From positions 62,001-126,000 of the forward strand of contig JAJDDQ010000030.1 of assembly GCA_029260215.1 (NCBI GenBank): a stretch of DNA of 64,000 nucleotides, read 5' to 3'. The stretch comes from Phycisphaerae bacterium. Its GTDB lineage: Bacteria; Planctomycetota; Phycisphaerae; UBA1845. The notes beneath the pieces are model-generated. The model saw only the letters and a program-made list of their open reading frames with translations. It was not told the origin of the DNA and ran no database searches. This document shows, piece by piece, positions 1-64,000 of the stretch (within the stretch, counting starts at the first letter, position 1; each line of letters opens with the position of its first letter). Position numbers and translations under genes: made by a program.

Positions 1-2
1 AT

Positions 3-713
3 GCGGCTGTTCGCGCAGGCCAATGGCTTGTGCAGCAACAGGATTCAGACGGTTGCTGGCGACGCAATACGTTCGAGAGTATCGAGCACGTTTACAACGC
101 GCGGACAGCCTGGGCGATGGCGGAACTGGCTGACGCCTGCGGCGACATCTGTTTCCGAAACGCATCCATCGCCAACGCGGATTGGTGTGTGCGCAAGCAG
201 GACGACAGCGGCTGGTTCCGCCACAACACGTTTCGCGCGGGTGAGGAATCCGTAACGCTGCACACCATTGCCTACGCTGCGCGCGGACTACTCGAAGTCG
301 GAGCAGCCACGGGCATCGAGGAGTACCTCGAAAGCGCCGATCGGGCCGCGGCTGCGCTGCACCGTGGATGGCACATGTATCATTCAATCGGCGGCGCTTA
401 CGCCCGCGACTGGACGATCAAGGCTGATTGGCGGTGCTTACCGGGCGAGGCACAATTGTGTCTCGTGTGGACGCGGCTGGATCAGATTCGCAAGAATACA
501 ACCTATCGGGACGCAGCCACACAGCTCCTCGAGAGCGTCAAGGCTGCACAGTTGTTTGACGATACGAACCCCGATCTGCACGGCGGCGTGACCGGGCCTT
601 TGCCGCTCAACGGCGGTTATGAACGATATTGCGTGGTAAGTTGGGGTGCGAAGTTCCTGATCGACGCCCTGCTTCTCAAAACGGCGGAGCACGGTGAAAG
701 ACCAACCGGCTAG
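3..713 (+). CDS. Partial alpha/alpha-toroid protein, polysaccharide biosynthesis (VpsJ-like), 5' end missing
   Basis: The frame is open from the window edge with coding-like residues (AAVRAGQWLVQQQDSDGCW) before the first Met, so the true start lies outside the window; 236 residues are visible. Repeated helix-turn elements with W/G/D-rich loops (QDSDGCW, QDDSGWF, GYERYCVVSWGAKF) resemble six-hairpin or (alpha/alpha) toroid proteins. The best recalled match is VpsJ-like proteins of exopolysaccharide loci, which are often wrongly labelled as dehydratases. It overlaps the following carbamoyltransferase by 20 bp and so probably belongs to the same operon. The enzymatic activity cannot be read from the sequence. 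Confidence 0.6.
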   Translation, partial: AAVRAGQWLVQQQDSDGCWRRNTFESIEHVYNARTAWAMAELADACGDICFRNASIANADWCVRKQDDSGWFRHNTFRAGEESVTLHTIAYAARGLLEVGAATGIEEYLESADRAAAALHRGWHMYHSIGGAYARDWTIKADWRCLPGEAQLCLVWTRLDQIRKNTTYRDAATQLLESVKAAQLFDDTNPDLHGGVTGPLPLNGGYERYCVVSWGAKFLIDALLLKTAEHGERPTG

Positions 714-2472
714 TACAACGCCCTGCGCACTGGGCTGGCACGACAGTCATAACGCGAGTGCAGCCGCTCTTTCGCGCGACGGTCACATTCTGTACGCTGC
801 GGCTGAAGAACGCTTCACCAAGCGCAAACTTCAAAAAGGCACGCCCGTTCGCGTATTCAACGATTTCGACCAACGATTCAAACTGGACGGCTTGCTGCGC
901 TGTTACACGGACCTACCGCTTGGTACCAAGATCGCGCGCAACGCGGGCCTTGCGTGGAACACGTTTCGCAACGGCTTGAACAGTGCCAAGACATTGACAT
1001 CGCTCGCGGGAACGTTCGCGAGTCGCCTTGGAAGCGGGAACATAAATGGCCTGGTCGGCACCGACGATCACAAGGCTGAAATCGATGAGCTTTGCGATCA
1101 CCACACCGCGCACGCCAACAGCGCCTACTACCTGTCCGGGTTCGATGAAGCGTGGGTGGTGACGGTGGACGGCGTGGGCGACTGCCTGTCCGGGGCGGTG
1201 TTCGAGGGACGGGCTGGCCGATTGAAACGGCGGGCGAAATTTTACTACAACGATTTGACGGCGGCTGCGGACTACGAGGTGTTCGCCGCGATGTTGGGTT
1301 TCGACCCCGATCGCCACTGCGGTAAGATCACGGGGCTGGCTGCGTACGGCCGACATAACGACACCTGCATCAACGCTCTGAAGCAATTCCTCGAATCATC
1401 GTGGCGGCGCGGAGCACGGAATCACTTCGATCACATTCACGCCCCGGATGCGGAACTCGCCTTGAACGATTTGCGTCAAGTGCGCAAGAAGTTTTTCGGC
1501 GCTTTTTCGCGGGAAGACCTAGCCTATGCAATTCAACACCTGACCGAGCAGCGCGTGCTCGCCCTGGTTCGCGAGAATGTGCCCGCGATCGCCGGCTGCA
1601 ACATCGCGTTGGCCGGTGGCTTGTTCGCCAACGTGCGCATCAATCAGAAGATCAAGGAGCTGGGCTTCGCGCGGATCTTCGTCGCGCCGCCGATGGACGA
1701 CGGCGGGCTAGCCGTCGGAGCCGCCCTACAGGGGTTGGCCAAGCGCTATGGTATCCGCCCGCACCGCGTCGAGCATATGTTCTGGGGGCCGGGGTTCGGC
1801 GAGGATAAAATCCGCGAGGCGCTTGATCGGGGTGGTGTGAAGTATGATCGCGTCGACAATTTGGCGTACGCCGTCGCGAAGATTCTGTCTGAAGGATTCG
1901 TCGTCGGGCGATTCGACGGGCGCATGGAGTTCGGCCCGCGGGCGATGGGCAACCGATCCATCCTCTACGACACGCGCGATCCGTCGGTCAACGCCTGGCT
2001 GAACAAACGGCTCAACCGCACGGAGTTCATGCCCTTCGCACCGGCCACAATGATTGATGAAGCCGAGCGATGCTACGAAGGCCTCGACGGTTGCGAACAT
2101 GCAGCCGAGTTTATGACCATTACGTTTCGCTGCACGGACTACATGCGTCGCACCTGCCCAGCCGTCGTACACGTAGACGGAACCGCACGCACGCAGCTCG
2201 TAACGCCGTCGGCCAACCCGGGTTTGTACGACATCCTCGACGAATACCGCACGCTGACCGGCATCGGCTCGATCGTGAACACGAGCTTCAACATGCACGA
2301 GTCGCCGATCGTTCTCTCCCCCGAAGACGCCGTACGCACGTTTCAGGAGGGCAAGCTCGATTACCTGGCCATCGGGCCGTTCCTCGCCAAGGCTGGCGAT
2401 GAGCGCAGCCGCCGGGCATCGAGCCACCGATCGACGACCGAGTCCGTCGCCCGACAAGCAACAGGCCAATAA
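694..2472 (+). CDS. Carbamoyltransferase, NodU/CmcH family
   Basis: A 592-residue protein of normal length for the family, which transfers carbamoyl groups from carbamoyl phosphate to sugar or antibiotic hydroxyls. The N-terminal actin-like domain starts with GWHDSHNASAAAL. The metal-binding His motif is CDHHTAHANSAYY near residue 138, and ALAGGLFANVRINQK near 310 fits the second half. The C-terminal YrdC-like domain has GRMEFGPRAMGNRS near 408 and NTSFNMHESPI near 528. The start is a GTG inside the preceding gene, giving a 20-bp overlap. With glycosyltransferases downstream it probably decorates a cell-surface polysaccharide. Confidence 0.9.
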   Translation: MKDQPASTTPCALGWHDSHNASAAALSRDGHILYAAAEERFTKRKLQKGTPVRVFNDFDQRFKLDGLLRCYTDLPLGTKIARNAGLAWNTFRNGLNSAKTLTSLAGTFASRLGSGNINGLVGTDDHKAEIDELCDHHTAHANSAYYLSGFDEAWVVTVDGVGDCLSGAVFEGRAGRLKRRAKFYYNDLTAAADYEVFAAMLGFDPDRHCGKITGLAAYGRHNDTCINALKQFLESSWRRGARNHFDHIHAPDAELALNDLRQVRKKFFGAFSREDLAYAIQHLTEQRVLALVRENVPAIAGCNIALAGGLFANVRINQKIKELGFARIFVAPPMDDGGLAVGAALQGLAKRYGIRPHRVEHMFWGPGFGEDKIREALDRGGVKYDRVDNLAYAVAKILSEGFVVGRFDGRMEFGPRAMGNRSILYDTRDPSVNAWLNKRLNRTEFMPFAPATMIDEAERCYEGLDGCEHAAEFMTITFRCTDYMRRTCPAVVHVDGTARTQLVTPSANPGLYDILDEYRTLTGIGSIVNTSFNMHESPIVLSPEDAVRTFQEGKLDYLAIGPFLAKAGDERSRRASSHRSTTESVARQATGQ

Positions 2473-2511
2473 TCAATCCGCACCGGGAATTCGCCGATAT
2501 ACCGTAGCAGT

Positions 2512-2640
2512 CTGTTGAAGAACACAGGCTTACGGTGTGGCACCGGTTTTCAACCGGTGCAATCGTTAGTGTTCTTCGTGGCGATGGTTTCCCGGCCCGT
2601 GAATACACGGGTTGCAAACCCGTGCCACACTTTTCAACAG
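2512..2640. repeat. Palindromic non-coding element with terminal and internal inverted repeats
   Basis: The element fills most of the gap between the carbamoyltransferase and the next glycosyltransferase. It starts with CTGTTGAA (2512-2519) and ends with the exact complement TTCAACAG (2633-2640). Inside, GTGTGGCAC (2535-2543) is matched by GTGCCACAC (2622-2630). Two further hairpins lie within: GCACCGGTT/AACCGGTGC (2540-2560) and CACGGGTT/AACCCGTG (2606-2624), each with a 3-nt loop. It has no coding content. The nested symmetry suggests a REP/MITE-like mobile palindrome rather than a simple terminator, because no T-run follows. Confidence 0.6.
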
Positions 2641-2703
2641 CCAGCCGAACGTTCGCGCACCGGGGCGGACCGCTTTGGATTACCTGCTGTGCGGTGAATT
2701 CTC

Positions 2704-3765
2704 ATGTCGAAAACGGTCTCCGTCGTCACCACGGTTCTGAACGCAGCCGAGGGAATGCGCGTACTCCTCGATTCGCTCGATACGCAAACCCGCACGCCGG
2801 ACGAGGTAATCGTGGTCGATGGCGGCTCCACCGACGGCACACGCGCAATCGTACAACAAGCCGCAATACTCAACCAAGCCATACGCCTGATTCACGCGCC
2901 AAGCCTCAACATAGGCCAAGGGCGCAACCTCGGAATCGAAAACGCGACGGGCGAAATCATCGCGAGCACGGACTCGGGATGCCGACTGGATCCCTCATGG
3001 TTGGCCAGCATCACAGCGCCGTTCGAAGACGATCGCCGGGCGGATTTCGTAGCCGGTTTCTACAAAATCGATCCACAGACGCCCCTTGAGCGCGTCGTCG
3101 GACTGACCACCATGCGCGGGGCGCTCGACCCGGTCGATCCCGAACGATTCAACCCCTCAGCCCGGTCGATGGCGTTCACCAAAGACCTGTGGCAACGGGC
3201 CGGGGGCATTCCGGATTTTCTCGCGATCGACGACACGCTTTTCGACGCCAAGATTCGCACCATGAACGTCCGATGGGTTTTCGCGCCCGATGCGATCGTC
3301 CACTGGCGGCCTCGCGGAACGTATCGATCGCTCTTTGCCCAGTTCCGATTCTACGGCACAAGTGCAGGCCACACGCAGATGTTCGCCGAAAGCACACATT
3401 GGAATCTGCGCAACATGGTCATGGTCGCCATTCTGCTGGCCGTATCCGCGTTTCAACCGTTTGTATGGCTGTTCGTACTGGCGGCTTGGGTTTACTTTTT
3501 TATGGCAACCTATCACCGTAAATCGCGCCGCGTCGCCCGAGCGATGGGGCGAAGGCGAGCCTATGCACAAGCCATGATGGTCCACTGGATGATGACGTTC
3601 GGCGACGCGCTCGGCTACCTAAAAGGCACATGGCAGCGGTGGCTCGATCCGGAACGCTACATCCACGGCCTCACCGATTACATGGGATTGCCCAAGCCGG
3701 GTTCGTCGCGACATCAAGCCGTGAATGTACCGCCCGCCGCCTCAAGCCAGGGGGCATCCACGTGA
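2704..3765 (+). CDS. Family 2 glycosyltransferase with C-terminal membrane segment
   Basis: A 353-residue protein with the GT-A fold start VSVVTTVLNAAEG, the nucleotide-binding VIVVDGGSTDGT at about residues 37-48, and an acidic STDSGCRLD at about residue 90 in place of the usual DxD. A hydrophobic stretch around residues 240-265 (VMVAILLAVSAFQPFVWLFV and following) probably anchors it to the inner face of the membrane. It likely transfers a sugar onto a lipid-linked or nascent surface polysaccharide. It shares a 4-bp GTGA overlap with the methyltransferase downstream, so the two are translationally coupled. Donor and acceptor are not predictable. Confidence 0.85.
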   Translation: MSKTVSVVTTVLNAAEGMRVLLDSLDTQTRTPDEVIVVDGGSTDGTRAIVQQAAILNQAIRLIHAPSLNIGQGRNLGIENATGEIIASTDSGCRLDPSWLASITAPFEDDRRADFVAGFYKIDPQTPLERVVGLTTMRGALDPVDPERFNPSARSMAFTKDLWQRAGGIPDFLAIDDTLFDAKIRTMNVRWVFAPDAIVHWRPRGTYRSLFAQFRFYGTSAGHTQMFAESTHWNLRNMVMVAILLAVSAFQPFVWLFVLAAWVYFFMATYHRKSRRVARAMGRRRAYAQAMMVHWMMTFGDALGYLKGTWQRWLDPERYIHGLTDYMGLPKPGSSRHQAVNVPPAASSQGAST

Positions 3766-4424
3766 ACGACCTTGTGACCCGCCATTTCACCGGTCGCGGA
3801 CAAGGACTCGAATTCGAGATGGAGGCTTCGTGGTTGTTGCGTCGTGTTCCCCGAAACAATGCGCACGTTCTGGACCTCGGTTGCGGGATCGGAGCGATTC
3901 TGCGGCGGTTGAGCGGCTGTCACGCGATCGGTTTGGACATCAACGTTGACGGCTTGGTCGAAACGCGGCGGGTAATTCAAGACGTTCCATTGGCGTGCGC
4001 CGCAGCCGAGTCGCTGCCCCTGGCTAATGAGTCGATGGACGCACTGATGACGCAGCATGTGATCGAGCATCTCACAGACGGAGCAGCCGCCTGTGCAGAA
4101 TGGTTTCGCGTGCTCAAACCCGGCGGCATAGCTGTTCTGCTCACACCGAATCGCCGCTTCGTCGATCCGAGCGTATTCGACGACGAAACCCATGTTCACA
4201 TCTTCGACGGCGACGATCTCGCAAGTACGTTGCATCGCGCCGGCTTCATCGTCGAGGAAACGCGAACGCTAGGCCTGCCTTGGTTTCGACGTTACCAGGG
4301 TCGCCGCGGCGCGTGGCGACTCAGGCGGCGCGTCACACGTCACGCGGAAGCACTTTCAGGCCTTCCAACACTTCGCTGGAAGGGGCAAACACTGTGTTGC
4401 GTCGCGCGGAGGCCATCCGCATGA
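3762..4424 (+). CDS. Class I SAM-dependent methyltransferase
   Basis: The start is taken as the GTG that overlaps the previous stop codon (GTGA), giving 220 residues; a longer upstream reading lies inside the previous gene. Motif I is VLDLGCGIGAIL (about residues 35-46), followed by GLDINVDGL, the post-II motif LMTQHVIEHL and EWFRVLKPGG, the usual Methyltransf_11 pattern. It ends in an ATGA overlap with the next glycosyltransferase. Within this operon it probably methylates a sugar or a lipid-linked intermediate, but substrate specificity is inferred from context only. Confidence 0.85.
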   Translation: MNDLVTRHFTGRGQGLEFEMEASWLLRRVPRNNAHVLDLGCGIGAILRRLSGCHAIGLDINVDGLVETRRVIQDVPLACAAAESLPLANESMDALMTQHVIEHLTDGAAACAEWFRVLKPGGIAVLLTPNRRFVDPSVFDDETHVHIFDGDDLASTLHRAGFIVEETRTLGLPWFRRYQGRRGAWRLRRRVTRHAEALSGLPTLRWKGQTLCCVARRPSA

Positions 4425-5584
4425 CACGCCCGCTTCGCATCATGATCGATGCGCGCATGCTCGTAGGCCGATTCGGCGGCATTGCCCGATTCGCAACGTC
4501 CGTCGTCGATCAGCTCGCCAATCGCGACGACACACGCGTGATCGCGTTGTGCAGCCGGGAGCCTCACCCACCGTGGACCGACCGCACCGACATCGACGTT
4601 ATGCTGACCAATTTCGATCGCAAGGACCGCACGCCGATTCGGCGCGCTTGGTGGGAAGCGGTCCATCTGCCGCGATACGTTCGCCGCGCGCAAGCGGACC
4701 TGTTCCACGCCACCTGGAACTCAGGCCTCAGCGCCAGATTGCCCGTACCATCTGTATTGACGGTTCATGATCTGATCCCGCTGCACGATCCGCGTGCGTA
4801 TTTTTCCAACCGTCGGCAGCAGGCGTGCTACCGGTACGCTTTGACGTCTTCCGTTCGGCGGGCTCGGAAAATCGCAACAGTCAGCGCTTTCGTTCGCGAC
4901 GAGCTGGCGACCCGTTGTGCGCGTGATCGAGAACGAATCGTAGTTGTCCCCAACGGTGTCAACGCACCCGCAAACGTGACGCCGCCGATTGCACAAGAGC
5001 GATACGTGCTGGTCGTCGGCGGCCATGAGTCGCGCAAGAACGTCGGCGGCGCGATCCGAACGATGCAGCGATTCTGGCAACGATACTCAGCCGACGTCGA
5101 GCTTCGCATCACAGGGGACGCAAGTGACTTATGTGCCGACAGCAGCCACTGCTTCGACAAGCTGTCCAATACCGACCGTATTCGGTTTTTAGGCCAACTC
5201 TCGGACGATGAGTTAGCCAGCCACTACGCAGGCGCAAGCGCCCTTCTGTTCCTGTCGCGTGACGAGGGTTTCGGACTGCCCGCGCTGGAAGCGATGGCCT
5301 ACGGTTGTCCGGTGGTAGCGGCTCGATGCGCATCGTTGCCCGAAATCGTTGGAGACGCGGGCCTGCTGGTCGACCCGGATGACCCCGACAGCGCAGCCGA
5401 CGCCCTGAACTCCATCTTGACCGACGCGACCGTTCGGCAATCGTGCATCGAACGAGGACGCCGAATCGCTGCGGCGCAAACCTGGGATCGAGCTGCGAGC
5501 GCATACCGAAACCTGTACGAAACCGCCCTTGATCCGTCATGGAGCGACGTGCCGATGGTGCGCTCCTGTGGAGTGCCGACGTGA
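4421..5584 (+). CDS. Family 4 (GT-B) glycosyltransferase
   Basis: The start is the ATG of the ATGA overlap with the methyltransferase, giving 387 residues. The N-terminus MTRPLRIMIDARMLVGRFGG and the VLTVHDLIPLHDP segment are typical of mannosyl- or rhamnosyltransferases of the WbpY/MtfB kind. The acceptor half carries IVVVPNGVN, and the donor-binding E-x7-E motif is EGFGLPALEAMAYGCPVV near residue 280. It ends with a GTGA overlap with the next gene. It works in the same surface-glycan operon, and the sugar transferred is unknown. Confidence 0.87.
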   Translation: MTRPLRIMIDARMLVGRFGGIARFATSVVDQLANRDDTRVIALCSREPHPPWTDRTDIDVMLTNFDRKDRTPIRRAWWEAVHLPRYVRRAQADLFHATWNSGLSARLPVPSVLTVHDLIPLHDPRAYFSNRRQQACYRYALTSSVRRARKIATVSAFVRDELATRCARDRERIVVVPNGVNAPANVTPPIAQERYVLVVGGHESRKNVGGAIRTMQRFWQRYSADVELRITGDASDLCADSSHCFDKLSNTDRIRFLGQLSDDELASHYAGASALLFLSRDEGFGLPALEAMAYGCPVVAARCASLPEIVGDAGLLVDPDDPDSAADALNSILTDATVRQSCIERGRRIAAAQTWDRAASAYRNLYETALDPSWSDVPMVRSCGVPT

Positions 5585-6570
5585 TGGGCTCCCCGGTCGT
5601 TTCGATCATCGTCCCCGCCTATCGGGCTGCGCGCTTCCTGCCGCGCATGATCGCCTCCGTTCGCGCGCAGACGTTTACCGACTGGGAGTTGATCATCGTG
5701 GACAGCCGCTCGGACGACGGCTCTCGCGAAATCGTCGAGGGTGCGCGTCGTGAGCTGGACGGACGACTTGTCTTCATCGAGTGCGATCACCTCGGCCCCG
5801 GTCATGCCCGGAACGTCGGCATCGATGCCTCGCGCGGGGAATTCATCGCCCTTCTGGACGCCGACGACGAATTTCGCCCGACAAAGCTCGAACGGCAACT
5901 GGAGTTGTTCAAGCTGCGACCGCAATTGGGGCTTGTATACAGCGACTACGCCTTCGTGGACCTCGCCGGCCAACGACGGGAGAGCGTGTTCGACACGCTT
6001 CAACCCATAGCCCGCCAAGTTCCATTCGACGAAATCGCCCCGCGACTCTGCGTCTGCACGGGCGACATGTTCGAGCACCTGGTCCGCGGCTACTTCATCG
6101 CCACGATCGTCGGCATGGTGCGTCGATCGGTGCTCGGGACCGCGATTCGTTTCCTGCCGCAGTTGCGTTACGTCGAAGAGTGGGTGTTCTATCTGGACAT
6201 CGCACGCAACTGCGAAGCCGGCTTCGTAAACGAACCTCTGTCGATGCATCATTTTGTGGCCGGAAGTCTCTCTCGCTCGTCAAGCGAAGCCAACGATCGC
6301 GGCCTGATCGAAGCGCTAGCACTAATGCGCCGCCGATACCGCGGCGCGTCGAGATCGGCCCGCGCAGCCTTGCGACGAAATCACGCCAACGCGATTCAAC
6401 AAGTAGCCATGCACGAGTACAATCAAGGTGCATACGCCCGCGCCGCCCGCCACTTCGCTCAAGGGTTCCTCGCCAAACCAAACCTCAGAACCGCAATACA
6501 CCTCTGCCAATCCACCGCACGCTCACTCAACCCCAAAAAAACGACTCCCGACCCCTTAAACATCTCTTAA
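5581..6570 (+). CDS. Family 2 glycosyltransferase
   Basis: The start is placed at the GTG overlapping the previous stop (GTGA); an ATG follows immediately at 5584. The protein of about 329 residues opens with VSIIVPAYRAARFLP, has LIIVDSRSDDGS as the nucleotide-binding turn and LLDADDEF as the DxD metal site near residue 85. The C-terminal 60 residues are basic and helical (HEYNQGAYARAARHF), as in family members that end in a TPR-like tail. It is the last gene of the 5' polysaccharide operon; downstream DNA is non-coding. Confidence 0.85.
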   Translation: MMGSPVVSIIVPAYRAARFLPRMIASVRAQTFTDWELIIVDSRSDDGSREIVEGARRELDGRLVFIECDHLGPGHARNVGIDASRGEFIALLDADDEFRPTKLERQLELFKLRPQLGLVYSDYAFVDLAGQRRESVFDTLQPIARQVPFDEIAPRLCVCTGDMFEHLVRGYFIATIVGMVRRSVLGTAIRFLPQLRYVEEWVFYLDIARNCEAGFVNEPLSMHHFVAGSLSRSSSEANDRGLIEALALMRRRYRGASRSARAALRRNHANAIQQVAMHEYNQGAYARAARHFAQGFLAKPNLRTAIHLCQSTARSLNPKKTTPDPLNIS

Positions 6571-6599
6571 ACATTTCGACTCCTTAAAACATCTTCTTT

Positions 6600-6624
6600 C
6601 AGAGCCGCGACCGTGAGGGAGCGG
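6600..6624 (+). repeat. 25-bp repeat, copy 1 (CAGAGCCGCGACCGT core)
   Basis: The first 15 bases CAGAGCCGCGACCGT and the trailing GGAGC block recur in inverted orientation at 8271-8295, with 22 of 25 positions identical. The pair brackets the pentapeptide/TIR gene. Neither copy lies in a coding region. I recall similar GAGCCGCGACCGT strings being scattered through planctomycete genomes, which fits a dispersed REP-like family. Confidence 0.55.
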
Positions 6625-6818
6625 TTAGCGAGAACCCGCGTAATTGGGCGTGGCCACGCTCTGATCGCCATGCGACATTTTGTCAAGATGGGTGCGTTTC
6701 GAACCCAAAGGTAGAAATGGGCCCGTGCTCGATGCAGACTCGACCGGCGTCGCCGTATCGCGTACGAATGCCGACACTGGTTTCAAGATAGACGATTGTC
6801 TGCACGGAGCCGATCCGC

Positions 6819-6911
6819 GTGCTCGGTTTTCTCATCGTGCTCGTGGTGGCGATCCTGCGGGTGGGCAAACGGGCCAAGCCCAGCGGCGCTGAGCACGACG
6901 TGACTAAGTGA
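6819..6911 (+). CDS. Possible small membrane peptide (30 residues)
   Basis: A GTG preceded by GGAG nine bases upstream opens a short frame reading MLGFLIVLVVAILRVGKRAK and ending GAEHDVTK. It contains one strongly hydrophobic segment followed by basic residues, as in single-pass small membrane proteins. It ends 28 bases before the upstream Met of the pentapeptide/TIR frame. Nothing else supports it, and a stop lies only 27 bases before the GTG. It may equally be the tail of a decayed gene. Confidence 0.25.
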   Translation: MLGFLIVLVVAILRVGKRAKPSGAEHDVTK

Positions 6912-6939
6912 TGTCGGAACTGATCGGCAAGGATGCATC

Positions 6940-7200
6940 ATGGCAGAAATGACGAGAAAGCGGGCCATCTAACTGCTCAGGGGTGGAAACGATGGGATTC
7001 GCGAGTGGAACGACTGGCGACCATCCGGGTTCAGCTTTAGGGAAAAACTGCCTGATCTCTCCGAGGCCAACTTCGCCAACGCAACGCTCACCAGGGCGAA
7101 TCTAAACGACCTGACACTCCGAGGTGCGCATTTCGAAGAAGCGAGAATTTATGAGACTGATTTCTCGAGAACGGATCTCGGAGGGGCGCATTTCCAAGAG
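6940..7200 (+). other. In-frame N-terminal extension of the pentapeptide/TIR gene, interrupted by TAA at 6971
   Basis: The frame of the downstream gene stays coding-like upstream: from an ATG at 6940 it reads MAEMTRKRAI, then TAA (6971-6973), then LLRGGNDGIREWNDWR, followed by pentapeptide repeats such as DLSEANFANATLTRANL. The pattern LL-x3-(x)GI-x-EWN-x-WR is how many pentapeptide-repeat proteins begin, so residues after the stop belong to the family's normal N-terminus. There is no ATG between the TAA and 7201. The gene is therefore either inactivated by a nonsense change, started at a rare codon such as the CTG at 6974, or affected by a sequence error. Confidence 0.6.
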
Positions 7201-8109
7201 GTGGAGATCAATCGTGTCGACCTTCAAGGGGCCGACCTCGCAACCGCGAATTTCCAATCGGCGCGCGTGTTTATGGCATTGCTCGGGGGGGCGAAACTCG
7301 ACCGCGCCAATCTCGGCCTCGCCTATTTTCGAGAATCCAATTTTTGGCGGACGCGAATCACCGAAGTAAGCTTCAAGCATGCGACATTCCTGGATAACTT
7401 TTTTGTTGACGTCGACCTGAGCCGCACGATGGGTCTTAGCACCGTAAGACACGCTGGACCATCTTTCATCGATGTGCTGTCACTCGAGAATTCAGGTGGA
7501 GGAATTCCAGAGGAATTCCTTCGTGGTTGCGGTTTCAAGCCTTGGCAAATTCTTGATGCGAAGCTCTACAATCCGAATCTCACACGAGCCGAGATCATCG
7601 ACATTCAATACGAAATTTTGGACGCTCGATCGACTGGATCCCTTCTTCTTGGTGGCGTCTTCATCTCCTATTCGCATGCTGATGCCGGGTTCGCCGACAA
7701 AATACGTGAAAAGCTCACGGAAAAGGGCGTGCCTGTGTGGCTCGATCGACACGATGCCGTGGCTGGACCGCTTCAGAAACAAATCGATCACGCCATCGGT
7801 GCACACAACGCCGTCCTGCTCGTGTTGTCCGAAGACTCGATCGCCAGCGACTGGGTCGAACACGAGTTGAAAACCGCTCGCCGCATTGAACGCAAGGAGG
7901 GCCGCGACGTGCTGTGCCCAGTCAGGCTCGACGACGCATGGAAGGACAAGCGTCACGACGTGAATTGGGGGCACATCACAGACAAGAACATCTTGGATTT
8001 CTCGAAGTGGAGGACCAAAGCCTTCAGTGGGCAGTTCGAAAAGCTGCTCAAGGGCTTGAAAATCTACTACACGCACGATGAGGATGAGAATCGCGAAGCT
8101 GCAAAGTGA
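7201..8109 (+). CDS. Pentapeptide-repeat protein with C-terminal TIR domain
   Basis: The annotated start is GTG 7201, although family-like sequence continues upstream (see 6940-7200). The first 70 residues are A(D/N)LxxA-type pentapeptide repeats (DLQGADLATANFQSA), which form a right-handed beta-helix. After a linker comes a TIR domain at about residues 150-295: GVFISYSHADAGFADKIREK, VPVWLDRHD, and SEDSIASDWVEHEL, whose Glu sits where the NADase glutamate is found. Such TIR proteins may cleave NAD+ in defence or act as scaffolds, and the beta-helix may sense a partner. No effector or partner gene adjoins it, and inverted repeats flank it. Confidence 0.8.
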   Translation: MEINRVDLQGADLATANFQSARVFMALLGGAKLDRANLGLAYFRESNFWRTRITEVSFKHATFLDNFFVDVDLSRTMGLSTVRHAGPSFIDVLSLENSGGGIPEEFLRGCGFKPWQILDAKLYNPNLTRAEIIDIQYEILDARSTGSLLLGGVFISYSHADAGFADKIREKLTEKGVPVWLDRHDAVAGPLQKQIDHAIGAHNAVLLVLSEDSIASDWVEHELKTARRIERKEGRDVLCPVRLDDAWKDKRHDVNWGHITDKNILDFSKWRTKAFSGQFEKLLKGLKIYYTHDEDENREAAK

Positions 8110-8270
8110 TTGCAGCGCATACCGCATCGAAGCCCAAACGATGCCGTTTCAGTCGGCTATTGAGCGTTCTCCGTCGGGGCGAATTTGCGCCCAGGCCAGT
8201 GACATGAGACTAAGTGTGACGGGGAGGATGAATCGACGCCAAGTGACTCGCGATGTTTCGCAATAATCCA

Positions 8271-8295
8271 CTGCTCCGTTACGGTCGCGGCTCTG
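8271..8295 (-). repeat. 25-bp repeat, copy 2, inverted relative to 6600-6624
   Basis: Read on the minus strand it begins CAGAGCCGCGACCGTAACGG and matches the copy at 6600-6624 at 22 of 25 positions. It lies in the short gap between the TIR gene and the end of the endonuclease III gene. The two copies are 1.65 kb apart and face each other. Confidence 0.55.
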
Positions 8296-8331
8296 TTCGC
8301 CTTTTGCCGTCGAACGCCGGATGACAGAACG

Positions 8332-9009
8332 CTAGAACGAGCCCGCCGATGGGCAGAGCTTGGCGATCTTGCAATCGTCGCAGGCTGGCTTGCGGGCCGA
8401 GCAGACCTTTCGGCCGTGCCAGATCATCATGTGCCCGAAGTCGGTCCAACTTTTCTGAGGGATGATTTCCATCAAATCACGCTCGATTTTGACGGCGTCC
8501 TTGGAATCCTTGCTTCGCCAAGTCAGGCCCAATCTCTCCGACAGCCGGCCAATGTGCGTGTCCACCACGACGCCCTCGTTCTTGCCGAACCACGTGCCGA
8601 GAAGAACGTTCGCCGTCTTGCGGGCCACACCGGGCAGCTCGATCAGCTCCGCAATCGTCTCCGGCACCTCCCCGTCAAACTGCTCGACCATTATCGCGCA
8701 GGCTTTTTGAATATTCTTGGCTTTTTGCCGGAAAAACCCGGTCGCGTGGACGATTTCCTCAAGCTCGCTCAGATCGGCCGACGCGATGTCGGCTGCGGTC
8801 GGAAACCGCTTGAACAGAATCGGCGCAACCTTGTTCACCGTCTCGTCCGTCGATTGGGCCGACAGAATCGTCGCGACCAGGAGCTGCAACGCACTCTTGT
8901 GCTTGAGCGCGCACTCCGCGTCGGGGTAGAGCTTTTTCAGGCCGTTCATGACCTTCCTGGCCCGACTCTTGCGATCCGCCTGCGATTCCTGAACGCGCGT
9001 CTTGCCCAT
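8332..9009 (-). CDS. nth: Endonuclease III, DNA glycosylase/AP lyase
   Basis: A 225-residue protein of normal length. It removes oxidised pyrimidines from DNA and nicks the abasic site. The helix-hairpin-helix ELPGVARKTANVLL (about residues 128-141) carries the catalytic Lys, and VVDTHIGRLSERLGL the catalytic Asp. The C-terminal 4Fe-4S loop has the exact C-x6-C-x2-C-x5-C spacing in CSARKPACDDCKIAKLC. It is the last gene of a tight minus-strand trio, beginning 3 bp after the MoaD-MoaE fusion ends. The functional link to molybdopterin synthesis is not obvious. Confidence 0.95.
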   Translation of the reverse strand: MGKTRVQESQADRKSRARKVMNGLKKLYPDAECALKHKSALQLLVATILSAQSTDETVNKVAPILFKRFPTAADIASADLSELEEIVHATGFFRQKAKNIQKACAIMVEQFDGEVPETIAELIELPGVARKTANVLLGTWFGKNEGVVVDTHIGRLSERLGLTWRSKDSKDAVKIERDLMEIIPQKSWTDFGHMMIWHGRKVCSARKPACDDCKIAKLCPSAGSF

Positions 9010-9012
9010 CCG

Positions 9013-9729
9013 TCAGCCCCCTGATTTCTCTTTGGGATCACGCTTTGTGGGATCAACCCACGACGTATGCCCATCCGACCAGACTTCCTTTTTCCAGATC
9101 GGAACTTCCCGCTTCAACTCGTCGATCAGAAATCGGCAGGCGTCGAACGCCTCCGCCCGATGCCCGCACGCGACGCCGATCACAACGCTGGCTTCGCCGA
9201 TTTCCACGTCGCCCACGCGATGCACCAACGCGCACCGCTCGATCGGCCAACGCTCCCGACACCGCTCGACCAGCAACCGCATCTGCTTGCAAGCCATCTC
9301 GCCGTAAGCTTCGTAGCTCAGCCGGACGAGGTCGCCGTGCTCAACACATCGCTCGAAACGCGTCACGCCTTCGAAAATCGTCAAACCACCGGCTGCGCCT
9401 TCCGCGTCGAGGTGGGGGCGAATTGTGTCGGATGAAATGACGGACTCGGTCAGGCGAACGACGTCATCCGGCGCACCGCCGGACACCGGCGGAATGACGC
9501 CGATGCGATCACCGTCCGCCAGCGCGACATCATCCGCTGCGTAAGTATCGTTCACCGCGAAACGCAGCATCGCCCGGCGCTCCGCCAACTTGGGCCGAAG
9601 TTCCGCAACGCGATCGATCACCGAATGGAGCGAAGAACCGGTTTGAAGTGAAATCTTGTCCGCAGCGACCCCGGCCCATTCCCGCGCTGGCCCCAGATAC
9701 GCAACCGTGACGAAATGCTCCGCGGACAC
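9013..9729 (-). CDS. MoaD-MoaE fusion, molybdopterin synthase
   Basis: A 238-residue single chain. Residues 1-85 are a ubiquitin-like MoaD domain ending in GVIPPVSGG, and residues 88-238 are MoaE, with SYEAYGEMA, HRVGDVEIGE, the catalytic-lysine segment PIWKKEVW and the final GHTSWVD. In separate MoaD the C-terminal Gly-Gly is thiocarboxylated; here it is internal (G84-G85). The chain must therefore be cleaved after the diglycine, as reported for mycobacterial MoaX, or work in another way. The start is GTG, 2 bp after the lipoprotein gene stops. It makes molybdopterin from precursor Z. Confidence 0.92.
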   Translation of the reverse strand: MSAEHFVTVAYLGPAREWAGVAADKISLQTGSSLHSVIDRVAELRPKLAERRAMLRFAVNDTYAADDVALADGDRIGVIPPVSGGAPDDVVRLTESVISSDTIRPHLDAEGAAGGLTIFEGVTRFERCVEHGDLVRLSYEAYGEMACKQMRLLVERCRERWPIERCALVHRVGDVEIGEASVVIGVACGHRAEAFDACRFLIDELKREVPIWKKEVWSDGHTSWVDPTKRDPKEKSGG

Positions 9730-9731
9730 GG

Positions 9732-10166
9732 CTACCGCTCTCCTGAAGAACCAGCCGTCGCCCGCTCACGCAGGGCTTCCGCCCGATGGATCAATTCGTC
9801 CGGTGCGCACACTTTCTTCTCCACCAGCTTGAACGTAAACCTTCGCTGGTCGCGTATCTCACCCGGCCAAAGGACATCCGTGATGAAATCCAGCATCGGC
9901 CACTGATACCAGGGCGGGAGCACTTCGGCGTGCGCCTTGAGTGTTTCGTATCCGTCCTTGCGCAATACAACGTCGAAGTCGCCGTACCAGATGAAATCGC
10001 GCGACACCGGCGTCGGGCCTATGGCTTCGTCGTTCAGTGTTACGACCGCGCCTTGCGGCTCGGTTTGGATGGTCAGCGTGCGTCGCACACAACCCGGCAG
10101 GCACAGCGCCGCCGTCAGCAACGCGACCGCCGAAAAACGCGAAAATTGCGAAGGGAATTTGGACAT
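9732..10166 (-). CDS. PEGA-domain lipoprotein
   Basis: The start is set at the ATG giving MSKFPSQFSRFSAV; a longer reading upstream has no coding character. The signal sequence ends with lipobox LPGC, so the mature protein of about 119 residues is lipid-anchored at Cys26. A PEGA domain follows (LTIQTEPQGAVVTLNDEAIGPTPV), a beta-sandwich common on exported planctomycete proteins, and then WYGDFDVVLRKDGYE. The C-terminus is charged. It leads a three-gene operon with moaDE and nth, but its role is unknown and probably structural. Confidence 0.8.
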   Translation of the reverse strand: MSKFPSQFSRFSAVALLTAALCLPGCVRRTLTIQTEPQGAVVTLNDEAIGPTPVSRDFIWYGDFDVVLRKDGYETLKAHAEVLPPWYQWPMLDFITDVLWPGEIRDQRRFTFKLVEKKVCAPDELIHRAEALRERATAGSSGER

Positions 10167-10372
10167 GGATCGCCTTATATCCCGGCCCGTCACCGACCGC
10201 AAGTTTCGAGTCATTCCCCGCCAACCACAAAGCAAACCGACACCAGTCCGGCTTCGCACGCCGGCTTGACCGCGGCAGCAAGCAAGCATGCACAGAGGGC
10301 AGGGAACTCCTTAGGCACGTTGATCTCAACTCGACTGCGGTCGATCCCACCAACAGTGATGAAGCGCCGGTG

Positions 10373-11020
10373 TCAGTGAATGGGTGAGCAATGGCTGCAA
10401 GGCGCGAAGCCGACATCAAACGCATCGTCCGGCTTGGAGAACGGCACATCGTCACCCGGCTTGATATTCACGACATCGTTGCAGGTTGGACGGTGGAAAG
10501 AGGCGTGCCTTCGGTCGCCGATGTATTGATCCTCCGTTTTTCTGAAACGGTTTCGCCAAATGCCACGACGCTCGCTTCGCGCCTCACGCTGAGCCTCCAA
10601 CAATTCCTGCTCGAATCGTTGCTCGCCCCGCTTAAGGCGTACATAAGCAAGTCCTTGCCTGACGATTTCTTCGTTGACGAATTGGCCGTCCACGAACACG
10701 AACGCGACCCAGCGGTCTTCCTTGTCTGTTTGATGGTCGCCGAAGCGCATGCGGATTCTCTTTCCCTCGACCATTTCCCGGACAGCGTTTACAGCGTCGT
10801 CTCCCGATGGATCATTCGGGAACGGGGCGCGAATTCCCGCAAACAACACGTACTCGTCCTTATCTGTCTTCAGTTTGTTTGCGTTTACCACGCGCTTGAT
10901 TTTTTCGCTGCGCGTCTGAGACACAACTACATCGCCATCACCCGATGGCCCTGCGAAACGATAAATCATGAACGCAGAGAATGCGACAAGAAAAGCGATA
11001 AGCGCGGTACGCGCGTTCAC
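10373..11020 (-). CDS. Membrane-anchored staphylococcal-nuclease-fold protein with Cys-rich tail
   Basis: A 215-residue protein with one N-terminal hydrophobic helix (ALIAFLVAFSAFMIYRF). The SNase OB-fold follows at about residues 35-160, including DRWVAFVFVDGQFVNEEIVR. Compared with the classical enzyme, the Arg corresponding to R87 is kept (DRW), but the RLLLVDTPE segment reads YVLFAGIRAPFPN, so the equivalents of R35 and E43 look lost. The tail FHRPTCNDV ... FAPCSHCSP is a putative metal-binding Ada-like knot often attached to exported nucleases. It starts in an ATGA overlap with the kinase upstream, so it is co-translated with the glycan cluster. Confidence 0.7.
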   Translation of the reverse strand: MNARTALIAFLVAFSAFMIYRFAGPSGDGDVVVSQTRSEKIKRVVNANKLKTDKDEYVLFAGIRAPFPNDPSGDDAVNAVREMVEGKRIRMRFGDHQTDKEDRWVAFVFVDGQFVNEEIVRQGLAYVRLKRGEQRFEQELLEAQREARSERRGIWRNRFRKTEDQYIGDRRHASFHRPTCNDVVNIKPGDDVPFSKPDDAFDVGFAPCSHCSPIH

Positions 11021-12429
11021 TCTGCCGCCTCCTTGAATGAACGAACAATGAAGACTCCGCTACCACCCCGTTCGTCACCGGATTCGTGCCGCCACAATGC
11101 GTCTCGCCCAAAGCGCAGCACCGGTTCGATCCACCGCCAAAGTGCGCCTGCATATATCCTCGTGTTGGTCCGGAACAGATGTAGCGCTCCGATTCGAAAG
11201 AGTGTGGCCGCCCAATAATACCGCAGCGCACGATCGTCGATAGTGTCCACTACGGAAGTGTAAGCGGACAGCATCACATTGGCTTGGGCTGCAAACCTCT
11301 CCGAAGAGCAATCATGCTGAAGACTGTAGAGACACTGATGAGCCAGGAGGTTTCCAATATCCAACTCTCGCCGCCCGACGGCCGCCGTATCCAGATCAAG
11401 TATCGTCGCATGCTCAGGAAATATGACCACCTGCGACTCGTAAAAGTCACCGTGCACCAGCACGGGGGCATTCAATGCAATGAGCGCCCGAGCGGCTTCA
11501 AGCAAAGACAGAGACGACTCGGCTTGGCTATGCAGCTCGGGGTATGCGTGTCGAACGATCTCCGCCCATCTCGTGATTGTTGACCAATAGCGGTCATCGC
11601 GAACGGGCCGGAATCCGTCAGGGGATATCTGGTGGAAGATGGCCAGGGACTCGCCCGCTCGCCCGGCGAATTCCACGTGCTCCGGTTCCAACGGCCGCGC
11701 TGAGTGCCCGATTTCCCATTCAGTGACGACAGCATTCAGCTCAGCGTCATGTCCGACGACACGCGGAACCCGCAGTTCGTCGCCGCTTCGGCTCTTCAGG
11801 CGACTCGCAATAAGCTCGTGCCGGAGAAGCTTTTGTGCGCTGCGCGTATCGGCGAAACACTTCAAAGCCCATGATCGACCCAAACCCTCGGGCGAATACT
11901 CGTCAAGACGCACCACGAAGCGACGACCGCGTCTGAATGAAACAACACTGCTACGCAACTGGTCCGTATTGATGGTTTTCCACGACTCGCGAGACCTCAA
12001 GGCCAACGCATTCACCCGATTCGCGATGTATGATGCTTCGAGGCAGTCACGAAACCGCGGCAAACTCTCGTCGCAGTCTGCCGAATGAATAGTCAAGTCC
12101 ATTCCTTCGATATCGACAAACACACCGGTAAGCTGACCGGCCACGCTGCGCCCCCGCCTTGAGACCCTCAAACAGGTTGAATCCAGCCTCGGGCTTCGAG
12201 CAAAAACTGTCACCTCGTAATCAGACTGGCCCTCCACCTCACATCGAACGACGTACTCGATGTCAACACTGCCGTCTCCCCTCGGAGTGAATCGATGCAA
12301 GGCAACGTCCACCGGGTGACCGCCGTCAGGCCAACGCACGCTCTCTGCCAGAACACTGGTCATAGCTGACGAATCGAGCCACTTCGTCAAATGCGGCGAT
12401 GCTTCAAAAGGTGATTGCTTGATGCTCAT
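11017..12429 (-). CDS. Phosphotransferase (APH-fold) family protein, second of a pair
   Basis: The start is the ATG overlapping the previous gene's stop (ATGA), giving 470 residues. The N-terminal 170 residues have no clear family. Residues 180-470 are an aminoglycoside-phosphotransferase-like kinase: catalytic loop LVHGDFYESQV, metal-binding TILDLDTAAVG, and a choline-kinase-like helical end. It follows a paralogue of the same architecture and an ABC exporter, so the likely substrate is a sugar or polyol of the exported glycoconjugate, not a drug. The substrate is not deducible from sequence. Confidence 0.72.
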   Translation of the reverse strand: MSIKQSPFEASPHLTKWLDSSAMTSVLAESVRWPDGGHPVDVALHRFTPRGDGSVDIEYVVRCEVEGQSDYEVTVFARSPRLDSTCLRVSRRGRSVAGQLTGVFVDIEGMDLTIHSADCDESLPRFRDCLEASYIANRVNALALRSRESWKTINTDQLRSSVVSFRRGRRFVVRLDEYSPEGLGRSWALKCFADTRSAQKLLRHELIASRLKSRSGDELRVPRVVGHDAELNAVVTEWEIGHSARPLEPEHVEFAGRAGESLAIFHQISPDGFRPVRDDRYWSTITRWAEIVRHAYPELHSQAESSLSLLEAARALIALNAPVLVHGDFYESQVVIFPEHATILDLDTAAVGRRELDIGNLLAHQCLYSLQHDCSSERFAAQANVMLSAYTSVVDTIDDRALRYYWAATLFRIGALHLFRTNTRIYAGALWRWIEPVLRFGRDALWRHESGDERGGSGVFIVRSFKEAAE

Positions 12430-13790
12430 GCTGGAATCTGAAGGTCGTCCCTCTGCTGCACAACGCCAACGGCCAATTCCACATAGGTCTGGACGAGTCT
12501 CTTCCAATCGGGGCGAAGATGCCGCAACACGCCGCGCGCGAGTGTAAGCAACGCCACAGCCGAATACCAGCGAAAACGCGGCAGGTCGATGGCTTGGCAT
12601 GTCTGCTGCTCCCAGGTTTCTAGGAATTCCCTGGCCCAAGCTTTGCATTCTGCCTGCGTCACCCCCAACTCTACACGATGGTGCAAAATCGACATTTGCG
12701 TCGCGAATGTCGCAATGTCAGCATACGCATCCCCTTGGGCGCATCGCTCAAAATCCAGAAGTGTCAAACGGTCTGCACGGCCGCGAACCTGGTTCCAATG
12801 GAAATCGTAATGCACCGTCCGGAAGTCCGCCGGATCGAGATTCGGGATCGATTCCCGAAGACGAACGACAACCTCATCCGACTCCGCATTCAATGTCGGA
12901 ATTACCGCTGCAATGTCCTCTGCAGCACGAATCGAAAGCTGAAGATCGTCCTCCGGGAAACGTTTCTCAAGCCCCTTGATCTGAACGCCATGAAGTGATC
13001 GCAATCCTAACGCAACGCGGTCCATGAGCTCTTCCGCATTACCCGATCTCAAATGATCGAGCATTGTATCACCCCACACCCAACGAACAGCAAGCAATCC
13101 CAATTGCGCGTCAAACGCGACCGGCTTGGGGACTCGGAATAGCGAGCCGAAGTTCTTTCTGGCTCGCCGCAGGGCGACCATCCGCGAATAGATCGTCTGG
13201 CATGCTTTCACGTTGGCGGAACGTACGGCAATGGTTCGCTTTTCGTCGCGCTCTGCCACTGAATCATGGCAAGTCGCGCTCAGACGAACGATCCATTTTT
13301 GCTCGGGCACGTACCGGAGAAGTGATCGCCTTAGCGTCTCCGGTTTTAACTCAAGGGCCGGCTCATCGTTGGAAAGCCAAGTCTGCCAAACACTCGCCGC
13401 ACTATCTCGACCGGAAAACTTTCGCAGGCCCCGCAGTCGACGATCATTCGGGAACCGATACGCTTCGACCTCGCAACCATTCAACTGAATACCGTCTCCA
13501 CGTCGCGATTGTGATTCACGAGCAGGCAGCCGAACATAGCATATCTCACCTTCCGGCCACTCGCGATGCGGGCTAATGCTTTCCGTTTCCGACAATGCAT
13601 ACGCTACCCGCACCTGGTCCCCAGGATCATACAAAGCTTCAATAGCGCGGCAATATCGCAACTCATCTCGACCTGCAAATAGCGTGCGCCTGAGCATCGC
13701 TGCTATATTCACCGGTGCGAGCAGCTCGCCAATGCGGCCCAACGCCGGGTCAACAAGCCAGTCGTTTGGATTTTGAAGCATCAATGTCAT
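12426..13790 (-). CDS. Phosphotransferase (APH-fold) family protein, first of a pair
   Basis: About 454 residues from ATG 13790 (a second ATG lies at 13781); either start overlaps the exporter gene by 30-40 bp. As in its neighbour, about 190 residues of unknown fold precede a kinase domain with RTVHYDFHWNQV (catalytic Asp) and LTLLDFERCAQGD (DFE metal site). The motif is closer to HxDxxxxN kinases of the APH/choline kinase superfamily than to protein kinases. It ends in ATGA with the second kinase. Two tandem kinases after an exporter suggest sequential phosphorylation of one pathway intermediate, which is inference. Confidence 0.72.
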   Translation of the reverse strand: MTLMLQNPNDWLVDPALGRIGELLAPVNIAAMLRRTLFAGRDELRYCRAIEALYDPGDQVRVAYALSETESISPHREWPEGEICYVRLPARESQSRRGDGIQLNGCEVEAYRFPNDRRLRGLRKFSGRDSAASVWQTWLSNDEPALELKPETLRRSLLRYVPEQKWIVRLSATCHDSVAERDEKRTIAVRSANVKACQTIYSRMVALRRARKNFGSLFRVPKPVAFDAQLGLLAVRWVWGDTMLDHLRSGNAEELMDRVALGLRSLHGVQIKGLEKRFPEDDLQLSIRAAEDIAAVIPTLNAESDEVVVRLRESIPNLDPADFRTVHYDFHWNQVRGRADRLTLLDFERCAQGDAYADIATFATQMSILHHRVELGVTQAECKAWAREFLETWEQQTCQAIDLPRFRWYSAVALLTLARGVLRHLRPDWKRLVQTYVELAVGVVQQRDDLQIPA

Positions 13791-15639
13791 AAGCCTCTGT
13801 CGCCACTCCTCGCTGGCGTTTCCTCCATGCGCAGTCAAGTGCCTGATAGGATGGACAAGCCCGAAGCAATTCGCGATGGCTGCCATTGGCAACCACTCGT
13901 CCATCCTCGATCACTATTATCCGGTCAAATCGCTCCATCGTCGCAAAGTCATGGCAAATCACAATTCGCGTCCGCTCAATATCGTCGAATATGAGGTGCG
14001 TCTCCGTGGAATGCTCCAAGCCAGCATCCAAGCCCGTACCAGGCTCATCCAGAATCAGAATCGGCGTTCGGCGCAGAAACGCACGGGCCAATGCGAGTCG
14101 TTGACGCTCTCCGCCCGACAACTTCGTTCCACGCTCGCTCAAGATCGTGCGATATCCGTTCGGGAGCTGACGAATGAAGTCATCCGCACCGGCCAACTTC
14201 GCCGCCTTCCGAACCGCGGCAGTGTCGATCTCATCACAACCCAACGCGATGTTCTCAGCCACCGAGAAACCAAAAAGTACCGTTCCCTGTTGAACGACGG
14301 CGAATTGATTCCGCAGCGACGCGATCTTGATCTGCCGTATGTCCAAGTCGTCGATCAGAATCGCGCCACAATCGACGTCGTAAAACCGCGACAGAAGCTT
14401 GATAAGCGTGCTCTTACCTGCACCACTCCGGCCGACAATCGCCACACGTTCATTCGGTTCGACGACAAACGAAACGTTCTTAAGCGCCTCGTTGCCGTCC
14501 GGATATGCAAATCCAACGTTGTCAAACACTACCCGACCGCGGATACCCGTCGCCTCGACGCTGTCTGCCGCATCCCGAACCCTTGGCTGGATTGATAGGA
14601 TTTCCGCAATGCGAAGACCGCATGCCGTTGCCTTGGCAGACTGACCTGCCAGCCGGGCCATTTTGCGAATCGGCTTGTTCAGGGCGCGAACATACGCAAC
14701 GAAAACCAATAGATCCCCGGCAGTCATTGTTCCCGCCAGAACGGCTTGCACGCCGAAATAGAGAACAGCACAAAGCCCAACGGCTGACGCAAGAAACACG
14801 GTGCGAAAGAGCTTGGCCTCCAGCCGAGTTGTGCGCACTCCGGCGCGAATCGAGCCTCGATTCTGACGAGAAAAGCGCTGAAGTTCGATCTTTTCCCGAT
14901 TAAATGCCTGAACCAACATCATCGCGCCCAAGACTTCGTGCGCAACGGACGCAACGCCGCTTTCCTTTTCACGCTGACTCTTCGTCGCTTTGCGAATACG
15001 CTTGGAAATACGGGCCGCAGAGAGGACCACCAATGGAATCGTACCCACCGCAAACATGGCCAAGTATGCATTCAACCAGAACATCACCGCTACGGTGACG
15101 ACAATAGTCAACACGTTTTCGCCAAAAGTGACCCACGCGTTAACCAGCATCTGCCGGAGCATCTGCATGTCACCGGTCAGACGAAGCAGCAAATCACCGG
15201 TACGCTTGGTCTCGAACACGTCCGGGGAGAGCATCTGCATATGACGAAACATATCGTGGCGAAGACGCCCAACCACTTGTTGTCCGGTCTGTGCAAGAAG
15301 AACATCACGCACATAACTGAATACGGACTGGCCGACGGCAATCAACAGTATGCATGCGCAGATAACGACCATCGCCGCCGTAGGACTTGCCGCGACCGCC
15401 TCGAACCATCGGCCAATGGTCGAATCCGACATCGAATCGGAAAGCACAAGATCGAAGACAAATTTGATAGGCCACGGACTGGCGACGTTCATCAGAACCG
15501 TGCCCACCGTCGCGAGCATCGCGATGGCCATTTGCTTCCAATGGGGCTTCAGGTATCGAGCGAAACGACGCCTTACAATGTCCATCTCGCCCAGATTGAG
15601 CTTGCCGCGATTAGTCCTGAATGCGCGAGGCCACTTCAT
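13750..15639 (-). CDS. ABC exporter, fused transmembrane and ATPase domains
   Basis: About 629 residues from the ATG overlapping the previous stop (ATGA). The transmembrane half (about 20-330) starts after RRRFARYLKPHWKQMAIAML and has six hydrophobic helices. The ATPase half has Walker A GRSGAGKSTLIKLLS, Q-loop FAVVQQGTVLFG, signature LSGGERQRLALARAFL, Walker B ILILDEP and H-loop VICHDFA. This is the MsbA/type IV exporter architecture for lipids, lipid-linked oligosaccharides or peptides. Set among three glycosyltransferases and two kinases, it probably flips a glycolipid or glycan precursor. Confidence 0.9.
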   Translation of the reverse strand: MKWPRAFRTNRGKLNLGEMDIVRRRFARYLKPHWKQMAIAMLATVGTVLMNVASPWPIKFVFDLVLSDSMSDSTIGRWFEAVAASPTAAMVVICACILLIAVGQSVFSYVRDVLLAQTGQQVVGRLRHDMFRHMQMLSPDVFETKRTGDLLLRLTGDMQMLRQMLVNAWVTFGENVLTIVVTVAVMFWLNAYLAMFAVGTIPLVVLSAARISKRIRKATKSQREKESGVASVAHEVLGAMMLVQAFNREKIELQRFSRQNRGSIRAGVRTTRLEAKLFRTVFLASAVGLCAVLYFGVQAVLAGTMTAGDLLVFVAYVRALNKPIRKMARLAGQSAKATACGLRIAEILSIQPRVRDAADSVEATGIRGRVVFDNVGFAYPDGNEALKNVSFVVEPNERVAIVGRSGAGKSTLIKLLSRFYDVDCGAILIDDLDIRQIKIASLRNQFAVVQQGTVLFGFSVAENIALGCDEIDTAAVRKAAKLAGADDFIRQLPNGYRTILSERGTKLSGGERQRLALARAFLRRTPILILDEPGTGLDAGLEHSTETHLIFDDIERTRIVICHDFATMERFDRIIVIEDGRVVANGSHRELLRACPSYQALDCAWRKRQRGVATEAYDIDASKSKRLAC

Positions 15640-16967
15640 GAAATGCGCCCTCCCGCACGACTGACCGCCCCAGACCACACCGCCGACTTCGAAGGACTTG
15701 CACCTTCCCTTGCCGCTTCTGTGGGATTGTGCAGATCAAGATACCAGTTCCTCATGCGATCAACGTTTCGTTCAATATCAAACAAAGACTCCATCCGAGC
15801 CCGGCCATTCTCGCGGATCGAATCCGTCAGATTGGAATCCATGCACATCCGCTTGATCGCGTCGGCAAGCGCTAATTCGTCGCGCGGTTCGACCAGGAGC
15901 CCGCTCGCACCATCTTCGAGGATTTCCGGAATGCCCGACAATCGCGTGCTGATACATGGGCAACCGCACGCCATAGCCTCCAACAGCACAGTCGGGAGCG
16001 CATCGACATTGCCGTCCTTCGCACGAATACAGGGCAGAACAAACGCATGGCTGCGCTGCAACAACCCGCGCACTTCTGCTTGTGGAAGAGACCCCGCGAG
16101 CGTAACACAATCTTCAGCATCGTGCCGTTTGATACCGTCAGCCAACGCGGCTCGCTCCGGACCGTCACCGACAATCGTGCATTGCACGGACAGGCCCGCA
16201 GACTTGAGCCGCGCGACCGCACGAACCAGGTGAATGAACCCCTTCTTCTCAATAAGACGCCCCACTCCGATCAACGTCAACGGCCTGCGGTCTGTATCGA
16301 CATAATCGAACGCATGAAGGTCGATTCCGTTGTAGTTCACGCGAATCTTCTCGGGATCAACACCGGGAAGGTTGTCCACCATGAAACGGCGATTGTATTC
16401 GCTGACCGTAACGATGAAACGCGAGGCGTTGATCTTTCTCGCGAGCAAAGCACGATCGACATTGTCGCGAAAAATGTCGAATGCGTGCAACGTCAGACTG
16501 TACGATAATCCTGCCATTTGATGGGCGAGATACGCAACCGACGCTTCCTGCGTGCCGAAGTGAACATGGATGTGTTTGAGCTTCTGCTTGCGCACCCACC
16601 GCAAGACCAGTGCAGCCTGCATAAAATCGGTTCGGTCAATACTGGCCTCACTGCGGTACCGCCGCAATGCGCGCAGATAATCGGCTGGGCGATCCTTGAA
16701 TTGATTCCAATGGGTTCGACGGGACTTGGCCCGGTCCTCGACCCAAAACTCCGGAAGGTACTCGGCCCGGGCGCGCACATGGCTGATTGATGCATGAAAT
16801 CGACCGTCCGTCGGCTTGCGCAACGAGAGGATCCGGACATCAACACCTTGCCGCTCGAGTTCGAGAATCTCGTTCACGACGAACGTCTGCGTGAAGCGGG
16901 GGTACATGCGCAATACGTATCCCACGCGCGGTTTGGAACTGGATTTGCCTCGACGATCTTTTTTCAT
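15636..16967 (-). CDS. Family 4 glycosyltransferase (WcaL/AmsK-like)
   Basis: A 443-residue protein starting MKKDRRGKSSSKPRVGYVLR and continuing MYPRFTQTFVVNEILELER, the opening typical of colanic-acid-type WcaL glycosyltransferases. The donor half has LIGVGRLIEKKGF, RSHAFVLPCIRAKDGNVDALP and VLLEAMACGCPCIS, covering the E-x7-E region. It overlaps the upstream glycosyltransferase and the downstream exporter by 4 bp each. It acts in the cytoplasm on a membrane-bound acceptor. Confidence 0.87.
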   Translation of the reverse strand: MKKDRRGKSSSKPRVGYVLRMYPRFTQTFVVNEILELERQGVDVRILSLRKPTDGRFHASISHVRARAEYLPEFWVEDRAKSRRTHWNQFKDRPADYLRALRRYRSEASIDRTDFMQAALVLRWVRKQKLKHIHVHFGTQEASVAYLAHQMAGLSYSLTLHAFDIFRDNVDRALLARKINASRFIVTVSEYNRRFMVDNLPGVDPEKIRVNYNGIDLHAFDYVDTDRRPLTLIGVGRLIEKKGFIHLVRAVARLKSAGLSVQCTIVGDGPERAALADGIKRHDAEDCVTLAGSLPQAEVRGLLQRSHAFVLPCIRAKDGNVDALPTVLLEAMACGCPCISTRLSGIPEILEDGASGLLVEPRDELALADAIKRMCMDSNLTDSIRENGRARMESLFDIERNVDRMRNWYLDLHNPTEAAREGASPSKSAVWSGAVSRAGGRIS

Positions 16968-18241
16968 GAAACGGCGACGCCCTCATTCTCAATCCGAACG
17001 CCGCGGCGATTCAAGGCACTGTCCACCGCTCTTAGCGTCGCTTCCGCCGCAGCTCGCCAGGTATAGCGCGCCTCAACACATGCGCGAGCGGATTGCCCCA
17101 ATTCGCACCGCCGATCCGAATTCTGATAAGCCTCCAGCAAACAGTCCAGCAAACTGCTCTCATTGCCCGCCTCAAAGAGCAGCCCGTGGCGACCGCCATC
17201 CAGCACTGTCTCAATTTGGCCACACCGAGCAGCCACGACACATCGACCGGCGGCCATATATTCGAATAGCTTGATGGGAGAAAAATAAAAGTTTTCCATA
17301 TTGCGATACGGCGCAACAGCCACATCCATCGCATCGAGATAATTCGGCACTTCACGATGCTCGACGGCACCGGCAAAGCGAACCGCATCACTTATGTTCA
17401 ATTCTGTCGCCTGACGCTTGAGCGCTTCCTCCATCGGACCGGTACCGACGATCAGCAATGACGAATCGCGATTCGCCTCGCGAAGACGAGCAAAGGTCGA
17501 CATCAGCATGTCCACACCATGCCATGCTTTGAGACTGCCCAAAAACCCGACCACGAAACGCTCGCCCAACGCAAGATCGCGCCGAACCGAGTCGCCATCC
17601 ATGTCACCAAATGCAGACAAGTCCACGCCGTTCGGCACGACCGAAATCTTTGATGCGGATACGCCCTCTGCCACCAATTGATCGCCCAATGCGCTCGATA
17701 CCGTGATGATTTCGTCTGCCCGACTAAATACGCGCCGCTCTATCTCCTCCGCCAACTCCTTCAACGCAAGACCACGAAATTGAGCGGCTTCACGACTCAG
17801 GAGCGCGTTGACCTCCACGACCAGAGGGCAGTCCAACCGTTCGGAAAGATCAAGTCCGACATGGCTGAGCAAAGTCAGACGCTCGATAATCGCGTCCGGG
17901 CGAAAGGACAACACCGAATCCGTTGCGTGGCTGCTCGCCCACTCATTGAATAGAAGGGCGCGCAATTCGCCAGCCACAGTGGTCGCCAGAGAACGGTCCT
18001 TCAGCCAACCGCGCATTTTCCGGGCGATCTTCAGTGATGGACAGGACGCCCCATGAAGAACATCTTCCACCAAGCCATCAGCGGTGTTGAAACCGTGAGG
18101 CGTGAGCGCCTTGACCGTATGGCCGCACTCGACCAGTGCGCGCGTGATGGCGCGCACGTGAATGGAAGCACCCTTCGTTCCTTCAGGGCGAATGCCCATG
18201 TCGCTACACAGATACAGAAGCTTCAACGCGAAGACCTCCAT
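16964..18241 (-). CDS. Family 4 glycosyltransferase
   Basis: About 425 residues if started at ATG 18241 (MEVFALKLLYLCSDMG); a TTG at 18226 giving a clean LKLLYLCSDMGI start is an alternative. Both overlap the upstream gene, by 38 or 23 bp. The GT-B features are GASIHVRAITRALVECGH near the start, ISVVPNGVDLSAFG in the middle and PIKLFEYMAAGRCVVAARC as the E-x7-E region. It is coupled by ATGA to the next glycosyltransferase. The role is glycan assembly; the sugar is unknown. Confidence 0.85.
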   Translation of the reverse strand: MEVFALKLLYLCSDMGIRPEGTKGASIHVRAITRALVECGHTVKALTPHGFNTADGLVEDVLHGASCPSLKIARKMRGWLKDRSLATTVAGELRALLFNEWASSHATDSVLSFRPDAIIERLTLLSHVGLDLSERLDCPLVVEVNALLSREAAQFRGLALKELAEEIERRVFSRADEIITVSSALGDQLVAEGVSASKISVVPNGVDLSAFGDMDGDSVRRDLALGERFVVGFLGSLKAWHGVDMLMSTFARLREANRDSSLLIVGTGPMEEALKRQATELNISDAVRFAGAVEHREVPNYLDAMDVAVAPYRNMENFYFSPIKLFEYMAAGRCVVAARCGQIETVLDGGRHGLLFEAGNESSLLDCLLEAYQNSDRRCELGQSARACVEARYTWRAAAEATLRAVDSALNRRGVRIENEGVAVS

Positions 18242-19409
18242 TCCAATGAGCGGCACATCGATCGCGTATGAAATCCATGCCCCCGAGGTCCAGCGCGGAC
18301 GTGTCCGGACACCACGAATCATCCAAACTCGACACAACGCGAGACGTAAGCCCCTCGGACGTGAGCGTGGTGGGGTCGACGGCATCGACAATCCCAAGTT
18401 CCTTCCACAAATTCGCCCGCATAGCCTGCTCGTACCGCGGCTTGACACGTGGAACGATGAGCGTCGGCACGGACCAGGACGCCACTTCGCACATTGTGTT
18501 GTACCCGCCCATAGACACGACAAAATCCGCCTCACGCAGCAGACAGCTCATGCATTGGGCATGCGACAAGACTGTTGTTCCGGGCAGGTCGGATATCTTC
18601 TGCTGAACGTACGACACGATCCACGGCGACGCGTCCGGACCGGCCACGATCGTCGATCGTCCCCCTGACTTCGCTACGGCATGCACAGCATCGTCGACGT
18701 AGCGACGGATCAAGTCTTCACCGTCCGTACCACCTCCAACCGTCACGACAACGTGACGATCGCCGGGCCTTTTCTGCAGTTCGTGCGTGCATGGTGTTCG
18801 AGAAAGGTAACCGGTGTAGTGCAGTTGCTCGCGGGTCGCCCCGGATATCCCGTATTCTTCCGCGACATCGAACACCGAGCTGCTACCGTATACCCAAGTC
18901 TCGTCGTAGTAATCTTCCAGGGTTTGCTCATAACTCCCATCCTCCCATTGGCGACGCGTGACTTCCTGCGTGTCCTCAATATCGCGCATTCCGTACACAA
19001 CCAAGGTGTCCGGGCAATTGCGCTGGACCCATTTGAGAACCGGTATCATCTCCCGATGAAGCCCTGCCGGCGTTTTGTCCACGAGAAGAATGGTAGGCTT
19101 GAAATAGTTGACCGTGGCCAGAAGAAGTGCCCTTCTGCAGTTAAGAAGCTGCTGCATGCGCACCGAGAGCGACTTGCTCGAATACCGGCCATTGGAACTT
19201 TTCTTGATGGCTGGAAGCTTGACGTAATCAAGCCCAGGGGGAAGCCCCACTACGGGAAGATAGGGCGTTCCAGTGACGATCAGAAACGAAGACCTGTCGA
19301 AAGATTGCGACAGGTGCTCGCAAATCGCCGTGCTGCGGCGCAAGTGGCCAATCCCCATACCGTCGTGGCAATAGACCATCACGCGTCGTGACAGCGTCGG
19401 GTTTGGCAT
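18204..19409 (-). CDS. GT28/MurG-like glycosyltransferase, first gene of the minus-strand glycan operon
   Basis: The start is ATG 19409, giving MPNPTLSRRVMVYCHDGMGI and then GHLRRS, a typical N-terminal loop of UDP-glycosyltransferases that resemble MurG. The C-terminal donor-binding domain has VVTVGGGTDGEDLI and FVVSMGGYNTMCEVASWSVP. Length is about 401 residues. It probably leads the operon that runs to 10373, because the upstream gap of 457 bp separates it from a divergent gene. Confidence 0.8.
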   Translation of the reverse strand: MPNPTLSRRVMVYCHDGMGIGHLRRSTAICEHLSQSFDRSSFLIVTGTPYLPVVGLPPGLDYVKLPAIKKSSNGRYSSKSLSVRMQQLLNCRRALLLATVNYFKPTILLVDKTPAGLHREMIPVLKWVQRNCPDTLVVYGMRDIEDTQEVTRRQWEDGSYEQTLEDYYDETWVYGSSSVFDVAEEYGISGATREQLHYTGYLSRTPCTHELQKRPGDRHVVVTVGGGTDGEDLIRRYVDDAVHAVAKSGGRSTIVAGPDASPWIVSYVQQKISDLPGTTVLSHAQCMSCLLREADFVVSMGGYNTMCEVASWSVPTLIVPRVKPRYEQAMRANLWKELGIVDAVDPTTLTSEGLTSRVVSSLDDSWCPDTSALDLGGMDFIRDRCAAHWNGGLRVEASVSV

Positions 19410-19866
19410 GGCTTTCGCAATCAATCTTGAATCCTTTCCCGCAATCGGCGGCTGATCTCGTGCTTTTCGGATAACGATCCGACGCCTTTGTTCAATTCCA
19501 CCGCTGGACAACATGTCAAACGCGAGTTTGTTCGCACATCGCGGCAATACTCACATCACGACGACGCATACCCGAGCCGACCACCGCCTTACGAACGCCT
19601 TCAACGGAACGATGAAAGCGTTGAAGCCCTCATGCAAGAATTGTGCCACCAATCGGCACGCGACTTGCTGACAGTTAGGATGACGGAAGTTGTTGGTGGA
19701 CCTTGATCCATGATGGTCATCCTAGCTATGCCCGATGAGCGACCACAAACATTGTTAAGAATTGCTAATAATCCACGCCGATCGGCGTTCGCTGAATTAG
19801 AACGTACGTGTCCGATCGTCGGCCCGCGATATGGCGTGCCGATACCGTGAGATCTGAGGCTGGAAC
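19410..19866. other. Divergent intergenic region between the glycan operon and the alkaline-phosphatase-like gene
   Basis: No convincing gene was seen in this 457-bp stretch. A 72-codon plus-strand frame at 19488-19706 has no recognisable features. The right half is locally AT-richer (TTGTTAAGAATTGCTAATAA near 19754) and contains a perfect 14-bp palindrome at 19775-19788. Both flanking genes start outward from here, so their promoters should lie within it. Confidence 0.5.
19775..19788. promoter_or_regulatory. Perfect palindrome ACGCCGATCGGCGT, possible operator
   Basis: A 14-bp perfect inverted repeat without spacer lies 79 bp upstream of the GTG at 19867, next to the AT-rich stretch. Its position suits a dimeric regulator controlling one or both divergent units. 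No second copy was noticed in the window. Confidence 0.3.
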
Positions 19867-21222
19867 GTGATTGAAGGAATCATCCTGGTTGTGATTGATT
19901 GCCTGCGGGCGGACCACGTGTCCGCCTACGGATACCACCGCGCGACGACTCCTACCATAGATGTGTTGGCGGCGGAGGGGGTGCTTTGGGAGCAGGCCTT
20001 CAGCACCAGCTCATGGACCAAACCGTCCGTAGCATCAATGCTCACCGGACTTTATCCGAGCGCGCACGGTGCCTTCGAAGGAGTCAAAAGGCAGCGAGGC
20101 CGAGATGCCGCAATGACCGACCGGCTCAAGGTCGGAGCGCCGACGATTGCCAACCAGCTTACGCAGGCGGGCTGGAGGTGTGGGGCGTTCATAAACAATG
20201 CGCAATTGGGAGAATTTGCGGGGCTTGACGGCGGCTTTGAGCATTATGACGCTTGTGCCGGACGTGCGGACCGCATCCTGAGCGAACTAAAAGCCTGGCT
20301 CACGCGCGACACCGGGTCTCGCAACTTTGCCTATCTTCACTTTCTCGAAGCGCATTGGCCCTACAAGCCGCGAAGGCGTCATGTGGCTGAGTTCGGCGGG
20401 AACCGCGATACCAATTGCTTTTCCGGGTTTTCCGCTCGCGATTACGGAAAACTCCGTCGCGAGATCAAGCAGGGAACACGAACGATCGCGGACGACGAAA
20501 TTACCCAGATGATCCAGATGTACGATGGGTCGGTTCGGCGGCTGGACGGCAAAATCAAGAAACTTCGCGGCATGCTCAAGGAGCTTGGGTTATCGGACCG
20601 TTACGCGATCGTCGTCACCGCGGACCACGGCGATGAATTCCTGGAGCACGGGACGATAGGCCACGGGCACACGCTTTACGACGAAATTACCCATGTCCCC
20701 CTGATTGCCCATGTGCCGGGGGGGAGCCGAGGCGTCAGGCGATCGCGACCGGTGAGTCTTGTTGACCTTGGCGGCTTGTTGCTTTCGATGGCCCAGGTCG
20801 AAAACACCGATTCGACCTGTGATTTGCTCAACGATGAAGACCACGCTCGTCCCGTTTTTTGCGAGTTGCGAACGGGGCGTCGCTACAAGCAATCGCTTCG
20901 GACGGAATTCTGGAAGATTCACCGCAAATGCCTTTTTGACGTCGATGCCCCCGACGCGCCGGCCCACGCCACGCCGCGACAGCTTTTCAAGTCGCACGCG
21001 CGCGAGGTGTCTTACGAGTTCTACGACATGCTGCGCGATCCGAGGGAGACGACCGACCTGGCTGGTCGCGAGTCAACAGCGGCGGTCTTCAAAAGCCATG
21101 TCCATCAGTTGGACCGATTTTGGCGTCAGCTTCACTGCCCTTGTGAGGAATCGGCATCGAGTGAGGTGTCCATCGACGTGGAACTGATCGGACGCCTCGA
21201 ACGTTTGGGATACCTCGATTAG
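19867..21222 (+). CDS. Alkaline-phosphatase-superfamily (sulfatase-like) hydrolase with Thr at the nucleophile position
   Basis: A 451-residue protein with the sulfatase fold: metal site IILVVIDCLRADHVSAYGY, second metal site VVTADHGDEFLEHGTIGHGH, and a C-terminal YEFYDMLRDPRETTDLAGR. The modification motif C/S-x-P-S-R is replaced by T-K-P-S-V (residues 51-55 in SSWTKPSVASMLTGLYP), so formylglycine cannot form. The chemistry is more likely phosphodiester or phosphoethanolamine transfer or hydrolysis, with Thr as nucleophile. The absence of a signal peptide points to a cytoplasmic enzyme. It is divergent from the glycan operon and may process its product. Confidence 0.8.
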   Translation: MIEGIILVVIDCLRADHVSAYGYHRATTPTIDVLAAEGVLWEQAFSTSSWTKPSVASMLTGLYPSAHGAFEGVKRQRGRDAAMTDRLKVGAPTIANQLTQAGWRCGAFINNAQLGEFAGLDGGFEHYDACAGRADRILSELKAWLTRDTGSRNFAYLHFLEAHWPYKPRRRHVAEFGGNRDTNCFSGFSARDYGKLRREIKQGTRTIADDEITQMIQMYDGSVRRLDGKIKKLRGMLKELGLSDRYAIVVTADHGDEFLEHGTIGHGHTLYDEITHVPLIAHVPGGSRGVRRSRPVSLVDLGGLLLSMAQVENTDSTCDLLNDEDHARPVFCELRTGRRYKQSLRTEFWKIHRKCLFDVDAPDAPAHATPRQLFKSHAREVSYEFYDMLRDPRETTDLAGRESTAAVFKSHVHQLDRFWRQLHCPCEESASSEVSIDVELIGRLERLGYLD

Positions 21223-21232
21223 GAGAGAAACC

Positions 21233-21967
21233 TTGTCACGGAAAAGGATTCTATTCAGCGTGTCCGATTATTCCGGACGTCGCCCCCATCACAAACGCAA
21301 GAAGACATCAGCTTTTACGCTGATCGAATTGCTTGTCGTTGTGGCGATCATGGCCACACTCATGAGCATCCTGCTCCCTTCGCTCAAAAGGGCCAAAGCT
21401 GCAGCGCGCGAGACGATTTGCAAGACAAACCTGAGGTCCATTTACTTGGCACAATCTTTGTGGCTGGACGTCGCGTCTCTATTCCAACCGCTCAACAACG
21501 AAGAAGACGACGGAAAGTGGCAATACAACTACCTCATCAATGACGGGAACGATTGGAAGAGCAATTTCGGGCCTCTCATAACGGACAAAGGGCTTCTGCA
21601 CGACGTGAAACTCCTCTATTGCCCGTTTCAAAAAGACCCGTTCCATATTCAGGACAGCTCGGACAACCCGTTTCCTCCGAACGAAGGGTTCGACACGCGC
21701 GCGTCGTACGCTAGACGTCATCTGTTGAGTGGACGGCCGTTGACCGACTTTCGAAGAAATATCGCTATCTTCAGCGATGTCATCCACCTGCCCAAAGTGA
21801 TCCGCTCTGCACACAAGAAAGGCGTTAATTCCGTCTTCCTGGACGGACATGCGGTGTGGGTCTCGGACCCGGGATTCTTTACCAACAACGAACTCGGCGA
21901 GCCCTTTGACGAATTGGATAACCCGATTATTGACCAAATATGGCGAGCCATAGACGCTCGTTCATAA
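21233..21967 (+). CDS. Prepilin-type (type II secretion/pseudopilin-like) protein
   Basis: A 244-residue protein starting at a TTG ten bases after GGAGAG. After a basic leader comes the class III cleavage motif FTLIELLVVVAIMATLMSIL (Phe-Thr-x5-Glu pattern), giving a pilin N-terminal helix. The end has the planctomycete H-x9-D/G-like segment VNSVFLDGHAVWVSDP. Such proteins are abundant in this phylum and are probably exported by a type II/IV system. It lies 10 bp after the hydrolase gene. Confidence 0.85.
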   Translation: MSRKRILFSVSDYSGRRPHHKRKKTSAFTLIELLVVVAIMATLMSILLPSLKRAKAAARETICKTNLRSIYLAQSLWLDVASLFQPLNNEEDDGKWQYNYLINDGNDWKSNFGPLITDKGLLHDVKLLYCPFQKDPFHIQDSSDNPFPPNEGFDTRASYARRHLLSGRPLTDFRRNIAIFSDVIHLPKVIRSAHKKGVNSVFLDGHAVWVSDPGFFTNNELGEPFDELDNPIIDQIWRAIDARS

Positions 21968-21993
21968 CTCTCATTACCCATTGGCTGGTTTGC

Positions 21994-24510
21994 ATGAATA
22001 CATTGCACTCAATACATCTTATGCGTTCGCTTCTGCTGGTCGGATGCGTTGCAGTCGTGGCGGCTGGACAGATTCCCGATCATCCGATAATCACTGAGGT
22101 CTACTTCGATCCCCCCGGCCTGAACGACGGCCCGGTGGGTCGAGACCCATCCAACGCGCACCAGGAATTCATCGAAATCTACGTGCCCAATGCGACGGCG
22201 CTGAACCCGGCACTGAACAAGGACGCTTTGCGATTGACGTTCTACGAGGTCGAAGGGGACAGCAGCAGTTCGGGTACAGGGCTAGTCAATTACCGATTCG
22301 ATCTCCCGCTCATCGACGCGAACCCCACCAACGGACTGACACAAGGGGCCATCGCTCGTCCAACAAGCGGCGTTCTGGTGCTCGGCTGGGTGGACTACAT
22401 CAATGATCCGCCCACTGCGCTCGCGGGTACGACAAACACGCGGATCGCGTTGATTGACAACGGTATCACCGCCCCGACGGGTGACTCTACATTCGTGGCG
22501 ATCAATGGGCAGCACTTTGGCGGAACATTGAACTTCCCCAACTTGGCCGCCGAAAACCTGATCGATCTGCCAAGCGAGTCGCGGACCGGCGTAATTCAAA
22601 ATGGTTCGAGCGCGTACCTGCTCGTCAACCGCGACGCGTCCGGATACGTCGAACTGTGCGATGACCAACACGCAGCCTTGTGCGTCGCCGGTGCCAACCC
22701 GTTCCTCGCAATCGACGGCGCCGGCCTGTTGTCGACCGCCCTCCTGGACGGCTTCGCGGGCAATGACGATTCGCTCTTCGTCGTCACCGCTCAACCTTAC
22801 GACACCCCCACCGGTGACGACATCGATCTGGAGACTGTACTACCCTTCGAAGGCGCATTCAGCCGCCTAATTCCGCAGTTAAACGAATCCGATGACAATA
22901 GGCCTGCACCGGGGGACGCAAACGGGTACGCGCGTCATTACGTCGACGTGCCCAAGACCACTGAGACCGGCACCGCATTCAATGACGACCCCATCGAAGA
23001 CGCCCTAAACGCGTATCGGCACGTTCGCAACAACGGGCCTTTCTTTGCAAGCCCAGGACGAGCCAATCTTACCACCTCGCCGCCAAGACTAAGTGTGGCG
23101 GTGGCGACAGAGCAGGTGTTTGAAGTGCTCAAGCAAACCACCGGCCATCCCGGTCTGCTTTGCGCGAACGTTGGTGGTGCGAGTGCAATTGATATCGCGG
23201 CGACCTCTACGGAATTCGTAGGGCAGTCTTCGGTGACAGTTGGTCCGGGACCGGGCGCGATGAACGTTTCCGGGACGGAATTCGGATTCCCGACCATTGC
23301 GGCGAGTCCAATGCCCGGCTCGCAACACGGCGACACCACAACCGTGACCATCGACCTGTCGGCGACGAATTCAATCGCCACCGACCCGCCGGTGGCGGAC
23401 GCGAATCAGACCGCGACGGCCTCGGTTGCCGTCCTTGATCCCGTTGACGGACTTGATGCACAGCTCAACCCGTTTCAAACGACCGTATTCGTCGCAGTGG
23501 AGCCAGTGCCGTTCAACCCGGTTGTATTCAATGAATTTGCATCCACCAATCTGGGGCAGTTCGTATCCGTCAACCTTGGAACGCGCGTCCACGACTCGCT
23601 CGGAAACGCCCTCACACTGGTCAACCCGGCGACCGATATTTCGAACGGCTTCCTCCTCTACGTCACACTGAATCTTGTGGAATTGCTGCCGGAGCAACTG
23701 AGCGACTACATCAACATCCTCGGCCCCTTCGGCACGCTCGATCTCGTGCAAACAGTGTTGTTGTCCGCGGAATGGCAGAGTGGCGAGCCGACCTATTTCG
23801 GGAGCATTGACGGGCTTCAATCAGCGGTCAAAGCCACGTCGTTCTCGATCCCCGAGACTAAGACTTTCGGCGGTTCTTTTTCCACGGACGCCACCATTCA
23901 TTTCTCCGACGCACGCGGTTTCGTCGGCGATCCGCGTTCCGGACTGACCAACGTGCTGACCGACCGCACGTTTGAGCTTGCGATCGTTGAGACCAATGTT
24001 CGGCCTGACAGTTCGATCGAGAGCGGCGCGACGGACGACTTCGGTGTGCTCGTGCAAGTCGAAGACCTCGAGCCGACATCGACACTGATACCGGGTGAAT
24101 TCGTTTTCCTGAGCTATACCGGCGGGCGTCAGGGCGCAGATATCGACACGCTTGAGATTCTGCCGGGGCCTAATGTCGCGTCCATCATCTACTTCGATCT
24201 TGACAATTTGCACGAGCGTATGGGCATCAAGTCCATCTCAGCGGTCATTATCATCGATGGAAGTGGCAACGGCACGATCGACACACTTGAAGTATTCAAC
24301 CTGAATCCGGTCAATTGCATCAGTACCAATGGCGACAGCGATTGTGATTCAGACGTCGATCTCATTGACTTTGCATTCCTGTCCGCATGCACCCTGGGGC
24401 CGAATCAAGCCGTTCCCCCGCAGTGCGGGACTTTCGACGCAGACGCCGACGGTGATGTCGATTTGCTCGACTTCGGCGCGTTCATGCGACTGTTCACAGG
24501 GTCCAACTAA
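21994..24510 (+). CDS. Secreted lamin-tail-like protein with C-terminal dockerin-like repeats
   Basis: About 838 residues from ATG 21994; another ATG at 22021 gives the cleaner signal peptide MRSLLLVGCVAVVAAGQ. Residues 30-140 (IITEVYFDPPGLNDG, EFIEIYVPNAT) resemble a lamin tail domain as found on bacterial exported proteins. The middle contains beta-rich, G/T/D-rich repeats. The final 60 residues contain two Ca-binding dockerin-like loops, NGDSDCDSDVDLIDFAFL and DADADGDVDLLDFGAFM, the usual C-terminus of planctomycete exported proteins. Substrate or partner is unknown. Confidence 0.72.
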   Translation: MNTLHSIHLMRSLLLVGCVAVVAAGQIPDHPIITEVYFDPPGLNDGPVGRDPSNAHQEFIEIYVPNATALNPALNKDALRLTFYEVEGDSSSSGTGLVNYRFDLPLIDANPTNGLTQGAIARPTSGVLVLGWVDYINDPPTALAGTTNTRIALIDNGITAPTGDSTFVAINGQHFGGTLNFPNLAAENLIDLPSESRTGVIQNGSSAYLLVNRDASGYVELCDDQHAALCVAGANPFLAIDGAGLLSTALLDGFAGNDDSLFVVTAQPYDTPTGDDIDLETVLPFEGAFSRLIPQLNESDDNRPAPGDANGYARHYVDVPKTTETGTAFNDDPIEDALNAYRHVRNNGPFFASPGRANLTTSPPRLSVAVATEQVFEVLKQTTGHPGLLCANVGGASAIDIAATSTEFVGQSSVTVGPGPGAMNVSGTEFGFPTIAASPMPGSQHGDTTTVTIDLSATNSIATDPPVADANQTATASVAVLDPVDGLDAQLNPFQTTVFVAVEPVPFNPVVFNEFASTNLGQFVSVNLGTRVHDSLGNALTLVNPATDISNGFLLYVTLNLVELLPEQLSDYINILGPFGTLDLVQTVLLSAEWQSGEPTYFGSIDGLQSAVKATSFSIPETKTFGGSFSTDATIHFSDARGFVGDPRSGLTNVLTDRTFELAIVETNVRPDSSIESGATDDFGVLVQVEDLEPTSTLIPGEFVFLSYTGGRQGADIDTLEILPGPNVASIIYFDLDNLHERMGIKSISAVIIIDGSGNGTIDTLEVFNLNPVNCISTNGDSDCDSDVDLIDFAFLSACTLGPNQAVPPQCGTFDADADGDVDLLDFGAFMRLFTGSN

Positions 24511-24549
24511 ACACGACACACAGTTTTCCCAAACAAGGAGGGTTTTCCA

Positions 24550-25773
24550 ATGATGAATCGAGTACACACAGTATGGGGCGTCGCGGGCCGACTCGCGATT
24601 TTGTCTCTGGCAACAACAGCTTTTGCAGGCGATCTGAATCCGCCACCGGGCCCCATCGCCCCGACGGGCAAGACGCCCATTCTCACATCGACGACACCCG
24701 GTGATGTCGACTCCCTGTTCAAAATCACGCAACCCGGTGCCTACGTTTTGAGAAATAATATTGCCGGAGTGAGCGGCATGATGGGGATCGAGATCGCCGC
24801 GAATGATGTGACCGTGGACCTTGAAGGCTTCGCGCTGATCGGCGTGGCCGGCTCACTGGACGGCCTTCTTGTCTCACAGCTGGCGGCCAGCAACATCACG
24901 ATTGCAAACGGCTCGATCCGCGGATGGGGTAACGGGACGACGAACGGCTACGGAGTCGACGCACGCAACGCGCTCGGTGTCTCGATCCGAAACGTGAACG
25001 CGTCCAGCAACCTCCTCGATGGCATCCGCGCAGGCAAAGGCAGCATCGTCACCGGCTGTACAGCCACCGCCAACGGCAGCGACGGAATCGATGTTGACGA
25101 AGGAAGTACAGTCCGCAACTGCACCGCGAAAGCCAACCTGAACGACGGCATTGAAACCGATTTCGGATGCAGTGTGATCGGCTGTACCGCTTCCGGCAAC
25201 GCACTTGACGGCATTCAATCGCTCGCAGGCTCGGCTATTACCGACTGCGCCGCATACGACAACGGCGACGACGGCATTCAGGGCGACGAAAACACAACAG
25301 TTACACGATGCTCGGGCTACCTGAGCGTCGACGACGGAATTCAAGTCGGGCCCAGCAGCGTCGTAATCGGGTGTTCCGCATTCAGCAACAGCGACGACGG
25401 AATTCAAGCCGGTCCGGGTTCGACGATTGCGAATTGCAGCACCAGCAAGAACGGAGGCGACGGAATCGTCGTGTCCTTTGGCGCAAATGTCCTGAACAAC
25501 AACTGCGAACAAAGCGGGGCAGCCGGTATTCACATCATCGTGTCCGCCCTGGGAACGGGCGACACGCGCATAGAGGCAAACAATGTCACACGAAATCTGC
25601 GCGGTATTGACGTAGACGCCGCCGGCAACATCATCATCAAGAATACCGCGAGCGGAAACGGTATCCCCGCCACGGACAATTACTCCATTCTGGGCATCCA
25701 GACGATCGGACCAATTGAGACTCTGACCGGCACAATCGTTTCGACCAGCCCCTGGGCCAACTTCTCTTACTAG
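24550..25773 (+). CDS. Secreted right-handed beta-helix protein (NosD/pectate-lyase-like repeats)
   Basis: A 407-residue protein with a signal peptide ending at TTAFAGD and a strong AAGGAGG ribosome site. After an N-terminal QPGAYVLRNNIAGVSG segment come at least six repeats of 23-24 residues with the core GC-T-A-x-x-N-x-x-DGI, for example TGCTATANGSDGIDV and IGCTASGNALDGIQS. They stack as parallel beta-helix coils. Similar proteins bind or cleave polysaccharides, but no catalytic residues are evident. It lies between other surface proteins and may be structural. Confidence 0.75.
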   Translation: MMNRVHTVWGVAGRLAILSLATTAFAGDLNPPPGPIAPTGKTPILTSTTPGDVDSLFKITQPGAYVLRNNIAGVSGMMGIEIAANDVTVDLEGFALIGVAGSLDGLLVSQLAASNITIANGSIRGWGNGTTNGYGVDARNALGVSIRNVNASSNLLDGIRAGKGSIVTGCTATANGSDGIDVDEGSTVRNCTAKANLNDGIETDFGCSVIGCTASGNALDGIQSLAGSAITDCAAYDNGDDGIQGDENTTVTRCSGYLSVDDGIQVGPSSVVIGCSAFSNSDDGIQAGPGSTIANCSTSKNGGDGIVVSFGANVLNNNCEQSGAAGIHIIVSALGTGDTRIEANNVTRNLRGIDVDAAGNIIIKNTASGNGIPATDNYSILGIQTIGPIETLTGTIVSTSPWANFSY

Positions 25774-25794
25774 TAAGGAGGCGAGGGTAAGACG

Positions 25795-26373
25795 ATGCGA
25801 TTAAGAATAATGTCTGAAATCCTATCCGTCGCCGTATTGGCTACCCCATTACTGGGGCAATCCAATATCGACGACGCCCAAAAGAATGCGTGGTCTGAGA
25901 ACATAGGCTGGACGAACTGGCGCGACGCCAACGGGACGGCCAATGGAGTCGTCGTCGGTGCAGCATCTCTATCCGGGTCGATCTGGGCGGAGAACGGCGG
26001 CTGGATAAATGTCGGCAACGGCCCCGGGCCTTATGCCAATACAGACGGTGCAAATTTCGGCGTAAACATGGCTCCAAACGGCGACCTGAGCGGTTTCGCA
26101 TGGGGTGAAAACATCGGCTGGCTGAATTTCGGCTGGGCGAGCGCTGCGGACCCCAACAGGCCACGGTTCGATTCCGGTGCAGGAAGGCTCCGTGGATGGG
26201 CGTGGAGTGAAAACGACGGCTGGGTCAATCTGGATGACGGAACACACTTCGTCGCGGTCGCGAGCACCGGCAACATTCCCACCGTTTCGGAATGGGGCCT
26301 CGTTGTGATGACCCTGCTCCTGCTCACAGCCGGTACGATACTCGTGAAGAAACGTCACCCTGCGATCGTGTAG
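25795..26373 (+). CDS. IPTL-CTERM surface protein with WSEN-x-GW repeats
   Basis: A 192-residue protein with an AAGGAGG site and a signal peptide (MRLRIMSEILSVAVLATPLL). Four copies of an aromatic repeat follow: AWSENIGWTNW, IWAENGGWINV, AWGENIGWLNF and AWSENDGWVNL. The C-terminus has IPTVSEWGLVV, a hydrophobic helix and basic residues KKRH, which is the IPTL-CTERM sorting signal handled by an exosortase-like system. It is probably a surface or matrix protein. No sorting enzyme lies in the window. Confidence 0.8.
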   Translation: MRLRIMSEILSVAVLATPLLGQSNIDDAQKNAWSENIGWTNWRDANGTANGVVVGAASLSGSIWAENGGWINVGNGPGPYANTDGANFGVNMAPNGDLSGFAWGENIGWLNFGWASAADPNRPRFDSGAGRLRGWAWSENDGWVNLDDGTHFVAVASTGNIPTVSEWGLVVMTLLLLTAGTILVKKRHPAIV

Positions 26374-26491
26374 ATGTTTTCATCGAGTACTGGCGGCGTC
26401 CATATAAGATCAGCCTAATTCTTCTTCCATTGATGTTTCGCAGCCCATATTCCTGTGTCAGACCCGAAACATTAACGCAGGAGATACAATT

Positions 26492-27544
26492 ATGAACGGA
26501 AACCGCTCGACCCTGGCCGCACTTTGCTTCGCCGTTGCTTCGTGCAGTGCGATGGCCCAAATGGCAAGCAACATTCAGGGCTCTGCGAACGCGCCTGTGC
26601 TCAAGGCCGAAATCAGTAGTTGCTTTGACTTCAATGTGTCGACCAACAAGCCGGATGCTACGTTGATTGTCAACAACAACCCCGGCGGCCCTTATCCTGT
26701 CCAAGTATTCATGGGCGAGATGGACCCCAATCTCATCCGCGTCGAGGGGCAGCCCAATGCAATCTACCGGGTTTTTCTCTACGAATGTGGTTCCACAACG
26801 GCCAGCATTTCTGTCATTGCAAAGGCGAGACTGAACGCCAACGGTGTCGACGAATTTCTCGTCGCACCCGAAACTTTCATGCGGGATGAGGCCTTCGCTC
26901 TGTGGGCACGCGTCGACAGCAAGGGTGCGCCGAGTGGCATCTCGGTGTCTGGTGCGAGCCAGGTTCGCGTGGTGCCGACAATGGCTTCTGATATTGATCT
27001 CACCCTACCGGTCGGCAGTCTCGCAGACATCCGTGGGCCGGTGATGGCCGTGGATGCGCAGACGGTTTCCGTCGGCAACCTGGTCTACGGTGTGACAGCC
27101 AAGACCGAGTATTCCAACGGGATCAATTCGCTAGCCGACCTGTCTCTCGGGGATTGGATCGTCATTGACGGTCAGTTGAACAGTGCCGGTGGGTTCGACG
27201 CCAAGGAAATCAACGTCGAGGACACCGAAAACCAGGTCCGCGTTGCGGGACGAGTTCAGGGTACCGGGCCGGCAGGGTTCGCCATGCTCGGCGTGTCGTT
27301 CTATACAAGTTCGGAAACCACTTACTTCGACGTCGCGACGGGTATGTGGACCACCTACGACGCCTTGGTGCCCGGCATGGCTGTGGAAGTGCGCCTGCCG
27401 GTCGAGGCAGCGTTTCCAACCGTGACGATTGTACGCCTCAACGTCCCGACCGAGCCTGAACCGGAACCCGAACCCGAGTCTGAGGAGGAAGAGGAGATTG
27501 AGGACGAAGATCCGCCGCCCCCGCTGCCCCCATTCTGCTCCTGA
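26492..27544 (+). CDS. Exported protein with DUF5666-like domain and acidic/proline C-terminus
   Basis: A 350-residue protein with a signal peptide (ALCFAVASCSAMAQ). Residues 45-165 form an unrecognised beta-domain. Residues 175-310 contain two OB-like repeats (IRGPVMAVDAQTVSVGNLVY and VRVAGRVQGTGPAGFAMLGV), similar to DUF5666. The last 40 residues are a PEPEPEPE tract followed by an acidic run and PPPPLPPFCS, typical of linkers or wall-spanning tails. Function unknown; it ends the run of surface genes that begins at 21233. Confidence 0.65.
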   Translation: MNGNRSTLAALCFAVASCSAMAQMASNIQGSANAPVLKAEISSCFDFNVSTNKPDATLIVNNNPGGPYPVQVFMGEMDPNLIRVEGQPNAIYRVFLYECGSTTASISVIAKARLNANGVDEFLVAPETFMRDEAFALWARVDSKGAPSGISVSGASQVRVVPTMASDIDLTLPVGSLADIRGPVMAVDAQTVSVGNLVYGVTAKTEYSNGINSLADLSLGDWIVIDGQLNSAGGFDAKEINVEDTENQVRVAGRVQGTGPAGFAMLGVSFYTSSETTYFDVATGMWTTYDALVPGMAVEVRLPVEAAFPTVTIVRLNVPTEPEPEPEPESEEEEEIEDEDPPPPLPPFCS

Positions 27545-27817
27545 GAGCGGCGGAGTGTTTTCGCGGCGGTAGAGAAAAATAGCGGCTCGCATGGATCGCG
27601 GGTTGACGGTTCCGCACATATCGGACGTCGCCCCGCGATCATGCGTTCCTGAGGATGGTTGATGACAATTTTCAGCCGAAAAACCCTCGTTTCTGCCATA
27701 ATGGTTGTTTACGTTTGCCACGGAAATCGAGCCGTGGGCAAGCCAAGCAAACGCGCGCATGACGGCCAACTATTTCGCGTGAACCGTGCTCGATGCGGGT
27801 GACTTTGGTAACGAAAA

Positions 27818-28582
27818 ATGAGACCGTACGCCAACACGGAAATGCAAACCAAAGCTGACAACCCCGTTCAGCCGTGCCATGTCCTGATGGTCGAAGACGA
27901 CCCATCAGTCATCGAGGCAGTGCGCGAAAGGCTGGGGCGGGAAAACATCATCGTGCATCACACTTCGTCCATCGAGCGAGGCAAAGCCATCCTCGACTCA
28001 GGCAGGCACATGGACGCGATCGTATTGGACCTTTGCCTGCCTGATGGAAGTGGACTGGAACTTGCGCGTTACTGCCGGAAATCCGGGATCGACACGCCTA
28101 TTATTATGGTGACAGCCGTCGATGGCGTGGACGATCGCGTGAAGGGTTTGAGCGTTGGAGCCGACGATTACCTTTGCAAACCGTTCTCGGTCGATGAATT
28201 GTATGCGCGGCTCAAGGCTGTTCTACGGCGTGCGAGGCCCGCGCACACGCACCTGCTGACCTATTGCGACATCGAATTGAACCTGGTGACGCGTCGCGTT
28301 CGCCGTCGTGACAAGGAGGCGGAACTGTCAACGCGAGAATTGGACTTGCTTGCCTATTTCATGTGTCACCCCGAGGAGCCTCTAACCCAAAAACAGATCG
28401 TCCAGGATGTCTGGGGCGACACGGAATACTACGAGGTCGGCGTTTTGCGCGTTTACACCAACTACCTCCGCAACAAGCTGGGCAAACCCCAGATCATACA
28501 CACGTTGAGAGGCATCGGGTACATCCTCTCGGAACTGGACCCGGAGGAAACTGGAGCAGGCAGAGGATTCAGTGACACTTGA
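27818..28582 (+). CDS. OmpR/PhoB-type response regulator
   Basis: A 254-residue protein. Receiver domain: acidic pair VEDD near residue 26, phospho-acceptor Asp71 in VLDLCLPDG, Thr99 in MVTA and Lys121 in LCKPF. The C-terminal winged helix (about 150-245) has LSTRELDLLAYFMCH, the recognition-helix region VLRVYTNYLRNKLG and IHTLRGIGYIL. It binds DNA as a phosphorylated dimer. The likely partner is the histidine kinase at 30992, separated by two other genes. It overlaps the next gene by 11 bp. Confidence 0.92.
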   Translation: MRPYANTEMQTKADNPVQPCHVLMVEDDPSVIEAVRERLGRENIIVHHTSSIERGKAILDSGRHMDAIVLDLCLPDGSGLELARYCRKSGIDTPIIMVTAVDGVDDRVKGLSVGADDYLCKPFSVDELYARLKAVLRRARPAHTHLLTYCDIELNLVTRRVRRRDKEAELSTRELDLLAYFMCHPEEPLTQKQIVQDVWGDTEYYEVGVLRVYTNYLRNKLGKPQIIHTLRGIGYILSELDPEETGAGRGFSDT

Positions 28583-30074
28583 TCTGAAAATCGTTGCCGC
28601 AGCGATGATTTCGCTCCTGTGCACCGGTGCGACCAAGGCCGGTTCCGAAGTGGTCGAGATCGTTGACCCAGCCTGCGACTGGGTGATTCGGCGAACGGAC
28701 CTCGGTGGCCAAACCCCGATGGATACGGTTGCCCATCTTCCGCCCGACTTGATTAAAATCGTGGCGGGACATTGGAACGCAGACACCCCAACAGTCGATC
28801 TGTTCTCGGGATCTTTCGGGGATGCGGGATTATTCGTCAGGCTAGACCTGCATTTCGCGGGCCTGGTTAATCCACCGGGATGCCTCGACCCGGAGTTTTT
28901 CACACCCTTTGAATTCGGCGACCACCCCGTGTTCGGTTTCGTTGAAATCGACATGGACGATGAAGACGAGACCGGTGGAGAGATCGAAGCTCCGCAATAT
29001 CGCTTTCTGGGGAACGTCGCGCGGTTTGGTGGTGTCCCAATGGAGGAAGACGAGTTCGACGAGCGTATTGCGCTGGATGCTTCGGCATTCGATGGTGATT
29101 TTACGACGCCTCCCTACGTTGAAAGGCACGGTGAGGAATTTCACCTAGCGTTGATCCAACGCGGCTGCCAATACGACCAAATCACGAAGGTGGACGGCAA
29201 TCAGGATGCCGAATTCGGCGAGGGCGAAACCTGGGTCATCCGTTCGCGGTGGTTTCACCGTGCCCACGGATTCGAACCGTTCAGTTTCATCAAGGGTGGA
29301 GCGGTGGCTGGGGAATATGCCCCAATTTCCGTTCTGCGGTTCGCACACTCCCTGGAATCGAACACGACAACAGTCAGCCTGGTCTTTCCAACAAGAAACG
29401 CCGGCGCAGCCGCCGTTTTGGGCGTGGCCGTGGAACCGATCAACCAATCGTCCGCCGATCAGACGTCGATTGAGGAAGGGCTTAGCGATCTTGCGCTCAG
29501 CGCCGAATTTTTGGAAATGTTTCCCACCGGTTTGCCGGAAGAGGATATCATCAACGATTGGGACCAGGAGGACATCGAACCGGCCCTTGACCCTCAAAAC
29601 TGGCACATAACCGCCCTCGTCGGATCGAGTTACACTCAGCCAGCCAACATCGGAGAAATTTTCATCTGGACGGACAGTTTTCCGAACGTCCTGCGTGGCG
29701 ATGTAAACGGTGAAAACGAAAACAACAGCGACGATCGCGAGCAGATCGAGAGTTTCGTCGAATCGCGTGATCTTGACGACGGTGTCGCCGACGGAATCGT
29801 AACGCTCGGCAATTTCGCGTACGATTTTAGCGTTTTTGACGTCTCGAACGACGGCCAGGTTGACGAAATCGACGTTTTGCTGGTTGACAACCGTGGCGAT
29901 CACGATGGTGACGGCGACGTAGACCGAGCCGACTTCGCTAAAGTGCAGCTTTGTTTCACCGGTTCTGATGGAGCCTACATCAACTCGCTTTGTGCCCACG
30001 CCGACCTCGACGGGGATGGCGACGTGGACCTGTTCGATGTTAAGATGTTCCACGCGGTTCGAACGGGGCCGTGA
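28572..30074 (+). CDS. Secreted protein with C-terminal dockerin-like repeats
   Basis: A 500-residue protein starting at GTG 28572 inside the end of the response regulator gene, with signal peptide VAAAMISLLCTGATKAG. The central 350 residues contain no domain I recognise. The last 120 residues are a dockerin-like array: RGDVNGENENNSDDREQIES, DVSNDGQVDEIDVLLVD, DHDGDGDVDRADFAKVQ and ADLDGDGDVDLFDVKMF. The overlap with the regulator suggests co-expression. Function unknown. Confidence 0.72.
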   Translation: MTLDLKIVAAAMISLLCTGATKAGSEVVEIVDPACDWVIRRTDLGGQTPMDTVAHLPPDLIKIVAGHWNADTPTVDLFSGSFGDAGLFVRLDLHFAGLVNPPGCLDPEFFTPFEFGDHPVFGFVEIDMDDEDETGGEIEAPQYRFLGNVARFGGVPMEEDEFDERIALDASAFDGDFTTPPYVERHGEEFHLALIQRGCQYDQITKVDGNQDAEFGEGETWVIRSRWFHRAHGFEPFSFIKGGAVAGEYAPISVLRFAHSLESNTTTVSLVFPTRNAGAAAVLGVAVEPINQSSADQTSIEEGLSDLALSAEFLEMFPTGLPEEDIINDWDQEDIEPALDPQNWHITALVGSSYTQPANIGEIFIWTDSFPNVLRGDVNGENENNSDDREQIESFVESRDLDDGVADGIVTLGNFAYDFSVFDVSNDGQVDEIDVLLVDNRGDHDGDGDVDRADFAKVQLCFTGSDGAYINSLCAHADLDGDGDVDLFDVKMFHAVRTGP

Positions 30075-30142
30075 GGGGAGAAATATCTCCGCGACAAAAT
30101 GAAGTGAATCTGCGATAATGTAACGGGAGACGATCAAGGGGA

Positions 30143-30970
30143 ATGGCGGCTCGTTGCAAATCCAAATCCGTCCAGCGGCTCGGTGGCTACCGATTGCGTC
30201 GCCGGGGGGTGCGTGCGCCTGGGGTGACGCTTGTCGAACTGCTCGTCGTTATCTCAATCATCGCGTTGCTTTTGGGGATTCTGTCCCCGGCCATCAGCCA
30301 CGCGCGCAGTGCAATGAAGCAGATGAAATGCTCATCGAACATGCGAGCCGTCGTCATGGATTTTCAATTCTTCGCGAGCGGGCAATCGCAGTTCGGCCAG
30401 GGCGACAGCGAGCGGCTTGGTCGCGGACGTTTTCAGATCAACGACTATCAGGATCACCTCTATCGCCTCGATGAATTCTGGGATTTGGCGGACGAATCGA
30501 GCGGAACACTGTCGGTGCGGGACGAGTTGATGATGTGTACCGCCGGGACTGCACAATTGACTAAGAAAAGAGGATTGCCGTGTGGCAACGAAGCGATCGA
30601 ACCGCCTGAGGGTGTTTCAATCGCCGTCAACATGCGGCTGTACCGATCGGTCGTTCCGTGGGGTTCCGCCTCCCTTCTGTCACCAGTGGCTGGCACGCAG
30701 TTGCGCTCAAACGTGCTCGATCATCCGTACGTACCGCTGTTAATGGACGTGGACGGCGAGGAAGCAACGCGACGGAACATCGAGCCCTTCTACACCGCCC
30801 CACCGCGTTTGGGCGAAGACGGACCCTACGCCGACGGCCGCTATTGGATGCCATCCCGTCGCCACTCCGGACGTACCAATGTTGCATTTGTCGGCGGCCA
30901 CGTCCTTTCGAGCGAACACCCTGAAAAAGAGACGTGGAACTGGGGCTTTCAAGCTCAATTCGGTCAGTAA
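30143..30970 (+). CDS. Prepilin-type protein
   Basis: A 275-residue protein with a long basic leader (about 27 residues) followed by VTLVELLVVISIIALLLGIL, a pilin-like helix with Glu5. Near the C-terminus SRRHSGRTNVAFVGGHV is the planctomycete version of the DUF1559/H-x9-DG end. It lies between a dockerin-like protein and the histidine kinase, and the next gene starts 21 bp later. Probably an exported pseudopilin. Confidence 0.8.
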   Translation: MAARCKSKSVQRLGGYRLRRRGVRAPGVTLVELLVVISIIALLLGILSPAISHARSAMKQMKCSSNMRAVVMDFQFFASGQSQFGQGDSERLGRGRFQINDYQDHLYRLDEFWDLADESSGTLSVRDELMMCTAGTAQLTKKRGLPCGNEAIEPPEGVSIAVNMRLYRSVVPWGSASLLSPVAGTQLRSNVLDHPYVPLLMDVDGEEATRRNIEPFYTAPPRLGEDGPYADGRYWMPSRRHSGRTNVAFVGGHVLSSEHPEKETWNWGFQAQFGQ

Positions 30971-30991
30971 TCGCGGTTTTCCCTTCACACC

Positions 30992-32887
30992 ATGAGCCTA
31001 CGCAACAAGCTAGCCCTTCTTCATATCGCGTTCGCGACGTTTTCGGTTGGTGTATCAGGAATCACGATCTACGGCGTGCAGCTCTACATCTATCGTTCGG
31101 TCAGCAGCCTCGAACAGATCGTCGACGAGTCCCTGCTGATCGATCAGGTGCGGATCGATGGGCATCGGCAGGTCATCGCGCTGCACGATGTTCTCGCAGG
31201 CCGACGGGAACCTGACGCATCGTACCACGCCGAACGCGACGCCTACTTTGCACGTCTCAAGGAAGCGGCAAGGTACTCAAGCCACATCGGTGCGGAACAG
31301 AACAGCGAACAACTGTTAGACATAGTTCGCGCGTTTGAATCGGAACTTTCTTCCTGCCTTACCGACTTCCGGAACGGCGAACACGACAAAGCATTCTCTC
31401 GCCTGCACCTGCGTGTGGACGAAGAGCTTCGTGCGAAGCTGGATACTCAACTCACCGCCGAAAAGCGGCGCCTGGAGCAAGATCGCCAGCGATCCGTGGA
31501 TCGTGTTCTCGCGACCAGCAACCGAATCATCGAGATCGTGGCGATCATCGGCGGATCGTGCATCATCTTCGTGCTTGTGGGTATGCGATTGCTGCGACGC
31601 TGGTTTCTGGACCCTGTCGTCACGCTCAAGCGCGCGACGCAGGAATTCGCCCAAGGCAACCTTGCCCACCGCGTCAAACTGGACACCGGAGACGAACTCG
31701 GGCTGTTCGCCACGGCCTTGAACGAGATGGCTGAATCGGTGCAGGCGACACAAGCAAAGTACCGGTCGCTCTTTGAGAACCTCCGAGACGCCATCATCAT
31801 CTGCGATGCAGCCGGCACTGTCGTGGAATGCCGGGATTCCGATTCCGACGTGCTGGGAATCAGCGCCGTCAAAGTATCAGGCCAACACATTCAATCGGCG
31901 TGGGCGAACGGGCGGTCATCGACCTTGAACTGGAACCATCTCATCGAGCGCGTGGCCAACGACAAACGCGCGGTTCGCGCCAATGACGTTGTCCTGTCTC
32001 GTCGGGACGGCGAAGAACGCTCGGTCGATGTAGTTGCCTATCCCGTCGCCTATTCCGGATTGAATTTTGTGGCGATTTCCCTTCGTGACGTGACCGAAAG
32101 AAATCGGCTTGAGAAACTCGCACGTCGGGCGGACGCGATCGAGGCGACGGAGACCTTCGCCAGAGGAATCGCCCATGACTTCAAGAATCTGCTCAACAGC
32201 GCGATGAGCACATTGTCGCTGGCTGCCTCGGAAGCGGAGACGGAGCAGGCCCGCAGTCGATTCGACACAGCCACCGCCGCCTGCGGTCAGGCTGCGAGTC
32301 TGGCAAACCGGTTGCTGCGCTTTTCGGCAAGCGGGGTCGGCCGACCGCAGATTGTGAACTTAAGTGAAACGATTGAGCTTATTCTGTCATCCCTGGATGA
32401 AGACAGGCTGGCACAGTTGAGCGTTCAGACAGAACTGGACCGTAATCTCTGCGTGCTGATCGACAAGGACCAGCTCACACAGATCGTGTTGAATCTCGTC
32501 GGCAACGCGTGCGAAGCCATGCCCGACGGCGGGACGTTGACGATCAACGTCGCGGAAGCAACGGCGGTTCATCCGCTCAGGAAAGACGGCCCACAACGTT
32601 TCGCCAAACTCGTCGTCGCCGACACGGGCATGGGGATGCCGGACAGCGTGAAGAAACGAGTCTTCGAACCCTTGTTTTCGACCCGATCGAAGCAATCCGA
32701 CACGGTTCGAGGTATGGGGTTGGCTATCGTTTATTCAGCCGTCCGTCACGCCAACGGCCTCATTCACATAGAGAGTGAGGTGCAGGTCGGCACGAGTGTT
32801 CATGTCTTTCTGCCGATCGCCCATGCCGGAGACGCATCAGACGAGGCGCCACCCGCAAGCCCGGATGTACATCCAGACGCTTCCTGA
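30992..32887 (+). CDS. Membrane histidine kinase with HAMP and PAS domains
   Basis: A 631-residue protein. The first helix spans about residues 7-34 and the second 179-201, enclosing a helical periplasmic sensor rich in Glu/Arg. A HAMP linker follows (PVVTLKRATQEFAQGNLAHR), then a PAS domain (about 255-370: YRSLFENLRDAIIICDAAGT). The phospho-acceptor is His395 in RGIAHDFKNLLN. The ATPase has N-box LVGNACEAMPDGG, G1 VADTGMGMPD and G2 GMGLAIVYSA. It lacks a receiver, so it fits the response regulator at 27818 as partner. Confidence 0.9.
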   Translation: MSLRNKLALLHIAFATFSVGVSGITIYGVQLYIYRSVSSLEQIVDESLLIDQVRIDGHRQVIALHDVLAGRREPDASYHAERDAYFARLKEAARYSSHIGAEQNSEQLLDIVRAFESELSSCLTDFRNGEHDKAFSRLHLRVDEELRAKLDTQLTAEKRRLEQDRQRSVDRVLATSNRIIEIVAIIGGSCIIFVLVGMRLLRRWFLDPVVTLKRATQEFAQGNLAHRVKLDTGDELGLFATALNEMAESVQATQAKYRSLFENLRDAIIICDAAGTVVECRDSDSDVLGISAVKVSGQHIQSAWANGRSSTLNWNHLIERVANDKRAVRANDVVLSRRDGEERSVDVVAYPVAYSGLNFVAISLRDVTERNRLEKLARRADAIEATETFARGIAHDFKNLLNSAMSTLSLAASEAETEQARSRFDTATAACGQAASLANRLLRFSASGVGRPQIVNLSETIELILSSLDEDRLAQLSVQTELDRNLCVLIDKDQLTQIVLNLVGNACEAMPDGGTLTINVAEATAVHPLRKDGPQRFAKLVVADTGMGMPDSVKKRVFEPLFSTRSKQSDTVRGMGLAIVYSAVRHANGLIHIESEVQVGTSVHVFLPIAHAGDASDEAPPASPDVHPDAS

Positions 32888-32913
32888 TGCTTCGACGGTA
32901 ACGGACACGGCGA

Positions 32914-35900
32914 TCAGCCTGTGAAAATCAGTTGCAGCGCGGCGAAGTCCGCGAAATCAACGTCGTTGTCTCCGTCGTAATCGAAACATTCGCAATCAGC
33001 CGCAATCGCGCCGTTGGGGGCGGTCACGCAGGCGCGGAACGTCGCGAAATTGTTCAGGTTCACCGTGCCATCGACCTTTCCGGGACACTCGCACTCATCG
33101 GGCACGGCGTTCTTGTTGGCATCCTGGGATGCGTGGAACGCGATGTCGCAATCGTCCGGTACGGTGTTGTCGTTACAGTCGAGGGCTGAGTTGGCGGCGA
33201 TTTCGCAAGCGTCACCGATGCCGTCGCTGTCGCAATCGCCTTGGCCTGGGTTGTGCTCAGACGTGCAATTGTCGCAGGCATCGCCGACCCCGTCGCCGTC
33301 GCTGTCCGCCTGATTCGCATTGGGCACCTCGGAGCAATTGTCGTTGAAACAAACGCCATCGCCGTCGGGATCGTTTTCGTCGTTGGCAGACATCGGGCAG
33401 AGGTCACACGCGTCGCCGACGTTGTCGCCATCGGCGTCAGCCTGCGTCGGGTTACTCAGGCTGGGGCAATTGTCGCAATCGTCCCCAACACCGTCTTCGT
33501 CGCCGTCGGTTTGGGTCGTGTTCGCATCGTTGACGCAGTTGTCGACGGAATCAGCCACGCCGTCGTCGTCCGCGTCGGCGGCCGGCCCGCCGCTGCACAG
33601 ATCGTGACAGAGAACCTCCGCGCCGCAATCGACTACAAAACCCGTTCCGGCGCAGGCGTCGTCCCACTCCGTGTCACAGCAGAAGGGGTCGCAGGCGCAG
33701 ACAGCCGCGCGGCAGACGGCATCCTCGCAGCCGGGTGAACCGTTTCCTTCGCAGCAATCGCTGGTCTCTATCGGCGCATCGCCCACGAGAATATTGACGG
33801 ATGTTGAACCCGCCTGCTGATCGGAGTCGGTGGCGGTAAGCGTGACGGTGTAGGAACCCGGCGCCAGCCCCTCGATGGAGACATCCCGCCCGACTCCGAC
33901 GGCGCCGCGTCCGCTGACACTCCACGCCAACCCCGAGTCGCCGAGCGTGCCGTCCTCCGCGTCGTAACCTCGGCCGCGAAGCACGATCATCTCGTTGTGG
34001 ACGAACCGGGCACCATCTCGCGGGCTTGCGATGATGGCCGACGGAGCGTGAAGAGGAAGGCGGAACCGCTTGCTTATCGCCATTGAGGTATTGACCCCGT
34101 CGCTCGCGACGATGCGAATCCGCGACGTGCCCGGAAAATCGAGCGATGCCGACCCGGGGATGTTCAGAGAATTGACGTCGTTGACCGTCAACGTGTTCAC
34201 GCCCGTCCCGTTGTCCGGGTGGGCCGGGGTTATTGGATGCCACGTTGTGCCGTTGTCAGGACTGTACTGGATGGAATAAACCAGCACGTCGCCGTCGGCG
34301 TCCGACCCTTCCCACTGCACGGTCAGGCTCGGCGACTGGAACGATCCGAACTCCGGTGCGCTGATGATTACCGTCGGCGCGTTGGGCGTAACCGTTCGCT
34401 GGGCCAGGGACTCACCGCCCTGCATGATACGCACGGTCGCCGTGGCAGGATCGAAGGGCAAGTGGGCGGTGAATGCTTCCGTACGCGTTCTATCGTGCGC
34501 GGAGTTTTCGCGCATCTGAACCGGCTGCGATGTAAGCAGCGCGCCCGCCGCATCGAATAGCTCGATGTCGTATCCACCCTGCGCGAACGTCGCGCTTTCG
34601 TCGCTGGAAAGCACGGGGTCATCGACAGCGAGGAACCCGTCCGGTGCTCGGAAGGCGAGGACAATCTCGGCTGTATTCTCACTCGGCTTCGCCAGACCGA
34701 CGATGGTCAGCATGTCTCCACTGTCTTCGAAGCAGGTATTGCACAGGAGTTCGGCTCCGCAGCCATTTCCATTGAAACCAATGCCGGCACAGGCTTCGTC
34801 CCACTCCGTTTCGCAACAAAACGGATCGCAGGCGCACACGACCGCACAACATTCGTCGTCGTCGCAACCCGTGGAGCCGTTCGGCGTGCAGCAGTCGCCC
34901 GCGTCTTCATTGCAACCCGGATCGGCGCAGGCAGAGCATTGGTCCATCGCCCGTGCCGCACAAATGTCATCCCATTCATTCTCGCAACAGAAGGGGTCGT
35001 CCTCGCATACTGCGTCGCAGCACGCGCTGTCGTCGCAGCCAGGGCTTCCGTTCTCCGCGCAGCAACTGCCCGCCCCCGCGGTTCCACAATTATCAGCACC
35101 GCATCCCGGGCACAACAACCCCGCGATGTCCGCGCAGGTCGCGTCCCAAAACGTATCGCAGCAGAACGGGTCCATCCCACACACGGCATTACAGCAAGCG
35201 TCGTTTTCGCAGCCGGGAGTACCGTTGCCCGCGCAGCAGCCGCCCGCGTCGGGGCCGCACGCGCCGACGCTGCTCTCAGCCGACTGCGGTACGCGTGTTC
35301 GTTCGGATGGTGCGTCAGGCGATGGCGCCGTCAAAGGGAACGGTGCCACCAACGCCTCCCACGTATAATCCGAAACCCACCGCGGGCCGCAGTAGGACAA
35401 GAAGTCGCGCGAAGCCATAGGCGGAATCGCGGTGTTACTGATGAGGTCATAACCCCACAGCCCGGTCTCGGATTCCACCGGCCCGATCGCATTGCACAGA
35501 GGCGGCGGATCGTCTTCGCAGGGATCGTCGCAGCATTCGGTACCGTCACAATGGGGATAATCGAGGTCGATGTTGGGCGGGCAGCCACAACTGACGTGCT
35601 GTCGATTTTTGTTGTGTGCCAGCTCCTGGGCTATCACCCCTCCGGCGCGGGGGCGATTGTACTGCGGCCCCCACCCTCCACTGTTCATCTTGACAAAAGA
35701 AGTCCGCCCCGGTCTGTAGGCCATCCCACCCGGTCCGCCCGCGGCGGATGGATCGATCATCCCCATGTAAAATTCGTTGAAACCGCATGAAAAGGGAAAT
35801 TGCGTGAACCACTGGAAAGTCAGAATCGTGACGAGAATCACATCTTCATCGTCGTCGTATTCAAATGAGTCGAGGTAAGGGTACGGAATTGGGCCAGCGA

Positions 35901-37491
35901 ATTTGCAGCATTCCAGCTCTTCAAGCACGAAATCGGTCGCGTTGACCCGGACTTCCGCCACAGGCCACACGGACTCAAAACGGTCGATGATCTCCCAGAA
36001 ACCGGGGTCCGACGCCCGATAAACACCGCCGTCAGTGGAAATTGGAATAGCGAAAACACACGTCGGCCCGCCGGCCGCGAACGTGACCACGCGGCTGGTG
36101 ATGTTGTTTCCCGTGTTGGACTCCGGTGTCGCGCGATTGGGGTTAATCACTGCCTGTAGTGAAACGGTACCGGATCGCCACTCAGGCGGCAGGCGAAACT
36201 CGAACACGTCGCGTGTGTCTCGATCGACGCCCGCGCCGGCGCTGACGGGGAGGGTTTCGCGTCGGGCACGCAAAGGCGACCCGGGCAGCGGGACTCCGGA
36301 GCGCGTACCGCGAAGCTCGGCAAAAACCACCGAACGATCCTGTGTGGATGTGGGAAACGCCCGAACGACCGTTGGCTTGCCCGCGACAAGCGTGATGTCG
36401 GGGTCCGTCGGGATGGTTTGAACCACCTGCGTCACTTCCAAGCCCGCCCAACTCAGGTCCGGCAGCGCTTTGGCTGCGTCTTTCGGCACGCGGAAAACAC
36501 CGGCTGAATCGGTGAAATAGACGTAATCGTCACTTTGAATCAGTGATCTGGGTACGTTGAGGTTGCCGGCCATGGGCGTCACCCCGCCCCCTAATCTCGA
36601 TACACGCTGAACCAGCCCGTTGGGTGGGCCGGTCGATTGTGCCCAGTAGACGTTGTCGTCGTCCACCACCATGCCCAGCACGCTTGGGTTGCCTGCATTG
36701 TTGTACAACGTAGCCAGCCCCGCACCGTCGTTGCGCACGCGGCGGATGTCACCGTCGCCCTCTGCCCAAAACACGAATTCTTCGTCATGGTACTGCCCAC
36801 CGTTTACCGTGAGATGGACGGGGGCTGTGAGCGCCGGCGTGATGTTTGCGGGTACATCGGTAGATGTCTTGGATCGCCGGCTAATGATCTGGGTGTTGCC
36901 CGGAACTCCTACAAGCCAGAACACGCTTCCAAACTCGTATCTGGTCATGGCGATTTCGCTGATCGTGGCGAAGAGGGCGTGCCCCCGGTAGAGGGTCGGC
37001 GCTCCGCCGTCTTTGGGAGCGTAGCGGATGCCTTGGCCGTCCACCCACCAGATGCGCGTTCTGTCCACCTCGAGATCGGTGACCGCGCCGGAAGCGGTCG
37101 CGAGCGTTTCAACTTCGCCGCCACCAATCCACAGGCGTTTGATGACGTCGGGGCTGGGGGCTACATCGACGAAATAGACATACGCCCCGTCGTTACGCAG
37201 CAGCCTCGCGTTCGGCCCACACAGCGAGCCTTGAAGGATCGTCAAAACAGAACCACTCGTGCCGGAGGACTTCCTGTCGATCCGTCCCGGTGAGAAGCCT
37301 CCGAAGCAGTCGGGGCCTGGTGCGACGCTCCAGTACAGCTTCCCGTTGGCGTGGGTAATCGACTCGGCGGGTGCGTTGGCCACCGATTCGTGACCGGCGG
37401 CGGCGAATTCAGCCAGGCAGGCTGACACAATAAGAACCAGTACCGATTCGACGCGCCACGCCGAACGGCTTACGCGCTGTTGCAAGAACAT
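32914..37491 (-). CDS. Large secreted multidomain protein: metalloprotease-like domain, Cys-rich modules, TSP3 and dockerin-like tail
   Basis: About 1525 residues from ATG 37491 with a signal peptide ([17 protein letters not shown]). In order: a repetitive beta-propeller-like region (to about 360), a CARDB-like domain, then a peptidase-like domain with [20 protein letters not shown], where the usual HExxHxxxxxH zinc motif has Gln for its first His. Four Cys-rich modules have the core CC-x-NG(S/T)PGC-x7-VC-x2-DPFCC. Ig-like domains, several TSP3 Ca repeats ([20 protein letters not shown]) and a final dockerin-like [17 protein letters not shown] follow. It is probably a cell-surface adhesin or inactive peptidase. 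Confidence 0.75.
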
Positions 37492-37552
37492 CTTTGAAAC
37501 CCCTTTTTTCTTCCCCGCCCCCGACACCCCACCGCGGCGCGAAACCGGCGAC

Positions 37553-37568
37553 GGCAAGGGCCGTGCCC
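37553..37568 (-). promoter_or_regulatory. Candidate sigma-54 promoter for the large secreted protein
   Basis: On the minus strand the sequence reads GGGCACG-GCCC-TTGCC, with GG and GC separated by exactly 10 bases as in -24/-12 promoters. It differs from TGGCACG-N4-TTGCW by the first base and the last base. The transcription start would be about 50 bases before the ATG at 37491. Lone matches of this type occur by chance, so support is moderate. Confidence 0.35.
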
Positions 37569-37675
37569 AGTCTAACGATAGGCCTTGGTCAATGCAAAAA
37601 AGGCCCCAATTCGGGAGAATCAGGGTAGGAACGCCCGGCCGGGGGCGGGCTGACGTGTTTCGATCGATGTCCGTG

Positions 37676-38515
37676 CTAATCGGGCAGGAGCACCGTCGTT
37701 GTTGGATGAGCTTCCCGCCACTCGCTCAGCGGCATGGGGGTTGGATTGTCGAGGAACTCGATACGCGCACCTCGTTTGGCTCCGGAAGTAGCTTCCAGGT
37801 GCTTCGGACCCGTCGGGTACCATACTGATTCGCCACCGCGATCGTAGAGCACAAAGATGTTATTCATTGTGTAGCCGGTCGTGCCAAACGTAACCACTCT
37901 GCCGTCGATCTCGCGTCCGTAAACTACGGACAGTTGGTCGAGCGGTCACCAGCCCACGGTGACGGGCTTTCCGCCCACGACGTCGTTGACGAGTTCGTGT
38001 CGATCAAGAATGTCGAGCGGGTAAGCCCTTGCATCGCCGGCGTGTGCGAAGCCAATGACCCGCGTGTCGTCGTCGATTCCGGCATCGATCAAACGCGCGT
38101 CATCGGCGTCGACGAATTGCGGCTCGTCGATGGACGGGATTTTGTCTTTGCCTATTCCGTACTGGAAGCGTTCCGGATCGATCTTGGATTCCGTCACGTC
38201 GAACCACTCTTCACTATGATCCTCGCCTGCATCGCGCGCCCACAGCAGCCTGCGTCCGTCGCGCTCGACAATCGGGCGGGAATGAAACTTGCTTGAGTGG
38301 CGTGCGAAAGGCATCAGGGGATCCAGGAATTCAAATGGCCCCAGCGTTTCGTCGGCGATGTAGACCGCGAACAGCAGGATCACGATCGACAGGCTGACAA
38401 CGCCCGCGCGCTGACCGAATGTTCGCGGTGCGCACGCGCATGAAGCACCGGCCCCGGTATCCACGGGCGTCGATTCCTGCCCGTGACTCGTATTTTCGTG
38501 TCCTTCTTGTGTCAT
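37676..38515 (-). CDS. DUF3179 family protein, candidate selenoprotein with in-frame TGA at 37946-37948
   Basis: Conventional translation stops after 189 residues at [10 protein letters not shown]. The same frame continues without interruption for 89 more codons: [36 protein letters not shown] and [14 protein letters not shown], which are the second half of DUF3179. In this family the block reads NDxxGGxPVxVTYCPLC, so the TGA replaces the first conserved Cys. A hairpin with a G-first loop follows 14 nt later. The whole product would be 279 residues with Sec at 190. The N-terminus has one membrane helix ([18 protein letters not shown]). It is ATGA-coupled to an rSAM/selenodomain-associated glycosyltransferase. 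A nonsense mutation is the alternative. Confidence 0.72.
37914..37932 (-). promoter_or_regulatory. SECIS-like hairpin downstream of the DUF3179 TGA
   Basis: In the mRNA sense, GUCCGUA pairs perfectly with UACGGAC around the loop GUU, with an extra U-G pair at the base (7-8 bp). The loop starts 22 nt after the UGA and its first base is G. I recall bacterial SECIS criteria as an upper stem of at least 4 bp, a G in the first two loop positions and 16-37 nt from UGA to loop; all are met. A weak lower stem (CUCG/CGAG) is also possible. Confidence 0.6.
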
Positions 38516-39282
38516 AACACTTGTTCCTTAATCACCATTCGGTGCAAATTCAAACCTGTCCGCTGCGTACGCACCATCGCGGGGCCTCTGCCGACTCGCC
38601 ACTGCGCGATGCGCGCCAGTGAGATGCCAAGCCAGTACGCCACGATGCACACCTGGTTAACAACAGTTGTCTGCCAAATGCCACGGACAATCCAACGGCG
38701 AGGCGACGTCACCACCGCCAGCGGCGAGACGGCAATTCGACCTGCACGCCGCAAGTACCGTATCAATGCGTAGTCCTCCATAATCGGCAAATTAGGAAAT
38801 CCCCCGATTTTTTCGAAAACCTCGGCCCTGATGAAAAGAGCCTGATCGCCGTAAGGCAATTGAAAGATGCGACTTCGAATATTTGCCGCTCTTTCGATGA
38901 GCCTGAAGGACCGCCCCTCGGCTTCGATCGACAACCGAAACGCGCACGCGACTACGTTCGGCTGCTTGATGTCCCGAAGAACAGCCTCGTCGAAGTCCTG
39001 CGGAAGCGTCGTGTCAGCGTGCAGGAACAGGAGAACCTCGCCGCGGGCGATTGCGGCCCCGGCGTTCATCTGCTGCGCGCGACCACGTTGAGCGCGCATG
39101 ACCTTGGCACCAGCATCGAGCGCAAATCTCACCGTTCGGTCCGTGCTGCCGCCATCCACGACGATGACTTCGATTGCGTTCCCGTGCGCGGACCGGATCG
39201 CCGCGACAATCGTGGCCTCTTCGTTGAGCGCGGGGATGATTACTGATATTCGAGGCGCATCGGCGCTTGTTCCTGGCGTCAT
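38512..39282 (-). CDS. Family 2 glycosyltransferase, rSAM/selenodomain-associated transferase 2 type
   Basis: A 256-residue protein with ISVIIPALNEEATI, VIVVDGGSTDRT, the very conserved RGRAQQMNAGAAIARGEVLL and LHADTTLP (DxD), then GGFPNLPIMEDYAL. This pattern identifies the TIGR04283 group, which I recall as rSAM/selenodomain-associated, found with ArsS in arsenosugar loci. The stop overlaps the DUF3179 start (ATGA). A C-terminal helix may anchor it. The radical SAM gene ArsS lies 2.2 kb upstream on the same strand. Confidence 0.82.
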   Translation of the reverse strand: MTPGTSADAPRISVIIPALNEEATIVAAIRSAHGNAIEVIVVDGGSTDRTVRFALDAGAKVMRAQRGRAQQMNAGAAIARGEVLLFLHADTTLPQDFDEAVLRDIKQPNVVACAFRLSIEAEGRSFRLIERAANIRSRIFQLPYGDQALFIRAEVFEKIGGFPNLPIMEDYALIRYLRRAGRIAVSPLAVVTSPRRWIVRGIWQTTVVNQVCIVAYWLGISLARIAQWRVGRGPAMVRTQRTGLNLHRMVIKEQVL

Positions 39283-39379
39283 TCAGCGTCCAATCATGGT
39301 TGAAATTCTCGAATCAGAGCATTGTCCTATTCAAACGGGGCAGCAAAGTCGAAAGGGTGGACCGTGCCGCCGCCCGCTC

Positions 39380-40528
39380 CTACATTCGTTCCACAAGACG
39401 ATCGATCAAGAAGCCGGATTGCTCCATGGCCTGCTCGCGAAGCGGGCCAAAGAACTCTGCGACCTCGGCGAAAACGCGTTCAAAAGCATCGTGATCTTCG
39501 TCGACCACGATTTTCTGCAGGTGTTTGGCCGACTCAACGAAGGCGTCCGTCACGGCTGGGGTGGCAGGGTTGGACATCTCGATCGACGCATACAAGTTCG
39601 ATGATTGCGCGAAATGACGGGCCGTCATCATCAACTCCATCAGGTACACCGGCGAAGTAAACTGCAAGGTCTCCTGAAGGTTCACGTCGAGATTCGTGAG
39701 CGTTCTGCCCATCACTTCCGTCGCGAAATGCACGAGCACCTGCACAATGGACATTGCTCGGTCGTGCTGATCCGGTGTGCTTTCGAATACGACCAAGCCT
39801 CGGGCGCAAAACATCTGGTGCAGCCAATCAAACCACGCATCGCCCCGCCCACGACACAGCGCCACGCGCTGTCCCTGCAACGAATGCACGGAAGGGCCAA
39901 ACAACGGATGGGTTCCGATGACACTGCTGCGACAAGACTCCATCATCGCGTTGACGGGAGCCACCTTGATTGATGTTACATCCATGAGCAAAGCGTCCTC
40001 TCGAATGAGAGGGCCAATGCACTTTATCGTTTCCACTGTTGTATCGATCGGAACGCTCACGACGACCACATCTGCTACGGCCGCAGCCTCCTCAATCGTC
40101 AATTCCGTGTCCATGTCGGCGATCATGACGACATGTCCCAGATCACCGAACAACGTGGACATGCAGCGTCCCATTTGGCCATGCCCACCAATGATTGCGA
40201 CCGTCCGTGACTCACAATCGATCGGAAGCTCAGCTCTTAAGGCCGCCTGCCGGTCACGACTTCCCCGCAGGATCAGGCGAAAAACGCTCTCGAGGAGTTC
40301 GCCGGATAGGCCCAATTGACGGGCGCGATCGCATCGATCGTTCAGGAGTTCCCGCTCGCGACGATGATCGCGTATGCCGACCCCATGCACCCGTTTGTAT
40401 TGCGCAACTTCGGCGACCAACGCATTGCGGCGCGCGAAAAGGTGCAAGACATCGCGATCGACAGAATCGATCATCGCCCTGAGAACCGATAATGACAGTG
40501 GACTCTTTTCGGTGTTCTCCGGCATCAC
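39380..40528 (-). CDS. tyrA: T-protein: chorismate mutase/prephenate dehydrogenase
   Basis: A 382-residue protein, similar in length to enterobacterial TyrA. Residues 10-95 are an AroQ chorismate mutase (LRAMIDSVDRDVLHLFARRN, VAQYKRVHGV). The dehydrogenase follows with the NAD-binding turn VAIIGGHGQMGRCMSTLFGD and the catalytic region VIGTHPLFGPSVHSL. It converts chorismate to prephenate and then to 4-hydroxyphenylpyruvate for tyrosine. No other aromatic-amino-acid gene adjoins it; it sits between DUF547 and the glycosyltransferase, probably as a read-through neighbour. Confidence 0.92.
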   Translation of the reverse strand: MMPENTEKSPLSLSVLRAMIDSVDRDVLHLFARRNALVAEVAQYKRVHGVGIRDHRRERELLNDRCDRARQLGLSGELLESVFRLILRGSRDRQAALRAELPIDCESRTVAIIGGHGQMGRCMSTLFGDLGHVVMIADMDTELTIEEAAAVADVVVVSVPIDTTVETIKCIGPLIREDALLMDVTSIKVAPVNAMMESCRSSVIGTHPLFGPSVHSLQGQRVALCRGRGDAWFDWLHQMFCARGLVVFESTPDQHDRAMSIVQVLVHFATEVMGRTLTNLDVNLQETLQFTSPVYLMELMMTARHFAQSSNLYASIEMSNPATPAVTDAFVESAKHLQKIVVDEDHDAFERVFAEVAEFFGPLREQAMEQSGFLIDRLVERM

Positions 40529-40579
40529 GGTCCCTTGCGCGCGCTGAAGCTCACGCCCGACGCCGCCCTGCGCAGAGTA

Positions 40580-41524
40580 TCAGCGGTTGTTTCTTCGGTC
40601 ATTGAGCTTCCAATCGTAGTCGAGCCATTTGATTCGCAGCTTCGTTCGTTTGTCCACAGACGCTTTTAGCGGCACGGAGTAACGCGCGGCGAACGCAAGC
40701 ACGGAGTCTGCAACCTGCTTGAAGTCCGCACCGTACCAGTCGTAGAGTTTCGTCAAACGAACCTCCTTCGCGCCCGGTTGATATTGAAACCAGCGATCGT
40801 GGGCATGCACGTATCGCGTCTGGTCTTCCAGTTGTTCCTCGATTTTTGACGCATCGTAAGCTTCGTTGCGCAGCTTCGGGCAGCCGATCGCTGCACAGAC
40901 CAGCGCAAAGTGTATGCGCGGCTCGGCGAATTTCGGCCTGATTTGCTCGTGCTCGATCTGATTCAGGCTGAGCGTCATTCCGCCCAGATGCCACCGTTTT
41001 GCGTCCCAGCGCTTCGCGGCGGGAATGTCCTTGATGGTCATGATGGGATAGTAATCGAGGATCAGCCGGAGCGTGAACGCGTTGTAGGCGTTGATGAGCA
41101 ACGCGAGTTTCACATCACGATCAAGCTCGGCGAAGGCTACGTCCCCAAGTCGAGCAATGTAGGCATCCAAAGTTGCGGACTCCTTGAGCAGCCCGGCGTA
41201 GTCAATCCAACCGGCGGCGTCGACATGTTTGCGAAGCAAGGCGTCGAACGCGGAGTGGTCGAACGTCGGCCCGTCGGCTCGATGTTGATAGGCCTCTTGA
41301 AGCGTGACCGGTGCCATACCGAACAGGGCTTTCAGTACATCGCGTCGCTTGTACGCTTGACCAGCGACAACTAGCGTCGCAATAACGATCAACACAATTG
41401 AGACGCTTCTGACGGCTCCCGAGCGCCGACGCATCGCCGCCGACAGACGGCTCGCCAGCGTCGGTCGTAAAACCGTTTCCGGTGCGAAGACGCTTGTTGC
41501 GGTTGTTCGCGGTATCTCACTCAA
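40580..41524 (-). CDS. Membrane-anchored DUF547 protein
   Basis: About 314 residues when started at the TTG overlapping the ArsS stop (TTGA); ATG 41434, just before the membrane helix VSIVLIVIATLVVAG, is a good alternative. The DUF547 hallmarks are present: LLINAYNAFTLRLILDYYP, SLNQIEHEQIRPKF, and RIHFALVCAAIGCPKLRNEAY with the conserved Cys. The family resembles a Cys-His hydrolase fold, but its substrate is unproven. It is placed outside the membrane by its N-terminal anchor and often accompanies ArsS in similar loci. Confidence 0.82.
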   Translation of the reverse strand: MSEIPRTTATSVFAPETVLRPTLASRLSAAMRRRSGAVRSVSIVLIVIATLVVAGQAYKRRDVLKALFGMAPVTLQEAYQHRADGPTFDHSAFDALLRKHVDAAGWIDYAGLLKESATLDAYIARLGDVAFAELDRDVKLALLINAYNAFTLRLILDYYPIMTIKDIPAAKRWDAKRWHLGGMTLSLNQIEHEQIRPKFAEPRIHFALVCAAIGCPKLRNEAYDASKIEEQLEDQTRYVHAHDRWFQYQPGAKEVRLTKLYDWYGADFKQVADSVLAFAARYSVPLKASVDKRTKLRIKWLDYDWKLNDRRNNR

Positions 41525-42513
41525 ACGATTGCCCCCCCGCAAGACGACCCCTCACCGGCGGTGCAGCCGAAGCAGTGCTCGCCGGTGCCGATCCTTCGGT
41601 CGACAAGCGACGAAGCATCGAAATCCTGAATGTTTCGAGGAAGCCCATTCCGTGTCGACATCCCCAGAGCGTAGTTGAAATCGCAATCGTGGAGCGTCCC
41701 ATCCCAGCTCACGTGTATCTGCCGGCGACACATCAGTCCATCGAGCGTTTCAGGATTGAACGACTCACGCAGCAGGCGCAGGTATTTTTCATCTTGGCTG
41801 TCACGACGCAGATCGTGCAGGAATCGGCCTATCGGCATATTCGTGATCGTGTGGAGTTGAGTGAACCGGACATCGAAGCGCTGCTGAAGTTCGCGCCGGT
41901 AGTCTCGTTCCAGGTCGGCCTGCCCGGGCGGCAGTGACGGACCGGCGGGATTGTAAACAAGGGTCAACGTCAGGTCGGGATCGATTCCGTATCCGACCGA
42001 ATTCAGTCGCTGGATCACGTCGATGCTGTTCTCGTACACGCGCAGGCCGCGTTGCCGATCGACGTTCTCCGAGAGGTAGCACGGCAGCGACGCTACAAGT
42101 TGAACGCGATGGTCGCGATAGAACTCAGGCAAGTCGGTGTATCCTTCGTGCTGGAGGATCGTCAGATTCGTACGCACCAACACCTCGATGTTCTCACTTC
42201 GCATAAGCGTCACGAAGCGCCGGAAGTTGGGATTCATTTCCGGCGCGCCGCCGGTGATATCGAGCGTCTTGACGCCGGCCTGTGTCGCAGCCTGGTACAC
42301 GTGCAGCATGGTTGGCCAATCCATCTGTTCTGTACGTTTGGGCGAAGATTCCACATGACAATGGCGACAGGCCAAGTCGCAGGTCAGACCGACGTTGACC
42401 TGCATTGTTTCGATCGACCGCGCACGCAACGGCTCGCCGCAAGCGGCTTCGACGCGCGCATCGAAACCGTCGTCTCTGTGAACAGTCAATGGAATCGCAA
42501 TCGTCGCACTCAT
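41521..42513 (-). CDS. arsS: ArsS-type radical SAM protein (arsenosugar biosynthesis), Cys form
   Basis: A 330-residue protein. The radical SAM cluster motif is CDLACRHCHVE (C-x3-C-x2-C), followed by TLDITGGAPEMNP. The C-terminal Cys-rich DUF3641-like part has CRRQIHVSWDGTLHDCDFN and the signature HCFGCTAGEGSSCGGA. In many relatives this end carries selenocysteine (TIGR04167, arsenosugar biosynthesis radical SAM (seleno)protein); here Cys codons are present. It is thought to make deoxyadenosyl-arsenic intermediates. No ArsM methyltransferase is seen nearby. Confidence 0.85.
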   Translation of the reverse strand: MSATIAIPLTVHRDDGFDARVEAACGEPLRARSIETMQVNVGLTCDLACRHCHVESSPKRTEQMDWPTMLHVYQAATQAGVKTLDITGGAPEMNPNFRRFVTLMRSENIEVLVRTNLTILQHEGYTDLPEFYRDHRVQLVASLPCYLSENVDRQRGLRVYENSIDVIQRLNSVGYGIDPDLTLTLVYNPAGPSLPPGQADLERDYRRELQQRFDVRFTQLHTITNMPIGRFLHDLRRDSQDEKYLRLLRESFNPETLDGLMCRRQIHVSWDGTLHDCDFNYALGMSTRNGLPRNIQDFDASSLVDRRIGTGEHCFGCTAGEGSSCGGAIV

Positions 42514-42517
42514 TGTG

Positions 42518-43648
42518 TCAGCTTCCGAATCGTGTCAGTGTCCAGTATATGGCAGCGCCGAGCACCGCCCCCATCGGCAAAGTCGTCATCCATGTCGCGA
42601 AGATTCGCGCGATCGTGCCCCACCGCGCACTGCGGCTGGCCATGCCGATTCCAAAAATCGCACCACACGATACATGCGTGGTCGAAACAGGCACACCCAG
42701 CCTCGACGCGCCCAAGACGAGTGCAGCCGTAATCAGATTGCCGGTCAAGCCCTGCCCAGGGTTCAGATCGGTGATACGCTTACTCATTGTCTCGGCGACC
42801 TTCCTGGAATTCAACAGTCCGCCGAGCGCCATCGCAGCCGCGACCAATCCAAGCTTCCAACTCACACCGGCTGCCCCGGCAGCCAACAGCAACGCAGCGA
42901 TTTTCGGCGTGTCGTTTACCGCCCGGGCAAAGCATACCGCAATGCCGCTGAGCGCGTGCGTATTGTTGACCAGAGCCAGGGCGCTGACACCCATTACGCG
43001 GCCATCATAGCGTTCGGTGCATTGCTCGCGCGAGGCGATCGTGAAACTCGGACCACCGCCGGCCGGGACCGCGACGAAGGCGGCGCCGTCCCGCATTAGT
43101 TGCACGGGCTGCGGTGCGGTGTCGCCCACACAAACGCAGGTTTGGCGTGTAATGCCGAACCGTCGCCGAGCACGGTGAAACAAAGGGTACAGCAATGCTG
43201 CGGCGCCGATCGCGAGAATCGGGCTGACCAGGAGCGGCAGGAAAAAGGAATCCCACAGCTTCCCCAAATTAGCGTGGCCGTGACCGACGACAAGGGCGAC
43301 ACCGGCCAGCGCCCCGGTCAGCGCGTGCGTGGTTGAGGTCGGCATGCCCAGGAACGTCGCCAGCAAAATCGTAATCGCACCGGCGGCAGCAACCGCAATC
43401 AACAGCTCACTGCTTTGTGTGAGTTCCAGCGGGACAAGCCCCTTTCCGGTGAAGGATTTGGCCAGCGAGCCGGCCAGCAGGATCGACAGAACGCTTCCGG
43501 CAAGTGTAGCGACCGTGGTCCACGACAGCGCGGTGCGATGGCTGACCGCTCCACTGCCGTACAACGTTGCGACGCCTTTGAAATTGTCGTTGGCACCGTT
43601 GCTGTACGCCAGCCCGAACACGACCACGATCAGAATAGCCAATGTCAT
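42518..43648 (-). CDS. PiT-family inorganic phosphate (arsenate) permease
   Basis: A 376-residue protein with about ten hydrophobic helices. The two internally repeated PiT signatures are NGANDNFKGVATLYGSGA at the N-terminus and GIAVCFARAVNDTPKIAALL in the second half, with MPTSTTHALTGALAG and VPVSTTHVSCGAIFG as matching transport motifs. A soluble loop around residues 170-215 has GDTAPQPVQLMRDG. It imports phosphate, and by similarity arsenate, with cation symport. It ends 5 bp before ArsS and is probably the first gene of that operon. Confidence 0.85.
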   Translation of the reverse strand: MTLAILIVVVFGLAYSNGANDNFKGVATLYGSGAVSHRTALSWTTVATLAGSVLSILLAGSLAKSFTGKGLVPLELTQSSELLIAVAAAGAITILLATFLGMPTSTTHALTGALAGVALVVGHGHANLGKLWDSFFLPLLVSPILAIGAAALLYPLFHRARRRFGITRQTCVCVGDTAPQPVQLMRDGAAFVAVPAGGGPSFTIASREQCTERYDGRVMGVSALALVNNTHALSGIAVCFARAVNDTPKIAALLLAAGAAGVSWKLGLVAAAMALGGLLNSRKVAETMSKRITDLNPGQGLTGNLITAALVLGASRLGVPVSTTHVSCGAIFGIGMASRSARWGTIARIFATWMTTLPMGAVLGAAIYWTLTRFGS

Positions 43649-44006
43649 GCACGTTCACTCCCGTCTACGCGACGCTTTCTCAATCATCAGCCCGCACGCC
43701 GCGGCAGGCCAAGTCTCGATACCGGTGGCCAGCCATCAGCCTTAACCTTGGTCGCGAGTTTCTGTTGAGTGACGGGGATCAGTTTCCCCGCCCTTTCCAC
43801 ACATCATGTGAGAACCGTTTTAGCGCGTAACGCCGTCGCGATCAATGATGGCGTTCCTCGGCTGCGGAAGCATGCCATCGTACTCCGCATAGGCCCACCG
43901 GGCACCTTCCCCCCTATGGGCGTCGGCCCGAGGAGTCGGACCACCGAACCCCTCGGACCGTTCCCGAGCGTAGTATCATGGCCCACGGAGGCCTGGACCG
44001 CTTCGC
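43649..44006. other. Intergenic region upstream of the PiT operon
   Basis: This 358-bp stretch has no coding frame with recognisable content. On the minus strand it serves as leader of the permease gene. It contains a hairpin GGGGA-(AACTGA)-TCCCC around 43774-43791 and several GC-rich inverted segments near 43920-43970. No known riboswitch class was recognised. A terminator for the YHS-repeat gene might also lie here, but no T-run follows the hairpins. Confidence 0.4.
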
Positions 44007-44891
44007 CTAATTCACCGCATACTTCGCGGGGTTATTCTTGAACATGTCCAACTGCATGCGGCTGGGGAAGAGGTATCGCTTCCCCAGATAGTCGACGGCC
44101 AGGTCGGCTCTCCCTTTGACGTCTTTGCCCTTCTCGACCTTGCATACAGCACAATATCCGTTCATCGCCAAGTCTGCGTCGGCGTACCGATCCGGGTTGG
44201 CTTTGAACATGTCGAGCTGTTTCTGTGACGGGAACAGGTAGAGGCGGCCGTCGTGCATCAAATGAAACTCCGCGATGCCGGGTACGTCCTTTCGCTTCTC
44301 CACTTTGCAAACGGTGCAGTTGCCGTGCATGGCCGGGACGAATGCGGCGGGATTCGTGTCGAACATGTGCTGCTGATCAGGCCCCGGAAACAGATAACGT
44401 TCGCCGTCGTACACACTGGCGTACTCCGGCTTGCCGACTACGACCTTGTCCGACTTTACAAGACATACGGGGCAAGCACCGCCGAGCGCCAGACCAGCAT
44501 CGACATACCGGTGCGGATTGCGCTCGAACATTTTCTGCTGCTTTTTCCCGGGGAAGAGATAGAGTCGCCCGTCGTGAACCGTGCGAAACTCAGCCTTGCC
44601 GGCCACCTGCTTGCCTTTTTCGATTTTGCAGACAGCACAATCACCACCGAGCACGGGAACAAAAGCCGCAGGATTCGCGTCGAACATGCGCTTCTGTTTG
44701 GCCATCGGAAACAAGTAGGTCTTTCCGTCGAAAACCGACGAAAAGCTTGGATCGCCCTTCACGAGCTTGTCCTTTTTGACGAGACACACAGGGCAATTTC
44801 CGTCCAATGCCGGCTGCGGTGCCGCTGCTGACACGACGCCCGAACCAAAAATGAACAACGCACACACTGCTGAAAACACACATTTTCTCAT
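44007..44891 (-). CDS. Exported protein of five YHS/TRASH-like Cys repeats
   Basis: The start is ATG 44891 with AGGAGA upstream; 294 residues with signal peptide (CVFSAVCALFIFGSGVVSAA). The mature part is five tandem repeats of about 50-55 residues: C-x-VC-x8-V-x-G, then DG-x-x-YLFP-x6-MF-x-x-NP-x-x-(F/Y). Each has a C-x2-C pair and an aromatic core like YHS or TRASH metal-binding domains. It may bind copper or another soft metal outside the cytoplasm. It follows a small membrane-protein gene and is near a divergent ECF sigma pair. Confidence 0.72.
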   Translation of the reverse strand: MRKCVFSAVCALFIFGSGVVSAAAPQPALDGNCPVCLVKKDKLVKGDPSFSSVFDGKTYLFPMAKQKRMFDANPAAFVPVLGGDCAVCKIEKGKQVAGKAEFRTVHDGRLYLFPGKKQQKMFERNPHRYVDAGLALGGACPVCLVKSDKVVVGKPEYASVYDGERYLFPGPDQQHMFDTNPAAFVPAMHGNCTVCKVEKRKDVPGIAEFHLMHDGRLYLFPSQKQLDMFKANPDRYADADLAMNGYCAVCKVEKGKDVKGRADLAVDYLGKRYLFPSRMQLDMFKNNPAKYAVN

Positions 44892-44947
44892 GACTCTTGA
44901 ATCTCCTGACTGTTTGTGACAAGTCGAACGCGACTCCAGCGATTCTC

Positions 44948-45577
44948 TCAACGAGCCGCACCGTAATTCTTGAAAGGCACCAAGAAGGCAAGAACACGTT
45001 CCGGGACGCGCTCAATAGGCCAATCCGCAAGTACCTGTTGCATATCCGTGAACGGCGCTCCGCACCGCTGCTTTTTCCAAGACGCTTCGAATGAGCAGTC
45101 TGCGGCTGCGCGAAGCGCATTGAATTCGTCCACCGTCCAATCGACGACATGCCGCTCGATCCGACCGTCCGCCGAAACCACAATGACCTGCGGGCCTCGC
45201 AGGCGTGTTCGCATTGATTCACGCGGCGTCCGAATCGCGACGACGGTATGCACACCCGCGAGACGGCTTAGCGACTGTGTGGTTTTGACGTCGATTTTTT
45301 CACGATCCAACGCGGACAGCAGAATGAATCCGGGTTGATCCTCGGTCATGCCCACAGCCAGAAACCCGCCTGCGAGATTGGGCGTGTACTCGACCGTATC
45401 AGCGTTGGCGGTCGTGCCGATCCGGTGGTAGGCGGAGTACACACCCGCAATCGCAAGCGATGCAAGTGCGGTCATCGCGACCGGGTTGATCCGTCGCCGG
45501 CAGGTCGTGTTTGCGGGATTCTCCGAAGCGAAGATGACACCGCATCGTGTGACAAGCGCTGGCGTTGAATCCGACAA
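44948..45577 (-). CDS. Conserved-looking membrane-anchored protein of unknown function
   Basis: A 209-residue protein starting at TTG 45577 with GGAG eight bases upstream. One hydrophobic helix (AMTALASLAIAGVYSAYH) is followed by a beta-rich region (GGFLAVGMTEDQPGFILL, VHTVVAIRTPRESM, PQVIVVSADGRIERHVVDW). The last 70 residues contain two Cys (AADCSFEASWKKQRCGAPF) that could form a disulphide or bind metal. I do not recognise the family. It precedes the YHS-repeat gene by 56 bp, so the two probably form one unit. Confidence 0.6.
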   Translation of the reverse strand: MSDSTPALVTRCGVIFASENPANTTCRRRINPVAMTALASLAIAGVYSAYHRIGTTANADTVEYTPNLAGGFLAVGMTEDQPGFILLSALDREKIDVKTTQSLSRLAGVHTVVAIRTPRESMRTRLRGPQVIVVSADGRIERHVVDWTVDEFNALRAAADCSFEASWKKQRCGAPFTDMQQVLADWPIERVPERVLAFLVPFKNYGAAR

Positions 45578-45668
45578 TTCCTGATCTCCGACTGGTCTTC
45601 TGAAAACGAACGCGGTACCTCGTGTTGCGTGCTCCGCCGACTGGTGTATTCCGAAAACGATTCATCGA

Positions 45669-45749
45669 ATTGCAGAAATCGTCTCCAAATCGGACGAGGG
45701 TTGTAGGTAATTGTCGGCCAAGAGCGTCTCGCAGCGATTTTTCTGCAAT
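45669..45749. promoter_or_regulatory. Inverted repeat in the divergent sigma-factor promoter region
   Basis: ATTGCAGAAATCG (45669-45681) and CGATTTTTCTGCAAT (45735-45749) are inverted copies that differ by a 2-base insertion. They lie between the divergently transcribed membrane-protein gene and the ECF sigma gene, 81-161 bp before the latter. They could bind a regulator at both promoters or form a DNA loop. Confidence 0.35.
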
Positions 45750-45829
45750 CGTTCGCACCGCGAGAGGACTTCAGCTATGTAACAAGTGTCGCCGTCGAAA
45801 CAGGCGACGCCTCGAAATGGGAAACGGTC

Positions 45830-46402
45830 ATGGGTCGAAAAAAACCTTCCAGGGATTTTCTTGATTTGCTGGAACCGATCAGGGACTCCCTCTACGGCTA
45901 CGCGCACCGTGCGGTCTGGCGGGAAGACCAGGTGCCTGACGTCGTTCAGGAAGCGTTCATGACGGGATGGCGCGAATTCAAGCGGTTTGAGCCGGGGACA
46001 AATTTCCGCGCCTGGATGTTCCAGATTCTGGTCAACACGATTTTTCGCCTCAACAAGCGTACCGGCCGACAACGCGAAGTTGCGATGGAAGAAGCGCACT
46101 GCGATTTGTACGCAGCCATCGAACGAGAGAGTGCCTGGACCGGACTTCTGGAGCAGCCGGACATGCTGATGCAACTGCTCGATGAGCGCCTGGTGCGCTC
46201 GCTGGAACGACTCGGCCCCGATGAACGCCAGTGTTTCCTTCTCAGGCTCCTGGAAGGATTTTCCTACAAGGAGATCGCCGCCATGTTGAGCATTCCGCTT
46301 GGAACGGTGATGTCGCATGTGCATCGAGCGCGCATGAAACTGCGCGAGGAACTGGCTGCGTTGGCCGTTGAGCACGGATTGATTAAGGAGGCGGCCCAAT
46401 GA
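45830..46402 (+). CDS. ECF-type RNA polymerase sigma factor
   Basis: A 190-residue protein. Region 2 is DLLEPIRDSLYGYAHRAVW with VPDVVQEAFMTGWREFKRFE and FRAWMFQILVNTIF, which match ECF region 2.1-2.4. Region 4 is LGPDERQCFLLRLLEGFSYKE, with IAAMLSIPLGTVMSHVHRAR as the DNA-binding helix-turn-helix. The stop overlaps the next start (ATGA), the usual arrangement with the cognate anti-sigma. Target promoters are unknown; the divergent YHS-repeat unit is a candidate. Confidence 0.92.
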   Translation: MGRKKPSRDFLDLLEPIRDSLYGYAHRAVWREDQVPDVVQEAFMTGWREFKRFEPGTNFRAWMFQILVNTIFRLNKRTGRQREVAMEEAHCDLYAAIERESAWTGLLEQPDMLMQLLDERLVRSLERLGPDERQCFLLRLLEGFSYKEIAAMLSIPLGTVMSHVHRARMKLREELAALAVEHGLIKEAAQ

Positions 46403-47178
46403 ATTGCAAAGAGGCCCGACGCTGGATGAGTCCGTACCTGGATTCGGAACTGGGGCAAACCAAGACGTTCGAGGTCAGCGAACACTTGCGTCAATGTTCA
46501 AAATGTACAGACCGCTTCGGCAACGAGCGTAATGTGGACAAGGCCATGCGTTCACGGCTAGCGGACACGGCGATGCCGGCGGAGCAATGGTCGGAATTCC
46601 AATGGGAACTGGCGGCGCCGACATGGGTTCGCTTTCTCAGCGGTCGCCGAAGTCTGGCGCTGGCCGCCTGCCTGACGATCGCGACGATCTCAACAATGGT
46701 AGCGCTTCAGTCTCGCGACAAACACGCGGGCACACCCGAAATCGCATTGCGTTTCGTGGCGGAAGCACCCGAAGGCCACCCGTTTCAGGTGTCGGATGGG
46801 GGAGCGGACTCGGTCGAAATCACTGTTAAAAACGAATTCGGCTTGCAGCTCGCGTCGCCCGCCGATGTGGAAGCGATGGGGCACCGCAATTTCCAACTCG
46901 TTGGCGCGTCCCGCCGGACCGACGCTGACGGGCGATCATACGTCGAAGTGCGATTGAACTGCTGTGGCCACCCCGTTCTTGTAACGCTCGCGCGGCCCGT
47001 CGATGGCGAGTTGCCTAGCCCCTTCGACCAGCTCACGCCCGGGCTTGCGGATGGTACGGCAGCTCTCGAAGACGGCATCAAACTCGCATATGAAACGATA
47101 GGCTCCGTTCATGTCGTCGTAGCTTCGCGCCATCCGGTGGAGCATATTCTCGGAGTCTTTGTGGACGAAAACGTTTAG
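46399..47178 (+). CDS. Zinc-finger anti-sigma factor (ZAS/zf-HC2 type)
   Basis: A 259-residue protein with the zinc site Cys3 and H-x3-C-x2-C in EHLRQCSKC. One membrane helix is near residue 80 (LALAACLTIATISTMVAL). The outer part of about 160 residues (DSVEITVKNEFGLQLASP, VRLNCCGHPVLVTLAR) would sense an extracytoplasmic signal; the CC pair may respond to metal or redox. Coupled by 4-bp overlap to the sigma factor. The signal is inferred, not shown. Confidence 0.85.
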   Translation: MNCKEARRWMSPYLDSELGQTKTFEVSEHLRQCSKCTDRFGNERNVDKAMRSRLADTAMPAEQWSEFQWELAAPTWVRFLSGRRSLALAACLTIATISTMVALQSRDKHAGTPEIALRFVAEAPEGHPFQVSDGGADSVEITVKNEFGLQLASPADVEAMGHRNFQLVGASRRTDADGRSYVEVRLNCCGHPVLVTLARPVDGELPSPFDQLTPGLADGTAALEDGIKLAYETIGSVHVVVASRHPVEHILGVFVDENV

Positions 47179-47221
47179 CACGGATTCTTGCCCGGTGGAC
47201 ATGCGTCGCTCGGAAAGGATA

Positions 47222-49225
47222 TCACTCTGCGCTGTTTGTGCCCGGACCACCCTTTTCCAGTTTTTCGACGCGTGCCTGAGCCGTCTCGCCGCTCAGCTTT
47301 GGCGCTTCGGGATGCTCCTCATCGTACATATCCTTGGGCATCTTGCCCGACCACCATGCTGGATTCATAGGGTAAACTGAAGGGCTGAAGACCGTGGCGT
47401 AAAGGTGCCAAACAAGAATGGCCAATGTGGCAAGCCACGCTTCGTAGTAGTGGATGACCTGGGAGACATCGAGAACGATCTTGCTTATGTTCCAGTTCTC
47501 GATGAAGTAGTTCTCGAACCACAGCAACATCCCGGTTGCCGCCATAATCACGGCGCCCCACATTAGAGCCCAGTACTCGGACTTTTCCATATAGCTGAAT
47601 CGACCGAAACGAGGCTGGGCGTCGCGTCGCCCGAGGAAGAAAAGGACATTGCCCTTGATCTCCAGAAGATCACGCTTTGAAGCGATCATGTCGCGTAACC
47701 ATTGGCGTCCACGCCGTGTGCAAAGATAGATCAGGTGCCAGCCTGCCCATACCATGAAGACGACGGCTGCGACACGGTGCACCGTCCCGCGGATTACAAA
47801 GCCAGCTCCACCACCCCAGCCGAATAGGATCTGAACCCACCAAGAATCCGAGAACCGGAGCGAGAATCCAGAGACCACGAGCACGATGAATGACAGCATA
47901 AGAATCCAATGCTGTGCAACCTCTCCAGGTGAAAGGCGGACCACGTATCCGGCCTTCGCTCGTAGCTTCACGTGTCGAAACCAATGGGCAATATTGTGCA
48001 GGAGCATTAGGCCGATCGTCACGCCGATAAGCCACATATACACGATCGCAAAGAAGCGGGGCCAGCCGTCGTCGGTCCCGGCGCCGGATCCATGGATCGG
48101 TGTTTGCGCGAGCATGGCCGATATGCCAGGGTGACACTCCCCGCACGTGTTCTGGAGATTGGCGGGATAGATCGACGATCGTGGGTCCGTATGAGGCAAG
48201 ATGCGATGCCCGCCGTGGCACGACGCGCAGTTTGCTACATGGACCTCGCCAGCCTGTCTCTTGTAGCCGTGATAAGAATCGACGTAGGATTTGAGCCGCC
48301 CGGCGGGTATGCCGTATCGTTCGTTCAGCGCAACCGATTCGTGGCACGGCGCGCAGGTCGCTTCCGCCAGGCGAGCCGCACTTACCGGCGACCGAAGATC
48401 TGATACGGGCAAAATCCCGTGTTCACCGTGGCAGTGCGTGCAAACCGGCGCGTCCATCTCGCCGCGCTTAGTGAGCTGCCCGTGAATGCCCGCCCCGTAG
48501 TCCTCCGCAGCGCCGCGATGACACTTCCCGCACGTAGTTGGGACCTTGAACCGATGGACGGTGGACTCCGGGTCGGCGGCGCTCAGAATGCGATGAGCCG
48601 TTGGTTGGCCGTCTTCTCCGTTTGCCGAGTGACAGTCGATACACGTGGCTGCCACGCAGGAACCGTCTTCGGGGATCCACCCGTGAACGCTCCCCTCGTA
48701 CAGCTTGATAGGCTCATCCCTCAAGACGTTATGGTCCTTGATGAGGTTCACGTCAGTGTGACAGGCCTTGCACGTCGCGCATAGCCTATTGGAATGCACA
48801 CGTGACCGTTGATCCTCGGAAGGCAGGATGTCATGAGTTCCGTGACAACTTGAACACGTCGGGATGTCGGGATCCGTTCCGGTCTCAAGCCGTCCATGTT
48901 TCATGTAGGTGTCGAACGCGTCTTCATGGCACTCTCCGCATGCCACGGGAGGAACCGCGTCCCCATGCGGCTTCGGTGAAGCCACATCGAGTGCGTCCAT
49001 CGAGATCGACTCGTGACAGTCGATGCAATCCATCCCCTTGTGAATAGAGTTAGCCAGTAGCTCCAGAGGGGATCCCTTTTCCACCGCCTCGGCAGAGCTC
49101 TTGTGACAATCCGTGCACGATCGGCGTACTTCGTCTTGCGCGTCGGTTGGCCCCACGAGAATCAGGAACGCCGTCATGATGATGCTGGCGGTCAGCGTTT
49201 TTCCGATCGGTCTTGTTCGTCCCAC
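47222..49225 (-). CDS. Eleven-haem cytochrome c fused to a cytochrome b561-like membrane domain
   Basis: A 667-residue protein starting at GTG with GAGGAG seven bases upstream. A signal peptide is followed by 11 CxxCH motifs (CTDCH, CIDCH, CGECH, CSSCH, CKACH, CIDCH, CGKCH, CTHCH, CAPCH, CASCH, CGECH) in residues 36-380. The C-terminal 270 residues have at least five hydrophobic helices with paired His (LMLLHNIAHWFRHVKL, GTVHRVAAVVFMVWAGWHLI), as in b561/FdhI-like quinone-interacting domains. It may pass electrons between quinol and periplasmic haems. It lies 30 bp after the NapC-type gene. Confidence 0.85.
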   Translation of the reverse strand: MGRTRPIGKTLTASIIMTAFLILVGPTDAQDEVRRSCTDCHKSSAEAVEKGSPLELLANSIHKGMDCIDCHESISMDALDVASPKPHGDAVPPVACGECHEDAFDTYMKHGRLETGTDPDIPTCSSCHGTHDILPSEDQRSRVHSNRLCATCKACHTDVNLIKDHNVLRDEPIKLYEGSVHGWIPEDGSCVAATCIDCHSANGEDGQPTAHRILSAADPESTVHRFKVPTTCGKCHRGAAEDYGAGIHGQLTKRGEMDAPVCTHCHGEHGILPVSDLRSPVSAARLAEATCAPCHESVALNERYGIPAGRLKSYVDSYHGYKRQAGEVHVANCASCHGGHRILPHTDPRSSIYPANLQNTCGECHPGISAMLAQTPIHGSGAGTDDGWPRFFAIVYMWLIGVTIGLMLLHNIAHWFRHVKLRAKAGYVVRLSPGEVAQHWILMLSFIVLVVSGFSLRFSDSWWVQILFGWGGGAGFVIRGTVHRVAAVVFMVWAGWHLIYLCTRRGRQWLRDMIASKRDLLEIKGNVLFFLGRRDAQPRFGRFSYMEKSEYWALMWGAVIMAATGMLLWFENYFIENWNISKIVLDVSQVIHYYEAWLATLAILVWHLYATVFSPSVYPMNPAWWSGKMPKDMYDEEHPEAPKLSGETAQARVEKLEKGGPGTNSAE

Positions 49226-49255
49226 AGAACGCTCCTCTGTGATACGCCACCACCC

Positions 49256-51184
49256 TTAGGGCGCTGTTGAAGATCCCGGCTCGCTGGTCAATGAGCGCAC
49301 GAGAATCCGAGTGGCTTCGATATTGTGCATGGGGCCGGCATCTCGGAGTGTTTTCAGGAGTCGCCGCCCCGCATCGTCCGTGTGGACCTCGGCATCGTGG
49401 AACATCTGATCCACCTCGCGCCTCCAGGAAGCCAGCATACCCTCGAACCGGTCTTCCTCGTCCTCATGACAATCCATGCATGCCAGGTCGATCGTGTCGA
49501 TATTCGTAGGCTGAGACAGATCGTGGCAGCCTTCGCAATCAACAACTTCGAGCATGGGGTCCGGTGGGAGTTCCGGTGAGTCAAAGGCTGCCAGCATTCC
49601 TGCGCGAAACTCATGCTGCTGCTCGTGACAGCCCTCGCAACTGGCCTGCGGCGCTATGCCACCGGTATGGCACCGATCGCATCGCATCGTGGCGTGCGGG
49701 CCTTCCAGCGAGTAGGGATGGACAAACTCAGATGCCCGCACGAGCGAGTGAGAATCATCTTCGCCACCCGTCGGAAGAAACTCGTGACACGCTGCGCACT
49801 CTTGACTGATCGCGTTCCCAGCCGCATCGACATGCTTGTCGTCGTGGCAGCGAAAGCACCCCGGGAAAAACTTGTGTCCAATGTTGTCCGGATACGTGCG
49901 CCAATTGACGTTCATTTCGGGGAAAAAGTTTGCGCGGTAGATGCCCACAGCCGCCGCTTCCAGACGTTCAATATCTGCTCGGCGTGTGCTCCAGTTTTCC
50001 GGCTGTTGCACACTGTAGAATTGCCTGATGTCCTCAGCCACACCGGCCAATCCATCCGCCTTGGAAGTGTATGGACGAACCAGTGCACGGACGGCTTCCC
50101 GCTTGGCAAAGGGCAACGATTGCAATCTCGAGTCCACACTCAAAGCGGCATCCACCGTACGATCCGGGGAGCGGAACTTGTGGGCCGGTCGATTGTGACA
50201 GTCCATGCAATCGACCGTTCGCCGCGTCCCGTCAGGCGGCGGGCTGTCGTGCGGCTTTCCATCCGATCGGTAAATTCGTTCCTCACCCGTGGTGTCGTCG
50301 ATAATGCGCACCCACGGAATATCCTGAAGGTGTTCGTCAACAGCCACATATTCGACCTTGAACCCAAGGGACATGTGCCAGTGTATGCCGGAAGGCGGAC
50401 CGGTTGATCGGTCGCTTCCACCGGTCTTGAGATGCATCCGCAACCGGATGCTCGTGTTGGCTTCGTCGGACCCGAATTGTTGAATCGTCACGAGTTGATC
50501 ACCGAAAAACCGCTGCGGCCAATGACACTGCTCGCAGGTCTCCCGCGCTGGTCGCAATTCGTTGATCGCGGGCGCAATCGGCCGGCTGTAGGTCTCGGCG
50601 AGTGCCGCGTAAACTTGGCGCAATCCGGAGAGTTTCGACTTCACGAAGGGACTGGCGCCGGTACCGATGTGGCATTCCGCGCACGATACGCGGGCGTGCG
50701 GCGACATCTCGTAAGTCGTGCCCTGCGGTTCCATCACCGCATGACACACATTGGCGCAAAACTGCGTTGACTCGGTGTAGTGGTAACCCTGATAGCTGCT
50801 CACGCCGACAATCGGCAGGATCAGGAAGAACGAGACGCCCATAAATATCGCTGTAGAGCGAACACTGAGCACGAGCCGGCGCATGCCCATCCGCCGGCGC
50901 AGGTGGGCGACCAGTATGCCCACCGGACAAATGATCAAGCCGATAACCAATAGCGCCGGCAATACCATGTAGCCGACGATATCGAGATAAGGATTGCCCG
51001 ACGGCGATATGAAGCTGAAGAGAACGAACGTCAAGATGAGGCACACCGAGACGGCTACGATCATCGCGCCGAGCATGGTGATCAGGTTGTTCCACAGCGC
51101 AGCCGGGCGTGCTTTGCCGCGTGCCGCCTCTGCCGATTGAACGGCAGAGGCGGCAGTTGCGTTGTCTGGTGACCTTGTTTTCAT
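49256..51184 (-). CDS. NapC/NirT-type decahaem cytochrome c
   Basis: About 642 residues from ATG 51184. Three hydrophobic helices (LITMLGAMIVAVSVCLILTF; VLPALLVIGLIICPVGILVA; STAIFMGVSFFLILPIVGV) precede the haem region. The first haem site is C-x3-CH (FCANVCHAVMEPQ), as in several NapC/NirT-family proteins, followed by SPHARVSCAECHIG and eight more CxxCH motifs, ten in total. Such proteins take electrons from quinol. A long C-terminal segment after the last haem has no recognised domain. It is transcribed together with the 11-haem protein. Confidence 0.85.
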   Translation of the reverse strand: MKTRSPDNATAASAVQSAEAARGKARPAALWNNLITMLGAMIVAVSVCLILTFVLFSFISPSGNPYLDIVGYMVLPALLVIGLIICPVGILVAHLRRRMGMRRLVLSVRSTAIFMGVSFFLILPIVGVSSYQGYHYTESTQFCANVCHAVMEPQGTTYEMSPHARVSCAECHIGTGASPFVKSKLSGLRQVYAALAETYSRPIAPAINELRPARETCEQCHWPQRFFGDQLVTIQQFGSDEANTSIRLRMHLKTGGSDRSTGPPSGIHWHMSLGFKVEYVAVDEHLQDIPWVRIIDDTTGEERIYRSDGKPHDSPPPDGTRRTVDCMDCHNRPAHKFRSPDRTVDAALSVDSRLQSLPFAKREAVRALVRPYTSKADGLAGVAEDIRQFYSVQQPENWSTRRADIERLEAAAVGIYRANFFPEMNVNWRTYPDNIGHKFFPGCFRCHDDKHVDAAGNAISQECAACHEFLPTGGEDDSHSLVRASEFVHPYSLEGPHATMRCDRCHTGGIAPQASCEGCHEQQHEFRAGMLAAFDSPELPPDPMLEVVDCEGCHDLSQPTNIDTIDLACMDCHEDEEDRFEGMLASWRREVDQMFHDAEVHTDDAGRRLLKTLRDAGPMHNIEATRILVRSLTSEPGSSTAP

Positions 51185-51253
51185 AAGCCAACACCGCCAT
51201 TTCTGGTCGAGTCGGCCCCCGGTCACCGCGATACCTGCGCAAGACGCCGAGTT

Positions 51254-52081
51254 CTACGGCGCGACCGGCAGCGTCTGCGAAAACGCGCCGAGGTCACCGA
51301 CTTCATCCGTCGTCAACAAGTCAAACTGCGCGGGCATTATCGAACCGGGCTGGCCGAATCGAACCTTATGCTGGAACTCCCACGGATTGTCGTTGGACTG
51401 AGTTCCCACGAATTCGTCATGGTCGTCGTCGGCACCTGGTGGGATCATCAGGCCGTCAGCCCCGTGACAGACAAGGCAAGACGTGTCGTAAAACGACTGC
51501 CCGTCGGCAACGACTCCGGTGAACGCGCCCTGGTCGTCAATAATCGTGTCCGTGTCAATCTGGCCTTCGAGCACAAACTTGGCCAAGTCCCAAATGTCCG
51601 CATCAGCCAAGCCTGCATCAGTAAAGGCGTGGTCGTCCGCATCGGCGAGCAGGTCGAAAACCTCCTGGGCGGACCGCGTCGTCCCGAAAACTCCGGCGAT
51701 ACCGGTCCGGTGGCTGCCCGAAGCGTAGGCACCGTCAACACCCTTGTAGTCCCAGCCGTGACACTCTTTGCAACGCCACGTGTCCGACCCCACCCTCGCG
51801 TTCGACTCCGTATCCGGTCGAGTCGCCCAAAGGGGGTGATCGTCGGTCGGCTCTGCCACGCCGGCCGCGGCCCACCACTTGTCATAGAGTGAGCCGCCGC
51901 GGGCAGCGACGGCGTTGGTGAACTCCGCAGGAGTCGTCCCGCCGTCGCCGTTGTCATTGTTGTTGTCGTTACCTGGCGGCGTTGTGCCGATACAGCCAGC
52001 CATGAACAGAAAAACGGCTGAACACGCCACCACCACGGGCGACATCACGATGACGCGCCGACTGAGAGTCCACCAAATCAT
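51254..52081 (-). CDS. Dihaem cytochrome c lipoprotein
   Basis: A 275-residue protein with AAGGAG before the ATG. The lipobox is FMAGC, followed by the linker GTTPPGNDNNNDNG shared nearly identically with the next upstream gene. Two class I-like haem domains follow: RCKECHGWDYKGVDG and SCLVCHGADG with distal IMPAQFD (Met ligand). It is anchored on the outside of the inner or inner side of the outer membrane. It likely accepts electrons from the neighbouring multihaem proteins. The twin palindrome at 52111-52146 precedes it. Confidence 0.82.
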   Translation of the reverse strand: MIWWTLSRRVIVMSPVVVACSAVFLFMAGCIGTTPPGNDNNNDNGDGGTTPAEFTNAVAARGGSLYDKWWAAAGVAEPTDDHPLWATRPDTESNARVGSDTWRCKECHGWDYKGVDGAYASGSHRTGIAGVFGTTRSAQEVFDLLADADDHAFTDAGLADADIWDLAKFVLEGQIDTDTIIDDQGAFTGVVADGQSFYDTSCLVCHGADGLMIPPGADDDHDEFVGTQSNDNPWEFQHKVRFGQPGSIMPAQFDLLTTDEVGDLGAFSQTLPVAP

Positions 52082-52110
52082 ACTTTTGCTCCTTTTCGGG
52101 GTTCGGGTAC

Positions 52111-52146
52111 TGCGGGATACCGCACATTTTCCTGTGGTATACCACG
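52111..52146. promoter_or_regulatory. Twin palindromic operator upstream of the dihaem lipoprotein gene
   Basis: Two 14-bp palindromes, TGCGGGATACCGCA (52111-52124) and TGTGGTATACCACG (52133-52146), are centred 22 bp apart, two helical turns. They lie 30-65 bp before the start codon at 52081. The same pair with identical spacing precedes the gene at 53774. Consensus of the four boxes is TGYGGKATWYCRCR. Confidence 0.6.
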
Positions 52147-52184
52147 CATGTTGTGATCGTAGTAGTCACGCATACGAATGCCCG

Positions 52185-53774
52185 CTATTCAGCCGGAATC
52201 GGCGTCTGCGTATTCACGCCTCCGCGCTGCAGAACAAGAGTCTCCATCGCGCCTGAGGGGAATCCACCCTCATTCGGCGGGGTAAATACCTCACCAGTAG
52301 ACACCGTGTGACAATCGCGGCAACTAAGCCCTTGCGTCAGCAAGCCGGTGGCACCCGCGTGATTCTGGTCGATAGCTGTTTCGGTAACAGGATCGATGTA
52401 CTCCAAGCCCACGTTCTCGCCGATCAGGAATTCGTAGCTCGCGATTCCGGGCAAGAACAACTCAAGCTCAGTTACAGGGAACGTACGGGTGTCAGAGAAA
52501 TCCGGCAACGTGTCGCGGCCATTCCCTGCGATTTTCACAGCCTGGATGTCCGCATCACCGCCGTCGAGCGACAGGGTATAGCCGAAGGAGACGTAGTGAT
52601 CCCGCACCGTGACCATGCCCGTGTGAACGGCGAAAGCAATGTTGTAGATGTTGCCGTCCGCCAGCGCGGTATCGTCATCATTCCCGGTATCGAGTGCCCG
52701 TTGAATGTTGGAATCCCATCGACCGAAAAGTGGGTCGCCGGCAGATGGTGTGAAGGTCGTTCCATCGGCGGTGATGTCGCCTCGGCTGCCTTCCGTCTGA
52801 CGCAATCTGCGGCGAGGTACCGTGTCGCCTTCACTGGGGATGTACCCCATCGCCACGGCATCTGCGTAGTCAATTCCGACGGGATTCGGCGCGTTGGGAC
52901 CAAGGTTTTCAGCCGTTTCATCAACGAAATAACGTAGCGGACTGGTAAAGAGTTTTTCAAACGGGAACGCAAACAAACCACCGGTCGTCGCGGGATCGAA
53001 CGCCCACTGCGGATTCCCGTCGTCATCAGTGCTCGCCGTTGCGTATGGACCTGTGCCAGCGTCACCGTGCCGAGAACCTCCACCCCCATCGCCTTCGTCG
53101 TTGATGCGTTGTCCGACCCACTGGTCGTCCGAAAGACCAATCGGGTTTGCCCGCCCCAAACGGTGATGCCAAAGGTCCAACCGGCCTGGCACATCGTCGG
53201 GTAAGTATTTATGCAACTCACCATCGTCATGGACCCAGGTTGGCATGGTCCGGCTGTTGTCGTGACAGGTCAGCGTACAGCCGAACTCCAGGAACCCCTC
53301 CACAGCGTTGGGGCCGTTGGGATCGTCCAGCATGAATGTGACCCGTGATTCGTATATGGTCGAGTTTATGTTGGTCGGCCCGCGCAGCTCGTCGCCATCG
53401 ATCGTGGCCTGAGCATCTCGCCGGACCCCACCCTCACGTTGCCAGGCACCGTCCGTGAATTGGAAGTAGTCGTGTGTATCGCCACGGTCGCCTTCCCAAC
53501 TCATATGAACGAACATCGTATCGTCGTTGTAGGCAGCCTGAATCCCAAAAGGCAGCACGACCGATTTGTCGGCATCCAAGCCTCGAAGCGTCGGCGCTTC
53601 ACTGACGCTTCCGTTGTCATTTCCCACGGGTGTAGACCCGCCGTTGTCATTGTTGTTGTCGTTACCCGGCGGCGTTGTGCCGACGCAACCGGACATGAAC
53701 AGAACGACCGTCGAACACACAATCGCGGTGCATGTCGAAACGATGACACGCTGTCTGAATGTTTGTTGAATCAT
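52185..53774 (-). CDS. Ethylbenzene-dehydrogenase-type haem-binding lipoprotein with c-type haem motifs
   Basis: About 529 residues from ATG 53774 (AGAGGAG upstream); lipobox FMSGC. The body resembles the gamma-subunit/EB_dh haem b domain: VVLPFGIQAAYNDDTMFVHM, SRVTFMLDDPNG, GRLDLWHHRLGRANPIG and ELELFLPGI. There are also two covalent haem sites, C-x3-CH in GCTLTCHDN and CxxCH in SCRDCHTV. The family binds haem through Met/Lys and transfers electrons in molybdoenzymes, but no molybdoenzyme subunit lies in the window. It has its own twin operator. Confidence 0.75.
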   Translation of the reverse strand: MIQQTFRQRVIVSTCTAIVCSTVVLFMSGCVGTTPPGNDNNNDNGGSTPVGNDNGSVSEAPTLRGLDADKSVVLPFGIQAAYNDDTMFVHMSWEGDRGDTHDYFQFTDGAWQREGGVRRDAQATIDGDELRGPTNINSTIYESRVTFMLDDPNGPNAVEGFLEFGCTLTCHDNSRTMPTWVHDDGELHKYLPDDVPGRLDLWHHRLGRANPIGLSDDQWVGQRINDEGDGGGGSRHGDAGTGPYATASTDDDGNPQWAFDPATTGGLFAFPFEKLFTSPLRYFVDETAENLGPNAPNPVGIDYADAVAMGYIPSEGDTVPRRRLRQTEGSRGDITADGTTFTPSAGDPLFGRWDSNIQRALDTGNDDDTALADGNIYNIAFAVHTGMVTVRDHYVSFGYTLSLDGGDADIQAVKIAGNGRDTLPDFSDTRTFPVTELELFLPGIASYEFLIGENVGLEYIDPVTETAIDQNHAGATGLLTQGLSCRDCHTVSTGEVFTPPNEGGFPSGAMETLVLQRGGVNTQTPIPAE

Positions 53775-53804
53775 GGCAATGCTCCTCTTACTGGGTCCAA
53801 ATGT

Positions 53805-53840
53805 TGTGGGATTCCACACATCTTCCTGCGGGATTTCGCA
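53805..53840. promoter_or_regulatory. Twin palindromic operator upstream of the EB_dh-type lipoprotein gene
   Basis: TGTGGGATTCCACA (53805-53818, perfect palindrome apart from the central pair) and TGCGGGATTTCGCA (53827-53840) are centred 22 bp apart, 31-66 bp before the ATG at 53774. Sequence, spacing and distance to the start codon match the pair at 52111-52146, so one regulator probably controls both genes. Confidence 0.6.
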
Positions 53841-53883
53841 CGTTCTTGATGTCGCCATTGGAGCGAGTGCAAATGCTTTCCGT

Positions 53884-54585
53884 CTAGCCCTCTCGCTGTT
53901 TGAGCGGCTTGTGTTCGTGCGTTCCCTTGGTTTTCATTTCCTCAAAATTGAACGGATGTGCCGCATCGAATGTAGGGCTTTTCTCGTTGTGACAATCCGT
54001 GCATGCCGACGCATCTATCTTGCGCAGGCCAGCCGCGTACAGTTCCTCGACCTTGTACTTGCGCTTGGTCTTGAAAATATCCTTGAACACCTCGATGTAG
54101 GCACTTCCGGGACCATGACAGGACTCGCATCCCACGTTGGCCAACTTCTTGGCGCGCCTGACGGCCTTCTTGTCGTCGGGATCCGGCACAGCGTATCCAC
54201 CCTCATGCCCGAAGCCGGTTGTGTGGCAGGACAAGCATTTCTTGTCCGTGGTATAGTCCTTTTCAGGATCAAGACCTTGCTTTTGCTTGGCCTCCTCCAT
54301 CTTGCCGGGCTTGAGCGTGTCAAAGGCCTTGCCCATCTTGGTCTTGGCCCAGCTTCGATACACCGGCAAATGACACATTTTGCACTTGTTGGACCCAACG
54401 TAGGTGTGGGTTGAATCCCCTGCGTTGCCCACCGCTGATCCCGTCGCAGCGGGTGAGGCCACGAGGTTGCTCTGCAAGTCAGCAGAATTCACGGCAACAG
54501 GATCCGATTGCCCCAACGCAGACCCGTAGAACAGACCGGCCACCACGCAAAAAACCGAAAAAGAAATCGCCACGCCAGCTTTCAT
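53884..54585 (-). CDS. Tetrahaem cytochrome c554-like protein
   Basis: About 233 residues from ATG 54585 with GGGAAG upstream. The signal peptide is VAISFSVFCVVAGLFYGSALG. Four CxxCH motifs (NKCKMCHLPVYRSW, KCLSCHTTGFG, GCESCHGPG, ACTDCHNEKSP) occur in the order typical of cytochrome c554/multihaem cyt_c_C family. Lys-rich segments suggest docking to acidic partners. It is divergent from the bc operon and has a plausible sigma-54 promoter 100 bp upstream. Confidence 0.85.
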   Translation of the reverse strand: MKAGVAISFSVFCVVAGLFYGSALGQSDPVAVNSADLQSNLVASPAATGSAVGNAGDSTHTYVGSNKCKMCHLPVYRSWAKTKMGKAFDTLKPGKMEEAKQKQGLDPEKDYTTDKKCLSCHTTGFGHEGGYAVPDPDDKKAVRRAKKLANVGCESCHGPGSAYIEVFKDIFKTKRKYKVEELYAAGLRKIDASACTDCHNEKSPTFDAAHPFNFEEMKTKGTHEHKPLKQREG

Positions 54586-54676
54586 GTCATCGCTTCCCTT
54601 CCGCCGAATTACGGCAGACAAAACAGGAGTCTACGGCGACGCGGTTCCGACAGAACCAGCTACCCAGGTCACCCCT

Positions 54677-54692
54677 TGCACGTCAGGTGCCA
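54677..54692 (-). promoter_or_regulatory. Candidate sigma-54 promoter for the c554-like gene
   Basis: On the minus strand TGGCACC-TGAC-GTGCA has GG-N10-GC spacing and matches the consensus TGGCACG-N4-TTGCW except at two positions. Transcription would begin about 80 nt before the ATG at 54585. Confidence 0.45.
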
Positions 54693-54728
54693 CGGCAGCG
54701 CATCGCCTCACAATTCTTCGCTCACACT

Positions 54729-54766
54729 ACACCGTCCGAAAGCGGTGTCAACGCTAGGCGGTGTCA
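54729..54766 (+). promoter_or_regulatory. Possible activator-binding site between the two sigma-54 promoters
   Basis: The inverted repeat ACACCG-N8-CGGTGT (54729-54748) is followed by a direct repeat, GCGGTGTCA at 54742-54750 and again at 54758-54766 (16-bp period). The sites lie 17-54 bp upstream of the plus-strand -24 element, suiting an enhancer-binding protein, though closer than usual. Confidence 0.4.
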
Positions 54767-54782
54767 CGCTGACCGTTCTTTC

Positions 54783-54798
54783 TGGCACGGAAATTGCT
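54783..54798 (+). promoter_or_regulatory. Sigma-54 promoter of the nine-haem/Rieske/cytochrome b operon
   Basis: TGGCACG-GAAA-TTGCT matches the -24/-12 consensus at every conserved base, with GG and GC exactly 10 bases apart and a pyrimidine before the T. It points toward the gene at 54972 with a leader of about 160 nt. Confidence 0.7.
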
Positions 54799-54971
54799 AC
54801 GGAGTTCGTGCATGACGTGCCGGGGGAGTGGAAGCGGAAATGCCTTCACCCAATAACGACACTTGCCGCATTCGCGGGTGCCGGTAGTCTGGTCTTGTCC
54901 CCAAGCGAGCGAGACGCCGAATTGTCAAGAGCGACCAGCCCGCTGGCCGCCCGTTTTTGCGCGAGTCATCG

Positions 54972-56411
54972 ATGCGAAGCTTGAAGTCTATGACCCTGGT
55001 TCTGGTCGCCACGGGCGGTCTGGCAACCTTGTGCCCTGCCCAGGAAAAGACCGTGACATGCACGGCCTGCCATGCACCGGAAGCAGAAAAACTGGGCCAA
55101 TCCGTCCACGCCGCGTTTCGCTGTCAGGACTGTCACCACGGTGAAGAGTTCTACTCGCTGTCACCCGACGACCTGCGAACGTATCAAGCCAACGCGAATG
55201 CGGAAGCGTCTGGTTCTCGCCCTCAACGGCCTGCATTCGATCACGGCACCTCTTACACCGGCAAGCCCGCGCGCAAGGATATTCCGACGCTGTGTGGATC
55301 ATGCCACGCCGATGTGGAGCGGATGAACCCTTACGGCCTGCCGACGGACCAGCTCGCGCGATACTGGACCAGTGGACACGGCAAGACGCTCCGCGACGCC
55401 GGCGACGACCGCGTGGCTGTCTGCACGGACTGTCACGGCATCCACGATATTCTGCCCGGGCGAAACCCCGAAAGCGGCACCTATCCGTCAAACGTGCCGG
55501 ACACCTGTGCCACCTGCCACGCCAACGCAGCGCTGATGGAAGATTTCGACATTCCGATCGAAATTGTCGAGGAATATCGCCAGAGCGTACACGGCCAACT
55601 TCTGCTTGAGGGTGGGGACACCGGCTCCCCGAACTGTGCGACCTGCCACGACAACCACTCAGCCATGCCGCCGGGGCTTGCATCGGTGGGCACGGTTTGC
55701 GGGAAATGTCATCAGCATGCCGAGCTGAATTTCTCGAAGAGCATTCATGCAGGGCTGCCCGAATTCAGGGGGTGTGTCCAATGTCATGGCGGCGGCGCGG
55801 ACCGACATTTTCACCTGATCGAGCGAATTACCCAACCAGCGGGCATCATGATCCAGCGATATGCCCATCTGCTCACCTCCAAACCCAATCCCAGCGACGA
55901 ACAGATTTTCGGCGCGATCCATGCGGACGCAAGGAAAATCGTGGAGCAGGTTCTGCCGAGTTGCACGGATTGCCATGAAGACCTCGAGGATGATGAAAGC
56001 TTGCCGAAACTGTTCGAGTTGCTCGACAAGATTTCGGCGGCTGAGCGCCGTTACGTGCAAACCGCTCAACGGCTGGACGAAATGGCTTTGGGCGTGTTGC
56101 TCGTGGACGACCCCCGCTTCCAATTCGAAGACGCCAAGACGCACTTGATCCAACTCGCACCATTGCAGCACACGCTGGACAATTCAGTGGTCGAAGAAAA
56201 AGTGGCGGAGCTTAACGTCATCTGCGAACAAGTCGACGCCGACCTCGACAAGCTGGAAAGCGGTCTTCAGTGGCGTCATCGGGCATTGATTCCGATTTGG
56301 CTGTTCGCACTGTTTTTCGCCGCGGTATGCCACATGAAATACAAACAACTCAAGGCGGCTTATGTGACGTCTTCTTCAGGGAATCAAACGGACGCAAAAC
56401 ACCATGAGTAG
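54972..56411 (+). CDS. Nine-haem cytochrome c with C-terminal membrane anchor
   Basis: About 479 residues from ATG 54972; TTG 54957 and ATG 54990 are alternatives. The signal peptide is LVLVATGGLATLCPAQ. Nine CxxCH motifs (CTACH, CQDCH, CGSCH, CTDCH, CATCH, CATCH, CGKCH, CVQCH, CTDCH) lie in residues 30-335, then a helical acidic region and one C-terminal helix (IPIWLFALFFAAVC). It is followed with 8-bp overlap by the Rieske gene, so it probably replaces cytochrome c1 as electron acceptor of this bc-type complex. Confidence 0.87.
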   Translation: MRSLKSMTLVLVATGGLATLCPAQEKTVTCTACHAPEAEKLGQSVHAAFRCQDCHHGEEFYSLSPDDLRTYQANANAEASGSRPQRPAFDHGTSYTGKPARKDIPTLCGSCHADVERMNPYGLPTDQLARYWTSGHGKTLRDAGDDRVAVCTDCHGIHDILPGRNPESGTYPSNVPDTCATCHANAALMEDFDIPIEIVEEYRQSVHGQLLLEGGDTGSPNCATCHDNHSAMPPGLASVGTVCGKCHQHAELNFSKSIHAGLPEFRGCVQCHGGGADRHFHLIERITQPAGIMIQRYAHLLTSKPNPSDEQIFGAIHADARKIVEQVLPSCTDCHEDLEDDESLPKLFELLDKISAAERRYVQTAQRLDEMALGVLLVDDPRFQFEDAKTHLIQLAPLQHTLDNSVVEEKVAELNVICEQVDADLDKLESGLQWRHRALIPIWLFALFFAAVCHMKYKQLKAAYVTSSSGNQTDAKHHE

Positions 56412-56859
56412 CGATCGATCGGAACCATCCGGGCTTTCCCAGCCCACACGACGCGGATTCCTCGACTGGCTGATCGCCCTCTGCTCGATGGCGACCGGCT
56501 TGGCGATGACCATTCCGGGCGCGATGTACCTCTGGCCGGCTGCACGGGGCGGCGGGTCGGAATTGGCAGAGGTGGTGGGTGCTGCTGATATGGCGCCCGG
56601 GCAAAGCAAGACCATTCAAGCGGCGGGCAAAGCAGTAATCATCGTTCGGGATCGAAACGGATTTCGCGCATACTCAGCCATCTGCACCCATCTGGGCTGC
56701 CTGGTAACTTGGGAGGGAGCGAAGGAGGAGTTCCTCTGTCCCTGTCACGCAGCCGTATTCGACAAGCGGGGGCAGGTCGTGTCCGGCCCCCCCCCCAGCC
56801 CTCTGCCGGCGTACGATGTCAAGGAAGTGGGCGGCAAAGTTTACGTTTCGGTAGCGTAG
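56404..56859 (+). CDS. Rieske iron-sulfur protein of a bc complex
   Basis: A 151-residue protein. An N-terminal TRRGFLDWLIA twin-Arg-like segment and helix (ALCSMATGLAMTIPGAMYLW) anchor it. The 2Fe-2S ligands are in CTHLGC and CPCHAAVFD, with the Pro loop GPPPSPLPAYDV. It moves electrons from quinol at cytochrome b to the c-type cytochrome. The sequence between CTHLGC and CPCH is 15 residues, as in b6f/menaquinol types. Confidence 0.93.
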   Translation: MSSDRSEPSGLSQPTRRGFLDWLIALCSMATGLAMTIPGAMYLWPAARGGGSELAEVVGAADMAPGQSKTIQAAGKAVIIVRDRNGFRAYSAICTHLGCLVTWEGAKEEFLCPCHAAVFDKRGQVVSGPPPSPLPAYDVKEVGGKVYVSVA

Positions 56860-56917
56860 CGATACCCGGCGGCTGCGGATCGCAACTATTCATACCAATG
56901 CAGAGAGCAGCACGAAA

Positions 56918-58093
56918 ATGGGCGTGACTCAGCGAATCATGAAGTTCTTCGACGACCGTTTCGACACCGAAACGATCAAGCGGTTTATTGACAAGCAGGC
57001 ACACAAACGCCTGCCCCCGCATACAAGCTGGTTGCACGTCTTCGGCAGCCTTTCCCTCCTGTTGTTCTTGATCCAGGTCACCACAGGCATCCTGCTGTTG
57101 ATCTACTACCGCCCGACGCCGGCGGAGGCCCACAAGTCGATCCAGTACATCACCGCGAAGGTGAATTTCGGCTGGCTTTACCGCCAGATTCACGCGTGGG
57201 GCGCGACGTTCATGATCGCCGCACTCCTGCTGCACATGCTGCGGACCTATTTCTACGGTGCCTACAAAAAGCCGCGCGAATTGACGTGGATGACGGGCGT
57301 CTTGATTTTCATCCTCACCGTCTCGTTCGGGTTTACCGGCTACCTGCTCCCTTGGAATCAGATCGCGTTCTGGGCCACCACAGTGGGCACCGAATCCGCC
57401 GCCAAAGTCCCGTTCATCGGCGAATGGCTTCGCTACTTCCTGCGCGGCGGCGAGACCGTTACCGGAGAAACACTCTCCCGATTCTTCGTGGTGCATGTCA
57501 TCATCCTCCCGTGGCTGGTGACCGGGCTTATTGCGGTTCATCTCGTGCTCATGCGCATGAAAAACCTGGCCACCCTCGACCCGGTCGATCAGGAACGAGA
57601 CATCCCACCGGAGCGCGGCATACCATTTTTCCCGGTTCATGTAGCCAAAGAAGCCGTCGTTGCGATACTGCTGCTCGCAGTCCTGGTGACTGTTTCCGTG
57701 CTCTGGCCCTGGGCGATCGGCGAGCCGGCCGATCCACTCTCGACCCCGGCCCACATCAAACCGGAATGGTACTTCCTGCCCAGCTATCAATTGCTGAAAT
57801 ACTTCGAAGGGCCTTACGGCGCGATCGTCGGCATATTCGCCTGTACGGTTCCGTTTGTGCTCCTGTTGTTTTGGCCCTTACTCGATCGCGGGAAGGAACG
57901 TCACCCCAGGAAGCGCCCGTGGGCGGTCAGCTTCGGTCTCATTGGCCTGTTGTCTGCTTTGTTCCTTGGCGTATTGGGACACTATTCCGAATCGAACGTG
58001 AACGTCTTCGGCCAACGCTACCACATTGACCTGCTCGGCTGGCCACATGCGATTGTGGAGGGCCAGGACGCGGAAGATCAGGGAGGTCATTAG
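56918..58093 (+). CDS. Cytochrome b (b6 plus subunit IV fused)
   Basis: A 391-residue protein with about eight helices. Haem-ligand His pairs lie in IHAWGATFMIAALLLHML and FFVVHVIILPWLVTGLIAVH. The Qo-site motif is PEWYFLP in the second half, which corresponds to subunit IV of b6f. It carries out quinol oxidation together with the Rieske protein. It starts 58 bp after the Rieske gene. The operon has no cytochrome c1 or f; the nine-haem protein probably serves. Confidence 0.93.
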   Translation: MGVTQRIMKFFDDRFDTETIKRFIDKQAHKRLPPHTSWLHVFGSLSLLLFLIQVTTGILLLIYYRPTPAEAHKSIQYITAKVNFGWLYRQIHAWGATFMIAALLLHMLRTYFYGAYKKPRELTWMTGVLIFILTVSFGFTGYLLPWNQIAFWATTVGTESAAKVPFIGEWLRYFLRGGETVTGETLSRFFVVHVIILPWLVTGLIAVHLVLMRMKNLATLDPVDQERDIPPERGIPFFPVHVAKEAVVAILLLAVLVTVSVLWPWAIGEPADPLSTPAHIKPEWYFLPSYQLLKYFEGPYGAIVGIFACTVPFVLLLFWPLLDRGKERHPRKRPWAVSFGLIGLLSALFLGVLGHYSESNVNVFGQRYHIDLLGWPHAIVEGQDAEDQGGH

Positions 58094-58316
58094 CCAACAG
58101 TTCGTACGGTTTCAGGCATCAGCCGCCGCGCGTCTGGTTCGCAATTCGAGAACGCCGAATCGCACTGGGCCATTGGCACAATAGTGCGTGAGATGCCTCG
58201 CGCCGCGTTCTTCCCGGTCGTGCGGGTCCGCTCCGAGGTTGAATTCCGGCATCCGCTCACGACACAGTCGCCCGAAACCGCTGGCGGTGCAAGCCAAGGC
58301 GACTAGAATTCGGCCC

Positions 58317-59846
58317 ATGACCGCCCGACTACACAGCGCTTCATTTTACGGTATTGAGGCAGTGCCCACCGAAGTGGAGGTTGACGTAGCCCACGGCGGG
58401 TTTGCCTCAGCGGCGATCGTGGGCCTGCCCGACGCTGCGGTGAAGGAATCGCTCGAACGCGTTCGGTCTGCCATCGAGAACTCCGGTTATCAGTTTCCAC
58501 GCTACCGAACAGTGGTGAATCTCGCCCCGGCGGATGTCAAGAAAGTCGGCCCGGTGTTCGATCTGCCGATCGCGTTGGGCATCATCTTCGCCGACGATCA
58601 GGTTGTTCCCGAACTGTACGCCGAATATCTCGTCACAGGTGAATTGGCGCTCGACGGCAGAACGCGATCGGTCAAGGGCGTGCTCAGTGCAGCATTGGTC
58701 GCAAAGGAACTCGGGTTTCGCGGAATACTTGTCCCAGTCGAAAACGCAGCCGAAGCAGCGGTTGTGGACGGATTGCAGGTCATTCCGGTCGCGTCGCTGA
58801 CGGAGGCCGTCGGTTTCATCTCAGGCCAACTGCCCATCGAAATGAAACGGATCGATCTGGACGAAGCCTTCGCACACGCCCGGCAATACGACGTCGATTT
58901 CGCAGACGTGCGCGGGCAGGAGCACGTCAAACGAGCGCTCGTTGTAGCCGCCGCCGGGGGGCACAATGTTCTGATGATAGGCCCGCCCGGCGCGGGCAAG
59001 ACCATGCTGGCCAAGCGCCTGCCGACCGTTCTTCCACCGCTGTCTCTGTCCGAGTCGCTCGAAACCACGCGCATTTATTCGATCGCGGGCATCCTGCCGG
59101 CCAACACACCGCTGCTCGGGGTAAGGCCCGTGCGCGCACTGCATCATTCAGCCAGCGGCCCCGCGTTGGTCGGCGGCGGCGCATACCCCCACCCTGGTGA
59201 AATCTCGCTGGCCCATCACGGCGTTTTGTTTCTGGATGAGTTCGCCGAATTCCCGCGCACGATTCTGGAAACGCTGCGTCAACCGATCGAGGACGGCTGC
59301 GTAACCATCGCCCGCGCCAACGGCACCGTCCGCTTCCCGGCGGAATTCATGCTCGTGGCTGCGATGAACCCCTGCCCCTGCGGATACTTCACCGATCCGA
59401 AACGGGCCTGTAAATGCTCCCCACCGCAAATCGAACGCTACCTCGCACGAATCAGCGGCCCACTCATCGACCGCATCGACATCCACATCGAAGTACCAGC
59501 CGTCACCTTCGATGAGCTGCGCAGCAGTCGCAACGGCCGAGGCAGCGATGCGATGCTCGCGGAGGTTCTGACCGCCCGCGAACGTCAGGCCAGCCGCTTC
59601 GCACAGGAAAAAACCAGCGTCAACGCGCGCATGTCCACGCGACAACTGCGCGCACAATGCAAACTTTCGCCTTCCTGCGAAACGCTGCTCAAACACGCCC
59701 TCACCGAATTGGGCCTGTCCGCCCGCGCACACGACAAGGTTCTGCGCATCGCCCGCACAATCGCCGACATCGCCCAGGCCGATGATCTATCCGAGGAGCA
59801 CCTGTCCGAAGCCATCCACTATCGAAGACTGGATCGAAGCCTCTGA
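58317..59846 (+). CDS. yifB: YifB/ComM family Mg-chelatase-like AAA+ ATPase
   Basis: The start is ATG 58317 (MTARLHSASFYGIEA), giving 509 residues; upstream sequence lacks coding character. The N-terminal ChlI-like domain includes VEVDVAHGGFASAAIVGLPD. The AAA+ core has Walker A GPPGAGKTMLAKRLP and Walker B-like GVLFLDEFAEF, then ETLRQPIEDG and the Cys-rich NPCPCGYFTDPKRACKCSP. ComM is a branch-migration helicase in natural transformation. No competence genes adjoin it. Confidence 0.92.
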   Translation: MTARLHSASFYGIEAVPTEVEVDVAHGGFASAAIVGLPDAAVKESLERVRSAIENSGYQFPRYRTVVNLAPADVKKVGPVFDLPIALGIIFADDQVVPELYAEYLVTGELALDGRTRSVKGVLSAALVAKELGFRGILVPVENAAEAAVVDGLQVIPVASLTEAVGFISGQLPIEMKRIDLDEAFAHARQYDVDFADVRGQEHVKRALVVAAAGGHNVLMIGPPGAGKTMLAKRLPTVLPPLSLSESLETTRIYSIAGILPANTPLLGVRPVRALHHSASGPALVGGGAYPHPGEISLAHHGVLFLDEFAEFPRTILETLRQPIEDGCVTIARANGTVRFPAEFMLVAAMNPCPCGYFTDPKRACKCSPPQIERYLARISGPLIDRIDIHIEVPAVTFDELRSSRNGRGSDAMLAEVLTARERQASRFAQEKTSVNARMSTRQLRAQCKLSPSCETLLKHALTELGLSARAHDKVLRIARTIADIAQADDLSEEHLSEAIHYRRLDRSL

Positions 59847-59893
59847 ACCACTCGATGCGTGACGCGCCATTCGGATGCGCATAAACTCCCGAC

Positions 59894-60991
59894 ATGATTC
59901 CTGCCGCGCTATCGGCCCTGTTGTTCGCATTCCTGACGGCGGTGGCTGCTACCCTGGTGATTCTCAATGTGGCCCGGTCGACGGGTTACGTTGATCGACC
60001 CGGAGGTCACAAGCAGCACGATCGCCCCGTCGCGCTGGGCGGTGGAATCGTCATCACATGGACCGTCTGCCTGCCCATTCTGGCGGCGGTCGCTGCCGCC
60101 CGATTCATCGTCGGCGACGGCCCACCGGAATGGCTGCCCGACTTCATCAAACCGCACGTCGGCGGCATCGCCTTGAAAGCCCCCGAAGCCGTCGGCATCG
60201 TGGCAGGAGCCGTCGTACTTCACGTGACCGGCTTGATCGACGATCGCAGACCGCTCGGCCCCGGTATCAAATTCGCCGTGCAGATACTCGTCGCCCTGTT
60301 CGTGGCCGGCGCGCTGCGCGTGCGACTGCTTGAAGTGCTGCCCGCTCCTTTTTCAATTGCGCTGACCGTGCTCTGGATCGTGCTGGTCATCAACGCCTTC
60401 AATTTCCTGGACAACATGGACGGCCTCAGCGCAGGTGTCGCCGCCATCGCAGGCACGATTTTCGCGTTGGCAGCCATGAACGGCGGGCAGATTTTTGTGC
60501 CCTGCATGATGCTGCTTCTGGTCGGAGCACTGCTTGGCTTCCTCGTGTTCAACTTCCCCCCCGCCAGCCTGTACATGGGCGACGCGGGAAGTCTTGTCGT
60601 CGGATATTTTCTAGCGGTGTTAACCATCTTAACCACGTTCTACAATCCCGAGCAGCAATGGATGCCCGCCGGCGTACTCCTGCCGATCGTCGTGCTGGCT
60701 GTTCCGCTTTACGACGTCGCCAGCGTTGTGTGGCATCGCTTGCGTGCGGGCGTGAGCATTCTCCGAGGTGACCAACGACACTTTTCGCACCGGCTTGTCC
60801 AGCGAGGCTTGTCCCCCCGATCTGCCGTTTTGACCATCTATCTCGCGACGACCGCCACAGCCCTGCCCGCGATAATGCTCCCGAAAGCAGATTGGCCGAC
60901 GGCTGCGCTGATCTTCGCCCAATGTCTCTGTGTCGTCCTCATGATCGCCGTGCTCGAACACACGGCCCCGCCCGGCAGCGACAAAGATTAA
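59894..60991 (+). CDS. WecA/MraY-type undecaprenyl-phosphate sugar-1-phosphate transferase
   Basis: A 365-residue protein with ten or more helices. The family motifs are GYVDRPGGHKQHDRPVALGG at the N-terminus, LIDDRRPLGPGIKF (DDxxx), NAFNFLDNMDGLSAG (catalytic Asp), FNFPPASLYMGDAGS and GDQRHFSHRLVQRG (His motif of the WecA subgroup). It starts lipid-linked glycan synthesis on undecaprenyl phosphate. It is likely to supply the acceptor for surface polysaccharides such as those of the gene clusters at 1-6570 and 10-19 kb; this link is inference. Confidence 0.9.
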   Translation: MIPAALSALLFAFLTAVAATLVILNVARSTGYVDRPGGHKQHDRPVALGGGIVITWTVCLPILAAVAAARFIVGDGPPEWLPDFIKPHVGGIALKAPEAVGIVAGAVVLHVTGLIDDRRPLGPGIKFAVQILVALFVAGALRVRLLEVLPAPFSIALTVLWIVLVINAFNFLDNMDGLSAGVAAIAGTIFALAAMNGGQIFVPCMMLLLVGALLGFLVFNFPPASLYMGDAGSLVVGYFLAVLTILTTFYNPEQQWMPAGVLLPIVVLAVPLYDVASVVWHRLRAGVSILRGDQRHFSHRLVQRGLSPRSAVLTIYLATTATALPAIMLPKADWPTAALIFAQCLCVVLMIAVLEHTAPPGSDKD

Positions 60992-61032
60992 GTCGCGATC
61001 GAGAATCGCCCACGAAACCGGAGTCGCATTTG

Positions 61033-61272
61033 ATGAATTCGTTCCGAGAGTGGCTGACGCTCGCCACGTCGCGACCCGTAGCCCGACGCGCCTGTGCCTA
61101 CGCCGTCGTCGTCGGTGCGATTCTCGTATCCATCAACCACGGCGACGCGATCCTCGAAGGCGACTTACCAGCCAACCGCCTCATCAGAATGGGGCTGACC
61201 GTCATGGTCCCCTACATGGTCTCGACGCTGTCGAGCGTCGGAGCTATCAGATCCCTGAAACGAAACACATAA
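61033..61272 (+). CDS. NrtS-like small membrane protein (nitrate/nitrite transporter family)
   Basis: A 79-residue protein from ATG 61033. Two helices: RACAYAVVVGAILVSINHGD and LIRMGLTVMVPYMVSTLSSV. The pattern V-G-x-I-L-x-x-I-N-(H/Q)GD and the VPYxVST end recall cyanobacterial NrtS, a small nitrate/nitrite permease. It is only 42 bp downstream of the WecA-type gene. Recognition is from recalled motifs, so the transport function is tentative. Confidence 0.7.
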   Translation: MNSFREWLTLATSRPVARRACAYAVVVGAILVSINHGDAILEGDLPANRLIRMGLTVMVPYMVSTLSSVGAIRSLKRNT

Positions 61273-61304
61273 CGGCGGCGGAGTGACCGTTCCACGCCTC
61301 ATCC

Positions 61305-62921
61305 CTACGGCTGATGCGGATTCTCGACCGACGGTCTTGGAACGAATGTGGCGGCTGCGTTCTCGCTCGACTCAAGCGTCAAGCAGTACCCACCCAGAAA
61401 CGGCGGCTTGTTGGGTCTCGGACGCCGCTCGCGAACGATTACGCGATAGTGACCCGTTCTCGGCAGTGTCGCGATGATCTCGTTCGGAAGCGCGCTTCGA
61501 TCGCGACGCACGAAATGATAGCCGTGGCCTTTATACCTCAGCTTCAGCACGGCGTATTCACCCGTGTGGTCATCACCGTCAGCCTCCAGGCGAATCTTCA
61601 CCGTCTCATGCTGTCTGCCCCAGAACTTGAACGCTTCGCGATCGCGTCTCCACGAATGATGGTTGTCTCCCAACTCGGCGCAATAAGCCCGAATCGTTCC
61701 CGATGCCTGCACGCATTCGTCCGTGGATTCGTCGCAAGTTTCATCGTCCGAACAGGGCAAATCACCCTCCACACACTCGCCGTCACCATCGCAGGACTCC
61801 TCGCCGTTGCAAAACAGGTCGTCCGCGCAAGACGCCCCCGCTTCTACGGATTCGTAGAAACAGTCGCCGTCAACACAGAGGTCGCCCGTACACTCATTAT
61901 CATCGTCGCAATCCCCAGCCGCCATGCATGCAACACAGCGTGCCCCGGATTCGTCGCAAAATTCAGGCTCCTCGCACGGAAGCAAACCGGGTAGACAAAA
62001 TCCCGCCACACAAGATTCCGCACCGTTGCAGAACAACGCGTCGTCGCAATCCATGTCGGACAGACACTCGACACATGCAGCCAACTCCTCAATGCACATC
62101 AGGGGTGCGATGCACGACGGAATTCCGGGCGTGCATGCCCCCGACGCACATCCCTCAACTCCGTTGCAAAATACCCCATCGTCACAATCCAGCGGTGCGC
62201 CCGAACAGGCATCAACGCAAGAAGCCATCGCCGTCCACACGTTTCCCGACGGGCAATCCGCCTCAGCCGTGTCGTCGGCGCAGACACCCAGGCAGACGTC
62301 ACAACACGCCCCACTCGGAACTGTATCACCGTCGCACGCATCGGGAACATCGTCGCCGTCCGCGTCAGCCAAAGTCGATATCGGCGTCAGATCAAGCCCA
62401 AGCTCCGAACCCGACCCGGACGCAAAGAACGAAACCGTCACCCCATCGCCGGGCAACACCCCCTGATCTCCGCGAAAAAAAACGGTCAGAGTGGCATCAC
62501 CGCCGGATCGCGCGACGAATGAACACGCGGTCGGCACGGTCATTGAAACACCCGCACCGACGGGCTGATCCTCCGGCACGGGGGTTCCGCTCGCAAACAC
62601 GAAATCACCGCCCACCAGCGTCACGCGAAAAGCGTACCACGTATCTTCAGTCAGGTTTTCTTCAAGGAACAAGTCAACGCTCACCGGCGGTTCGCCCATC
62701 TCAAACGCATAGGATGCCGACCACGTCGCACTCTCCATGAACAACAAGAGCGGTGCCAGCCCCCCGCCAGGCGGAAACGTATCCAACACAAGGACATTGA
62801 CTGAACCATCACCCGGCGGATCGGAATTGGGCGAGCCGTTGTGCGATGTGATTTCTGCGAACAAGCTTGCAGACCAGAAAACAACCATCAAACCCGAAGC
62901 AGGAAATCTGAAACGCGACAT
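61305..62921 (-). CDS. Secreted Cys-rich repeat protein
   Basis: A 538-residue protein with signal peptide (SGLMVVFWSASLFAE). Residues 20-190 form a beta-domain with a single TSP3-like loop (LADADGDDVPDACDGD). Residues 205-400 contain Cys-rich units DCDDGVFCNGVEGC, DCDDALFCNGAESC and CADDLFCNGEESC, similar to disulphide-linked repeats in planctomycete and myxobacterial exported proteins. The C-terminal 110 residues (HETVKIRLEADGDDHTGEYA) look like a pre-peptidase C-terminal domain. Probably a surface or matrix protein. Confidence 0.72.
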   Translation of the reverse strand: MSRFRFPASGLMVVFWSASLFAEITSHNGSPNSDPPGDGSVNVLVLDTFPPGGGLAPLLLFMESATWSASYAFEMGEPPVSVDLFLEENLTEDTWYAFRVTLVGGDFVFASGTPVPEDQPVGAGVSMTVPTACSFVARSGGDATLTVFFRGDQGVLPGDGVTVSFFASGSGSELGLDLTPISTLADADGDDVPDACDGDTVPSGACCDVCLGVCADDTAEADCPSGNVWTAMASCVDACSGAPLDCDDGVFCNGVEGCASGACTPGIPSCIAPLMCIEELAACVECLSDMDCDDALFCNGAESCVAGFCLPGLLPCEEPEFCDESGARCVACMAAGDCDDDNECTGDLCVDGDCFYESVEAGASCADDLFCNGEESCDGDGECVEGDLPCSDDETCDESTDECVQASGTIRAYCAELGDNHHSWRRDREAFKFWGRQHETVKIRLEADGDDHTGEYAVLKLRYKGHGYHFVRRDRSALPNEIIATLPRTGHYRVIVRERRPRPNKPPFLGGYCLTLESSENAAATFVPRPSVENPHQP

Positions 62922-63016
62922 GAACGGCTCCCTTTACTCTGGTTCCCCAATCACCCCAAACCCGAAATGGAAGTCGTCGCGCCCGGAAAACACGCCGTGT
63001 ACATCGGCCAGTCGCA

Positions 63017-63045
63017 AATTAAGATATGAATTCGCGCAGCGTCAA
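63017..63045 (-). promoter_or_regulatory. Candidate sigma-70 promoter of the Cys-rich protein gene
   Basis: On the minus strand TTGACG and TTAATT are separated by 17 bp in the only AT-rich stretch upstream of the start codon at 62921. The leader would be about 90 nt. The -10 matches the consensus weakly. Confidence 0.3.
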
Positions 63046-63138
63046 ATAGAATCTAAGCTTACGAGAGATTGTGGGATAAACGGACCATGCCCATCGCGCG
63101 CCGACAACCACTTATCGGGCACCCCGCATCGCCCCAAT

Positions 63139-63546
63139 CTACTGACCAATGTGAACCAACAGACTCCGCCGCGAACCACGCCGACGATGCTCCCAGACAT
63201 AAACGCCCTGCCACCTGCCCAGCCCCAACCGCCCGCTGGCGATCGGGATCGACAGCGTCGTCGATGTCAACGCAGCCTTGATGTGCGACGGCATATCGTC
63301 AGGCCCCTCAGCCGTGTGCGTGTAGAGCGGGTCGTTCTCCGCCACCAGCCGATTCAGCCAGTTTTCCAAATCGCAACGGGCTGACGGGTCGGCGTTTTCC
63401 TGTATGGTCAAGCTTGCGGACGTGTGCTGGATCATGACCGTGCAAAGCCCCTCCTCAACGCCCGCATCAGCCACCACCTCCGCGAGGTCGGAAGTAATCT
63501 CGTGCAACGCTTGCCCGCGCGTCTGAACCGAAATCTTGCGAACCAT
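63139..63546 (-). CDS. YjbQ family (UPF0047) protein, secondary thiamine-phosphate synthase type
   Basis: About 135 residues from ATG 63546, eight bases after GAGGAG. It has the family hallmarks ITSDLAEVVADAGVEEGLCT, QHTSASLTIQENADPSARCD, HTAEGPDDMPSHIKAALTST and a C-terminal GRWQGVYVWEHRRRGSRRS. The family has weak thiamine-phosphate synthase activity, but its main role is unclear. Normal length, single gene between two others. Confidence 0.92.
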   Translation of the reverse strand: MVRKISVQTRGQALHEITSDLAEVVADAGVEEGLCTVMIQHTSASLTIQENADPSARCDLENWLNRLVAENDPLYTHTAEGPDDMPSHIKAALTSTTLSIPIASGRLGLGRWQGVYVWEHRRRGSRRSLLVHIGQ

Positions 63547-63676
63547 TTCCAAACTCCTCAGCTATGTCCACGTCGAAAGGGCGCAACGCTCAGTCGTATT
63601 GTCCTCAACGCGTCGCCACGTCAGAATAGGCACCAGAACGATGGACGCCAATCAATAATCCAGATCGAGGAAACTC

Positions 63677-64000
63677 ATGACACGTTTCGCCCTGACCGCC
63701 ACACTGGTTGCGATCCTCTCGTTTTGCTCACCGATCGCAAGATCAGCCGATCCACAAAGAACGCACGACATTCAACCCGAGGATTACTTCACCATCGGCG
63801 TAATCTCAAGCGTGGCTGTCTCGCAAGACGGCACACACATCGCATACACCGAAGCGCGTTGGGAAGAGTCCGAAGACAAACGCAACACCGACATCTGGGT
63901 CGTCAACACAGACGGCCAAGAAACCACGCGCCTGACATTCGACCCCGCACACGACTCAGCCATTCAATGGAGCCCCGACGGACGACACATCTACTTCACG
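63677..64000 (+). CDS. S9-family (prolyl-oligopeptidase-like) peptidase, 3' end missing
   Basis: The ATG is preceded by GAGG. The first 108 residues are visible before the window ends. A signal peptide (ALTATLVAILSFCSPIARSA) is followed by the first blades of a TolB/WD40-like propeller: VSQDGTHIAYTEARW, TDIWVVNTDG, RLTFDPAHDSAIQWSPDG. This is the N-terminal propeller of exported S9 acylaminoacyl-peptidase-like enzymes. The catalytic alpha/beta-hydrolase domain would lie outside the window, so a TolB-only protein is not excluded. Confidence 0.72.
   Translation, partial: MTRFALTATLVAILSFCSPIARSADPQRTHDIQPEDYFTIGVISSVAVSQDGTHIAYTEARWEESEDKRNTDIWVVNTDGQETTRLTFDPAHDSAIQWSPDGRHIYFT

Follow-up and report, generated by a model that had tools for sequence, protein, structure and literature searches.

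Gene content and organization of the locus

The window analyzed here comprises 64,000 nucleotides from a Phycisphaerae bacterium (assembly GCA_029260215.1, contig JAJDDQ010000030.1, positions 62,001 to 126,000, forward strand), and all coordinates refer to it. Between positions 10373 and 19409 lie seven genes on the minus strand, all of them open frames, each matching its named family in a Pfam profile search (Table 1). This confirms the gene content given by an initial annotation, namely three glycosyltransferases, an ABC exporter, two APH-fold kinases, and an SNase-fold protein. At four of the six junctions the sequence contains 4-bp overlaps, which are ATGA for GT2/GT1, GT1/ABC, and KA/KB, and GTGA for KB/SNc. 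The junctions are thus mostly of the ATGA type, as previously described, only if GTGA is counted; strictly, the number is three of six. GT3 and GT2 overlap by about 23 bp and ABC and KA by about 41 bp, given the TTG start at 18226 and the ATG start at 13790; both starts were chosen, and the overlap lengths depend on this choice. Fixed product ratios, which had been deduced from the junctions, do not follow, because overlaps between genes do not imply ratios.

Table 1. Features of the cluster and of the adjoining divergent genes.
Feature	Position	Strand	Characteristics
SNc, membrane-anchored SNase-fold protein	10373..11020	-	PF00565 1.2e-14; GTG start behind AAGGAGG
KB, second APH-fold kinase	11017..12429	-	PF01636 1.3e-14; catalytic residues and ATP lysine K190
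KA, first APH-fold kinase	12426..13790	-	PF01636 1.6e-8; Arg190 at the ATP-lysine place
ABC, MsbA/HepA-type half exporter (TMD-NBD)	13750..15639	-	PF00664 1.3e-50, PF00005 3.7e-32
GT1, GT4-family, EpsE-like	15636..16967	-	PF00534 1.3e-34; NF041876 EpsE 224.7 bits, below cut-off 400
GT2, GT4-family	16964..18226	-	PF13692 4.3e-30; TIGR04063 180 bits, below cut-off 442; TTG start behind GGAGG; profile searches run from 18223
GT3, GT28_C/MurG-like, first operon gene	18204..19409	-	PF04101 1.1e-5
Perfect sigma-54 -24/-12 element TGGCACAATTCTTGCA	19633..19648	-	Facing the operon
Divergent sigma-54-like site CGGCACGCGACTTGCT	19654..19669	+	One mismatch; facing the sulfatase-family gene
Sulfatase-superfamily enzyme	19867..21222	+	PF00884 8e-40; WTKPSV, Thr at the Cys/Ser place
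Type II pseudopilin-like protein	21233..21967	+	PF07963 8.2e-7
Large secreted protein	22021..24510	+	Hydrophobic N-terminus; Dockerin_1 20.5 bits, below cut-off 22.9; start chosen, frame opens at 21940

Judging from related loci, the unit extends beyond the seven genes and includes the divergent sulfatase-family gene, the pseudopilin gene, and the gene for the large secreted protein. The earlier boundaries are correct as coordinates but leave out 19867–24510, which is part of the unit. In relatives, the sulfatase-family gene sits within the kinase operon, the pseudopilin gene lies between the KB-type kinase gene and SNc in 14 of 23 order loci, and the large secreted protein is the divergent neighbor of GT3 in 10 of 23, counting the window. 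The mature part of the latter begins with an ITEVYxDPPG stretch, and its dockerin-like end is weak. A beta-helix gene at 24550 is a neighbor only and lies outside the operon.

Formylglycine sulfatases possess the nucleophile motif C/S-x-P-x-R. This motif is missing from the sulfatase-family gene, which contains T-K-P-S-V in the window; the Thr was placed by alignment to PDB relatives. All 12 order sequences read contain WT(K/R)P, as does L151; in L150 and L152 the pattern was not found. It is possible that this protein is a phosphoester enzyme.

Conservation of the core in relatives

The order set consisted of 114 genomes, many of them incomplete, and 26 contained a KA match. Three (G013, G048, and G065) were excluded, their matches being weak, KB-like, or at a contig end. 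In the remaining 23 genomes the core is kept, i.e. the GT28-like and two GT4 glycosyltransferases, the MsbA-like exporter, KA, and KB. Counting only loci whose contig reaches the gene, ABC directly precedes KA in 23 of 23 and a KB-type kinase directly follows KA in 22 of 22. GT1 (22/22), GT2 (20/20), GT3 (18/18, same place), and SNc (18/18) are likewise present; these counts include partial matches at contig ends (L093 for GT3, L091 for GT1, L100 for ABC and SNc). As 23 genomes share this gene order, the grouping is more than chance, and the proposed association of a kinase pair with an MsbA-like exporter and glycosyltransferases proves to be real and conserved.

Outside the order, 40 genomes of the phylum gave matches, and 20 loci from 18 of them were examined. 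The arrangement RR-GT3-GT1-GT2-ABC-KA-KB is kept in five distant Planctomycetota loci (L137, L141–L144), and an Alginate_exp-type protein is encoded next to the kinases in 11 of the 20. Kinases of this family without a nearby exporter also occur (L136, L139, L140, and L107). Among matches on four Nitrospirota plasmids, three were read, and each contains two such kinases, glycosyltransferases, a Hepar_II_III lyase, ABC exporter genes, and an Alginate_exp protein. On the basis of these gene contents, the core recurs there in a looser form, accompanied by a protein of the alginate-export type. The Nitrospirota cluster also holds a radical SAM/SPASM gene. Both kinases of the one plasmid included in the kinase tree group on the KA side; the KA/KB pair as such is therefore demonstrated for Planctomycetota only.

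In relatives, the core adjoins alginate-export-type, beta-helix, and heparinase-type genes, a neighborhood that favors an exopolysaccharide as the product. Neither the window nor 25 order loci, several of them on short contigs, yielded an AlgE-like protein. The genome itself contains two Alginate_exp genes, around which no cluster genes were recognized when the frames were inspected by eye. PfaD-type genes adjoin the core in L137, L138, L141, L143, and L144, and PfaA-type genes occur in two regions. A Pfa lipid partner, and thus a glycolipid, was considered and dropped: PfaD is present in 31 of 114 order genomes; of the 26 that have a KA match, 9 contain it, compared to about 7.1 expected, which shows no association. 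The initial annotation had named the co-occurrence of the kinase pair with well-characterized capsule or antibiotic genes as speaking against its interpretation; none was found among the loci examined.

The kinase pair

The PF01636 scores of the two kinases (55 and 35.1 bits) are both above the cut-off of 23.2; the KA score was obtained with a longer start at 13811. AF2 models of KB (pLDDT 87.4) and KA (pLDDT 88.2) both adopt the APH fold, and the top Foldseek matches are the mycobacterial maltokinases 4u94 (2e-11) and 4o7o_B (2.4e-9), respectively. The alignments comprise 487 columns for 4u94 and 500 for 4o7o_B, with rmsd values of 13.4 and 14.7. The VIA rows span chiefly the kinase part (residues 121–447 of KB and 113–454 of KA), rows within Z 1 being tied. 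The long N-terminal domain, unassigned so far, is according to the whole-chain models probably a maltokinase-like cap, albeit at high rmsd. In KA it contains a basic segment, PNDRRLRGLR.

APH-fold catalysis requires an HxD motif and metal-binding N/Q and D residues. The catalytic H, D, Q, and D are present in 58 of 60 kinases, including all 16 KA and all 18 KB sequences of the tree set. The two kinases differ at the ATP-lysine place, which is Lys in 19 of 19 KB and Arg in 20 of 20 aligned KA sequences. In the KA loop preceding this place, a lysine (K165) is found in 14 of 16 sequences and an Arg in two. KA and KB are separated by a branch with support 100/98, and from this tree they are old paralogues that split early. 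From 23 loci with KA, 20 sequences entered the alignment and 16 the tree (which omits L072, L078, L080, L081, L083, L084, and L089); from 22 loci with KB, 19 and 18 were used (the tree omits L078, L081, L083, and L084). The tree further includes 17 distant kinases from 9 loci, and the labels KB and KB2 were assigned by position or best match.

The structural matches bear on a reading in which the kinases make sugar phosphates feeding the nucleotide-sugar precursors of the glycosyltransferases, and the exported glycan itself is unphosphorylated. Besides the maltokinases, GlcN kinase and N-acetylhexosamine kinase are among the matches, and a GlcN kinase had earlier carried the annotation of a maltokinase or aminoglycoside phosphotransferase (PMC6520443). 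However, the signature Q-x2-RE-x2-YA-x3-LP-x-W, which marks GlcN kinase (PMC6520443), occurs in 0 of 60 kinase sequences, and KA and KB were rejected as GlcN kinases. The operon's Pfam matches, moreover, include no nucleotidyltransferase or sugar isomerase, and an old adjacent pair or triple of kinases beside an exporter would exceed what salvage requires. We regard a role in precursor supply as rather doubtful.

Still further down in probability, and the least probable reading discussed here, is a modified-peptide system, in which a peptide or protein would be the target of the kinases, in the manner of LxmK or CotS, and would be secreted by the ABC exporter. It would be in line with NCBIfam matches to LxmK (2.1e-6 and 1.7e-4; also obtained for distant kinases) and CotS (1.5e-4), with LxmK chains in the VIA rows (Z of about 20, tied with many others), and with the radical SAM/SPASM gene of the Nitrospirota cluster. 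All LxmK and CotS matches are, however, far below the cut-offs, the Pfam matches include no lyase or cyclase, the exporter has no peptidase domain, and the core includes three glycosyltransferases.

Exporter and SNase-fold protein

The best NCBIfam match of ABC is MsbA_rel (407 bits, cut-off 780). The scores against the lipid A exporter MsbA equivalog TIGR02203 (386.7 bits, cut-off 602) and the HepA family (332 bits) are also below the curated cut-offs, as are all NCBIfam matches shown for cluster proteins. In the waa (LPS core) operon, glycosyltransferases are combined with two kinases (WaaP/WaaY) that act before the MsbA transporter. KA and KB could likewise replace WaaP and WaaY in an LPS-core-type pathway, the exporter being a second MsbA that carries modified lipid A-core. 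The combination of two kinases, glycosyltransferases, and an MsbA relative resembles this locus, the genome encodes LpxK, and HepI is phosphorylated by WaaP during core synthesis (PMC6358824). Nevertheless, this alternative appears highly unlikely: the exporter falls short of the lipid A MsbA cut-off, the genome has separate Kdo/WaaP-family matches (five with E < 1e-11), and KA occurs in this gene order in only 23 of the 114 order genomes, many of which are incomplete.

SNc has one hydrophobic segment at its N-terminus and a C-terminal tail FHRPxC...CxxC. The nuclease fold assigned previously is supported by the Pfam match; nuclease activity is not, as three of the four nuclease residues inspected are missing. 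With Arg35, Asp40, Glu43, and Arg87 taken as the SNase catalytic residues, and a register set by eye and by a weak alignment, the places of Arg35, Asp40, and Glu43 are kept in 0 of 15 sequences, the Asp40 place is Arg in 15 of 15, and the Arg87 place is kept in 13 of 15. SNc is thus probably not a nuclease.

Possible sigma-54 control

A perfect match to the sigma-54 -24/-12 consensus lies about 220 bp upstream of the operon. In shuffles of the intergenic region such a match arose in 2 of 20000 cases; in the 4.97-Mb genome there are 10 perfect sites, versus 9 for the reversed pattern, i.e. no excess. In relatives, relative to a single-base shuffle as null, sites precede GT3 in 12 of 26 loci (1.67 expected; absent in 14) and the large secreted protein in 6 of 9 (four perfect; 0.56 expected), and the sulfatase gene in only 3 of 14 (0.86 expected). 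The controls gave 3 of 40 for ABC (2.44 expected), 3 of 34 for GT1 (2.22), and 1 of 18 for RR (1.0). As a warning, sites before KA are also above chance (9 of 22; 1.32 expected), even though their position is inside the ABC coding region, and at least two of the GT3 sites (L076 and L081) are near-palindromes. A scan for sigma-70 promoters was at chance (4 found, 6.1 expected). Besides sigma-54, the genome encodes an HK/RR pair; its RR and the one close to the cluster in L079 share 52% identity. The element suggests how the putative secretion route may be switched on.

Proposed function

We propose, with a probability of about 0.6, that this cluster, under sigma-54 control, synthesizes an envelope glycan, which is phosphorylated in the cytosol and then exported. 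The three cytosolic glycosyltransferases would assemble a short glycan, presumably lipid-borne. The KA/KB pair would phosphorylate this glycan, or a sugar in it, using ATP in the cytosol; KB may be the regular catalyst, and KA, its ATP lysine replaced by Arg, may be a slow partner or a regulatory one. A dimer of the MsbA-like half-transporter would carry the product over the inner membrane. The pseudopilin, the SNase-fold protein, and the large secreted protein may then take it to the surface; in other lineages, a beta-helix protein and a channel of the AlgE type in the outer membrane may do this. An initiating phosphoglycosyltransferase, a ligase, or a polymerase was not found among the Pfam matches of the ten cluster proteins.

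Phosphorylation before or after export had been envisaged; because the kinases require ATP, it would take place before. A simple test of hydropathy gave no membrane segment for KA or the three glycosyltransferases and one marginal segment for KB (1.62, limit 1.6).

A wider reading, which as a whole we consider unlikely, is an unrecognized phosphoglycan secretion system of Planctomycetota, looser in Nitrospirota, in which the asymmetric kinase pair licenses MsbA-type export. KA would then use the arginine at the ATP-lysine place or a relocated lysine, the substrate would be a lipid-linked glycan, and an AlgE-like channel or a set of pseudopilin and dead nuclease would follow, under sigma-54.

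Comparison with known systems

To our knowledge, little is known of the genetics of Planctomycetota surface glycans. A literature search, with most subscription journals outside its reach, found no described pathway of this content, in agreement with the initial annotation. The six-gene core, kept in distant members of the phylum, together with the early-split kinase pair would offer a handle for assigning the secretion route. With its catalytic loop intact but Arg at the ATP-lysine place, KA lends itself to testing activity or regulation in the APH fold.

Mycobacterial maltokinase and actinobacterial GlcN kinase match the KA and KB models over nearly the whole chain, and the layout of cap and kinase described in PMC6520443 is probably similar. 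Over the whole chain, however, the rmsd to maltokinase is 13–15 Å with TM-scores of 0.41–0.47, and other APH-fold kinases are close in E-value. KA and KB further differ in the Arg of KA, in being paired and adjoining an exporter, and in the absence of the GlcN signature from all 60 sequences.

Alginate-type secretion employs the AlgE channel, a lyase, and a beta-helix epimerase. Alginate_exp, Hepar_II_III, and beta-helix proteins lie beside the core in relatives, whereas all three are absent from the operon of the window, and the cluster has an ABC exporter instead of a synthase, plus kinases. In contrast to the waa operon, the kinases belong to PF01636 and not to PF06293, matches to which lie elsewhere in the genome. 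Among glycan and glycolipid exporters of the HepA/MsbA/ChvA type, the partners differ; the exporter itself resembles HepA, MsbA, and MsbA-related proteins with 332, 387, and 407 bits, respectively.

Composition and conservation of the operon

All seven genes described in the initial annotation were found at the expected place on the minus strand. Their junctions, thought to be mostly 4-bp ATGA overlaps, are ATGA at three of six positions and GTGA at one; the remaining two, read from the sequence, are longer (about 23 bp for GT3/GT2 and about 41 bp for ABC/KA). The interpretation offered there was right in part: judged by its sequences, the cluster is a predicted conserved variant of envelope-glycan export with an old, asymmetric kinase pair. 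Membership testing did not place the exporter ABC as MsbA.

Features of the operon and its surroundings (window coordinates unless a locus is named)
Feature	Position	Strand	Remark
Carbamoyltransferase	694-2472	+	second sugar cluster
Family 2-like frame	2704-3765	+	second sugar cluster, further frame, by eye
Methyltransferase	3630-4424	+	second sugar cluster
Family 4 glycosyltransferase	4100-5584	+	second sugar cluster
Family 2 glycosyltransferase	5539-6570	+	second sugar cluster
Seven-gene operon	10373-19409	-	transcribed GT3, GT2, GT1, ABC, KA, KB, SNc
GT3		-	GT28_C-type glycosyltransferase, first transcribed
GT2 and GT1		-	GT4 glycosyltransferases
ABC		-	MsbA-like half exporter
KA and KB		-	kinases, PF01636, APH fold
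SNc		-	SNase fold, last transcribed
Perfect -24/-12 sigma-54 element	19633-19648	-	facing GT3
One-mismatch sigma-54 element	19654-19669	+	facing sulfatase-family gene
Sulfatase-family gene	19867-21222	+	divergent from GT3
Pseudopilin	21233-21967	+	grouped with sulfatase-family gene and large protein
Large secreted protein	about 22021-24510	+	grouped with sulfatase-family gene and pseudopilin
Third kinase paralogue	L071 7065-8417		KB side, after SNc; also L079, L080, L082, L083, L086, L091

The named near relatives of the window are Phycisphaerae/Planctomycetota MAGs. KA and KB were each matched in 26 of the 114 genomes of the order, KA proper in 23. Counted where the contig reaches, with some matches partial at contig ends, ABC precedes KA in 23/23 loci and a KB-type kinase comes next in 22/22; GT1 (22/22), GT2 (20/20), GT3 (18/18) and SNc (18/18) are likewise kept. 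Across the phylum, 392 genomes were searched with the KA profile, and 41, that of the window among them, matched at 1e-10. Sampling 18 of the other 40 yielded 20 loci, five of which (L137, L141-L144) have the order regulator, GT3, GT1, GT2, ABC, first kinase, second kinase; others contain parts of the regulator-glycosyltransferase-ABC-kinase order. An Alginate_exp-type protein is encoded near the kinases in 11 of the 20, accompanied by a beta-helix match in ten and a sulfatase match in three. The KA match has no adjacent exporter in L136, L139, L140 and L107. PfaA/PfaD-type lipid synthase genes lie beside the core in the distant Planctomycetota loci L160 (4031-11431) and L161 (11559-12902), and also in L137, L138, L141, L143 and L144; no such co-occurrence was found within the window's order.

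Four plasmid records of Ca. Manganitrophus (Nitrospirota) also match. The three that were read carry kinase genes at two places each, together with genes for glycosyltransferases, a Hepar_II_III lyase, radical SAM and histidine phosphatase proteins, an ABC exporter, an Alginate_exp protein and sigma-54 regulators. Several cluster genes are annotated as adjacent fragments in two of these plasmids, L134 and L135, perhaps by assembly error, and the exporter of L133 is split into two pieces.

Left of the operon lies a second sugar cluster (1-6570, +). The frame at 7201-8109 (+) reads in translation as a pentapeptide-repeat-like N-terminus fused to a TIR-like domain.

Extension of the unit

The unit extends beyond the seven genes. 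The operons of relatives continue after KB with genes for a pseudopilin and a sulfatase-family enzyme, in some cases also for a third kinase, and a large secreted protein is encoded divergently before GT3. The window's arrangement of the sulfatase-family, pseudopilin and large-protein genes is identical in L076. Counting the window, 23 loci of the order have KA; of these at least 17 have the pseudopilin (14 between the KB-type kinase and SNc), 11 the sulfatase, 10 the large protein and 7 the third kinase after SNc; these are lower bounds, as several contigs end early. Immediately 3' of the large protein lies a right-handed beta-helix protein (24550-25773, +; PF13229, 2e-22), and distant relatives likewise have such proteins next to the core.

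SNc has a single N-terminal segment as anchor according to a hydropathy test. Four residues, Arg35, Asp40, Glu43 and Arg87, were taken to represent SNase nuclease activity. The places of the first three are kept in 0/15 sequences and that of Arg87 in 13/15, and SNc was not classed as a nuclease. Because three of the four places are lost, SNc is probably a binding module. In the sulfatase-family enzyme, the Thr of WTKPSV stands at the Cys/Ser nucleophile position of sulfatases, and a formylglycine sulfatase was rejected on this ground. Some phosphoester enzymes of the superfamily likewise have Thr there. The hydropathy test detected no hydrophobic segment in this enzyme.

Sigma-54 elements

GT3 and the sulfatase-family gene are separated by a gap of 457 bp, in which two sigma-54 elements lie. 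When this gap was shuffled base by base 20000 times, a perfect match arose twice. The window's genome encodes sigma-54. In relatives (two mismatches allowed, window excluded), sites precede GT3 in 12/26 loci (1.67 expected), the large protein in 6/9, four of them perfect (0.56), and the sulfatase gene in 3/14 (0.86); in L076 the latter is the same near-palindrome as the GT3 site. The controls gave 3/40 for ABC (2.44), 3/34 for GT1 (2.22) and 1/18 for the response regulator (1.0). Sites were also found before KA in 9/22 loci (1.32), although this region is ABC coding sequence. The response regulator of a histidine kinase/response regulator pair on contig C26 of this genome is 52% identical to that near the cluster in L079. 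In a published survey, sigma-54 is linked to genes for the envelope and for exopolysaccharides (PMC3162934). The window's second perfect element (54783-54798, +) is located 5' of frames at 54957-58093 that by eye resemble a multihaem cytochrome, Rieske and cytochrome b set.

The kinase pair

In a tree of 60 kinases, one branch with support 100/98 separates a KA side (KA, first kinases of distant loci, both kinases of one sampled Nitrospirota plasmid of Manganitrophus) from a KB side (KB, third kinases, other second kinases). The duplication therefore predates the sampled Planctomycetota groups. The third kinase of L071 is separate from the other eight third-kinase rows. The catalytic and metal-site residues H, D, Q, D are present in 58/60 rows, the exceptions being D1_L147 (D to A) and D1_L133 (Q to N). 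At the ATP lysine position, KA has Arg (20/20); Lys occurs in KB (19/19), third kinases (9/9) and distant second kinases (8/8), and distant first kinases have Lys in six and Arg in three cases. The invariant basic stretch in the N-terminal domain of KA and its ARGxxRHLRPxW-type helix suggest an anionic substrate.

The AF2 models have pLDDT values of 88.2 (KA) and 87.4 (KB). Foldseek ranked maltokinases first in the PDB (KA, 4o7o_B, E 2.4e-9, 500 columns; KB, 4u94, E 2e-11, 487 columns) by a small lead over PsiK (5.7e-9 and 4e-10). GlcN kinase was also among the matches; membership testing rejected this identity for both proteins. The maltokinase fits have rmsd values of 13-15 and TM-scores of 0.41-0.47, implying that the cap, the domain preceding the kinase lobe, is set at a different angle or that the fit is only loose. 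A separate structure comparison with VIA supports the kinase part of the models (KA with 3ats, Z 22.0, rmsd 4.2, 299 residues; KB with 2ppq, Z 20.7, rmsd 3.8, 281 residues, and with maltokinase 5jy7_K, Z 19.9, rmsd 3.5, 285 residues), the only part reached by a sequence-based PDB search. Judged by the models, the N-terminal domain is probably a maltokinase-like cap, as described for the maltokinase/GlcN kinase group in PMC6520443.

Proposed route and comparison with known systems

The initial annotation had left phosphorylation before or after export open. The former is favoured: because glycosyltransferases and kinases look cytosolic, the predicted phosphorylation, if on a glycan, would precede export. 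Both enzyme types would act in the cytosol, ABC would then move the product, and envelope proteins would complete the route. The evidence speaks against assigning the cluster to the LPS core, since LpxK and separate PF06293 matches are present in the genome. The claim that no described pathway has this content holds insofar as no published description of the conserved cluster was found in the literature searched; the cluster would nevertheless be a variant of glycan export. The proposed system resembles ABC-dependent glycan export with an added phosphorylation step, which can be likened to that of WaaP in LPS core synthesis (PMC6358824).

Follow-up and report, generated by a model that had tools for sequence, protein, structure and literature searches.

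A gene for a DUF3179 protein on the minus strand of the window, the 64,000-nucleotide stretch of Phycisphaerae DNA analysed here, carries a TGA codon within its reading frame. Is this codon translated as selenocysteine (Sec), or is the gene broken? The first-pass annotation, which gave the coordinates of the gene and the TGA correctly but did not state the strand (Table 1), had also counted 89 codons between the TGA and the terminal TAG, and this count is exact. The similarity to the family continues across the TGA, as had been claimed: the read-through product matches PF11376 at 131.8 bits (gathering cut-off 27) over residues 123-276, whereas the part before the TGA scores 65.4 bits alone, so that read-through doubles the score. 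The further claim that these codons carry the protein to the usual end of the family has to be withdrawn. The product covers only positions 1-147 of the 292 in the model, not its full length, and it ends like a distinct one-unit form of the protein.

The residues around the site read [14 protein letters not shown]. The TGA stands before PL, as the annotation had it, but two residues past GGKPVTV and not directly after it. The proposed alignment with the CPLC motif of relatives likewise survives in half: the first Cys has its counterpart in U190, while the second has none, the residue at U+3 of the source protein being Asp. Under table 11, the standard code, the gene is called as a protein of 189 aa, and none of the NCBIfam models matches its product; automatic annotation therefore probably truncates the gene, as had been predicted.

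Table 1 Features of the Sec-DUF3179 locus and its surroundings (positions in the window).
Feature	Position	Strand	Details
Sec-DUF3179 gene	37676..38515	-	279 aa with U190; ATG start, TAG stop 37678-37676
In-frame TGA (U190)	37946..37948	-	TGA shared by 50 homologous genes; replaced by a Cys codon in some short-form relatives
SECIS-type hairpin	37914..37932	-	7-bp stem UGUCCGU/ACGGACG; apical loop AGUUU 37925-37921; 20 nt from UGA to loop
Likely single transmembrane helix near N terminus	38354..38404	-	about [17 protein letters not shown]; by eye from sequence
TIGR04283 arsenosugar biosynthesis glycosyltransferase	38512..39282	-	255 bits, cut-off 182
Fused chorismate mutase/prephenate dehydrogenase	39380..40528	-	between glycosyltransferase and DUF547
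DUF547 protein	40580..41542	-	fused to Sec-DUF3179 domain in L097
ArsS, arsenosugar biosynthesis radical SAM protein	41521..42513	-	TIGR04167 421.9 bits, cut-off 300
PHO4-type (Pit-like) phosphate transporter	42518..43648	-	PF01384 198.8 bits
Four YHS (seleno)protein domain repeats	44007-44951	-	NF041384
ECF sigma factor and zf-HC2 anti-sigma factor	45830-47178	+	

A search of 397 genomes of the source organism's class with the read-through protein yielded about 40 homologues that each contain a single in-frame TGA. In all of the loci first inspected (30/30), the TGA follows W or Y and precedes PL, typically as GKPVTVGW[TGA]PL. Further loci enlarged the set to at least 50 distinct genes, drawn from independent assemblies and several phyla, and the TGA lies at the same site in 50/50; the aligned cores of these Sec homologues are ~42-78% identical to the source protein. 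Such a pattern excludes chance and upholds the argument against a random nonsense mutation, and the alignment proposed as a check gives homologues with either TGA (at least 50) or Cys at the site. One contig labelled as an Alphaproteobacteria MAG (L158) agrees in both length and match position with G022:C35, which belongs to the source organism's own family, and its organism label is probably wrong.

To place the Cys relatives, we built a tree of 98 sequences, in which the one-unit proteins form a clade (support 100/98-99) of 58 Sec and 6 Cys members. Three of the Cys forms (L172, L191, and L173; Rhodothermaceae, Bacteroidetes, Gemmatimonadetes) are nested within the Sec clade (100/99); the second Cys group (L076, L107, and L109) has the motif YC[IV]LADL. 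In all six of these short-form relatives, Cys occupies the TGA position.

Immediately downstream of the TGA, the genes encode a SECIS-type hairpin. A gap-free alignment of the 48 bases from the TGA in 38 sequences reveals a stem of 7 pairs (positions 17-23 with 29-35) closed by a 5-base loop, NGUNN. Every cell is paired (266/266, 100%), with changes on both sides at 2 pairs; none of 500 shuffles reached the observed covariation, and pairing falls to 17-53% when the partner strand is slid by 1 to 3 columns. When the count was later extended to 50 sequences, all 7 pairs were intact in 49/50 and the loop xGUxx was present in 50/50, and four of the stem pairs occurred in two or more compensated forms. 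Most stems read GUCCGU/ACGGAC, and variants include GGCUGU/ACAGCC (L087, L132) and GGGUGC/GCACCC (L137). The loop GU counts for less than the stem, because a conserved Val codon partly imposes it.

Codon choice within the hairpin is strongly constrained. TCC encodes the Ser of the 5' arm in 45/45 sequences (background 22%, P=3e-30) and GGA the Gly of the 3' arm in 43/46 (background 18%, P=1e-28), whereas a Gly at codon 15, just outside the hairpin, is encoded at background frequencies. Published criteria for a bSECIS call for a loop of 3-9 nt, a stem of 4-16 bp, a G in loop positions 1-2, a spacing of 16-37 nt, and an MFE <= -7.5 (PMC13188914); here the loop has 5 nt with G as its second base, the stem has 7 bp, the spacing is 20 nt, and the 40-nt MFE is <= -7.5 in 50/50 Sec sequences. 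Energy alone is weak evidence in this case, since the margin over synonymous recodings is modest (mean z -1.3; for the source gene, 9.5% of recodings are equally stable). The nested Cys forms L172, L173, and L191 lack the hairpin, with energies of -3.0, -2.4, and 0.0 kcal/mol, respectively, compared to a Sec mean of -10.0 kcal/mol.

The genes for Sec insertion, which the annotation had suggested looking for, were found in the source assembly with one exception. selA (558.9 bits) and selB (375.4 bits) lie side by side on contig C37 and selD (363.9 bits) is on C34, all of them over curated cut-offs. tRNA-Sec was not found in the source assembly (97% complete, 88 contigs) with the Rfam model, a pattern, or a relative's gene. 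In most of 40 relatives it scores over the cut-off, and ARAGORN confirms 10/10 of those tested. Its absence here is likely due to a gap in an 88-contig draft; the genes around selC differ between genomes, so that synteny is no guide to such a gap. The source selD gene (G000:C34:22037-22960, L021) has an in-frame TGA of its own and encodes a Sec-containing SelD. TGA also serves as an ordinary stop in this genome; the ArsS gene at the same locus ends in TGA.

Taken together, the conserved TGA, the exchange of Cys and Sec, the covarying hairpin with its strong synonymous constraint, the selA, selB, and selD genes of the source organism, and the tRNA-Sec of its relatives make it very probable that the source gene encodes a real selenoprotein with Sec at residue 190. 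Could it instead be a pseudogene, an ordinary Cys protein hit by a nonsense mutation or an assembly error? A single TGA in a single MAG would look alike, and tRNA-Sec is missing from the assembly; but the occurrence of the same TGA in 50 genes from independent assemblies and several phyla already refutes this explanation, the frame is intact up to the TAG, and the hairpin codons are under constraint, so that we regard its probability as negligible. It is also highly improbable that a changed code or near-cognate suppression puts Trp or Cys at the UGA, or that a programmed stop yields two products. What the genes display directly is read-through, and both TGC and TGG are one base away from TGA. 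Against this, TGA is the normal stop of ArsS, the genome has intact selA, selB, and selD genes, relatives commonly carry tRNA-Sec, and the nearest relatives without TGA have Cys, not Trp, and no hairpin. The first-pass proposal of a candidate new selenoprotein is thus borne out by five lines of evidence as regards the selenoprotein but not as regards novelty at the level of the family, DUF3179 already being on a predicted list.

What kind of protein is this? In complete one-unit Sec copies, 85-139 residues follow U, compared to about 170-270 or more in long DUF3179 proteins. Among the 50 Sec sequences, U+3 is A in 28, V in 11, D in 7, and S in 4, and never Cys or Thr, and 42/50 cores have no Cys besides U; these two observations exclude a CxxC-type redox pair for the one-unit clade. 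Its Sec would work on its own or together with an external thiol. In the source protein, H173, E174, N177, D178, R201, D225, and W232 are conserved residues in the surroundings of U190. Long DUF3179 proteins frequently have Ser or Asn at the site, and by eye a further, degenerate unit possibly lies within them. The likely membrane helix comes after an Arg-containing stretch, which suggests that the domain faces outward; the part following the helix is probably outside the cytoplasm.

Several other groups of Sec-containing DUF3179 proteins came to light. A sister Sec group (Desulfobacterales, Nitrospirota, Handelsmanbacteria) has its own hairpin in a shifted register; L180, L181, L182, L185, L186, and L193 are short Sec-DUF3179 proteins from Desulfobacterales/Thermodesulfovibrionia with such a shifted-register hairpin. 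A further group (L077:8198-8890 (-) and L078:7266-7961 (-)) has WUPSEQ and not WUPL; the hairpin is in the matching position, but its stem differs in sequence.

We predicted the structure of the protein twice, first with a pLDDT of 71.5 and then from 75 sequences with a pLDDT of 96.1 and a pTM of 0.90. A Foldseek search of the PDB with both models gave no significant match, and neither a sequence search of the PDB nor one of PHROGs returned a relative. With VIA-align, nearly all the best matches of both models are Rieske domains, although these are weak (top Z 5.6-5.7 over ~92-95 residues). This raises the idea of a Rieske-like electron-transfer domain in which Sec has taken over from a lost [2Fe-2S] cluster. 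We consider this improbable: a Z below 6 is in the range of common arrangements and Foldseek sees nothing significant, the CxH/CxxH ligands are absent and most cores have no Cys besides U, and by strand order the Sec seems to sit in a hairpin away from the Rieske ligand sites.

The neighbourhood offers a clue to function. Sec-DUF3179 lies beside genes for ArsS and an arsenosugar glycosyltransferase, both over their cut-offs (Table 1), and the TGA stop of the glycosyltransferase gene shares bases with the DUF3179 start codon in an ATGA overlap. ArsM (arsenite methyltransferase) is encoded elsewhere in the source genome. To ask how often such genes co-occur, we counted over-cut-off ArsS and TIGR04283 genes in Sec-carrying genomes that lie within 10 kb of Sec-DUF3179: 6/26 ArsS genes (0.15 expected, P=1.6e-8; Poisson) and 8/22 TIGR04283 genes (0.14 expected, P=4e-12; Poisson) do so, P values that are too small because related genomes were treated as independent, with cases that span several genera. 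Elsewhere, a DUF547-DUF3179(Sec) fusion (L097:7808-9322 (+)) comes directly after ArsS in genome G212, and in G060 a Cys one-unit protein is found near ArsS, a Pit transporter, and DUF547.

The fused chorismate mutase/prephenate dehydrogenase is not an expected member of the pathway, even though it stands within what looks like a run of arsenosugar genes. The gene with four YHS repeats (NF041384), a near neighbour of the ArsS cluster, has no in-frame TGA. Relatives of the ECF sigma/anti-sigma pair immediately precede Sec-DUF3179 in L088 and L093, and in L084 they lie close to it, an arrangement that suggests a regulon shared by the pair and Sec-DUF3179.

Does the protein act in arsenical metabolism? 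Judging by its neighbours this is possible, if on balance somewhat doubtful; our best guess is a membrane-anchored selenol protein that would act on arsenicals. More tentatively still, and rather unlikely as a whole, the one-unit lone-Sec clade might carry out an unrecognised step of arsenosugar (organoarsenical) metabolism outside the cytoplasm, with no partner Cys and with DUF547 as a physical partner. Chances are about even that the protein is a real selenoprotein with no connection to arsenic, an exported thiol/selenol oxidoreductase of general function or a repair enzyme, whose proximity to ArsS is due to chance or regulation. Around most Sec loci, neither ArsS nor TIGR04283 occurs within 10 kb; neighbourhoods vary with no operon conserved across all of the loci, and the closest neighbours that L088 and L093 have in common are the ECF sigma/anti-sigma genes, which suggests a stress regulon. 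This reading has to contend with co-location far above chance in several genera, with the DUF547 fusion beside ArsS, and with the Cys short form from another family in the same setting. Since most Sec loci have other neighbours, the arsenic link may hold for only part of the clade.

As a working model, SelB, selenocysteyl-tRNA, and the hairpin directly after the UGA would together insert Sec at residue 190; the hairpin may depend on its cognate SelB. The product would have one N-terminal membrane anchor and a beta-rich domain, probably outside the cytoplasm, in which Sec would replace the single Cys of a one-unit DUF3179 that has no CxxC partner. The lone selenol would most likely bind or reduce a substrate and be reset by an outside thiol. 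If the neighbours of the source gene are a guide, its substrate in this lineage would most likely be an arsenical in or near arsenosugar metabolism.

These results delineate a well-supported selenoprotein subfamily in Planctomycetota, Sumerlaeota, Hydrogenedentota, Acidobacteria, and Gemmatimonadales, with a sister branch in Desulfobacterales, Nitrospirota, and Handelsmanbacteria, whose one-unit members standard annotation probably cuts in half. In the accessible literature, we found no published function for any DUF3179 protein and no paper naming a DUF3179 selenoprotein as part of an arsenosugar cluster. With no DUF3179 function found in searchable papers, the association with ArsS, the glycosyltransferase, and DUF547 provides a concrete functional lead, and the one-unit neighbourhood would tie selenium use to arsenic metabolism.

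How does this protein compare with known systems? DUF3179 is not new as a selenoprotein family. A DUF3179 domain-containing protein with UxxC/T is on the predicted-selenoprotein lists of two reviews (PMC9312934, PMC13188914), and the 2022 review traces it to the 2007 study of the Olavius symbiont (Zhang & Gladyshev). We did not find the one-unit lone-Sec clade, its taxonomic spread, or the arsenosugar link in the accessible literature, which for the 2007 predictions means the two reviews. Sec-containing SelD, a well-known selenoprotein, is likewise TGA-containing and encoded in the same genome, and it is an unrelated protein. As in ArsS/arsenosugar clusters (TIGR04167, TIGR04283), ArsS, the glycosyltransferase, DUF547, and the PHO4-type transporter are present here on the same strand; unlike the Sec-DUF3179 gene, ArsS has no in-frame TGA. 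Canonical long DUF3179 proteins (CPLC, SPLC, NPLC) share the motifs RAYP, HE.VND, GG.P..V, FG.SG, and YDR with the one-unit form; they are ~2x as long after the site, where many have Ser or Asn. The Thermoanaerobaculales protein L192 is full length, reads UPLC at the site, and continues for 195 residues past U, in keeping with the published UxxC/T kind. With that published selenoprotein, the one-unit clade has in common PF11376, Sec at the first Cys of CPLC, and Cys homologues; it differs in having A, V, D, or S at U+3 where the published motif has C/T, and in its shorter extension after U compared to the about 170-270 residues of the published kind.
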